A stretch of 28,956 bases of DNA, taken from positions 1-28,956 of the IMG/VR virus record IMGVR_UViG_3300007346_000151; one strand, written 5' to 3'. The DNA is from a virus. Position numbers and translations under genes: made by a program. The notes below the pieces were generated by a model. That model saw only the letters and a program-made list of their open reading frames with translations. It was not told the DNA's origin and did no database searches. Shown piece after piece: positions 1-28,956 of this stretch. Each line of letters starts with the position of its first letter. Position 1 is the first letter of the stretch.

Positions 1-182
1 GGAATCGTCTTATTAATCAGCAGCTTAGCGGCTTGGAACTCCGTGTTCGTCATCTCCTCCTCGCCCAAAGCGCACCGCTGGACCCTGCTCACGATTTGCC
101 CGGTCCTGATCCGCTCCCTGATTCTCTCGTGGTAAGCGGCTGGACGTTGGGTGGACCGTACGAGTTTAGTACCTGATGCCAT
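1..182 (-). CDS. Likely terminase small subunit, N-terminal part (cut by left edge)
   Basis: An open frame runs from an ATG at 180-182 leftward off the window, giving 60 residues. A GAGG ribosome site lies 7 nt upstream of the ATG. The protein begins MASGTKLVRSTQRPAAYHER and continues with an RIRTGQIVSRVQ helix, then ALGEEEMTNTEFQAAKLLIN. This arrangement (basic start, RERIR helix, 'G-E-x-EMTxTxxxAAxxLLxK' helix-turn-helix) is the one I know from small phage packaging proteins that recognise DNA for the large terminase. An internal ATG at 51-53 also has a GGAGGAG site, but the in-frame upstream extension keeps the family pattern, so I prefer 182. The call rests on recalled family resemblance of only the N-terminal half. 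Confidence 0.62.
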   Translation of the reverse strand, partial: MASGTKLVRSTQRPAAYHERIRERIRTGQIVSRVQRCALGEEEMTNTEFQAAKLLINKTI

Positions 183-380
183 TGATAATCCTCGTGAATC
201 TAAAGATGCACTTTGATAGCTGTGGGCTATGGTAACACTGTCTGTCTGTATGTCTCTACTCTGTGGGTCTGTGGGCAGGATGATCGCCCGATCTGGTCCC
301 TGTGGTCCTGATCAGTGTCTTGAATCGCTTGTGAAGGCGCTCAGCGTGTCTCTGTGGCTATCTGAGTGGGTGGTGCGTGT
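183..380. other. Non-coding gap between two leftward genes
   Basis: There is no credible open frame here on either strand. The plus strand is rich in GTCTG/GTCTC words (for example around 239-275). A small inverted repeat, ATAGC and GCTAT, lies at 216-230. It could hold a leader or promoter for the terminase gene, but I see no convincing -35/-10 pair. Confidence 0.4.
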
Positions 381-623
381 CTAGCATCCTGCATACCGCT
401 CGAAGCGGTTGTCGAACTGGCTGTCGAACTTCCATCGTTCGATCAGTTCGCGCCGAATGATGATGCGTGTTGATCTGATCACCTCGCATTCATCTTCGAA
501 CGGCTTGTCTTCAGTCGTCTCGTTTCTGAACTGTTCCAATGTTTCCAGCATGTCCCGGAGCGTGTTCGTTTCGGTGTTGCTGATGTTGGCGTGTATCTCT
601 GTCCAGTATTCATTCGTGTTCAT
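381..623 (-). CDS. Small hypothetical phage protein (80 aa)
   Basis: The start is taken at the ATG at 621-623 because AAGGAGAATGAA lies directly before it; the frame is open further upstream but without a ribosome site. The protein begins MNTNEYWTEIHANISNTETN and looks helical and charged, with a LRDMLETLEQFRNET stretch and an acidic EDECEVIRSTR segment. No family is recognised. Its ATG overlaps the stop of the upstream leftward gene (ATGA), so the two are translationally coupled. By position it belongs to the leftward unit that leads into the small terminase gene. Confidence 0.7.
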   Translation of the reverse strand: MNTNEYWTEIHANISNTETNTLRDMLETLEQFRNETTEDKPFEDECEVIRSTRIIIRRELIERWKFDSQFDNRFERYAGC

Positions 624-808
624 TTCATTCTCCTTTTGATCTCGTCTCTGTAGACTCGATCCGTGGCCTCGATCATTTCGCTGATGCTTACGCAACTGGC
701 TGGTATGTACTGGCTGTTCAGCCATTCTCTAAACTCTCGAAGCCCGGTCAGCGTCATCTTGCTGGCGCGGTTTCTGTGAATGTCGATCACTGCATTGTTG
801 ATGCTCAT
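620..808 (-). CDS. Small hypothetical phage protein (62 aa)
   Basis: This is the first gene of the leftward unit. It starts at the ATG at 806-808, preceded by CAGGAGAACGCC, the same type of ribosome site used by the rightward early genes. The product is short, charged and probably helical: it contains LTGLREFREWLNSQY and a C-terminal RVYRDEIKRRMK. No cysteine cluster, signal peptide or membrane segment is visible and no family is recognised. The stop overlaps the next start by four bases. The promoter should lie in the gap to its right. Confidence 0.7.
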   Translation of the reverse strand: MSINNAVIDIHRNRASKMTLTGLREFREWLNSQYIPASCVSISEMIEATDRVYRDEIKRRMK

Positions 809-1332
809 GGCGTTCTCCTGATTGGTGACCGCTGAGCGTCTTCACAAATGATTCAGGGCTTGTGGTGCTGCATGAGGTTCGGGGGATCGGCGTTGGCACA
901 GGCTCAGCTTCTCCCCGTCTCCCGTCTTCACCGTGTCCGTGTCAGTTATTGCGTTGCGTTGAATCTCAGCGGGTGCAGGCGTCAGGTCTGCCGTCTCCCC
1001 GTAGCAGCCTGTGCATGCCATATGGTGAGTCGTGAGTCTGACCGCCCCTGCGGTGCGTCTGATGCGCTGCTTCGCCGTCTCTGAACTGGGTCACAATGCC
1101 TGATCAGGGTCGTGGGGTCTGTCTCGTGTCTTGTTAAGTAGCAGCCGTGTGGCTGTCGCTCTATCCGCTGGCGTCCTCTTGGTCTGATCTCCAGACCGGG
1201 GTCCACTGCCGTCCTGATTGGTTGTCTCAGGGGTTCCGCTCAATGAGCGTCCCAGCGGCGATTGATTCTGAAAGAGCGGGTGGTTCCGGGGAGCGGCATC
1301 TCACCGCTCACTACGTTGGGCATCAAGTTCCC

Positions 1333-1420
1333 CCGGAAGTTCCCCAGAACCCGAAATTTATCTATTACATTTTTCTATCGGTATTCAGATTTCCATAGAA
1401 ACAAACAATCGAACTTCCGG
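1333..1420. repeat. 10-bp inverted repeat flanking an AT-rich island; possible origin or operator
   Basis: CCGGAAGTTC at 1333-1342 is repeated exactly in inverse orientation as GAACTTCCGG at 1411-1420. A direct repeat AAGTTCCCC (1325-1333 and 1337-1345) overlaps the left arm. Between the arms is the most AT-rich stretch of the gap. Paired protein sites around an easily melted stretch fit an origin or a divergent control region. This is inference; no known initiator box was recognised. Confidence 0.35.
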
Positions 1421-1431
1421 AACCAGCTCGT

Positions 1432-1863
1432 TGTCAAAAACGGCGAGGCGGCAATTCAGCCTCCGGCGACGAGGACTGCCGATACCTGCCGGACGGCCAC
1501 TGATCCGAAAGTGGCGAGGCCAAAGCCCCACGGCCAGACCGGGGTGACAGCGCCAACTGGGTCCGTCTTCGGACCAACCCACGAGGCCATGTCTCAGGCT
1601 CTTCGGAGAGTGCGTTCGCCGCGAATCCTTGGGGTGCAGACAGTCAAGACCGTGCGAGGTCTCTAAAGGTCGGGTGGAACTCCCGGCCCCTCTTCGGAGG
1701 ACGTGCCATGATCGACCCACGCTCCCTGACCCAGATTGGTAACGGGCGGAGGCGGACCAGCAAATCCTCGTGACTACCTGCTCCCTCCTGCACTGAGACG
1801 GAACCAAAGCGTACATTTCACTCTTCTCCTGAGATATGGCCCCGTTGTTTGGGGCTGTATCTC
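1432..1863 (+). ncRNA. Candidate structured RNA or long structured early leader
   Basis: Several consecutive strong hairpins fit in this stretch when read rightward: GAGGC/GCCTC (about 1445-1463), GGTCCG-TCTT-CGGACC with outer pairs (1558-1580), a CTCTTCGGAG stem near 1609-1618, GGTCGGG/CCCGGCC with one G-U pair (about 1668-1688), CCTC-TTCG-GAGG, and the 13-bp hairpin at 1831-1863. UUCG-type loops recur. No plausible protein is encoded. It could be a stable phage RNA or only the leader of the first early gene. It matches no RNA family I can name. Confidence 0.25.
1831..1863 (+). promoter_or_regulatory. Long hairpin before the first early gene
   Basis: GAGATATGGCCCC (1831-1843) pairs over 13 positions with GGGGCTGTATCTC (1851-1863), with two G-U pairs and a 7-base loop GTTGTTT. 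It ends 24 bases before the ATG at 1888, just ahead of the AAAAGGAGAAAA ribosome site. There is no T-run, so processing, stability or translational control is more likely than termination. Confidence 0.6.
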
Positions 1864-1887
1864 TGAACCCACCAAAAGGAGAAAACC

Positions 1888-2052
1888 ATGGAACGATTCA
1901 AGCCCATCTTCAAGCAAATGTATCTCAGCGAAGCCTTCGATATCTTTGAACGCTTTGTCGAGAACGTAATGGCACCGGACGCCGACGATGAAACGCGTGA
2001 GCGTATCGCGGCAGACCTCATCACCGCATTTCGCGAGGAGCTTCGGAAATGA
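1888..2052 (+). CDS. Small hypothetical early protein (54 aa)
   Basis: The ATG at 1888-1890 follows AAAAGGAGAAAACC, a strong ribosome site. The product starts MERFKPIFKQMYLSEAFDIF and ends FREELRK; it is mixed-charge, predicted helical, with an acidic APDADDETRERIAADL middle. No family is recognised. The stop overlaps the ATG of the next small gene (ATGA), which supports both as real. It is the first gene of the rightward early block. Confidence 0.65.
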   Translation: MERFKPIFKQMYLSEAFDIFERFVENVMAPDADDETRERIAADLITAFREELRK

Positions 2053-2138
2053 TCATCAGCATCATCTTGGTCTCGTTCGCTGGCATCATCACCGTACTGG
2101 CCTCCCGGCTGATCGGTAGAGATGTTCGTATCTGGTAA
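2049..2138 (+). CDS. Tiny membrane protein (29 aa)
   Basis: The ATG at 2049-2051 overlaps the previous stop by four bases. The product begins MIISIILVSFAGIITVLASR and ends LIGRDVRIW, so residues 2-18 form one hydrophobic membrane segment followed by a short positively charged tail. It could be a small inner-membrane effector, but nothing identifies a function. Support comes from the coupled start and coherent membrane-protein composition; at this length chance cannot be excluded. Confidence 0.5.
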   Translation: MIISIILVSFAGIITVLASRLIGRDVRIW

Positions 2139-2145
2139 TTCTGCT

Positions 2146-2161
2146 ACCCGCTTCGGCGGGT
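2146..2161 (+). promoter_or_regulatory. UUCG hairpin between early genes
   Basis: ACCCGC (2146-2151), loop TTCG, GCGGGT (2156-2161) is a perfect 6-bp stem closed by a very stable C-UUCG-G loop. It sits between the stop at 2138 and the ribosome site at 2191. No T-run follows. Confidence 0.6.
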
Positions 2162-2202
2162 TCAGAGATGCAGCCGCATCACATAACCACAGGAGAAACG
2201 AA

Positions 2203-2631
2203 ATGAACGCATACGAGAAAATGACCACTATGTTTTACGCTCTTTCAGCTCTGTTGAACCAGTGTTCAGCCATCACGGAAAACCATGTTCGCGAGGATGT
2301 TCCGGCGGCAGGTAAAGATGATGACAGCTACGAGCCGGGGAACTTCTACTACATCTCGAACGACGAGTATCTCGCCCTGAGCGAGACCTGTAACGTGGTC
2401 CGCATGCTTTGGAACGGCATCGAGACCAAGGATTTCGGTGACGAAAGCAAGACCATCATGAACGGCGTTCTGGACCTGTATCCACACAAATTCTGTGCAT
2501 CGTTCATCAGAGACGAATCGCTCAAGGATAATGACTTCGTGGTCGATAACTTCCGCAAGCTCCTGTACTCACTGCATCACGCAACGTATCGGGCAATGCG
2601 GCAGCACCCGGAAAACCCGTACGATTCATGA
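2203..2631 (+). CDS. Hypothetical early protein (142 aa)
   Basis: The start is set at the ATG at 2203-2205 behind CACAGGAGAAACGAA; the frame is open from 2122 but that part overlaps the upstream hairpin. The product begins MNAYEKMTTMFYALSALLNQ. It is acidic and mixed helical, with an EPGNFYYISNDEYLALSE segment and a C-terminal RKLLYSLHHATYRAMRQHPE helix. No recognised domain, signal peptide or metal-binding cluster. It sits alone between two hairpin elements with its own ribosome site, like its neighbours. Function unknown; early small phage proteins of this kind often act on host targets, but nothing here shows that. Confidence 0.72.
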   Translation: MNAYEKMTTMFYALSALLNQCSAITENHVREDVPAAGKDDDSYEPGNFYYISNDEYLALSETCNVVRMLWNGIETKDFGDESKTIMNGVLDLYPHKFCASFIRDESLKDNDFVVDNFRKLLYSLHHATYRAMRQHPENPYDS

Positions 2632-2637
2632 TCTCGT

Positions 2638-2690
2638 TGCCCTCTTCGGAGGGCATCTCCAAGCTACTGTCGAAGTGGCTTGAGAGATGC
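2638..2690 (+). promoter_or_regulatory. Double hairpin between early genes
   Basis: The first stem is TGCCCTC-TTCG-GAGGGCA (2638-2655), 7 bp with a UUCG loop. The second pairs GCATCTCCAAGCTACT (2653-2668) with AGTGGCTTGAGAGATGC (2674-2690), with one bulge and one G-U pair. The two share bases 2653-2655, so full forms compete slightly. The ribosome site of the next gene follows about 25 bases later. Confidence 0.6.
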
Positions 2691-2725
2691 CAACCCGGCA
2701 TCGTTTCACCATCAGGAGAACTGAA

Positions 2726-3205
2726 ATGACCAAGCGTATACTTTATGTCGGTACTGTGGCAGTGACTCGCATCCAAGAGAAATACCCGGACGATCACGTC
2801 TCTCGATACAAGAACAGCATCATAAGCGCGGAATACTGCACCCGCTTTGCCGCTGACTCGTGGGTCGAGGCCACGATGCACAGCCTGAAAGTCGCATTCG
2901 ACCCCACCCAGTGGCAGGACGGTATCGTCCGTGTCGACGCAAGGGTTGACGAGTACATCTTCGACCCGGAAGAACTGAACGAATACAAGCCTGACTTCGA
3001 GGTCGAGTTCGAGGTGACCATCACCAAGCGCATCACCACGACCGTCTCTGCGGAAACATGCGCGGAGCTGGGACATGCTGAAGACGAATACGGCGCGGAA
3101 GCCGCAGTCGAAGAGATGTTCGACAACGGAGACCTCGACGATGAAATCGAGGCAGAGTGCGAGTGGGATAGAGAGATATCCCTGCTGTCCGTCACCGAAG
3201 TTTAA
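2726..3205 (+). CDS. Acidic hypothetical early protein (159 aa)
   Basis: The start is the ATG at 2726-2728 behind ACCATCAGGAGAACTGAA. The product begins MTKRILYVGTVAVTRIQEKY. The N-terminal half is mixed; residues from about 80 on are strongly acidic, with EELNEYKPDFEVEFEVT, then ITTTVSAET and a GDLDDEIEAECEWDRE tail. The 'xVxFxVTxxxxxTVxAxx...A' pattern is common in small phage proteins of unknown function. The net charge is clearly negative, which is shared by DNA-mimic inhibitors, but charge alone proves nothing. No domain is recognised. Confidence 0.72.
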   Translation: MTKRILYVGTVAVTRIQEKYPDDHVSRYKNSIISAEYCTRFAADSWVEATMHSLKVAFDPTQWQDGIVRVDARVDEYIFDPEELNEYKPDFEVEFEVTITKRITTTVSAETCAELGHAEDEYGAEAAVEEMFDNGDLDDEIEAECEWDREISLLSVTEV

Positions 3206-3217
3206 TCGCCACCCACC

Positions 3218-3263
3218 GCCCCCGAAAGGGGGCAACCTCAAGGGGTCGGAACTCCGGCCCTTT
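3218..3263 (+). promoter_or_regulatory. Double hairpin between early genes
   Basis: GCCCCC-GAAA-GGGGGC (3218-3233) is a perfect 6-bp stem with a GNRA loop. It is followed by AAGGG(GT)CGG / CCG(G)CCCTT (3240-3263) around an AACT loop. The second stem resembles the one at about 1668-1688: both carry GGTCGG...GGAACTCC...GGCCC. Confidence 0.55.
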
Positions 3264-3297
3264 GATGTTGTCCCACTTTTACCATCAGGAGAATGAA

Positions 3298-3627
3298 ATG
3301 AATAGCGAATACGACTTCAATCCCGAACGCTGCAAGAAGGCAATCGAAGGTCTGAGCAAGATGGTTCACGACAACGGCTACACCGCCATCCCCACGAGGG
3401 ACAAGATGTTGCTCAAGGTCATCCTCGACGATCTGATCCTCGATATCGAGGCGCTACACCAACGCGCCGTCGAGCGCGACGAAGTTCTGAACAACATGAT
3501 GGATGCCATCAACCCGAACGAGGAGGGCTGGGGCTACTCCGCTGACGGTGAAGAACTCCGTGCCATCTATCACTGCTACACCGATGATGACGGCGCTCTT
3601 GTCGAAACGGAGCCGCTCAACCTTTGA
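3298..3627 (+). CDS. Hypothetical early protein (109 aa)
   Basis: The start is the ATG at 3298-3300 behind ACCATCAGGAGAATGAA, almost identical to the site of the preceding gene. The product begins MNSEYDFNPERCKKAIEGLS. It looks helical in its first two thirds (KMLLKVILDDLILDIEALHQ) with a short acidic tail GYSADGEELRAIYHCYTDDD. No known domain. It stands alone between hairpin elements, so it is probably expressed as its own cistron within the early transcript. Confidence 0.72.
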   Translation: MNSEYDFNPERCKKAIEGLSKMVHDNGYTAIPTRDKMLLKVILDDLILDIEALHQRAVERDEVLNNMMDAINPNEEGWGYSADGEELRAIYHCYTDDDGALVETEPLNL

Positions 3628-3663
3628 GCGCATTTCGGAACCTGTTTCGTGATAAGCTACTGC

Positions 3664-3719
3664 TATGGGTGGTGGAGGTCACCCATACCAGTGTCTTTTC
3701 TGAGGCACTTTTATATTGT
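3664..3719 (+). promoter_or_regulatory. Two hairpins, second followed by a T-rich run; possible partial terminator
   Basis: TATGGGTG (3664-3671) pairs perfectly with CACCCATA (3680-3687) around GTGGAGGT. AGTGTC (3690-3695) pairs with GGCACT (3704-3709), one G-U pair, followed by TTTATATTGTT. The T-rich tail makes the second a possible weak terminator or attenuator between 3627 and the gene at 3779. The TATATT at 3712-3717 has no matching -35. Confidence 0.45.
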
Positions 3720-3778
3720 TAAACAGCTATTTACCGCGTCTTTTCGACGCTTCATTTTACCATGAAAAGGAGACTGAA

Positions 3779-4531
3779 ATGGCAGCTCAAGTTCTACAAC
3801 TTTCACAGTACAAGTGCAAAGACGTGACCCGCAGCGAACTCGAAGGCGTGGTCCTTCCGCCAGTCACTGAAACGTATCAGCCGATACCTCACAGCTGGCT
3901 GCTCGATGAACTCAGCGACAAGCTGGCAGATATCGGGATCACCTTCGGCAAGCAGCACCACGGCTTGAGCCATGACGGCGCTCGTTACTTCGGCGTGATT
4001 CACCTCGAAGGATTCGCAGGCGTGGAAAGCGACTTGCAAATGCCCATGATGGGCGTTCGAAACTCGCTCGACAAACGCTTCGGCGCTCAGGTTTGCTTCG
4101 GCAACCAGATTATGGTTTGCGCTAACTTGTGTTTCTGGGGAACGTACATGCTTGGACGGAAACACACGCCGAACATCATGGTCGACTTGCCTGAAATGAT
4201 CAGCCGTACGCTCGAAGGCATTCCCGCCATGAACGAGTCGCAGAACAAGCGTTTCGACGCTTACCGCGAAGCTCGTTTGGGCCAGATCGCCGCTGACCAC
4301 ATGGTCGTCGAGATGCTGCGGCATGGCGCGGTCAACCCCGCCCGGATCGGCAAGGTCGTCGACGAGTGGGATCGCCCCACGTTTGATCACGGCAATGACC
4401 GCTCTGTCTGGCGCATGTTCAACGCCGCAACTCAGGCTCTCAAGGGTGTCAACGCCCACGAGATGCCTGCACGGACCATCGCGCTGACTCAGGTTTGCGA
4501 CGAAGCGACCGGGTTCAAGGTGGCGGCATGA
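3779..4531 (+). CDS. DUF932 family protein
   Basis: The start is the ATG at 3779-3781, just after AAAAGGAGACTGAA; 250 residues. The product begins MAAQVLQLSQYKCKDVTRSE. The segment at about residues 94-122, RNSLDKRF..QVCFGNQIMVCANLCFWG, with hydrophobic SHDGARYFGV before it, is the core signature of the DUF932 phage/plasmid family: a beta-rich core, an 'R-NS.D' motif and a Cys-containing strand. The family is common on phages and plasmids and its biochemical role is unknown; some members lie near DNA-transaction genes. Here it is followed by a coupled membrane peptide gene (ATGA overlap at 4528-4531). Assignment to the family is fairly sure; no function follows from it. Confidence 0.78.
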   Translation: MAAQVLQLSQYKCKDVTRSELEGVVLPPVTETYQPIPHSWLLDELSDKLADIGITFGKQHHGLSHDGARYFGVIHLEGFAGVESDLQMPMMGVRNSLDKRFGAQVCFGNQIMVCANLCFWGTYMLGRKHTPNIMVDLPEMISRTLEGIPAMNESQNKRFDAYREARLGQIAADHMVVEMLRHGAVNPARIGKVVDEWDRPTFDHGNDRSVWRMFNAATQALKGVNAHEMPARTIALTQVCDEATGFKVAA

Positions 4532-4647
4532 ATAAAGCCAAGCTCGTTCTGGAGACAGTGGCAGGAGCCTTCGGGTTCCTGCTGCTGATTGGAATCTGTG
4601 GTGCAGTCCTTTACGGGCTGGAGGAGATATTGAACGCATGGCTCTAG
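4528..4647 (+). CDS. Small membrane protein (39 aa)
   Basis: The ATG at 4528-4530 overlaps the DUF932 stop. The product begins MNKAKLVLETVAGAFGFLLL and continues IGICGAVLYGLEEILNAWL. Residues about 12-30 form one hydrophobic membrane helix rich in Gly and Leu, with a positively charged N-terminus. It is translationally coupled on both sides, since the next gene starts inside its last codons (4638). Function unknown; candidates include a membrane-targeting early effector. Confidence 0.55.
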   Translation: MNKAKLVLETVAGAFGFLLLIGICGAVLYGLEEILNAWL

Positions 4648-4859
4648 CATTCGCAGATCGACTGGCATGGGCGAAGGAGCAGTTCGAGGACAAGCTGGTG
4701 ATCCTTGAGGTCGCCGTCGAGAACTTCCGCAACTACGCCGATAACCGAAGACCCCATCAGGACGATGAGGATGACACACTGATGGCGGCAGCAGACTGCT
4801 TGCGGTTCGCTGAACGCCAGATACAGGCAGCACGAAATGTGCTGGAGGAGGGAAGCTGA
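4638..4859 (+). CDS. Hypothetical helical protein (73 aa)
   Basis: The ATG at 4638-4640 overlaps the upstream stop region by 10 bases; a GGAGGAG stretch lies about 11-14 bases upstream. The product begins MALAFADRLAWAKEQFEDKL and ends FAERQIQAARNVLEEGS. It looks entirely helical with alternating charges and an acidic HQDDEDD linker in the middle, so a two-helix hairpin is plausible. No domain is recognised. Near its end the gene contains a hairpin CAGCAC/GTGCTG (4828-4844). Confidence 0.65.
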   Translation: MALAFADRLAWAKEQFEDKLVILEVAVENFRNYADNRRPHQDDEDDTLMAAADCLRFAERQIQAARNVLEEGS

Positions 4860-4861
4860 CG

Positions 4862-4903
4862 CAATATCTTGTGCCTCCGGGCAACTAGAGGCACAACATA
4901 TTG
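4862..4903 (+). promoter_or_regulatory. Long 16-position hairpin, repeated element
   Basis: CAATATCTTGTGCCTC (4862-4877) pairs with GAGGCACAACATATTG (4888-4903): 15 of 16 positions pair, with a single C-C mismatch and a 10-base loop. The first 14 bases occur exactly in inverse orientation at 5244-5257. There is no T-run. The stem ends 28 bases before the ATG at 4931. It is the strongest stem in the early region and may bind a regulator or nuclease. Confidence 0.65.
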
Positions 4904-4930
4904 TGTTTCACTGACCAAAAAGGAGATGTA

Positions 4931-5077
4931 ATGACAGAAAACGAAGCGCACGATCTCGCTGACAAGATCGAGAGTACCGGGGTAGCGACCGCAAAAGTGG
5001 TTCGCATACTGCCGGAGGAAATTGATCCGCCCCGTCCGGGTGACAATGGATGGGATGTAGAGACCACCGTGAAATGA
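4931..5077 (+). CDS. Small hypothetical protein (48 aa)
   Basis: The ATG at 4931-4933 lies behind AAAAAGGAGATGTA. The product begins MTENEAHDLADKIESTGVAT and continues AKVVRILPEEIDPPRPGDNG, then WDVETTVK. The layout (short helix, beta strand, Pro-rich linker, Trp-containing end) is typical of compact phage proteins, but no family is recognised. It sits between the hairpin at 4862-4903 and a small GACAC/GTGTC stem at 5078-5092. Confidence 0.6.
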   Translation: MTENEAHDLADKIESTGVATAKVVRILPEEIDPPRPGDNGWDVETTVK

Positions 5078-5243
5078 GACACGCAATGTGTCGAGGAGGA
5101 ATGCCATGAGCCTGTATCGCAATGTGATCGGGCGTCAGGTTGGAAAGCATGCGCCATAGCATGCACCTGAAGCCAGCTACACCTCTTGCGTTGGGCGCTT
5201 ACAGTAACGGCGAAGCCCGTGAGGTCGATACGGGCATGGGAAA

Positions 5244-5298
5244 GGCACAAGATATTGTGTGCCGGAATGCAATCCCCCCCAAGATATGGGGGGGTTGC
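5244..5298 (+). repeat. Paired hairpins sharing an AAGATAT loop motif
   Basis: GGCACA (5244-5249) pairs with TGTGCC (5258-5263) around AGATATTG. Six bases later GCAA-T-CCCCCCC (5269-5280) pairs with GGGGGGG-TTGC (5288-5298) around AAGATAT. Bases 5244-5257 are the exact reverse complement of 4862-4875. The repeated CAAGATAT at or next to the loop in unrelated stems suggests a sequence-specific RNA or DNA ligand. Confidence 0.55.
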
Positions 5299-5372
5299 GA
5301 CACTATCAGGAGAAGTGCTAAAGTGTGCAGTAACGAGCTGACACGTGGGTAGTACGAGGTAAGTATCTCATC

Positions 5373-5531
5373 ATGATTCCCCCGTGTCTACCCGTCAGCG
5401 AGAAAATCGTTGGCAAGAGGCGCAAGCCCCCCATCAGATTTTCTACCCGGAATCCCGCTTCAAGACGGCGGCAAAACGGCAGATTGGTGTACCGGATTCA
5501 AAGTAAGCGCAAGCCTGTGAGCGCGGAGTAA
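5373..5531 (+). CDS. Doubtful small basic protein (52 aa)
   Basis: An ATG-to-TAA frame begins MIPPCLPVSEKIVGKRRKPP and ends IQSKRKPVSAE. It is very rich in Arg, Lys, Pro and Ser. A GAGGTAAG sequence lies 13 bases upstream, farther than usual. Its start sits inside the GCTGAC..GGGTAG stem. It may be a small nucleic-acid-binding protein, or an accident of a structured non-coding region; the latter seems somewhat more likely. Confidence 0.25.
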   Translation: MIPPCLPVSEKIVGKRRKPPIRFSTRNPASRRRQNGRLVYRIQSKRKPVSAE

Positions 5532-5688
5532 CAAAAAGCAGGTATCCGAACCGGGGTGGCCTCCCTCATCAGGCTGGAGCGACTGGTCCACGACACGGAC
5601 AGCCGACAGCCGGGGAACGCAAAAGAAGGAGTACACCTCCGTCTTAATTGACCACTATGGCCTTCTCACCAGTATCCAAGGAGCAAGA

Positions 5689-5901
5689 ATGGACAAACGA
5701 GAACGAGAACTTCGGAAGCTATTGCGTCGACTGGATTGCAGGTTGGCCGGATATACCGGGTCGACCCACCGCAAGATAGTCTGCAACAAAACAGGTCGCG
5801 AAATCTCGACCTCTCTCTCGCCAAAGAACATGGATATGTGGCTCAAGCAAGTCGAGCGCCACGTGATCCGGATGCGGAAGGGGGTCTACGATGCTTCGTG
5901 A
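5689..5901 (+). CDS. HicA-like small protein (70 aa)
   Basis: The start is the ATG at 5689-5691 behind CCAAGGAGCAAGA. The product begins MDKRERELRKLLRRLDCRLA, then GYTGSTHRKIVCNKTGREIS, then a C-terminal WLKQVERHVIRM helix. The order helix, 'G-x-THRKIV' strand, GREI strand, 'SP...' and helix resembles the double-stranded-RNA-binding-like fold of HicA proteins, where a His on the first strand cleaves mRNA; His27 would be the candidate. No HicB antitoxin gene follows; instead the helicase start overlaps its last codons (5891-5901). Stand-alone members of this fold are frequent in phages, so a toxin role is not implied. Family assignment moderate. Confidence 0.55.
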   Translation: MDKRERELRKLLRRLDCRLAGYTGSTHRKIVCNKTGREISTSLSPKNMDMWLKQVERHVIRMRKGVYDAS

Positions 5902-7339
5902 CTATCAGCAGACCGCAATCAGCAAGACGTACGCATCCCTTCGCGAGAATGTTTCAACGCTACTCCAAATGCCGACAGGCAGCGGCAAAACCCATGTCGC
6001 AATGGACATCATCAAGCACGGCCTGAAACATGACCGCAAAATCACTTTCGCAGTAGACCGCATCACGCTGCTGGATCAAACCCTCGACAAGTTCTACGAG
6101 GCTGGCATCCCCTTCGGCGTGGTACAGGGCGACCACCCCATGTGCAACTACGCGGCCCCGGTCCAGATCGCCAGCTTGCAGACGCTCCAGCGTCGAGGCA
6201 GGAGGGCGTGGCCAGACCACCACCTGTGCATCATCGACGAGGCGCATACCAACTACAGCGTCATTGGCGAGATGATCGACACGTGGAACGCACGGAAGTA
6301 TATCGGGCTGACTGCGACCCCGTTCACCCGTGGCCTTGGCCTGATCTGGAATGATCTGGTTGTCGCCACAACGACCAAGGAGCTGATCGAACGTGGCTAC
6401 CTTGCTGAGTACGAAGCCTTTGGCCCGTCAACCCCGGACCTGACCAACATCAGGCGCTCCGGCGCTGACTTCAGCCTGACGGCTCTCGAGGAGCGAATGA
6501 ACGTCCTGACGGGCGATATCGTAGCGCACTACAAGTCGATAGCTGACGGCAAAAAAGGATTGTATTTCACGCCCACCGTGGCGTACGCACAGTTCCTTGC
6601 TGACGAGTTCATGGCGCAAGGCGTTATGGCTGACCACGTGAGCGGCCACGACAGCGACGAACGCCGCAAGGATGTACTCAACCGTTACCGCAAGGGTGAT
6701 ATCCAAGTGGTGACGAACTGTGAGGTTCTCACGAAGGGTTTCGACATGCCCGACATCGAGGTCGGTGGCCTGTGCCGCCCGACTCGCAGTCTGTCACTGC
6801 ATATCCAAATGCTGGGCCGATTCCTGCGGCGACACGGCGACACGGTGAAGCTGATCCTCGACCACTCCGGCAATATCGAGCGGCTGGGATTCCCTGACGA
6901 CCCGTTGCCTCAACGGCTGGACATGGGCGAGGAAGGCACCAACTCCGATACCCGCCAGCCGGACGAGCCGCAGCCGTGGAACTGTCCGAAGTGCCACTCG
7001 CTGGTCCCGCCACGTACACCGCAGTGTACAGTCTGTGGCCACATGGCTCGACGCCGACACGAGGTCGAGGTCCAGAATGGGGTGCTGCAACGACTGAGTA
7101 ATCCGAACGTCTCTGAGCAGCAGCAAAAGCAGGAAATCTACTCGCAGCTGATCTGGTACGCACACGAGCATGGCTACAGCGAAGGCTGGGCCGCGCATAA
7201 GTACAAGAAGCTGCACGGTGTATTCCCACGCAAGCTGCACAAGACACCCGAAGTTCCATCTCAGCAACTGCTGGGCTGGATCACCAACCAAAATATCGCA
7301 TACGCCAAACGAAAGGAGGGCCACCGTGATCACTACTGA
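5891..7339 (+). CDS. SF2 DEAH-box helicase with C-terminal zinc finger
   Basis: A 482-residue superfamily 2 helicase. Visible motifs: Q-motif-like LRDYQQ at residues 2-7, Walker A PTGSGKT at 28-34, DEAH at 116-119, TATPF at 141-145, TKGFDMPDIE near 281-290 and QMLGRFLRR (motif VI) at 306-314. A four-cysteine zinc knuckle (Cys365, Cys368, Cys379, Cys382) follows the helicase core, and a helical tail closes it. This resembles the type III restriction/UvsW-like helicases of small phages, which remodel replication or recombination intermediates using ATP. It is the only replication enzyme in the window; no polymerase or primase is present. The start overlaps the HicA-like gene; its end overlaps the next gene by 14 bases. 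Confidence 0.92.
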   Translation: MLRDYQQTAISKTYASLRENVSTLLQMPTGSGKTHVAMDIIKHGLKHDRKITFAVDRITLLDQTLDKFYEAGIPFGVVQGDHPMCNYAAPVQIASLQTLQRRGRRAWPDHHLCIIDEAHTNYSVIGEMIDTWNARKYIGLTATPFTRGLGLIWNDLVVATTTKELIERGYLAEYEAFGPSTPDLTNIRRSGADFSLTALEERMNVLTGDIVAHYKSIADGKKGLYFTPTVAYAQFLADEFMAQGVMADHVSGHDSDERRKDVLNRYRKGDIQVVTNCEVLTKGFDMPDIEVGGLCRPTRSLSLHIQMLGRFLRRHGDTVKLILDHSGNIERLGFPDDPLPQRLDMGEEGTNSDTRQPDEPQPWNCPKCHSLVPPRTPQCTVCGHMARRRHEVEVQNGVLQRLSNPNVSEQQQKQEIYSQLIWYAHEHGYSEGWAAHKYKKLHGVFPRKLHKTPEVPSQQLLGWITNQNIAYAKRKEGHRDHY

Positions 7340-7487
7340 ACGAGAATGGAAATGGGAAATGTCAGACTTCCGCCGCTGGGCCGAACAGGCTGGTCACTTC
7401 CAGATTCCAATGCTCATGGAAAACTACAGGAGATTTACTGATGCACGACGAGAACAGAAACGACCTGCAAAACGAGCAGGTAGCTGA
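7326..7487 (+). CDS. Small hypothetical protein with GTG start (53 aa)
   Basis: A GTG at 7326-7328 directly follows AAAGGAGGGCCACC, the best ribosome site in the operon. The product reads (M)ITTEREWKWEMSDFRRWAEQ and ends EQKRPAKRAGS. It is Trp- and Arg-rich at the start and basic at the end, probably helical. Both ends overlap neighbours (helicase, and the gene starting at 7441). No family is recognised; small nucleic-acid-binding or helicase-associated roles are possible but unproved. Confidence 0.65.
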   Translation: MITTEREWKWEMSDFRRWAEQAGHFQIPMLMENYRRFTDARREQKRPAKRAGS

Positions 7488-7944
7488 GTTCCAATACGGG
7501 CGACACCTCGCAGCTTTGGGGGTGACGCAGGTTTCGACGAACATTACACCGAAGCGCCGAAAGGACCACTACGACTTCGAGATATACGAGGAAGGAAAGT
7601 GGACAGGCGTTGCTGAAGTACGCGCCGTGAACTACACCCACGAACAGGTGGAGGAGTGGGGTGGGTTCATGCTCGAAGAGGGCAAACTGAAGGCGCTGAA
7701 GGATCAGTTCTGTTTCCGTTCCGCAGTGACGGGCAAGCCCATGTGGAGCAAGCAGATCATATTCCTCTTTCGCTGCGTACCGGATGACACGCTCTGGTGT
7801 ATTCACATGCGCCAGATCGTCGATGGCTGGGCTGACTGGCCGGAGGTTTCTCCGGAGAAGTTCAAAACCAATCATGGTGCGGGGCAACATCCCACGAAAC
7901 GCGGCAAGAGAATCCCGTTCAACCTGATGGAGCGAGTCGAATGA
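7441..7944 (+). CDS. Hypothetical protein, possibly nuclease fold (167 aa)
   Basis: The start is the ATG at 7441-7443 behind ACAGGAGATTTACTG, overlapping the upstream gene. The product begins MHDENRNDLQNEQVAEFQYG. The segment HYDFEIYEEGKWTGVAEVRA, at about residues 43-62, has the layout of a PD-(D/E)XK nuclease core: an acidic residue on one strand, then 'E-x-[K/R]' on the next (here E-V-R), after an N-terminal helix with acidic residues. The usual PD is not seen and the Lys is replaced by Arg, so it may be an inactive or diverged member, or something else. The placement among VRR-NUC, NinB and YbcO genes fits a DNA-processing role. Confidence 0.6.
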   Translation: MHDENRNDLQNEQVAEFQYGRHLAALGVTQVSTNITPKRRKDHYDFEIYEEGKWTGVAEVRAVNYTHEQVEEWGGFMLEEGKLKALKDQFCFRSAVTGKPMWSKQIIFLFRCVPDDTLWCIHMRQIVDGWADWPEVSPEKFKTNHGAGQHPTKRGKRIPFNLMERVE

Positions 7945-8168
7945 GATACCTGACAACAATTCTTGTTCTGCTGCTGGCCGGGTGTACAGACCCGCTCTAC
8001 GTGGAGACCAACGAGCCTGCTGTGCTACGGGATTTTAAACGAGCTTGCATGGCCAAGAAAGGCCAGTACATCACCTTGCAGGAGCGTCGACGAGTGACCT
8101 CGCGTGAAGCAAGATCGTGGAGAATGGAGTGCAGGTACTTTGAACTGCTGGAGGATGACGATGAGTGA
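7941..8168 (+). CDS. Early lipoprotein (75 aa)
   Basis: The ATG at 7941-7943 overlaps the upstream stop (ATGA). The product begins MRYLTTILVLLLAGCTDPLY: a short hydrophobic signal with lipobox LAGC, so Cys15 should be lipidated after signal peptidase II cleavage. Asp at +2 relative to Cys is Thr-Asp here, not the classic Cys-Asp inner-membrane retention signal. The mature part is about 60 residues, with two Cys (36 and 63 approx.) and an acidic ELLEDDDE tail. A lipoprotein inside an early DNA-metabolism operon rather than in the lysis cassette recalls superinfection-exclusion lipoproteins such as Cor or Llp. This role is inference only. Confidence 0.75.
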   Translation: MRYLTTILVLLLAGCTDPLYVETNEPAVLRDFKRACMAKKGQYITLQERRRVTSREARSWRMECRYFELLEDDDE

Positions 8169-8442
8169 ATCACAATTTCAGCGATACTGGAATCGCATTG
8201 ATAACAGCCCCGGTGCTTTGGATCGTGCAACGCCTGAACAGCTTGCAGAAGTAAAGCGAATGGTGAAGGCAGCGTTTCATGCAGGGCATGGAATGTACCA
8301 AAAGCGCATCGCTGAACTGGAAACGTCAACCATTCATGCAAAGTATGTCAGCGCAATGGATCGCATCAGCGAACTTGAAGCAAATATCTTTTGGTACTCG
8401 ATGGGGATTTCTAAAGGAAAGCTGGAGGATGACGAGGAATGA
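8161..8442 (+). CDS. Hypothetical helical protein (93 aa)
   Basis: The start is the ATG at 8161-8163, eight bases inside the previous gene, behind GGAGGATGACG. The product begins MSESQFQRYWNRIDNSPGAL. It is mostly helical: a LAEVKRMVKAAFHAGHGMYQ helix, then KRIAELE..YVSAMDRISELEANIFW, which has the heptad look of a short coiled coil. No domain recognised. The stop overlaps the NinB-like start by four bases. Confidence 0.68.
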   Translation: MSESQFQRYWNRIDNSPGALDRATPEQLAEVKRMVKAAFHAGHGMYQKRIAELETSTIHAKYVSAMDRISELEANIFWYSMGISKGKLEDDEE

Positions 8443-8843
8443 TTTACAGACATATCATCCCGTCTGGTGATCTGGCGGCAGAACATCGCCGCCTCATCAA
8501 AGCAGACATTGACGAGCTGCCATCAGACAAACCCTTGCTCGTGCAGATCAAGCTGTACAAATCCAGACGAAGTCTGGAGCAGAACAGCTACCTTCATGCC
8601 GTACCGCTGAAGCTGATCTGTGATGAGACCGGATACGAGATCGAGGACATGAAAGCGTATCTGATGGGCGAGGCTTTTGGCTGGGTCGAGTACGAGATCA
8701 TGGGCAACACGCGGAAGAAACCACGGCTGACTACTTCGCAGCTGAACAAGGAGCAAATGTCGTGGTTCTTCGAGTGGCTGGAACAGTGGGCGGCTCAAAC
8801 GCTTGACCTGATTATCCCCAAACCAAACGAGGTGATCGAATGA
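8439..8843 (+). CDS. NinB/Orf-like recombination mediator
   Basis: The ATG at 8439-8441 overlaps the upstream stop; 134 residues, near the usual length of the family. After an N-terminal beta region it has KLYKSRRSLEQNSYLHAVPL at about residues 39-58, matching the 'R(S/T)xxQNxxxxA' core of lambda Orf (NinB), and later TTSQLNKEQMSWFFEWLEQW with an 'LIIPKPNE' end. Lambda Orf binds single-stranded DNA and helps annealing or recombinase loading in place of RecFOR. Here it fits the Sak-exonuclease-SSB set downstream. The family match is recalled, with the QN motif as the main support. Confidence 0.72.
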   Translation: MIYRHIIPSGDLAAEHRRLIKADIDELPSDKPLLVQIKLYKSRRSLEQNSYLHAVPLKLICDETGYEIEDMKAYLMGEAFGWVEYEIMGNTRKKPRLTTSQLNKEQMSWFFEWLEQWAAQTLDLIIPKPNEVIE

Positions 8844-9031
8844 AGAAAATTATTCAGATAGCAGCAGCAACTGACGGGTCTCTCTACGGGCTGGACAACG
8901 AAGGGGTTCTGTATAAGCTGGATTCACAAAGCGTTACCCACAGCCTTGACGAAGACGGCGACCCTTACCTGCCCGATACGTATGTAGAGACTGCATGGGT
9001 CGAAATCAAAAGAGGACTGACGAATGAATAA
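8840..9031 (+). CDS. Small hypothetical protein (63 aa)
   Basis: The ATG at 8840-8842 overlaps the NinB-like stop (ATGA). The product begins MKKIIQIAAATDGSLYGLDN and continues EGVLYKLDSQ, later TAWVEIKRGL. The 'DGSLYGLDNEGVLYKL' unit resembles one blade repeat of a beta-propeller, yet the protein is far too short for a propeller. Similar short proteins are widespread in phages and uncharacterised. Confidence 0.68.
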   Translation: MKKIIQIAAATDGSLYGLDNEGVLYKLDSQSVTHSLDEDGDPYLPDTYVETAWVEIKRGLTNE

Positions 9032-9284
9032 AAAGGAGCAGGCGCTGATCGAGTTCGCCAAGTTCTGCCTGTGGCAAGGCGGTGACTGGTGCGGCGGGAT
9101 CGACGGCGAGGAGATGCAGGACAAAGCGGAAGAGCTTGGTTTGATCGAGCCGTACACCGCAACGGAACCCTGCTGTGATTACTGTATGTGTGCCGAAATA
9201 GACGCCGACTTCCCTGTGACGTGCTACCGATACACTGATCTGATGAAGGACACGTCGACGATTCAGGGGCATGGAACGGGCTGA
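9024..9284 (+). CDS. Hypothetical Cys-rich protein (86 aa)
   Basis: The ATG at 9024-9026 overlaps the preceding gene by eight bases and follows AGAGGACTGACGA. The product begins MNKKEQALIEFAKFCLWQGG. Cysteines at about 15 and 23, plus a cluster EPCCDYCMCAEIDADFPVTC (about residues 48-67), could bind a metal ion. The N-terminal helix then 'GEEMQDKAEELGLIEPY' resembles a winged-helix-like stretch found in small phage proteins. No named family. The stop shares a base with the next ATG (TGATG). Confidence 0.68.
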   Translation: MNKKEQALIEFAKFCLWQGGDWCGGIDGEEMQDKAEELGLIEPYTATEPCCDYCMCAEIDADFPVTCYRYTDLMKDTSTIQGHGTG

Positions 9285-9583
9285 TGGCAGCACCAAGATA
9301 CGTCGCAAATCGCGACGGGAATCACAAGGAAATCACGCAAGCCCTTGAAAAGATTGGATGTAGCGTTTACGATGCAAGTGCCGTTGGTGGCTCCTTCCCT
9401 GATTTGGTTGTGGGAAAACACGGAATCACCATGCTGATCGAGGTCAAGACCCCAAAGGGTCGTTTGAAGGAGGGTCAGGAAAAATGGCACAGCGAATGGA
9501 AAGGACACACGTGTATTGTCCGTTCACCGATGGAAGCGGTGGAGGCCGTACAGCATCATGTCAAAGCTCACCAGAGCCGCTAG
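9284..9583 (+). CDS. VRR-NUC domain nuclease
   Basis: A 99-residue stand-alone VRR-NUC protein. The core is visible: an N-terminal helix with E16, FPDLVVG at about 38-44 (Asp40), and LIEVKTPKG at about 51-59, giving the D...E-x-K catalytic set (Asp40, Glu53, Lys55). A C-terminal helix with SPMEAVEAVQ follows. VRR-NUC proteins cut branched DNA; phage members act as Holliday-junction or flap endonucleases. It sits between small operon genes and YbcO-like, matching the junction-resolvase slot of many phage nin-type regions. The ATG overlaps the upstream stop by one base. Confidence 0.85.
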   Translation: MAAPRYVANRDGNHKEITQALEKIGCSVYDASAVGGSFPDLVVGKHGITMLIEVKTPKGRLKEGQEKWHSEWKGHTCIVRSPMEAVEAVQHHVKAHQSR

Positions 9584-9848
9584 ACTGCGGTCGTGCAGTT
9601 TGCGCCTGCCGGGTTGCCAGAATGCGCGAGAGACCGTCATTCTCGCCCACGCTCCGTCCGTCGAAAGCGGTCGGGGCTACAAGAGTCCTGATTGGTGGTC
9701 GGCTTTTGCCTGTTCCCACTGTCACGACATTGTGGACGGACGCAGACCTGCTCCGTGTGGCAATGATGTAATCCTCGAACGCTGGTTCAAGGGCGTTTTC
9801 GAGACTCAGTTCACCTTCTTTAACGAAGGGCTGCTTCGAGAGGAGTAG
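9558..9848 (+). CDS. YbcO-like (DUF1364) putative nuclease
   Basis: The start chosen is the ATG at 9558-9560 because the family begins MSKxTxAAR at this point; it overlaps the VRR-NUC gene by 26 bases in another frame, with GGAGG about 12 bases upstream. The 96 residues show MSKLTRAARLRSCSLRLPGC, ILAHAP (His31), ACSHCHDIVDGR (about 51-62) and a final long helix. The paired Cys/His set (Cys13, Cys20, His31, Cys52, Cys55, His56) forms the HNH-like zinc centre of DUF1364 proteins, found in lambdoid nin regions. Activity on DNA is presumed. Confidence 0.82.
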   Translation: MSKLTRAARLRSCSLRLPGCQNARETVILAHAPSVESGRGYKSPDWWSAFACSHCHDIVDGRRPAPCGNDVILERWFKGVFETQFTFFNEGLLREE

Positions 9849-9857
9849 CCCCTTTTC

Positions 9858-9886
9858 TTGCATGCCGGAATGTATTCCGGTACAAT
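9858..9886 (+). promoter_or_regulatory. Sigma70-type promoter with palindromic operator
   Basis: TTGCAT (9858-9863) and TACAAT (9881-9886) are separated by exactly 17 bases. The spacer contains the palindrome CCGGAATGTATTCCGG (9865-9880), two 7-bp arms around GT. Transcription should start near 9893 and read the annealing-protein gene at 9913. A dimeric repressor bound in the spacer would block polymerase. This is the clearest promoter in the window. Confidence 0.78.
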
Positions 9887-9912
9887 GTAGTTGTTCTTGT
9901 GGAGGAACCTTT

Positions 9913-10554
9913 ATGAACGATGAAACCAAGGTCGCAGCGTCCTTTGAATCGCTGGTATGGGACACCCTGTCCCGCATCGAGGTCAGTGATCACATTGACC
10001 ATCTTCCGAAAACCAAGAAGCGCCCCGCCGTTGCATACCTTCCGTGGCACAAGGCGTGGATGCTGACCAAGCGCAAGTTCCCGGCGTCGACGTACAGCCA
10101 CCGCGCTGACATCACGCACAGTGACGGCTCAGTCGAGGTCGAGGTGGATGTTGTCATCGCCAACACGCACGGCGGCGACACGTTCTTCACCAACGCACGT
10201 CTGGCCGTGATGGACCAGTGGTTCAACGCTATCCCGAATCCAGATGCGCGGTCAGTCAATGACGCTCGTCAGCGGTGCCTCGTGAAAGCACTGGCCTTTG
10301 CGGGTCTGGGCCTGAACCTGTGGGCTGACGGCTCCGTGATCCCGGTCGGCAAGCTGAGCGACCCGATCTCACCCAAGCAGTTCGACGAGCTGAACACCCT
10401 GATCACGGAAACGGAGACGGATATCTCCAAGTTCCTTGAGTGGTGCGAAGTCGAGTCACTGGACCAGCTGCCGTTCGAGCGGTTTGGCTCAGCGTACAAC
10501 CTGCTCCGGGCCAAGAAGCTGCGGGTCGAGGCGGCGAAGGAGGCAGGCAAATGA
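9913..10554 (+). CDS. Sak-type single-strand annealing protein (DUF1071)
   Basis: The start is the ATG at 9913-9915 behind GTGGAGGAACCTTT; 213 residues. The DUF1071 pattern is visible: ESLVWDTLSRIEVSDH at about 12-27, AYLPWHKAWMLTKRKFPAST at 41-60, a beta-rich VEVDVVI strand, LAVMDQWFNAIPNPDARSVN at about 97-116, and RCLVKALAFAGLGLNLWADG at about 121-140. The family belongs to the Rad52-like superfamily of phage annealing proteins, which pair complementary single strands. The C-terminal part (SKFLEW...LDQLPFERF) is a typical helical tail. It is the first gene behind the promoter at 9858 and is coupled to the exonuclease gene. Confidence 0.85.
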   Translation: MNDETKVAASFESLVWDTLSRIEVSDHIDHLPKTKKRPAVAYLPWHKAWMLTKRKFPASTYSHRADITHSDGSVEVEVDVVIANTHGGDTFFTNARLAVMDQWFNAIPNPDARSVNDARQRCLVKALAFAGLGLNLWADGSVIPVGKLSDPISPKQFDELNTLITETETDISKFLEWCEVESLDQLPFERFGSAYNLLRAKKLRVEAAKEAGK

Positions 10555-11195
10555 TCATCCACGATATCGAGCAATACTCCGATGAATGGTGGTCTCTGCG
10601 TCAGGGCCGCTTCACGGCCTCACAAGCCGCTAAACTGCTGACCCCCACAGGGAAGCTGTCTACGCAATTTCGTGGCGAACTGGGCCGAATGGTGGCCGAA
10701 CAGCTGGGGTTACAGGAGCCAGAGAAGAATGAGTTCTCCACCGAATGGATGGACCGTGGCTCCGATCTGGAAAACGAAGCAAGGGCATGGCTGGCCGTGG
10801 TGCTGGACATGCCCATCCGGAAAGTGGGAATGGTGACGGACGGCGAGATCATCGCCGCCTCACCTGACGCGCTCATCGAGCAGACCCATACAGCACCGGA
10901 TGGCTACACCAGTGAGTATGTCCCGGTCGAGATCAAGGTGCCGAAGCCGTCGACCCATATCCAGTGGCTGCTGGACGGTGGACTGCCGAAGGAACACAAG
11001 GCACAGGTCCACTTCCAAATGGTGGTGACGCAATCCCCGTACGCTTACTTCATGTCGTACCACCCGGAGCTTGAGCCTTTGATCGTCCGGGTCGAAGCCG
11101 ACGACTACACGGACGCCATGGCCCATGCCATCGAAGAACTCAAGAACGAGTACATGAAGGCGTTCACTGCGATAAAAGGTGGGAGGTCAGTATGA
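10551..11195 (+). CDS. YqaJ/lambda-Exo family 5'-3' exonuclease
   Basis: The ATG at 10551-10553 overlaps the annealing-protein stop (ATGA); 214 residues, the usual length. Motifs: SDEWWSLRQGRFTASQAAKL at 10-29, DRGSDLENEARAW at about 68-80, ASPDALI at about 103-109 (Asp106), VEIKVPKPSTHIQWLLDGG at about 126-144 (Glu127, Lys129) and HKAQVHFQM (Gln152). These match lambda exonuclease catalytic residues for Mg-dependent resection of double-stranded ends. With the annealing protein and SSB it forms a complete two-component recombination system that likely repairs or concatenates phage DNA. Confidence 0.92.
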   Translation: MIIHDIEQYSDEWWSLRQGRFTASQAAKLLTPTGKLSTQFRGELGRMVAEQLGLQEPEKNEFSTEWMDRGSDLENEARAWLAVVLDMPIRKVGMVTDGEIIAASPDALIEQTHTAPDGYTSEYVPVEIKVPKPSTHIQWLLDGGLPKEHKAQVHFQMVVTQSPYAYFMSYHPELEPLIVRVEADDYTDAMAHAIEELKNEYMKAFTAIKGGRSV

Positions 11196-11383
11196 TCAAG
11201 GTCAAATGTTCCTGCGGCAAGACCAACCGCATCTTCGTACAGCCGTGGCAGCGCAAAGCAATACGCGCTTTCAAGGCGAAATATCCATGGGTGGCCAACG
11301 ACGATATCGCCACCCTGTTCAACCTGTCCACCACCCGGATCAGCGAGATCATCCGGGCGGACATCGAAAAGAGAGGTGCTTAA
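11192..11383 (+). CDS. Small HTH protein (63 aa)
   Basis: The ATG at 11192-11194 overlaps the exonuclease stop and follows GGGAGGTCAGT. The product begins MIKVKCSCGKTNRIFVQPWQ. A Cys pair CSCGK (Cys6, Cys8) opens it; residues about 33-56, with DDIATLFNLSTTRISEIIRA, look like a helix-turn-helix of the sigma-4/resolvase-like kind. It may be a regulator that binds DNA, for instance at the palindrome in the operon's promoter, but nothing proves that link. Only two Cys are present, so a complete zinc finger would need a partner. Confidence 0.65.
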   Translation: MIKVKCSCGKTNRIFVQPWQRKAIRAFKAKYPWVANDDIATLFNLSTTRISEIIRADIEKRGA

Positions 11384-11658
11384 TGGCAAAGGTAATTGGT
11401 GATGTAGTCTTCCCCAGCGGGAAGTACATCAAAGACGGTGAAGAGAAAACCCGCTGGATTCGCTGCGGAACTCTTTTGGAAACAGACAAGGGCATGCGTA
11501 TCAAGCTCGACTGCATCCCGGTCGTGACTGATCCATCCGGCATGTGGTTCTCCGTGTTCGAGAAGGAAGAAGCGCCACGGCCTGTTCAGCAGGCTCCACA
11601 GCCCACCGCTGCGGCCCCGGCTGTTCAACCCGGCATTGATGGAGACATGCCGTTCTAG
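11383..11658 (+). CDS. Small single-stranded DNA-binding protein-like
   Basis: The ATG at 11383-11385 shares a base with the upstream stop. The 91 residues begin MAKVIGDVVFPSGKYIKDGE and run through alternating strands (TRWIRCGTLLET, MRIKLDCIPV, MWFSVFEK) that fit a minimal OB fold. A flexible Pro/Ala/Gln linker at about 65-84 follows and ends GIDGDMPF. That acidic tip ending in Pro-Phe is the hallmark of SSB proteins, which use it to recruit partners. It follows the annealing protein and exonuclease, as SSBs often do. A strong terminator lies immediately after. Confidence 0.78.
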   Translation: MAKVIGDVVFPSGKYIKDGEEKTRWIRCGTLLETDKGMRIKLDCIPVVTDPSGMWFSVFEKEEAPRPVQQAPQPTAAAPAVQPGIDGDMPF

Positions 11659-11669
11659 AATCCCCTGTT

Positions 11670-11695
11670 GCCCTCCCTTCGGGGAGGGCTTTTTT
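11670..11695 (+). terminator. Intrinsic terminator of the recombination operon
   Basis: GCCCTCCC (11670-11677), loop TTCG, GGGAGGGC (11682-11689), then six T. The stem is a perfect 8 bp, starting 11 bases after the SSB-like stop. Confidence 0.92.
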
Positions 11696-11702
11696 GTATG
11701 TG

Positions 11703-11762
11703 GGGGGTCTCCGTTCATCATTAGCCATCGCTGAATGGACTCACGGTACATTGGAGACCCCC
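11703..11762 (+). promoter_or_regulatory. 10-bp inverted repeat in a gene leader
   Basis: GGGGGTCTCC (11703-11712) and GGAGACCCCC (11753-11762) are perfect inverse copies, with 40 bases between them that carry a weaker CATT/AATG pairing. It lies after the terminator and before the ATG at 11798, so it could be a leader RNA structure or a pair of protein sites. No promoter is evident inside. Confidence 0.55.
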
Positions 11763-11797
11763 GTTGTAGCGAACGATTATGCCACAAGGAAACCGAA

Positions 11798-12076
11798 ATG
11801 AATAAACTGAAACACCGCCGATTGCTGGTACGCAATTCCCTGACTGAACTGGAAGCAGGATACCTTCAGATGAAGTCCGTGGGCTTCGAGGTCGACCCTG
11901 ATTACAAGGTACAAACATCAGTGCAGCAGGCGCTCATGGATATCCACAACGAGTCAAAGCAAGTAATATGCGGAATCATGATTGAGCTGCCACAGGGCAT
12001 AGAGGTCGCATTCGATGAAAACGGAAAACCCTTCCTCCGGGAAATACCCCCCAGTGAATCCAGCGAACAGGCATAA
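11798..12076 (+). CDS. Hypothetical protein (92 aa)
   Basis: The start is the ATG at 11798-11800 behind CACAAGGAAACCGAA, a site resembling those of the early genes; the frame is open from 11735 but that part overlaps the inverted repeat. The product begins MNKLKHRRLLVRNSLTELEA. It is basic at the start, then GYLQMKSVGFEVDPDYKVQT and an acidic C-terminus with AFDENGKPFLREIPP. The mixed alpha/beta pattern is coherent, but no family is recognised. It is separated from the recombination operon by a terminator and so may have its own regulation. Confidence 0.66.
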   Translation: MNKLKHRRLLVRNSLTELEAGYLQMKSVGFEVDPDYKVQTSVQQALMDIHNESKQVICGIMIELPQGIEVAFDENGKPFLREIPPSESSEQA

Positions 12077-12194
12077 AATCTTCGCGCCTTATACGGAGCA
12101 GCAGATCGAGGACGCCAAGGCCAAGCTGGCGTTTCGTGATAAGGATCGACGCAGGATTAAGGTGATAAAAGGTCCGGCCAGAAAAGGAGAGTAA
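12015..12194 (+). CDS. Small basic protein overlapping the upstream gene (59 aa)
   Basis: The ATG at 12015-12017 lies inside the previous gene in another frame, with GAGGT eight bases upstream. The product begins MKTENPSSGKYPPVNPANRH, then KIFAPYTEQQIEDAKAKLAF, then RDKDRRRIKVIKGPARKGE. The middle is a clear amphipathic helix and the end is strongly basic. A shorter version could start at GTG 12054. The gene ends inside the hairpin that terminates the opposing late transcript. No family recognised; the outside-overlap portion looks like real protein sequence. Confidence 0.5.
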   Translation: MKTENPSSGKYPPVNPANRHKIFAPYTEQQIEDAKAKLAFRDKDRRRIKVIKGPARKGE

Positions 12195-12241
12195 ACTGGC
12201 CGGACCCGGTCACCCGTAAAGGAAGGGGGGGCAATTACGGG
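12167..12241 (-). terminator. Terminator hairpins at the convergent junction
   Basis: GGTCCGGCCA (12171-12180) and TGGCCGGACC (12197-12206) form a perfect 10-bp stem with a 16-base loop. Read leftward it is followed by TTTT (AAAA at 12167-12170), so it should stop late transcripts. CCCGTAA (12213-12219) and TTACGGG (12235-12241) form a second 7-bp stem that includes the stop codon of the lipoprotein gene. Confidence 0.72.
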
Positions 12242-12477
12242 CAACCTTCTAACTGCGGGAACAGGATGCACAAAGCCATCATGGTCTGTGCCTGATCCGC
12301 CCCTGTCGACGACCCAACGGAGCCGACAAATTCTTCCGTCTGCAAGTCCACCTTCTCGATATCCTTCCAGAGTGTGAAGCTCGACATATCAAACGTGCCA
12401 TCAGAGTTCTGCTTTACAGACACACGAGCGCACCCGGTCATCAGCAACAGAATCAGAATCGCGATTATCTTTTTCAT
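12235..12477 (-). CDS. Late lipoprotein, lysis-cassette member (80 aa)
   Basis: The start chosen is the ATG at 12475-12477, six bases behind GGAA; an ATG two codons upstream is too close to the GAGG. The product begins MKKIIAILILLLMTGCARVS: lysines, a hydrophobic stretch, then lipobox MTGC, so Cys16 should be lipidated. The mature domain is about 64 residues with TFTLW-type polar sequence (MSSFTLWKDIEKVDLQTEE) and a C-terminal pair of Cys (LCILFPQLEGC). It is last in the late operon next to DUF1353 and M15 genes, the place of an outer-membrane spanin, but it lacks the Pro-rich look of Rz1. Role uncertain. Confidence 0.72.
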   Translation of the reverse strand: MKKIIAILILLLMTGCARVSVKQNSDGTFDMSSFTLWKDIEKVDLQTEEFVGSVGSSTGADQAQTMMALCILFPQLEGCP

Positions 12478-12854
12478 TTCCATTTCCTCATCAGTCTCAT
12501 GCGATACGTGTTCGCCCGTACGGCGCTGAACATCGAAGCTCGACGCCACCTCTTTACACCCTCCACGCCCATCGCCTCAAGGAATACGTGGTCAGCCATG
12601 ACCCGCTCCTTGTATGACTCCGCTGTCCGGCACAGATAGTCATGGAACACCGCGCTGTACCGGGCATGCCGCATGGGGTCGAACAACCAGCGCGGCACCC
12701 AGTTCGGGATAGATGCAAAATCAGTCTCGAAATTGGGCGGCACGACGATGCGACCGAACTTCTCTGAATCGTAGATCGCTTCCGAATCTGTTACGAAATG
12801 CCCCTGTCTGCCAATGGTGAACTTTGGTATCTGAACGAAAGTCCCTTTACTCAT
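12474..12854 (-). CDS. DUF1353 family phage protein
   Basis: 126 residues from the ATG at 12852-12854, which overlaps the M15 gene's stop. The product begins MSKGTFVQIPKFTIGRQGHF. The family signature is visible in PNFETDFASIP (about 40-50), DPMRHARYSAVFHDYLC (about 59-75) and a VMADHVFLEAM helix. DUF1353 proteins are small, found in lysis or late regions of many tailed phages; their activity is unknown, although the conserved His-Asp near Cys suggests an enzyme or metal site. Assignment is recalled and quite firm. Confidence 0.82.
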   Translation of the reverse strand: MSKGTFVQIPKFTIGRQGHFVTDSEAIYDSEKFGRIVVPPNFETDFASIPNWVPRWLFDPMRHARYSAVFHDYLCRTAESYKERVMADHVFLEAMGVEGVKRWRRASMFSAVRANTYRMRLMRKWK

Positions 12855-13162
12855 GCTCCATGCTCCGGATCGTACTCAATGTGAATGTGATCAACCTCAT
12901 CGAAGACTTCATAGTCCTCGTTCAACACGCCACGAATCTTTCGACACATGGCGTCCACGTCTTCAATATCCCAAACCCTCAAATCTATAGCCAATCCCTT
13001 GTAGTGGTGAGAGTGCTTGCTGTGACCGGGGTTCCTCGCTGACGTAAGCACCAGCGACAACCCTTCTCGCTCAAACAGCTTCGCAACCTTGTCGATGCAA
13101 TCCAGCATCTCCTCTTTCAGTCCTGAGAGATACACGCCCTTCTTAAAGAACACCTGCCTCAT
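12851..13162 (-). CDS. M15 zinc peptidase, probable endolysin (103 aa)
   Basis: The product begins MRQVFFKKGVYLSGLKEEML. The M15/VanY-like metal site is visible: LTSARNPGHSKHSHHYKGLAIDLR, where a His at about 53 and Asp60 form the HxxxxxxD motif, and DHIHIE at about 91-96 supplies the second His pair. Such enzymes cut D-Ala or L-Ala-D-Glu bonds of peptidoglycan and serve as phage endolysins. At 103 residues it is a bare catalytic domain, shorter than most characterised M15 endolysins, with no cell-wall-binding domain. No signal peptide is seen, so the membrane protein upstream may let it out. It overlaps both neighbours. Confidence 0.8.
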   Translation of the reverse strand: MRQVFFKKGVYLSGLKEEMLDCIDKVAKLFEREGLSLVLTSARNPGHSKHSHHYKGLAIDLRVWDIEDVDAMCRKIRGVLNEDYEVFDEVDHIHIEYDPEHGA

Positions 13163-13610
13163 GTAGTTTCTCCACCCTCTCCGCTTGCCTGTCTAATTCT
13201 TTTTCTATCCAGCGTTGTGCTTCTCTTGCTACCTCTACGTCCGCATGTTGGTCTGTTACATTGTCGGCAAGCATCGTCAGAACACCGTCTGTTGCCGTCC
13301 TGTATCGGAGATCAGCTTCGTTCATCCGGGTCAGTTCGTCCTTGATCGGTGAGATCGTCAAGGTGATAAACGTGGCTAGAACACCAATAGCGGATACCGC
13401 GATAGCCAGCCCAGCCGCTATAATTGGTCCCTGTGGCTTGTTAATCCGCGAGAACATCCCTCTTTGGTTTTCAACCAATGTCCTCACGTCCGCGCTTAGC
13501 GAGTGGACGATCTTTGTCAGATCACCAATCTGAGAACGCTGTGCTTCTTGTTCCTTCTCGTAATGTTCTGTCCATTCTCTGAAGGACATTCGTTCTTCTG
13601 GCTGTGTCAT
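13143..13610 (-). CDS. Membrane-anchored coiled-coil protein, possible holin or spanin
   Basis: 155 residues; the ATG at 13608-13610 overlaps the stop of the repeat protein (ATGA). The N-terminal 50 residues are charged and helical (EHYEKEQEAQRSQIGDLTKI), ending with VENQRGMFSRINKP. Then one hydrophobic segment, about 61-88, GPIIAAGLAIAVSAIGVLAT and onward, and a long charged helix to the C-terminus (REAQRWIEKELDRQAERVEK). This is a common phage family of unknown function with the same 'LVENQRGMFSRINKP' segment. Next to the M15 peptidase it could be a holin or the inner-membrane part of a spanin. Neither is proven. Confidence 0.68.
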   Translation of the reverse strand: MTQPEERMSFREWTEHYEKEQEAQRSQIGDLTKIVHSLSADVRTLVENQRGMFSRINKPQGPIIAAGLAIAVSAIGVLATFITLTISPIKDELTRMNEADLRYRTATDGVLTMLADNVTDQHADVEVAREAQRWIEKELDRQAERVEKLHEAGVL

Positions 13611-15685
13611 GTAACTATATACACCCTTCTGCTCGATGGAGCATTATACGAAAATGCTGCCTCTCCTGCGGCCACATTGTATGTCGCCGTTTGAGCAGTC
13701 ATCTGGAGGAGGCGCTCTAGATCAGCGGAGACTCCATTGACGTTATACGCCGCAGTCTCCGCCCCCATTGAAATATCGCGCTGGAAAGCAACCGTGCCGC
13801 CCGTGACGCTGAACGCCGCTGGCAGCATGGGCAAGTTCGAGGTCGCAGGGAAGCTGGCTGTTCCGGGCGCTACGACAGTATCATTCGTCTCAGCAGGCAA
13901 GCGCCTCTGGGCAAGCAACAGTGGCCGCTGCCACGGCTCCAAGATATAGACGACAAACTGAGTTGTGACCGCCGGAAGCGTATACGTGCGAACGATGGTC
14001 GTATCGACGGAGTCGACGGTGTATGTCGTCGTGTCGACGGCCAGCCTGCTGTCCTTGCTGAAGGCAACCGTACCGGCAGCGACCGTGAAGTTGGCGGTGG
14101 CGGCTGGCATGGCCGCGTCATTGCCGAAGGAGGCATCAACACCTGTAACCGCATACGTCTGGGGATCAGCGTCCAGCTGGAGCTGACGGTTCAGGGCGTT
14201 GGCTACCCCTGTAACAGAATACGATGCGCTGTCAGCTGGCAGTGTGTACAGGCGGTCGAGGCTGTTGGCTACGCCGGAGACCGTGTACGTCTGGGTCGTG
14301 GCTGGCATCACCACGGACTTCTTCAGGGCAATGTCGACGCCAGTGACTTGGTACGTGGTCGTGTTGGCGGGGAATGCGCCTGTTACCTGAAGCCCGGTTT
14401 CGCCCCCGGTAACACCATACGTCTGGACCTGAGCCGGGAGACGGTATGTGTTCTTGAATGCGTTGTCGACGGAGCTGACGGCGTACGTCTGCGTGGCCGC
14501 ATCCATTTGGTAGCTGACGAGAAGGTCCGTGTCGACGGTGTTGACCGCATACGTCTGCGTGTCGGCACCCATCGTGACCTGTGTCGCGGCATGGAAATGG
14601 TAGCCATCTGCCGTGTGCTGGCCAGCCGTGTTCTCGTCGACTTTGAAGTGGTCAGCGTCCGCCGTCCACGGCGTGTATATCGACGGTGTTCCTCCACTGA
14701 CCGTGAACGTGGCCGCGTTGGCAGGCATGCTGTATGCCTTGTTGAGCGCATTCGCCACGCCAGAGACGGTGAACGCCGCCGTCTGGGCCGTCATCTCGAA
14801 GGTCGCGCTTACGAACTCATACGCGATATCGACGCCAGTAACCGCGTATGTCTGCGTCACCGCAGGCATCACGAACGTCTTGTTCAGCGCGTTGCCGACA
14901 CTCGCAACAGAATACGTTTGGGTTTCAGCTTCGAGGTGTCGGGCAACCTCAAACGCATTCGCCACGCCACTGACAGTGTACGCACCCGTCTCCGCCTGCA
15001 TGGTGTACGTCTTGCTGAACCCCGTGTCGACGGTGGTTACACTGTACGTTTGGGTCGAGGCATCGAGGTGATAGTCGATGCTGAAGGCATTGGCCACACC
15101 ACTGACGGCATACGTCTGGGTGGTGGCGTCCATGCTGTAGTTGGTCAGCTCTTGGACGGTAACCTGCGGATAATCTGCCGTCGCATCATTATCCGGGGCG
15201 GCATTATTAAGGGTGCAGCGGAACTGGATCGTATCTCCGTTGTCGACGCCCGTGCTTGAAATCTGGAGACAGCATTCAACTTCGGAGTAATCGGTCGTGC
15301 CAGCAATAATTTCGGCGCTGGTAAGTGCCTCGCCATCCTCCGTCATGCAAGAGCCGCCGTCGAACGTACCTGTACCCAGCTGCTGGGTGGTATTGGCTCC
15401 TTCAACGAAGTTGCTAGACGCGCTGGCTATTACGACAGAGCCAACCTGTGTAATATTTGTCCACGTATTCGTTCCTTCTACATGGCGGTATTGGAAATGA
15501 GCGTCGAAGTTCTTGAGTGAACCACCAGCCGTTTCTTGCAGCCGGAAGCGCAACCGGAAGTTCTCATCAACAGGTTGTGTCCAGTCGACGTTAGCTGCTG
15601 CTTTCCATGTTGCTGCTATTTCTGATCCGTTGTCGTTGCGACCCCTGAAGGCAATCAGGTTGACAACTGGGGTTGTCATACCCAT
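13607..15685 (-). CDS. Virion protein with about twenty 22-residue repeats (692 aa)
   Basis: The product begins MGMTTPVVNLIAFRGRNDNG. Residues 1-182 look like one beta-rich domain with conserved Trp/Arg (VDWTQPVDENFRLRFRLQ). From about 183 to 682 it consists of repeats of some 22 residues of the form 'YxMxAxTQTYAVSGVANAFxx', for example YSMDATTQTYAVSGVANAF and YTLPADSASYSVTGVANAL. Two insertions interrupt the array: about 30 residues with TPWTADADHFKVDENTAGQH, and one with ILEPWQRPLLLAQRR. The C-terminus ends SRRVYIVT. Similar repeats occur in late genes of other phages and gene-transfer agents. The alternating pattern suggests an elongated beta structure: a fibre, tail or capsid surface protein. 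It sits after the tail-fibre genes and before lysis. Confidence 0.75.
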   Translation of the reverse strand: MGMTTPVVNLIAFRGRNDNGSEIAATWKAAANVDWTQPVDENFRLRFRLQETAGGSLKNFDAHFQYRHVEGTNTWTNITQVGSVVIASASSNFVEGANTTQQLGTGTFDGGSCMTEDGEALTSAEIIAGTTDYSEVECCLQISSTGVDNGDTIQFRCTLNNAAPDNDATADYPQVTVQELTNYSMDATTQTYAVSGVANAFSIDYHLDASTQTYSVTTVDTGFSKTYTMQAETGAYTVSGVANAFEVARHLEAETQTYSVASVGNALNKTFVMPAVTQTYAVTGVDIAYEFVSATFEMTAQTAAFTVSGVANALNKAYSMPANAATFTVSGGTPSIYTPWTADADHFKVDENTAGQHTADGYHFHAATQVTMGADTQTYAVNTVDTDLLVSYQMDAATQTYAVSSVDNAFKNTYRLPAQVQTYGVTGGETGLQVTGAFPANTTTYQVTGVDIALKKSVVMPATTQTYTVSGVANSLDRLYTLPADSASYSVTGVANALNRQLQLDADPQTYAVTGVDASFGNDAAMPAATANFTVAAGTVAFSKDSRLAVDTTTYTVDSVDTTIVRTYTLPAVTTQFVVYILEPWQRPLLLAQRRLPAETNDTVVAPGTASFPATSNLPMLPAAFSVTGGTVAFQRDISMGAETAAYNVNGVSADLERLLQMTAQTATYNVAAGEAAFSYNAPSSRRVYIVT
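13640..15139 (-). repeat. Degenerate 66-bp tandem repeat array inside a virion gene
   Basis: Roughly twenty units of about 66 bases encode the 22-residue protein repeats. On the plus strand the unit shows as recurring words such as GCATACGTCTG and GTGTACGTC..CGTC. Units differ considerably at base level, with two longer insertions, so it is an old array, not a fresh duplication. Confidence 0.8.
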
Positions 15686-15691
15686 GGCGCG

Positions 15692-16054
15692 TTACCCCAC
15701 AACCTGCTGCGGACGCTCTCTCTTGCAGCGTCCGGACTTGGGTGGAAAATCAGGATCGGTGGTGGCCTTCTGGATAATATCAGCGAAGGCTTTGGTGCGT
15801 ACGGTACGGCCCATCTTCCACGCGGTGAAAGGAAGATTGTGGACCAGCTTGTCTACCATGCCCCACTGGTCACAGCCGTACCACTCGCCTGCCACGGTTT
15901 CGTAGCAGTAGAAATCAAATCCATTAATGACGAGCCGTCCTTGGCTTTCGTCGAGAGTGCAGATGGCGACAACACCAAACGACGGCGCATCCTCCGGCTC
16001 TCCTTGCGAAGAGTCGAAGGCGCTTCCGTCATCGTAGTATATGCGCCACAGCAT
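15692..16054 (-). CDS. Hypothetical late protein (120 aa)
   Basis: The product begins MLWRIYYDDGSAFDSSQGEP. It continues with SFGVVAICTLDESQGR, a DFYCYETVAGEWYGCDQWGM segment with a short loop rich in Trp/Gly, and an end FADIIQKATTDPDFPPKSGR. This 'WRIYYxDGSxFxxxxG...P...GV..I' layout recurs in phage late regions next to fibre genes, always without known function. Beta-rich and acidic; no signal peptide. It lies four bases from the upstream gene, within the late unit. Confidence 0.72.
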   Translation of the reverse strand: MLWRIYYDDGSAFDSSQGEPEDAPSFGVVAICTLDESQGRLVINGFDFYCYETVAGEWYGCDQWGMVDKLVHNLPFTAWKMGRTVRTKAFADIIQKATTDPDFPPKSGRCKRERPQQVVG

Positions 16055-16057
16055 GGG

Positions 16058-16276
16058 TCACTTCTTCTTCCGGGCGACCTTTTTCTTTTTGGCAACCCGC
16101 TGCTGGGGAGCGGCTGGCGTGGTTTCCGGCTTGAACAACTCCTCCGCTGCTGCTGCATCTATCAGGTCGCACAGCTTGAGGCTCATGTGCGCCTTGTTTC
16201 GTGACATTTGAGTCGTGTTGATGGAAATGTTCTCCACACACTCCAGCAAATACATCAGTTCGTCTTTGGTAAACAT
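16058..16276 (-). CDS. Small protein with lysine-rich tail (72 aa)
   Basis: The start is the ATG at 16274-16276 behind AAAGGAGACTGAT; the frame is open 12 codons further without a site. The product begins MFTKDELMYLLECVENISIN, a helical part of about 50 residues, then a Pro/Ala linker and a VAKKKKVARKKK tail. The basic tail resembles histone-like or nucleic-acid-contacting ends. No family recognised. Confidence 0.7.
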   Translation of the reverse strand: MFTKDELMYLLECVENISINTTQMSRNKAHMSLKLCDLIDAAAAEELFKPETTPAAPQQRVAKKKKVARKKK

Positions 16277-16287
16277 ATCAGTCTCCT

Positions 16288-16695
16288 TTATAAATGAAGG
16301 CTCTTCAGCCACGTAATGAGATCGTCGGTGATCTCAAGTCTTGTGCGGCCATTCGCAGATTGTCCAATAGCCGCGTTGATATCTTCCTGATCCATGCCTT
16401 GTTGTCCAAGGTATGCACGGAGCTGCCCAAACTCTTGCGCTCCGGGCGAAGCATCTTGCTCGTCTCCTTCCCACAGGACGTAATACTCAGCGTCCGCATC
16501 TATCTGTGCCAGTACCGTGTCTTCAACCTTGACGTTGATGACGAAGATGTTCGGCTGGGGTGGAAGTGCGCCAGAAGGTTGCCCGGTCTTGTCCGTGAAA
16601 CCGAATCGGTAATTATCCATGAGTCTGGGTCGATTCGGATCATCTTCAGTCCCATCCCCTGTCCACGGTGTAATGATATCAGCAAAAACAATCAT
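16288..16695 (-). CDS. Hypothetical late protein (135 aa)
   Basis: The ATG at 16693-16695 overlaps the stop of the upstream gene. The product begins MIVFADIITPWTGDGTEDDP, followed by RPRLMDNYRFGFTDKTGQPS, a beta segment NIFVINVKVEDTVLAQIDAD, and a helical end with LRAYLGQQGMDQEDINAAIG. The 'NRPxLxDxY' start is typical of short accessory virion proteins in tailed phages. It looks two-part (beta then helical). No named family. Confidence 0.7.
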   Translation of the reverse strand: MIVFADIITPWTGDGTEDDPNRPRLMDNYRFGFTDKTGQPSGALPPQPNIFVINVKVEDTVLAQIDADAEYYVLWEGDEQDASPGAQEFGQLRAYLGQQGMDQEDINAAIGQSANGRTRLEITDDLITWLKSLHL

Positions 16696-17381
16696 GCCGG
16701 GAAGCTCGTTATGTTGCGGTTCGATACCCTGAAATCTTCAAGCTGTCTGCCAGAGTATTCGGGATTAATCCCCGTCGCTGTCTTGTTGAACCTCGAAGCC
16801 ACGGTATAGCTGCACTCAGCTTTCTTCGTGAGCGTGTCGTCGTACCATGCGGTTGCAATCGTGTCTCCACTGGTGGAGGCAACAATCCAGTTGAAGGTGG
16901 TGAGGTCAGCTACCAGAAACGGATCAGTGGCTCGAATTGTAAGCCCTCCATTGTCCTCATAAATGTACAACGTCATGTTCGTGGCGTTGTCGTATTTTCC
17001 ATAGCACTGCCAGTTTGCCGTCGTGCTGGTGTAGTTCAGAATAATCTTCTGTCTGTTTGCCGTGGAGGAAGGCGCTGGCGTAGCTTGATACGCTGCAAAA
17101 ACGTCGGCAACACCGGGATCAATGGTCGGATCGCCCTCGCTGGTTCCTGTCAGTCTGTTGTTGATGATCTGCGGCGAGGCAGTTGTGGTCCACCCGCCGC
17201 TTGTGAAGTCATGGTCTGGCGTGTGGTTCTGGAGCTGAGTCAGGTTCGTATCGTTGAAGCGGTCCACAAAGTGGCACCACGCCGTCTTTGCGATTGTTGC
17301 GGGTGCCACGAAGGCGTCAACATCCATCACCGAAGCAATGTTGTTGATGTCGACGCCTGCGAGTTTATGCAATCCCGGCAT
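16692..17381 (-). CDS. Putative virion-associated jelly-roll-like protein (229 aa)
   Basis: The ATG at 17379-17381 shares one base with the stop of the large fibre gene. The product begins MPGLHKLAGVDINNIASVMD, then FVDRFNDTNLTQLQNHTPDH and SGGWTTTASPQIINNRLTGT. The pattern 'DxFNDxNxxxLxxHTPD.G..W' followed by short beta strands (QKIILNYTS, MTLYIYEDN, FNWIVAST, TIATAWYDD) resembles concanavalin-like lectin folds seen in phage appendage proteins. Therefore a sugar-binding or fibre-tip role is likely, by pattern only. The C-terminus FRVSNRNITSFPA fits such folds. Confidence 0.62.
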   Translation of the reverse strand: MPGLHKLAGVDINNIASVMDVDAFVAPATIAKTAWCHFVDRFNDTNLTQLQNHTPDHDFTSGGWTTTASPQIINNRLTGTSEGDPTIDPGVADVFAAYQATPAPSSTANRQKIILNYTSTTANWQCYGKYDNATNMTLYIYEDNGGLTIRATDPFLVADLTTFNWIVASTSGDTIATAWYDDTLTKKAECSYTVASRFNKTATGINPEYSGRQLEDFRVSNRNITSFPA

Positions 17382-19174
17382 CAGACCAGTTCGATCAGCA
17401 TTGGTGTTGGCCGGAAATCAATACGGTCAGCGTGAGTGGCTACACCCACGACCTGTACCTGATCTCCAGTGCCACTGGGAGCGGTCTGCGTCATGCCACC
17501 CAGCGTGGTGCTGGCGTACACGAGGCCACCCACGGTCCATACCCACGTATCATCTCTGGCAAAACCCTGAATCAGCACAGAGCCAGTGCCGTTCGCGCCG
17601 ATGGTGGCTGCTGCCATGTACATCCCCGGCATGGTCGTGGCCGCATCAGCGTCTGCTTTCCACAGCTTGCCGTCTGATTTCATGTACAACAGGTCGCCAA
17701 AGACAACTGCCTCACCAACCTGCATGCTTGCAGTGAAACCAGATACGGAATGATCCGTGTCTGGCGTTGGATCAAGGTCGTTGTCGGCTGCGGAGATGGT
17801 CTGCCACGAAGGCAGTCCGCCAGATACCGACAGAACCTGATTGGCTGAGCCAATGCCCAGCAGGGCGGGAACACCGGACGCGCCGTAGTAAATAATCTGT
17901 CCGGCAGTCTGGTGCGTCAGCTCCGGCAGGCCAATCACGTTGTTGGCAATGGCCGTGGCGAACGACCCCGTTCCTGACCCGGTCACATCACCTGTCAGGG
18001 TTATCGTCTGATCACCCGTGTTGGTTCCCGACAGGTTACTGACGGCTATCCAGTCAGCAGCTGTGATGGTTGTTGTGCCAATGTTCTCAAGCTGGTTGAC
18101 TTCAGAGACTGTCAGCGCCTCGACGCCGTTGGTCAGATCAGTAATCTGACTGACCGTGTGGGTATGTGCCGTCGGCGCATCGCCCGTGAACATGAAGGTT
18201 CCATCAGACAGCGCGGTATTGAAGTTCGCCTTGGTATCGCTGATTCCATAACCCGACAGGGTGGTCGGCTTGCTGGTCAGGCTGGCAAAGGTATGTGTGT
18301 GAGACGTTGGAGCATCGCCCACGTACATGAAATTACCATCAGTTACTGCGGTATCAAACTGGGCCTTGGTTCCAGTGATTCCGACAATCGAGGTCTGGTC
18401 ACCCGTGTTGGTTCCGCTCAGGTTGCCGCCTGTGATATTCCCGGTCGTTGTAATGGCGTTACCTTGGAAGTTAAAGGTATCTGTGCCATTAAAAACAAGC
18501 TCAGTAATGCCACTGGTACGGAAGTACATCTGGTTGGCGTTGGTAGCATGTGACGGGCCATACAGATAGATGTTCGCTCCGTTGGCCCCTCCGTTACCGC
18601 CAGATATGGAAATGGATGCAGTGTTATCGCCAGATGATATCCCCAAACCAAAGTAATTAAGCGCCGTTACTGTTGATGTCGTGGACAGAGCCGAAGTGGC
18701 GCTCGTCCAGTCAATGTGTTCATTGGTCAGCGCAAGGTGGGTGTCGATCTGGCCATGGGTGTTGGTGCCGATATTGGACAGCTGAGTATGGTCGCTGGTG
18801 TTGATGTAATTGCCGGGATTGATATTGGTGGCACCCTGATCTTGGGTCCAGTCAATATGCTCGTTGGCAGAAACACCTTGGAGATTGTTATGAGCAACAA
18901 TCGCCTCAATCTCAGCAGCTGTTTGATCGGCGGCTGCACCGTCCTCGACGTTCAGAATGGAGCGGACCTGAGCGGCGGTGAGATGCTCAGGATTTCCCGC
19001 TCCCACAGAAGCACGGCCCAGAATACGGTTCTGGGCTACATCTAGAACAAGGTCAACTCCAGCCTTTAATGCAGTGCTGTTGTCGTTGGTCTTTCCGAAC
19101 GCTACATACGGAGTATCGCCCGTTCCATCACCGGGAACCGTGCCTCGATTGACGAGGCTCAGGGTAACAGCCAT
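17381..19174 (-). CDS. Tail fibre protein (597 aa)
   Basis: The start is the ATG at 19172-19174 behind GGAGGTGAGAC, one of the best ribosome sites of the late unit. The N-terminus MAVTLSLVNRGTVPGDGTGD is followed by LTAAQVRSILNVEDGAAADQ and two NEHIDWT repeats. The middle has a duplicated block: FxTAxxDGxFMxxGDAPTxHTHT appears twice (about 275-345), each with a His-Thr-His motif like those that hold iron in T4-type fibre needles. It ends in a small beta domain. Gly/Ser/Thr/Asn composition is typical of trimeric fibres that contact the host. No chaperone domain is seen at its end. Confidence 0.82.
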   Translation of the reverse strand: MAVTLSLVNRGTVPGDGTGDTPYVAFGKTNDNSTALKAGVDLVLDVAQNRILGRASVGAGNPEHLTAAQVRSILNVEDGAAADQTAAEIEAIVAHNNLQGVSANEHIDWTQDQGATNINPGNYINTSDHTQLSNIGTNTHGQIDTHLALTNEHIDWTSATSALSTTSTVTALNYFGLGISSGDNTASISISGGNGGANGANIYLYGPSHATNANQMYFRTSGITELVFNGTDTFNFQGNAITTTGNITGGNLSGTNTGDQTSIVGITGTKAQFDTAVTDGNFMYVGDAPTSHTHTFASLTSKPTTLSGYGISDTKANFNTALSDGTFMFTGDAPTAHTHTVSQITDLTNGVEALTVSEVNQLENIGTTTITAADWIAVSNLSGTNTGDQTITLTGDVTGSGTGSFATAIANNVIGLPELTHQTAGQIIYYGASGVPALLGIGSANQVLSVSGGLPSWQTISAADNDLDPTPDTDHSVSGFTASMQVGEAVVFGDLLYMKSDGKLWKADADAATTMPGMYMAAATIGANGTGSVLIQGFARDDTWVWTVGGLVYASTTLGGMTQTAPSGTGDQVQVVGVATHADRIDFRPTPMLIELV

Positions 19175-19185
19175 GTCTCACCTCC

Positions 19186-19638
19186 TTACGTGATGGTGAG
19201 GATATTGCCGTTGCCTGCGCCGTTGGCTCCAAAATCTATGGTCAGCGATTCGCCGTCGTTCAGCGTCAGTGCCGAACCGTAATCGTAGTAACCGATGAGC
19301 GGGTCAGCCTTCGCCACCGTGTCGAGGTTGAAAATCGACAGGAACTGGAAAGGCCCAACACTGCCGCCACTCGCCGTCAGAGTCTGGTCTGACGCTTCGA
19401 GGGCAAACGTACCCGTAGTATGGGCGCTGGCCGTGATCGTGATGTTCAACGAAGTCGGCTGTCCGCTCAAGTTGGTGTACGAGATCGGAGTCGGAAGGTC
19501 CGTCAGGACGGCATCAAGAGATACGCTGGGTTCGGTGCTTGTCAGAGAAAACCGCAGCTGATCGCCGCCGACACTCAAATCGTGTACGGCGTGAGCCAAG
19601 TCCTGCACGAAGATTTGGAATTTATTCAGGGTTGCCAT
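19186..19638 (-). CDS. Virion structural protein, beta-sandwich type (150 aa)
   Basis: The start is the ATG at 19636-19638, GAGG about 9 bases upstream. The product begins MATLNKFQIFVQDLAHAVHD, then LSVGGDQLRFSLTST, ISYTNLSGQPTSLNIT, FLSIFNLDTVAKADPLIGYY and a Gly-rich LNDGESLTIDFGANGAGNGN end. This 'MAxLNKYxxFVxDLAxxVHDL...LIxYYDYGSxxTLNxGExxTIDF' pattern is very common in phage late regions; it is a small beta-sandwich virion component of unsettled role. Placed between fibre genes. Confidence 0.78.
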   Translation of the reverse strand: MATLNKFQIFVQDLAHAVHDLSVGGDQLRFSLTSTEPSVSLDAVLTDLPTPISYTNLSGQPTSLNITITASAHTTGTFALEASDQTLTASGGSVGPFQFLSIFNLDTVAKADPLIGYYDYGSALTLNDGESLTIDFGANGAGNGNILTIT

Positions 19639-19641
19639 TCA

Positions 19642-20127
19642 TCAATCCTCATTGTAATACAGGGTGATCATTATCGAATCCACAGTGCCTGACTTAGCCG
19701 TGGTTTCTACCCACAGATACGAGTTCGCCACAATCGTCGGGTCATCGAAAGTGGTGATTTCATCGCCAGAGGTTACGCTTGTCGTTGTGGTTCCACCAGT
19801 GACGATCTCGCTTCCAGCTGCCGATCTGTCCGTCCCGTGACGAATAGTCCATGTCAAAGACGGGGTCGCGCTACCCACGAGGACAGCGCGGAGCTTGTAC
19901 ACCGTGCTTGCCGTGTCGAGGAAGAAGAACGAAATGTCCTCTCCACCCGTGGGCAGCTCGATGGTGATTGACTTCAATTCCGGATCGTTTTGCGCGACAA
20001 GCTCACGGGTCGTTCCATCCGACTTCTTCATCCGGAGGTTTCCGGTGGCTTCATCTGCGTAGATACTGATCTTGTCCGACGGTGGCGCGGGTGGTTCTGC
20101 TCCCTTCAGCAATAGAAATTCGCTCAT
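19642..20127 (-). CDS. Virion-associated protein (161 aa)
   Basis: The ATG at 20125-20127 overlaps the upstream stop by four bases. The product begins MSEFLLLKGAEPPAPPSDKI. A short 'SIYADEATGNLRMKKSDGTT' start, of the kind found at the attachment ends of appendage proteins, is followed by a beta-domain with ISFFFLDTASTVYKLRAVLV and TSVTSGDEITTFDDPTIVAN and YLWVETTAKSG. The second half resembles a compact beta sandwich. Likely a minor tail or fibre accessory protein; no specific family. Confidence 0.68.
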   Translation of the reverse strand: MSEFLLLKGAEPPAPPSDKISIYADEATGNLRMKKSDGTTRELVAQNDPELKSITIELPTGGEDISFFFLDTASTVYKLRAVLVGSATPSLTWTIRHGTDRSAAGSEIVTGGTTTTSVTSGDEITTFDDPTIVANSYLWVETTAKSGTVDSIMITLYYNED

Positions 20128-20324
20128 ATCACTATCACCTTGCCTTCAATGTCGACGATCCCTTCAATATCGAATCGGTTATAAACAATCAGCTGGTATT
20201 CTACCGGAATATCAACGCGTTCGCTCTCACTCACAACCTCTTTTACAAGCGGCCATTTCATGACCGTCTCGCCCAGCTGCTGCCGGAGATCGTGAAGCGT
20301 CGACCTGTTCAGATATCGCTTCAC
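20124..20324 (-). CDS. Small hypothetical protein with GTG start (66 aa)
   Basis: The GTG at 20322-20324 overlaps the upstream stop (GTGA); GGAAGG lies just before. The product reads (M)KRYLNRSTLHDLRQQLGET and ends EGIVDIEGKVIVI. An N-terminal basic helix precedes a short beta hairpin; no family. It is translationally coupled on both sides in the late operon and probably is a virion accessory protein. Confidence 0.62.
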   Translation of the reverse strand: MKRYLNRSTLHDLRQQLGETVMKWPLVKEVVSESERVDIPVEYQLIVYNRFDIEGIVDIEGKVIVI

Positions 20325-20938
20325 ACGCCTTCCTGAGTCAGAGTGATTGAACGAGTGATCTGGCTACCTGAATCGCCGTTTTTGCGGATACGGATGATGA
20401 TCGTACACGTCCGTGTTCCGGTGGACGGGACGAAAGACAGGTAAAAACGCCGCGTGGTTCCCAACGTCTGGAAGTTTGCCGCGCTGCCTTCGGGCGGTGC
20501 GCTGGTGAGAGGCGTCCCGCTGATCGTGTAGTAATACTCGTAGTTTGAACCTGCTCCCGCAGATGGCGCGGTGCTTAGCCAGTCATTGGCATTGTCCGCT
20601 AGCCACGAACCACCGGCACTGGTCTTCAGGGTGTCGCCATCATTCTGTAGCTCGAACCCACATTCAGGCTGTGACCCCACATCCGTGGTGTTGATACTCC
20701 ACGGCGAAGTGGGAAACGAAATAGACACCAGATCATCATTGATATCACGGAACAGCTGGGCAAGGTCAGTGCCTCCAGACTTAAATCCAACATTCGCCCG
20801 TGGCGTCCCGTCTCCAATGGCTTCGTAGAGGTTCGAGATGTCAATGCCACCATCGTCGTAGTTCACGTCGGCGCGTTTCGTGTTCACACGCGACATGAAC
20901 ATCGAAGCAAAGTCTGTGCCGCTGGATTTGTAGCCCAT
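20321..20938 (-). CDS. Virion-associated protein with N-terminal GYK repeats (205 aa)
   Basis: The ATG at 20936-20938 shares a base with the upstream stop (TAATG). The product begins MGYKSSGTDFASMFMSRVNT; a second copy of the motif, VGFKSGGTDLAQLFRDINDD, follows about 50 residues later. This 'GYKxxGTDxxxLF' motif is often seen in phage appendage proteins. The rest is beta-rich (FELQNDGDTLKTSAGGSWLA, GTTRRFYLSFVPSTGTRTCT) and looks like a Big/fibronectin-like beta sandwich. Likely a minor fibre or attachment component. Confidence 0.7.
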   Translation of the reverse strand: MGYKSSGTDFASMFMSRVNTKRADVNYDDGGIDISNLYEAIGDGTPRANVGFKSGGTDLAQLFRDINDDLVSISFPTSPWSINTTDVGSQPECGFELQNDGDTLKTSAGGSWLADNANDWLSTAPSAGAGSNYEYYYTISGTPLTSAPPEGSAANFQTLGTTRRFYLSFVPSTGTRTCTIIIRIRKNGDSGSQITRSITLTQEGV

Positions 20939-22368
20939 TACGCTACCTCGTACTCCGGATGTTCATGAGCAAACAGCAGCTCTTTCACGACCAGCATCAG
21001 CGGCAGGACCAACCGGGAATAGTCGATACCGACTGCCTTGCCATTCTTGTCGTAGCTCACCGCTTCGGGAAGGATGTCGCCCACTTCGTCAGCGAACAGG
21101 CCCAGCTGCGGTGCATGGCTTGGCTCGTCGTTCAGGGTGTACGCGAAGGGTGCAAAGTTGCGGACAAAGTCAAAGGCCCGTGACCACTCCAAGTAATACT
21201 GAAGCGTCTTCTTGTCCCGCGCTGAAGTCGCATTGAACGTCGGTGCCGTGACCGTGCCAGTGAATGTCGGGCTACCGTTGCGTACGGTTGACCCGGTTCC
21301 TGTCGAGGTCGTAACGCCCGTTCCACCCTGCGATACACTCAAGACGCCTGACGTGATATCGCCAGCATCTATGTTGGCCAGCGCGTGTGTATGGCTGTCG
21401 GCGGTGGTGCCGTTGGCTGTTGCACTCGTACACGTACCCGGAGTACCCATGTTCAACGTGAGGCTTACCGGGTTCGTAGTATCTGTTCCACCGCCCGTCA
21501 GGCCGCTGCCAGCAGTGACGGTAACCTGAGAAATGTCGCCATCGCCATCACCCGTACCTGCTCCGATAAGAGATCGGATTTCAGCTCCGGTGATCCCCGT
21601 ATTCAATGACGGGGTTGCTCCGTCTGACAGGATGGCCGGAACGCCACCAGACGACAGGCCGTCGAGGGTGGTCTTGTCAGACGCGGACATGATGCCAGCC
21701 TGTGCCGTACTGGCCAACGGCAGGTTGACGTTCGTTCCTGTGGACGAGGTGACTTCGAGGGTCGAGGCATCTCTGGTCCCGATAGCAAGGTTCGTGTTGG
21801 AGAACGCCCCGCCAATCAACTGTGTGACGCGGCCATGCTTGTCGATGGTGACCGAATCAATGCCGCCCGATATGGTCTGTGCTGTACCAATGGTGGCCAA
21901 CTTGATATCGCCCGTGACGGTGATCGGGTCGGAGGTTCCAGACAAGCCTTCACCAATGTCGATGCTTGTCACCGTTCCTGTTCCGCCGCCACCATCGCCA
22001 CCGGGGATCGTGGCAGTCAGGTCGGCCCCCGTGGTCCTCGACAGCGTCAGAACACGTGACACGTCATTGAACGTCATCGCGTCAAAGACTTGGCTGAAAA
22101 TAGCCGCGTCTGTTCCAACCGCTCCAGCAGCCAATCCAGTGATCCGGTTCGACCCCATGGCCAAGTCCGCCCTCATGGTGGTCAGTCCATCGAGGTTCAG
22201 ACAAGCAGAGATGCCATCGGCCAAATCCTGATCATGGTAGTCGTGACGGTCAGCACGAATCTTGATCGGCGTTGGGGTGTTGTTCTTGTCGTCTTGCCAG
22301 ACAGTCTGTCCGGTAGAGCCAACATCATTTGTCCGGATAAACTTATTTTGTGCTACGTCCCATGGCAT
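20938..22368 (-). CDS. Tail fibre with S74-like C-terminal chaperone domain (476 aa)
   Basis: The start is the ATG at 22366-22368 behind CTGAGGACTGAAAA. The N-terminus MPWDVAQNKFIRTNDVGSTG and the following KIRADRHDYHDQDLADGISA form the virion-attachment part, the 'HDxHDxxLADGI' segment being a common fibre start. The shaft is Gly/Thr/Ser-rich with a SHTHALA motif at about 330. The C-terminal 95 residues start SARDKKTLQYYLEW and contain APQLGLFADEVGDILPEAV and DYSRLVLPLMLVVKEL, a clear intramolecular chaperone of peptidase S74 type. Ser382 and the following Lys match the usual self-cleaving Ser-Lys dyad, although the canonical SDxRLK reads SARDKK. Such domains assemble the trimer and then cut themselves off. 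Confidence 0.85.
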   Translation of the reverse strand: MPWDVAQNKFIRTNDVGSTGQTVWQDDKNNTPTPIKIRADRHDYHDQDLADGISACLNLDGLTTMRADLAMGSNRITGLAAGAVGTDAAIFSQVFDAMTFNDVSRVLTLSRTTGADLTATIPGGDGGGGTGTVTSIDIGEGLSGTSDPITVTGDIKLATIGTAQTISGGIDSVTIDKHGRVTQLIGGAFSNTNLAIGTRDASTLEVTSSTGTNVNLPLASTAQAGIMSASDKTTLDGLSSGGVPAILSDGATPSLNTGITGAEIRSLIGAGTGDGDGDISQVTVTAGSGLTGGGTDTTNPVSLTLNMGTPGTCTSATANGTTADSHTHALANIDAGDITSGVLSVSQGGTGVTTSTGTGSTVRNGSPTFTGTVTAPTFNATSARDKKTLQYYLEWSRAFDFVRNFAPFAYTLNDEPSHAPQLGLFADEVGDILPEAVSYDKNGKAVGIDYSRLVLPLMLVVKELLFAHEHPEYEVA

Positions 22369-22378
22369 TTTTCAGTCC

Positions 22379-23902
22379 TCAGTGTGCGCCAGCCAGTGAG
22401 TATCTCAGTCCTGTTGATCTCCAGATCACGCTCTCACTGATCAGCGCGAATCTCACGAGCAATGATACACCGTATCCAGACGCTGACACATTCTGCCAGC
22501 CCTTGGTTGTCAGCCCGGTAGCATCATCATCAGCCCAGTCGGCTAAGTCCCAGTCAGCCACGTCCCAGACCGCTGCATTGATCGACGCAGGGACGCCCAG
22601 AGGGGCCAGTACGGGCGTTTCGTAATCGGCGTAACCGCTCAGCTCAATCAGGGATGGTTTTGGGTGTGTGGAGACAATCTGGGCCGCTACGAGGTGTTTC
22701 TGTGTTCCGGGGTTCTCCATCTGCTGGTATGCGTACAGAGCGGTGAACTCAATCTGAGCGCCCAGATCAGATGTACCCTCCAGAATCGACAGCACTTTGC
22801 CGTCGACGGCTCCACCATACAGACGCTCTTGGTGGACACACATGGTGATGGCGTTGATCCCGGTGAACTTGCACCACCGCTTTGTCACTGAGTTCATTAC
22901 GTGCTGCTGGAAGGTGTCGTCTGAAATCGGCACGTTGAACAGGAACAGACCATCACGCTGAAACAGAGTGCATTCCCACCCGTAATTGTCGCCATACGTT
23001 GCAGTGGCGTCCGTGACAGCAGAGTGGATCAGCTGCGAGAAGGCCGTAACGTCTGAGGTCCGGCCCTGCTGCAAGATCGTGGACAGGGCTACATAACCGT
23101 CTTTGGTCATGATGATCGTGTCCGCGCCGTACTTGGCGTAGCCACGTATCGAAAGCGGTTCTGCGGTCACGTACCGCCCAACCATTTCCCAGTATCCACC
23201 TGTTTCTGGATCATCGCCCTGATAGACAATGACCTCGCCCGTGGAGAACACAAAGACGATGTAGTCATCGCGCCCATCGCCGGAGTCAGCCTGTGTCCAC
23301 GTGGCAATGATCTGGAGCTTGCCGCCCTGCTGGGCGAACGTGCCAAGGTCGAACTTCTTCAGCGTTCCTTCGTACGCACCCGCCTGTGCGTAATAGAACG
23401 CGTTGTCATCGTCTTTCCAGTAGTACGCCCTGCCTTTGAATACCTCGACGCCAATGAAGTCGATGCCCACGGAATCGGAGTCAATCAAATCCCTGATCGT
23501 GGTGCCGTCGTAGACCTGTGCATTGTCGGTTCCGTTGCAGAGCAGCAAGACACTGTTCTCGTCCGCCTTGCGGAAGTTCGAGCATTGCCACTTGCTGTTG
23601 CTGTACGTGCTGGCCGCAGCAATCTGGGTCACGGTGGGGTCGGAATTAATCGACCAGATACCACCGTTCGAGGCAGCAATCAGCTGTTTCGTTGTCAGGC
23701 CGTTGAACGAGAAGACCGTTTCTACCGGAGCTGCCGTACCCAGATCAACGTATGTATCGGTGCCACGGCGGGTATCGCAGCGGCCTGCGCCGGGAATGAT
23801 GTTGTCGAGGATAATGGCCGCAGTCGGCGGCATGTTGTCCTTCGCGTGAAACGCATTCCAGCCTTCGATTGGTGCGTCGAGTGAAATGAGTTGTGAAGGC
23901 AT
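22379..23902 (-). CDS. Tail hub or nozzle beta-propeller-like protein (507 aa)
   Basis: The product begins MPSQLISLDAPIEGWNAFHA. The start 'APIEGWNAxxAxxxMPxxxAxxLDNxxPxxGxxxxRxGxxTY' is characteristic of a podovirus tail protein family of about 500-700 residues. Many beta segments follow, including IAASNGGIWSIN, VLLLCNGTDNAQVYDG and FVFSTGEVIVYQGDDPE, fitting a propeller-like hub. It is immediately downstream of the adaptor gene, as tubular protein B or nozzle proteins are. It probably forms the tail tube end through which DNA passes. The exact homolog name cannot be fixed by eye. Confidence 0.78.
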   Translation of the reverse strand: MPSQLISLDAPIEGWNAFHAKDNMPPTAAIILDNIIPGAGRCDTRRGTDTYVDLGTAAPVETVFSFNGLTTKQLIAASNGGIWSINSDPTVTQIAAASTYSNSKWQCSNFRKADENSVLLLCNGTDNAQVYDGTTIRDLIDSDSVGIDFIGVEVFKGRAYYWKDDDNAFYYAQAGAYEGTLKKFDLGTFAQQGGKLQIIATWTQADSGDGRDDYIVFVFSTGEVIVYQGDDPETGGYWEMVGRYVTAEPLSIRGYAKYGADTIIMTKDGYVALSTILQQGRTSDVTAFSQLIHSAVTDATATYGDNYGWECTLFQRDGLFLFNVPISDDTFQQHVMNSVTKRWCKFTGINAITMCVHQERLYGGAVDGKVLSILEGTSDLGAQIEFTALYAYQQMENPGTQKHLVAAQIVSTHPKPSLIELSGYADYETPVLAPLGVPASINAAVWDVADWDLADWADDDATGLTTKGWQNVSASGYGVSLLVRFALISESVIWRSTGLRYSLAGAH

Positions 23903-23905
23903 TCT

Positions 23906-24592
23906 TTACGTCCTGTACAGCGGGTAATACGGGTCGCGCCTCGTGGTTTTGGGACGGCTGCTGATCTTCTGAGCGCCACTTGTTTTGGCAATCTCGCGGT
24001 TCATTCGTGCGTAGAACTTCATCAGCCACTTGTCGGCCTGAACCAGTTCCTTGGCATCGGCCCATGCTGCCTTGATTCCCTGAATAAGCATCTGGTCATT
24101 CAGGACGAAGGTATCCGTATCAGCGGTGAACAGCTCTTTGCCTGCTCCGGCCTCGCTGCGGATTACCCATTTGGATATGTACTCAAGGTCGAGAATCTTT
24201 CCGGGGTCCGTTTCTGCGACTTCAAATACATTGCCATAAAAGCGACCACGAACCGCGCCAGCTGAAGAGAGAGAGGAAAACTTCAGCTGATACCAGCATC
24301 CATCATGCACAGGGGCATCGACGGGACGGGAACCGTCACTCTCCCAGACAGAGCCGGGAACCATTGCGGAGTAGTCGCTTGGAAGCGTGTATCTTGTTTG
24401 ATTGTCTTGCAACTGGATTTGGTGGACTGTGCGAAGCGGCGTCCATGGATAAAAGTCCACGATCTCAGAGACCACCATGTTCGCAATGGAGACCATTTGC
24501 TTGTCATCCGGATCGGTGCTGTTCACAAATGAAGACCGCGCAAGAAACGTCGATTGCGTCAGCACCTCATTGAGCATGTCTTTCAAGTTCAT
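23906..24592 (-). CDS. Head-tail adaptor (tail tubular A-like, 228 aa)
   Basis: The start is the ATG at 24590-24592 behind TGAGGTAGACC. The product begins MNLKDMLNEVLTQSTFLARS, followed by DPDDKQMVSIANMVVSEIVD, FYPWTPLRTVHQIQLQ and TRYTLPSDYSAMVPGSVWES. The helical bundle, with 'YxLPxDYxxMxxxxxW' in the middle, is the pattern of podovirus head-tail adaptors (T7 gp11 / P22 gp4 type), which sit below the portal ring. Size is also usual. The gene order capsid, small gene, adaptor, hub supports this. Confidence 0.78.
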   Translation of the reverse strand: MNLKDMLNEVLTQSTFLARSSFVNSTDPDDKQMVSIANMVVSEIVDFYPWTPLRTVHQIQLQDNQTRYTLPSDYSAMVPGSVWESDGSRPVDAPVHDGCWYQLKFSSLSSAGAVRGRFYGNVFEVAETDPGKILDLEYISKWVIRSEAGAGKELFTADTDTFVLNDQMLIQGIKAAWADAKELVQADKWLMKFYARMNREIAKTSGAQKISSRPKTTRRDPYYPLYRT

Positions 24593-24600
24593 GGTCTACC

Positions 24601-25260
24601 TCACAGGGTGAGCGTGACGGTCCACTCGTCCTTTATTCTTTGATAATCGTGTTCGCGTCGAGCTGGCGCATCCCCTTGGGGAGTTCCTGACTCTGCTTCG
24701 CTTCTTCCGCTGGCTTCAGGTTCTCGTCGTCCGACATGATCAGCGTGTTGCTGTCCACGTACCTCATGCACATGGCTGGCTTCGGGGAAGACTTCGTCTC
24801 TGCTTTCTTGGCGGTGCGTTTCTTCGCTGGCATGGTTCTGTTCCTCTATGGCTTTGTTCAGTGCTGCCGCTGATCTCTTTGCGTATTCAAGATGCTCCGG
24901 CACCTGTGACCCTGCCAACTGGTCAAGAGTCAGGATGCCATAATCACGCAGCTCCTGTAAGTGGGCGAGATCAAGGTTCGGGATGATCTCGATGCCGGGT
25001 TTCTTTGACTGCTCCCGGCTGGCCAGAAACGCCCGGTATTCATCGGCGTATTCAATTACATCAGCCTTTTGAGCTTCATACGAAACAGAGTCCCGTACGC
25101 CCGGTGCTTTCAGCAGGATATAGACCTTCTTGTCGTAGACCCTCCGCCCTGCTTTATTTGATTCTTCAACATTGAGAACGGCCTGATCGAAGAACACAGC
25201 GCGTGGTTTGGGCTGCTCTCCGATGACCAGTTTCTCCAGTTCTCGTTCACTCAGTTCCAT
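24601..25260 (-). CDS. Late protein with overlapping reading frame at its end (219 aa)
   Basis: The start is the ATG at 25258-25260 behind GTGGAGGAATGT; the frame could begin at GTG 25272 but the ribosome site decides. The product begins MELSERELEKLVIGEQPKPR, then AVFFDQAVLNVEESNKAGRR, KVYILLKAPGVRDSVSYEAQ and a coiled-coil part to about residue 150. Residues 1-150 look like an ordinary virion-associated or assembly protein. Residues 151-219 are His/Arg/Glu-rich (VHEVRGQQHADHVGRREPEA) and coincide with the other frame of the nested gene, so they may be a recent extension after loss of a stop codon, or a real tail. Function unknown. Confidence 0.7.
   Translation of the reverse strand: MELSERELEKLVIGEQPKPRAVFFDQAVLNVEESNKAGRRVYDKKVYILLKAPGVRDSVSYEAQKADVIEYADEYRAFLASREQSKKPGIEIIPNLDLAHLQELRDYGILTLDQLAGSQVPEHLEYAKRSAAALNKAIEEQNHASEETHRQESRDEVFPEASHVHEVRGQQHADHVGRREPEASGRSEAESGTPQGDAPARREHDYQRIKDEWTVTLTL
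24633..24833 (-). CDS. Nested basic protein with internal repeat (66 aa)
   Basis: The ATG at 24831-24833 has GAGGAA eight bases upstream and lies wholly inside the 219-residue frame, in a different frame. The product begins MPAKKRTAKKAETKSSPKPA, a basic flexible start, and then contains two copies of an 'MRx(V/L)Dx NTxI' unit: MRYVDSNTLIM and MRQLDANTIIK. The internal repeat and composition argue that this frame is the functional one here. It lies just before the adaptor gene. Perhaps a small head or head-tail protein; no family recognised. Confidence 0.6.
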   Translation of the reverse strand: MPAKKRTAKKAETKSSPKPAMCMRYVDSNTLIMSDDENLKPAEEAKQSQELPKGMRQLDANTIIKE

Positions 25261-25280
25261 ACATTCCTCCACAGTGGGTC

Positions 25281-25335
25281 GGGGCGGCGGTGGAGGACGC
25301 CGCCCCTTCCCGATTTTCTCTGACCGGAGTCAGAG
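25281..25335 (-). promoter_or_regulatory. Two hairpins downstream of the capsid gene
   Basis: CTCTGAC/GTCAGAG (25318-25335) with a 4-base loop lies 10 bases after the capsid stop. GGGGCGGCG/CGCCGCCCC (25281-25289 and 25298-25306) is a 9-bp, G/C-only stem. No T-run follows on the leftward strand. They may stabilise capsid mRNA or partly terminate, thereby setting the high capsid to low tail-gene ratio. Confidence 0.62.
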
Positions 25336-25345
25336 GTGGTACTGA

Positions 25346-26314
25346 TTACGATCCGTCGTGCCACAGGACGCCCTGCAAGAACCGGGCATTCGTGGTCATG
25401 TTACCCATGGTCCAGTTCGGGATCACATCGTAATCCGCGTTCTCGACCTTACGGGCTTCTTCGGTGCTGAACCAGCGTTCCGGAGCTTTCTGGAACTTCA
25501 GGAAGTTGGTGTTGAGCGCGTACATGCGGCCCGGACCCGTACCAGAGGTCAGGTCTTCAGCGCACTGTGCGTCATACACCACCGGAACACCGATGAACTC
25601 CAGCGTACGGAAACCTGCGTCAGCCATCTTCGCGTTACCAACGCGCTGAATAGCCTGCAAGCTCTCCCAGTACGCCACGAACGGATTCTTCGAGGCGACC
25701 CACAGATCGGGCTGATCTGCACCACGAGTGCAGCGGAGCTGCATGTCGTTCATGTCGGCCTGAATGGTCGTCCACGCATTGGCAACGTCCTTGGCCTGAT
25801 TCTGCCACCACGGATTGGCGACCTGATCAATGCCACCGACGGTGCCTGCACCAGCGGGGTTGTCAGCGACGAGCAGACGGAGACCGCCAAACTCTTTGCC
25901 GCCGTCAGCCGTACCCAGAGAGTACAGAGCCTTGCCCGTCTTGTTCCGGAGGCCAGCGATCAGGGCGTCGATGCGGCTTTCGGCAATCGAAATCGCCTGC
26001 CACTTCGAGCGGTTCATGATCTTCTCTTTGCCGGAGATGAACGAGAACCCGCCCAGCTGCTTCCAGTCATAGACAGCTGCGTCGACCACTTCCTGCGAAG
26101 TGTCGATGGTGAAGGTCTCGAATCCATCGTAGAACTTCGTGGCCAACTCGTTGTACAGGAGGGGTTCGGTCAGATCACGACCACCGCCTGCATTTTTGAT
26201 GTTGCCACGATCTTCCATGGTGAACAGAAGACCATTGTGATTGGTGACGTTATCCGCCAGAGAGCCTCGCTTGCGAAGCGTGGTCGCCACCAATTCTGTG
26301 AGATTAACAGCCAT
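25346..26314 (-). CDS. Major capsid protein (322 aa)
   Basis: The ATG at 26312-26314 lies behind GATGAGGTATCAAACC. The product begins MAVNLTELVATTLRKRGSLA, an N-terminal helix, then NHNGLLFTMEDRGNIKNAGG. The core has WKQLGGFSFISGKEKIMNRS, the helix ESRIDALIAGLRNKTGKALY, MNDMQLRCTRGADQPDLWVA and FIGVPVVYDAQCAEDLTSGT, ending with YALNTNFLKF and a DVIPNWTMGN beta tail. This order fits HK97-fold coat proteins of small podoviruses. It follows the scaffold gene directly and has the hairpins expected of a highly expressed gene. The 322-residue length is normal. Confidence 0.88.
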   Translation of the reverse strand: MAVNLTELVATTLRKRGSLADNVTNHNGLLFTMEDRGNIKNAGGGRDLTEPLLYNELATKFYDGFETFTIDTSQEVVDAAVYDWKQLGGFSFISGKEKIMNRSKWQAISIAESRIDALIAGLRNKTGKALYSLGTADGGKEFGGLRLLVADNPAGAGTVGGIDQVANPWWQNQAKDVANAWTTIQADMNDMQLRCTRGADQPDLWVASKNPFVAYWESLQAIQRVGNAKMADAGFRTLEFIGVPVVYDAQCAEDLTSGTGPGRMYALNTNFLKFQKAPERWFSTEEARKVENADYDVIPNWTMGNMTTNARFLQGVLWHDGS

Positions 26315-26339
26315 TGGTTTGATACCTCATCAAAAAAAT

Positions 26340-27455
26340 TTAACCAACCCTGCGGTTCAGCTGGTCGAAAACATCGTTCAAGTCATCACTGAGCGATTGC
26401 TTTGGAACCTTCACTGAAGAAGCAGGACTCTTCGCAACTACGTCAACGCTCCGGGTCGCTTTATTCCGTCTCACTTGCCCATTGTTCGGGGCGGAGCTTG
26501 CAGCACGTAATGACGGGTCCATGTTCACGGCGAGGTCATACGCCTGTGCCACCTGATCACGGATAGACAGAGGCTGTCCGTATTCATTCGTGTCACGTAC
26601 GAGACCACCGCGAATCAACCCGGCAATGGCTGGTGCTACCTTTTCGATATGGGGGTGAGCGGGTTTGCCATCCTTTTGTTCGCTGATGAAGTCATTCAGT
26701 CCTTGTTGGACCTCGTTATAACGGGCAATTTGCGCCTGCTCAGTTTGAGAAACTTGCTGCTGTTGCAGGGTTCCCATCAGCTGATTAATGCGCTGTTCTT
26801 GCTCCGCTAATTGTGCCTTCGCCTGACGCTCAAAGGGGTTCAGGTATTCATCGCTGAACTGATCTTCTTGCTTCAGTGTCGAAGGGTCAACGCCGTATGC
26901 AGCTGCCATGTCCTTTAACGCTTGCTCTGGACCAACATTGGCGAGGTGCGCGGACCATGCCATCTGCGTACGGAAGGCTTGCACGGGATCGACGTTCAGG
27001 CGCTCAAACACGTTCTGATGCTGTTGTAAGGTCTCCAGCATGGGCTGAACGGTCTGGCGCATTCCGGCCAAATCCTGTGTTGCCTGAGTATATGACGCCT
27101 GCATGGGCTTGTAGATGCCTTCCAGCATCGCCTTACGGGCGTTCGGTGGGAGGTTGTTGTAAACCTCCTTGATCTCGTTCGGCCAGCGTTCAGGGGCTGG
27201 CTCGTTGTAGTCGGAGTCGGCAGCTTCTTCGATCTCGTCTTTCAGCTGCTGGTCAAGGGATTCCGATTCTTCGGCGTCCTCTTCTTCCGTTACCTCCGCT
27301 ACCTCCGCTTCCTCGTCCACCTCAGTGGCTTCTGCGGTCTCTTCAAATTCCTCCACTTCCGATGTTTCTTCCGCATCCATTTCATCGTATGCGGCTGAAA
27401 GCTCATCAGATATGGAGATGCTTTCTGGCGCTTGCTGCTCTGTTGCAGGGTCCAT
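26340..27455 (-). CDS. Capsid scaffolding protein (371 aa)
   Basis: The ATG at 27453-27455 follows AACGGAGAAGCAA. The product begins MDPATEQQAPESISISDELS. Residues 1-85 are extremely acidic (Glu/Asp runs), followed by ERWPNEIKEVYNNLPPNARK, then a Gln-rich helical and coiled-coil middle (AQLAEQEQRINQLMGTLQQQ) and a basic C-terminus with SLSDDLNDVFDQLNRRVG. Acidic start, helical middle and capsid-binding basic end are typical of scaffolds, which guide coat assembly and then leave. The position immediately upstream of the coat gene confirms the role. Confidence 0.85.
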   Translation of the reverse strand: MDPATEQQAPESISISDELSAAYDEMDAEETSEVEEFEETAEATEVDEEAEVAEVTEEEDAEESESLDQQLKDEIEEAADSDYNEPAPERWPNEIKEVYNNLPPNARKAMLEGIYKPMQASYTQATQDLAGMRQTVQPMLETLQQHQNVFERLNVDPVQAFRTQMAWSAHLANVGPEQALKDMAAAYGVDPSTLKQEDQFSDEYLNPFERQAKAQLAEQEQRINQLMGTLQQQQVSQTEQAQIARYNEVQQGLNDFISEQKDGKPAHPHIEKVAPAIAGLIRGGLVRDTNEYGQPLSIRDQVAQAYDLAVNMDPSLRAASSAPNNGQVRRNKATRSVDVVAKSPASSVKVPKQSLSDDLNDVFDQLNRRVG

Positions 27456-27466
27456 TTGCTTCTCCG

Positions 27467-27859
27467 TTAAACTATGTCCAAAAGTCCTTGATTACGCATG
27501 GTATCAGATAGCTCTTTCTTTGGCGTAATCTTCTCGATACTCTCGTTGATTTCCTTGAGAGTCTTGCTGTGTTCCTCGTCGGTTGGAGGCCCAACATCGT
27601 TCATGTCGACGAAGTTGTTTCGCTTCATGTACTCCCGGTTCTGCCGGGTCGTGGTAATGACCGGACGATCCGGGGTGGCAACGTGACGAAACGGTTCAAT
27701 AACCGGATCAACCCAGTGTACCTGCGGCGGCACAGTAAAGTGCTGGCCCATGATCTGGTCGCAGCACTTTGGACGATCCTCCTCCACGTGCGTGATGGGC
27801 AAGACCACGTTCTGCTTCATGGTCTTGCACACACCACATTTGAAGTCGTATACAGGCAT
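27467..27859 (-). CDS. Zinc-ribbon (FmdB-like) protein (130 aa)
   Basis: The ATG at 27857-27859 shares a base with the upstream stop (TAATG). The product begins MPVYDFKCGVCKTMKQNVVL, with Cys8 and Cys11, and a second pair at Cys32 and Cys33 (RPKCCDQIM). This is the FmdB/CxxC zinc-ribbon start found in many small proteins, including phage late proteins that lie between portal and scaffold genes. The rest is polar (NREYMKRNNFVDMNDVGPPT) and helical. In phages the role is unknown. Confidence 0.75.
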   Translation of the reverse strand: MPVYDFKCGVCKTMKQNVVLPITHVEEDRPKCCDQIMGQHFTVPPQVHWVDPVIEPFRHVATPDRPVITTTRQNREYMKRNNFVDMNDVGPPTDEEHSKTLKEINESIEKITPKKELSDTMRNQGLLDIV

Positions 27860-28497
27860 TATTCAGCTGGTTCGTAGTACGGGTACTTGGCCATGAACTC
27901 ACCCGTCTTGCCCGTCATCACTGACCACTGGTATTCCCAGTCCAGCTTGGCGCACGTACGGTCGGCGGCAGCGTCGATGATCTCGATGATGTCCGGCTGC
28001 GTCCAGTACGCTTCGACGCGCTGACGTGCCACGACGGGTCCGGCGTTTCCAGCCCACGGCATGGCGTAACCTTCCAGCTCTCCGCCTTCGATGTTGATGT
28101 CATCGAGGATGTAGCCGTAACGCTTCAGGCCACCGATGACACCCAGCCCGAAATGCTCCGTCTGCTCCTTGACGTACAGGTCCATGTAGCTCTCCGGCAC
28201 GTCAGACAGATCGTCGGCCAGCGGCACCACGTACTTGGTGTTGAACTCTTTCAGGTGCTGGGCGTACATGCGGCCTGCACGATCTCCGGCCATCAGGCGT
28301 TCGCGGTGTTCCAGCGCGGGTTTGAAGTCGCGGCCCATCAGGTCGTCGGTTGCCGTCCAGTACGGGTTATCTTCAACCACCTCTTCCTCGATGATCTCGA
28401 CGATCCTCGCCTTGATCTGAGCGTTCTCCGCGTTGAGTTCCGCAATGGTGTCTTCGTTCATTGCGTAACGCATTTGCAGCAGTTCTAGTTCAGTCAT
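27859..28497 (-). CDS. Hypothetical late protein (212 aa)
   Basis: The start is the ATG at 28495-28497 behind GGAGGATTCCAA; the frame is open 14 codons further but lacks a site. The product begins MTELELLQMRYAMNEDTIAE, a coiled-coil-like helix (LNAENAQIKARIVEIIEEE), then acidic VEDNPYWTATDD and a globular part with PESYMDLYVKEQTEHFGLGV and WTQPDIIEIIDAAADRTCAK. No family recognised. Its place between the gene at the right edge and the zinc-ribbon gene suggests a head-assembly or packaging role. Confidence 0.72.
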   Translation of the reverse strand: MTELELLQMRYAMNEDTIAELNAENAQIKARIVEIIEEEVVEDNPYWTATDDLMGRDFKPALEHRERLMAGDRAGRMYAQHLKEFNTKYVVPLADDLSDVPESYMDLYVKEQTEHFGLGVIGGLKRYGYILDDINIEGGELEGYAMPWAGNAGPVVARQRVEAYWTQPDIIEIIDAAADRTCAKLDWEYQWSVMTGKTGEFMAKYPYYEPAE

Positions 28498-28956
28498 TTG
28501 GAATCCTCCAACAGTTTGTCGTATTGACCACTCAGCCACAGTGCCTGAGCAGCTCCATCTACTCCAGCCTTCTGTGCCATGTAGCGCACTTGCGACGGAG
28601 TGTACTTCAGCAATTTCGACAGGTCAGCGTCGGCCACTTTCCGGAGCATAACAGCCGCTTTCGAGCCGGATGGTGTAAGCGCCTTGAAAACATTCCGTAC
28701 CGTTTTCGGGATGCTACCCCAGTCGGCTTTCTGATTGACTCGCGCTTCGATATACGGCCTGAGTTCCGCATACTGACCCCATTGTTTGTTGACTTCCCGG
28801 TAGCCGGGGATTTTCAGATCGAGCTGTTCTTTCGCGCCACGGCCACCGAAGCGGTTGATCTCTTCGGTCGGAGTGCCACGCTTGCCTTGAGCAGCCTTTC
28901 GGTACGCTTTCTGATACGCAGTACGCTTCAGATCGTGCATCTCTGGTCCGGTCAGA
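28494..28956 (-). CDS. C-terminal part of an unknown late protein (cut by right edge)
   Basis: The frame is open to the right edge (LTGPE before Met at 28940), and the first ATG has no good ribosome site, so this is likely the end of a longer gene. Visible residues: MHDLKRTAYQKAYRKAAQGK, EINRFGGRGAKEQLDLKIPG, and a helical C-terminus with KAAVMLRKVADADLSKLLKY. It is basic and helical. The position upstream of the head genes is where portal or large terminase would be expected, but I do not recognise either in this sequence. The stop overlaps the next ATG. Confidence 0.6.
   Translation of the reverse strand, partial: LTGPEMHDLKRTAYQKAYRKAAQGKRGTPTEEINRFGGRGAKEQLDLKIPGYREVNKQWGQYAELRPYIEARVNQKADWGSIPKTVRNVFKALTPSGSKAAVMLRKVADADLSKLLKYTPSQVRYMAQKAGVDGAAQALWLSGQYDKLLEDSK

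Follow-up and report, generated by a model that had tools for sequence, protein, structure and literature searches.

How is transcription of the annealase-exonuclease operon of an uncultured phage controlled? The question is raised by a 64-bp gap in a linear virus record of 28,956 bases (the window). The gap runs from the end of a YbcO-type nuclease gene to the Shine-Dalgarno sequence and ATG of an operon for a Sak-type annealing protein and a YqaJ/RecE-like exonuclease. Within it, positions 9858–9886 read TTGCAT-GCCGGAATGTATTCCGG-TACAAT, that is, a -35-like and a -10-like box on either side of a 17-bp spacer (9864–9880), which consists of one G followed by the 16-mer CCGGAATGTATTCCGG (9865–9880), a perfect palindrome with 7-bp arms and a 2-bp centre (7+2+7). 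A preliminary description of this DNA had placed a 16-bp palindrome across a 17-base spacer, and direct reading bears this out. The likeliest single reading is that the spacer of a phage promoter would here contain an operator, a view favoured by the position of the palindrome, by the gene order and by an analogue in the Bradyrhizobium phage ppBjS10J-1. Switches in which an operator sits between the boxes of a promoter are ordinary, and no general idea is changed by this one. Would a promoter be expected here? Is the palindrome more than a chance symmetry? Which protein could read it?

The gap and its gene context

The features around the gap are as follows.

9558–9848, + strand: YbcO-type nuclease gene, upstream of the gap
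9828–9851, + strand: terminator-like hairpin overlapping the end of the YbcO gene (10 pairs, 6 of them G-C, loop of 4; T-rich tail CTTTTCTTGC)
9858–9863, + strand: -35-like box TTGCAT (3 of 6 positions as in TTGACA)
9865–9880, no strand: proposed operator palindrome CCGGAATGTATTCCGG (direct reading and palindrome scan)
9881–9886, + strand: -10-like box TACAAT (5 of 6 positions as in TATAAT)
9901–9905, + strand: Shine-Dalgarno sequence GGAGG (direct reading)
9913–10554, + strand: Sak-type single-strand annealing protein (Pfam PF06378, E 5.6e-21; PHROG 8492)
10551–11195, + strand: YqaJ/RecE-like exonuclease (Pfam PF09588, E 1.5e-15; PHROG 149)
11192–11383, + strand: 63-residue protein, possible helix-turn-helix (no Pfam family; in PHROG one unnamed family, weakly matched at E 0.0015)
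11383–11658, + strand: small protein with the last residues DGDMPF (in PHROG one unnamed family, weakly matched)
11670–11689, + strand: intrinsic terminator closing the operon, GCCCTCCCTTCGGGGAGGGC TTTTTT (terminator scan)

To judge from its residues, the tail of the last protein may be SSB-like. Terminator-like sites are not in excess across the region (10 found, 9.1 expected).

Several other features of the window may be recorded here. Strong RNA hairpins stand shortly before the Shine-Dalgarno sequence in many leaders, at 1800–5400 and 11655–11800; most have no U-run after them, and several lead into ACCAnnAGGAGA...GAAATG leaders that resemble one another (repeat families D11 and D19). Two small minus-strand genes lie between the arms of a 26-nt inverted repeat (321–346 and 830–855), which are 88% complementary. 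A minus-strand protein of 692 residues (13607–15685) is made of imperfect repeats, and the distances between copies are multiples of 33 nt (family D1).

The promoter-like boxes

A sigma-70 promoter has the form TTGACA, 16–18 bp, TATAAT. Of the boxes earlier called near-consensus, the -10-like box agrees at 5/6 positions and the 17-bp spacing is as described, but the -35-like box is not near consensus (3/6); because it is weak, the expression "ideal promoter" is an overstatement. The pair was missed by a scan for 9 of 12 consensus positions, and it ranked third among all positions of the record when scored by weight matrix. Promoter-like sites at such a score number 3 in the record as against 5.9 ± 2.1 in shuffled sequence, so that the score by itself is no proof of a promoter. 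The best score in the 64-nt gap is reached by 2.0% of shuffles of the gap, and it is notable only locally. A promoter is nevertheless expected about here on account of the arrangement of signals, since a terminator-like hairpin precedes the site, a Shine-Dalgarno sequence and ATG follow it, and a terminator closes the operon. From the position of the putative -10 box, transcription would start near 9893.

Relatives and copies of the site

Relatives of the locus were sought through its neighbouring proteins. Sak, the helicase and the DUF932-like protein gave none; YqaJ led to four distant loci (31–36% identity), at all of which a Sak family match is absent. The capsid led to a 99.9% identical contig (IMGVR_UViG_3300007344_000377), which overlaps 18723–28956, ends at 18723 of the record, short of the palindrome site, and adds 9 kb of the same phage past the record end (positions 1–9100 of the contig). 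No relative found by these searches covers the palindrome. In two Manatee Spring phages with Sak relatives, the upstream stretches examined hold no palindrome with arms of at least 6.

The preliminary description also proposed a genome-wide count of the palindrome and pointed to a recurring half-site. The count is one: no second copy occurs in the record and the 9 kb added to it, 38 kb in all. The 10-mer TGCCGGAATG does recur exactly at 5260–5269, outside any palindrome (CCGGAATGCAATCCCC), but for 88% of random segments of like size at least one 10-mer is also present elsewhere in the record. The copy is real but uninformative, and the half-site at 5260 is rejected as a signal.

The full core CCGGAATNNATTCCGG followed by TANNNT was searched for in viral and genome collections. 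Among 55 genome stretches with this sequence, mostly in long open frames, not one has a TTG-type -35 box at 17-bp spacing, and the three viral contig stretches all lie within long open frames; no comparable promoter was seen in these collections. A looser search of the viral collection, for the core GGAATNNATTCC inside a TTG...TANNNT promoter, returned 25 stretches that represent about a dozen distinct sequences. Two of these resemble real promoters, L185 and a group consisting of L193, L194, L196–L198, L200 and L202, and L185 alone among the matches adjoins a visible repressor switch. In the second group (L193:6004–6032 and the corresponding sites), a common intergenic TTGACA-N17-TATAAG with GGAATAAATTCC in its spacer precedes a small membrane-protein-like ORF.

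The search for a possible regulator

It had been stated that no repressor gene is obvious, and indeed none was recognised in the record by searches that included Pfam and PHROG. The ORFs in the added 9 kb look structural from their listing, and the 38 kb of known sequence contain no recognisable terminase or immunity region. Therefore, several kilobases of the phage genome, possibly including the repressor, seem to be missing from the known sequence.

The preliminary description put forward the protein at 11192 as an autoregulator with a helix-turn-helix. The ORF (11192–11383) does lie in the same operon; the regulatory role is not borne out, as the protein has neither a recognisable DNA-binding family (Pfam; PHROG as listed above) nor a solved relative, nor any relative in known phages. 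A single-sequence structural model of low confidence (mean pLDDT 67.5) predicts helices at residues 36–44 and 48–62, an arrangement that would allow a helix-turn-helix; no match at E < 0.001 came from a fold search with this model.

Operator, RNA structure or chance

In the mechanism that we propose, a phage repressor would bind the palindrome as a dimer between the -35 and -10 boxes and, once bound, would block RNA polymerase. The repressor would most likely be an immunity repressor or a Cro-like protein, with its gene outside the sequence available, and the recombination genes would thereby be held off together with the immunity switch. To this reading, a sigma-70-type promoter of the Sak-YqaJ operon with a dimer-binding operator in its spacer and a repressor gene beyond the sequenced stretch, we give about an even chance. 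Against an operator count the single copy, the failure to find a repressor gene, the weak -35 box, the want of any excess of promoter scores in the record, the lack of a relative covering the site and the frequency of palindromes of such size. If the reading is true, the annealase-exonuclease operon of the phage is governed by a single spacer operator, probably alongside the immunity switch, in a layout that fits that of ppBjS10J-1, and the site provides a probe for the missing repressor.

Could the palindrome act as RNA instead? In a read-through mRNA from YbcO to Sak it might form a hairpin that serves stability or processing or insulates the Sak ribosome-binding site. As RNA it is lengthened by a G-U pair next to its stem and by a distal UGCAU/AUGUA stem, and strong hairpins just before the Shine-Dalgarno sequence are found in many leaders at 1800–5400 (z -3.2 to -4.5 in six of those tested). 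The 64-nt gap, however, folds only weakly better than its shuffles (z -1.8), a terminator-like hairpin lies just upstream of the palindrome, and transcripts from the adjacent promoter would begin beyond the palindrome and not include it; we regard this role as rather unlikely. A similar standing is given to chance, that is, to a symmetric spacer of a promoter, or of nothing, that is read by no protein. With arms of at least 7 and a gap of 0–10, 26 palindromes occur in the 28,956-nt record, where shuffles hold 19.3 ± 4.1; palindromes of such size are common in the record and a single one is unremarkable. There is one copy only, and no relative found covers the site. Shuffling produces such a palindrome in 0.5% of cases for the 17-nt spacer and in 1.7% for the 64-nt gap, odds that favour an operator but were judged after the fact. 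What speaks against chance is that the palindrome is in exact register with the spacer, in an intergenic gap that is due to hold a promoter.

Two further readings keep the operator and change its reader. The 63-residue protein might bind the palindrome and repress its own operon, being encoded there and having two model helices that could form a helix-turn-helix; with no family, solved relative, fold assignment or known-phage relative, and with a low-confidence model, this is very improbable. That a host regulator uses the palindrome, as the preliminary description suggested, is equally hard to credit: the full-core search lends it no support, with a matching promoter in none of the 55 genome stretches nor in the viral contigs, and the palindrome fits no LexA, NrdR or other consensus compared with it. 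It is improbable, too, that a host regulator reads the site, or that the small protein does so as a phage regulator of a new kind, in such a way that phage recombination answers to a signal other than an immunity switch.

LexA boxes have the form CTGT-N8-ACAG, GTTC-N7-GTTC or CGAAC-N4-GTTCG, and such a box can occupy the promoter spacer of a recombination gene. The present site may share its position before a recombination gene with the box of LexA-controlled promoters, but the palindrome fits none of these three consensus sites and is rejected as a LexA box. It is likewise rejected as an NrdR box, being absent from the ACACAATATATTGTGT matches with at most 3 mismatches. Such matches do occur elsewhere in the window, at 4859–4874, 4891–4906 and 5245–5260 (3, 2 and 2 mismatches; 0.04 expected). 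The first two lie 32 bp apart, and the spacing reported for pairs of NrdR boxes is about 31–32 bp (PMC2892513). No ribonucleotide reductase gene was seen despite these sites, and as RNA the first two make up a long hairpin, so that RNA structure is a rival to an NrdR pair.

Comparison with known systems

Phage immunity operators overlap early promoters, as at OR/PR of lambda, and as a rule they come in repeated copies, also at the repressor/cro switch. The CI operators of TP901-1 and phi13 are of the same kind, with three sites in phi13 (PMC8516035). Together with its promoter-like boxes, the palindrome resembles these operators in being a dyad-symmetric site that overlaps a putative phage promoter and is fit for a dimeric repressor; it differs from them in that lambda, TP901-1 and phi13 have several sites and a known CI, whereas here there is one site and no repressor gene was found. 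MerR-family promoters also carry a palindrome within the spacer, but MerR-type action is disfavoured because it requires a spacer of 19–20 bp (PMC7722741) and the present one has 17 bp.

Two phages provide analogues. In the prophage switch of L185 (IMGVR_UViG_2563366810_000008), GGAATTTATTCC takes up the spacer of a strong promoter, TTGACA/TATAGT, which has a divergent gene for an XRE-like repressor on one side and a cro-like gene on the other, as these proteins were named from their sequence. The likeness lies in the GGAAT-N2-ATTCC core that fills a promoter spacer; L185 differs in its 5-bp arms, its consensus -35 box, its divergent XRE-like/cro-like pair and its other gene context.

In ppBjS10J-1 (OP596615.1), whose capsid and YqaJ are 39% and 33.5% identical to those of the present phage, sites resembling CCTACCGTTTTGGTAGG are found in the interval that separates two divergent HTH genes and also ahead of the recombination block, where the last of them stands between TTGCAA and TAGGTT, which are 16 bp apart. 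The palindrome copies are at 3004–3020, 3070–3086 and 3505–3521, with 0 expected in shuffles. Thus, in both phages a palindrome stands before the recombination block between -35-like and -10-like boxes. The present palindrome has a sequence other than CCTACCGTTTTGGTAGG and occurs once, not several times, and the HTH pair between which ppBjS10J-1 also has copies was not found in this phage. Without placing the present site among them, ppBjS10J-1 and L185 show by analogy that the proposed layout occurs in phages.
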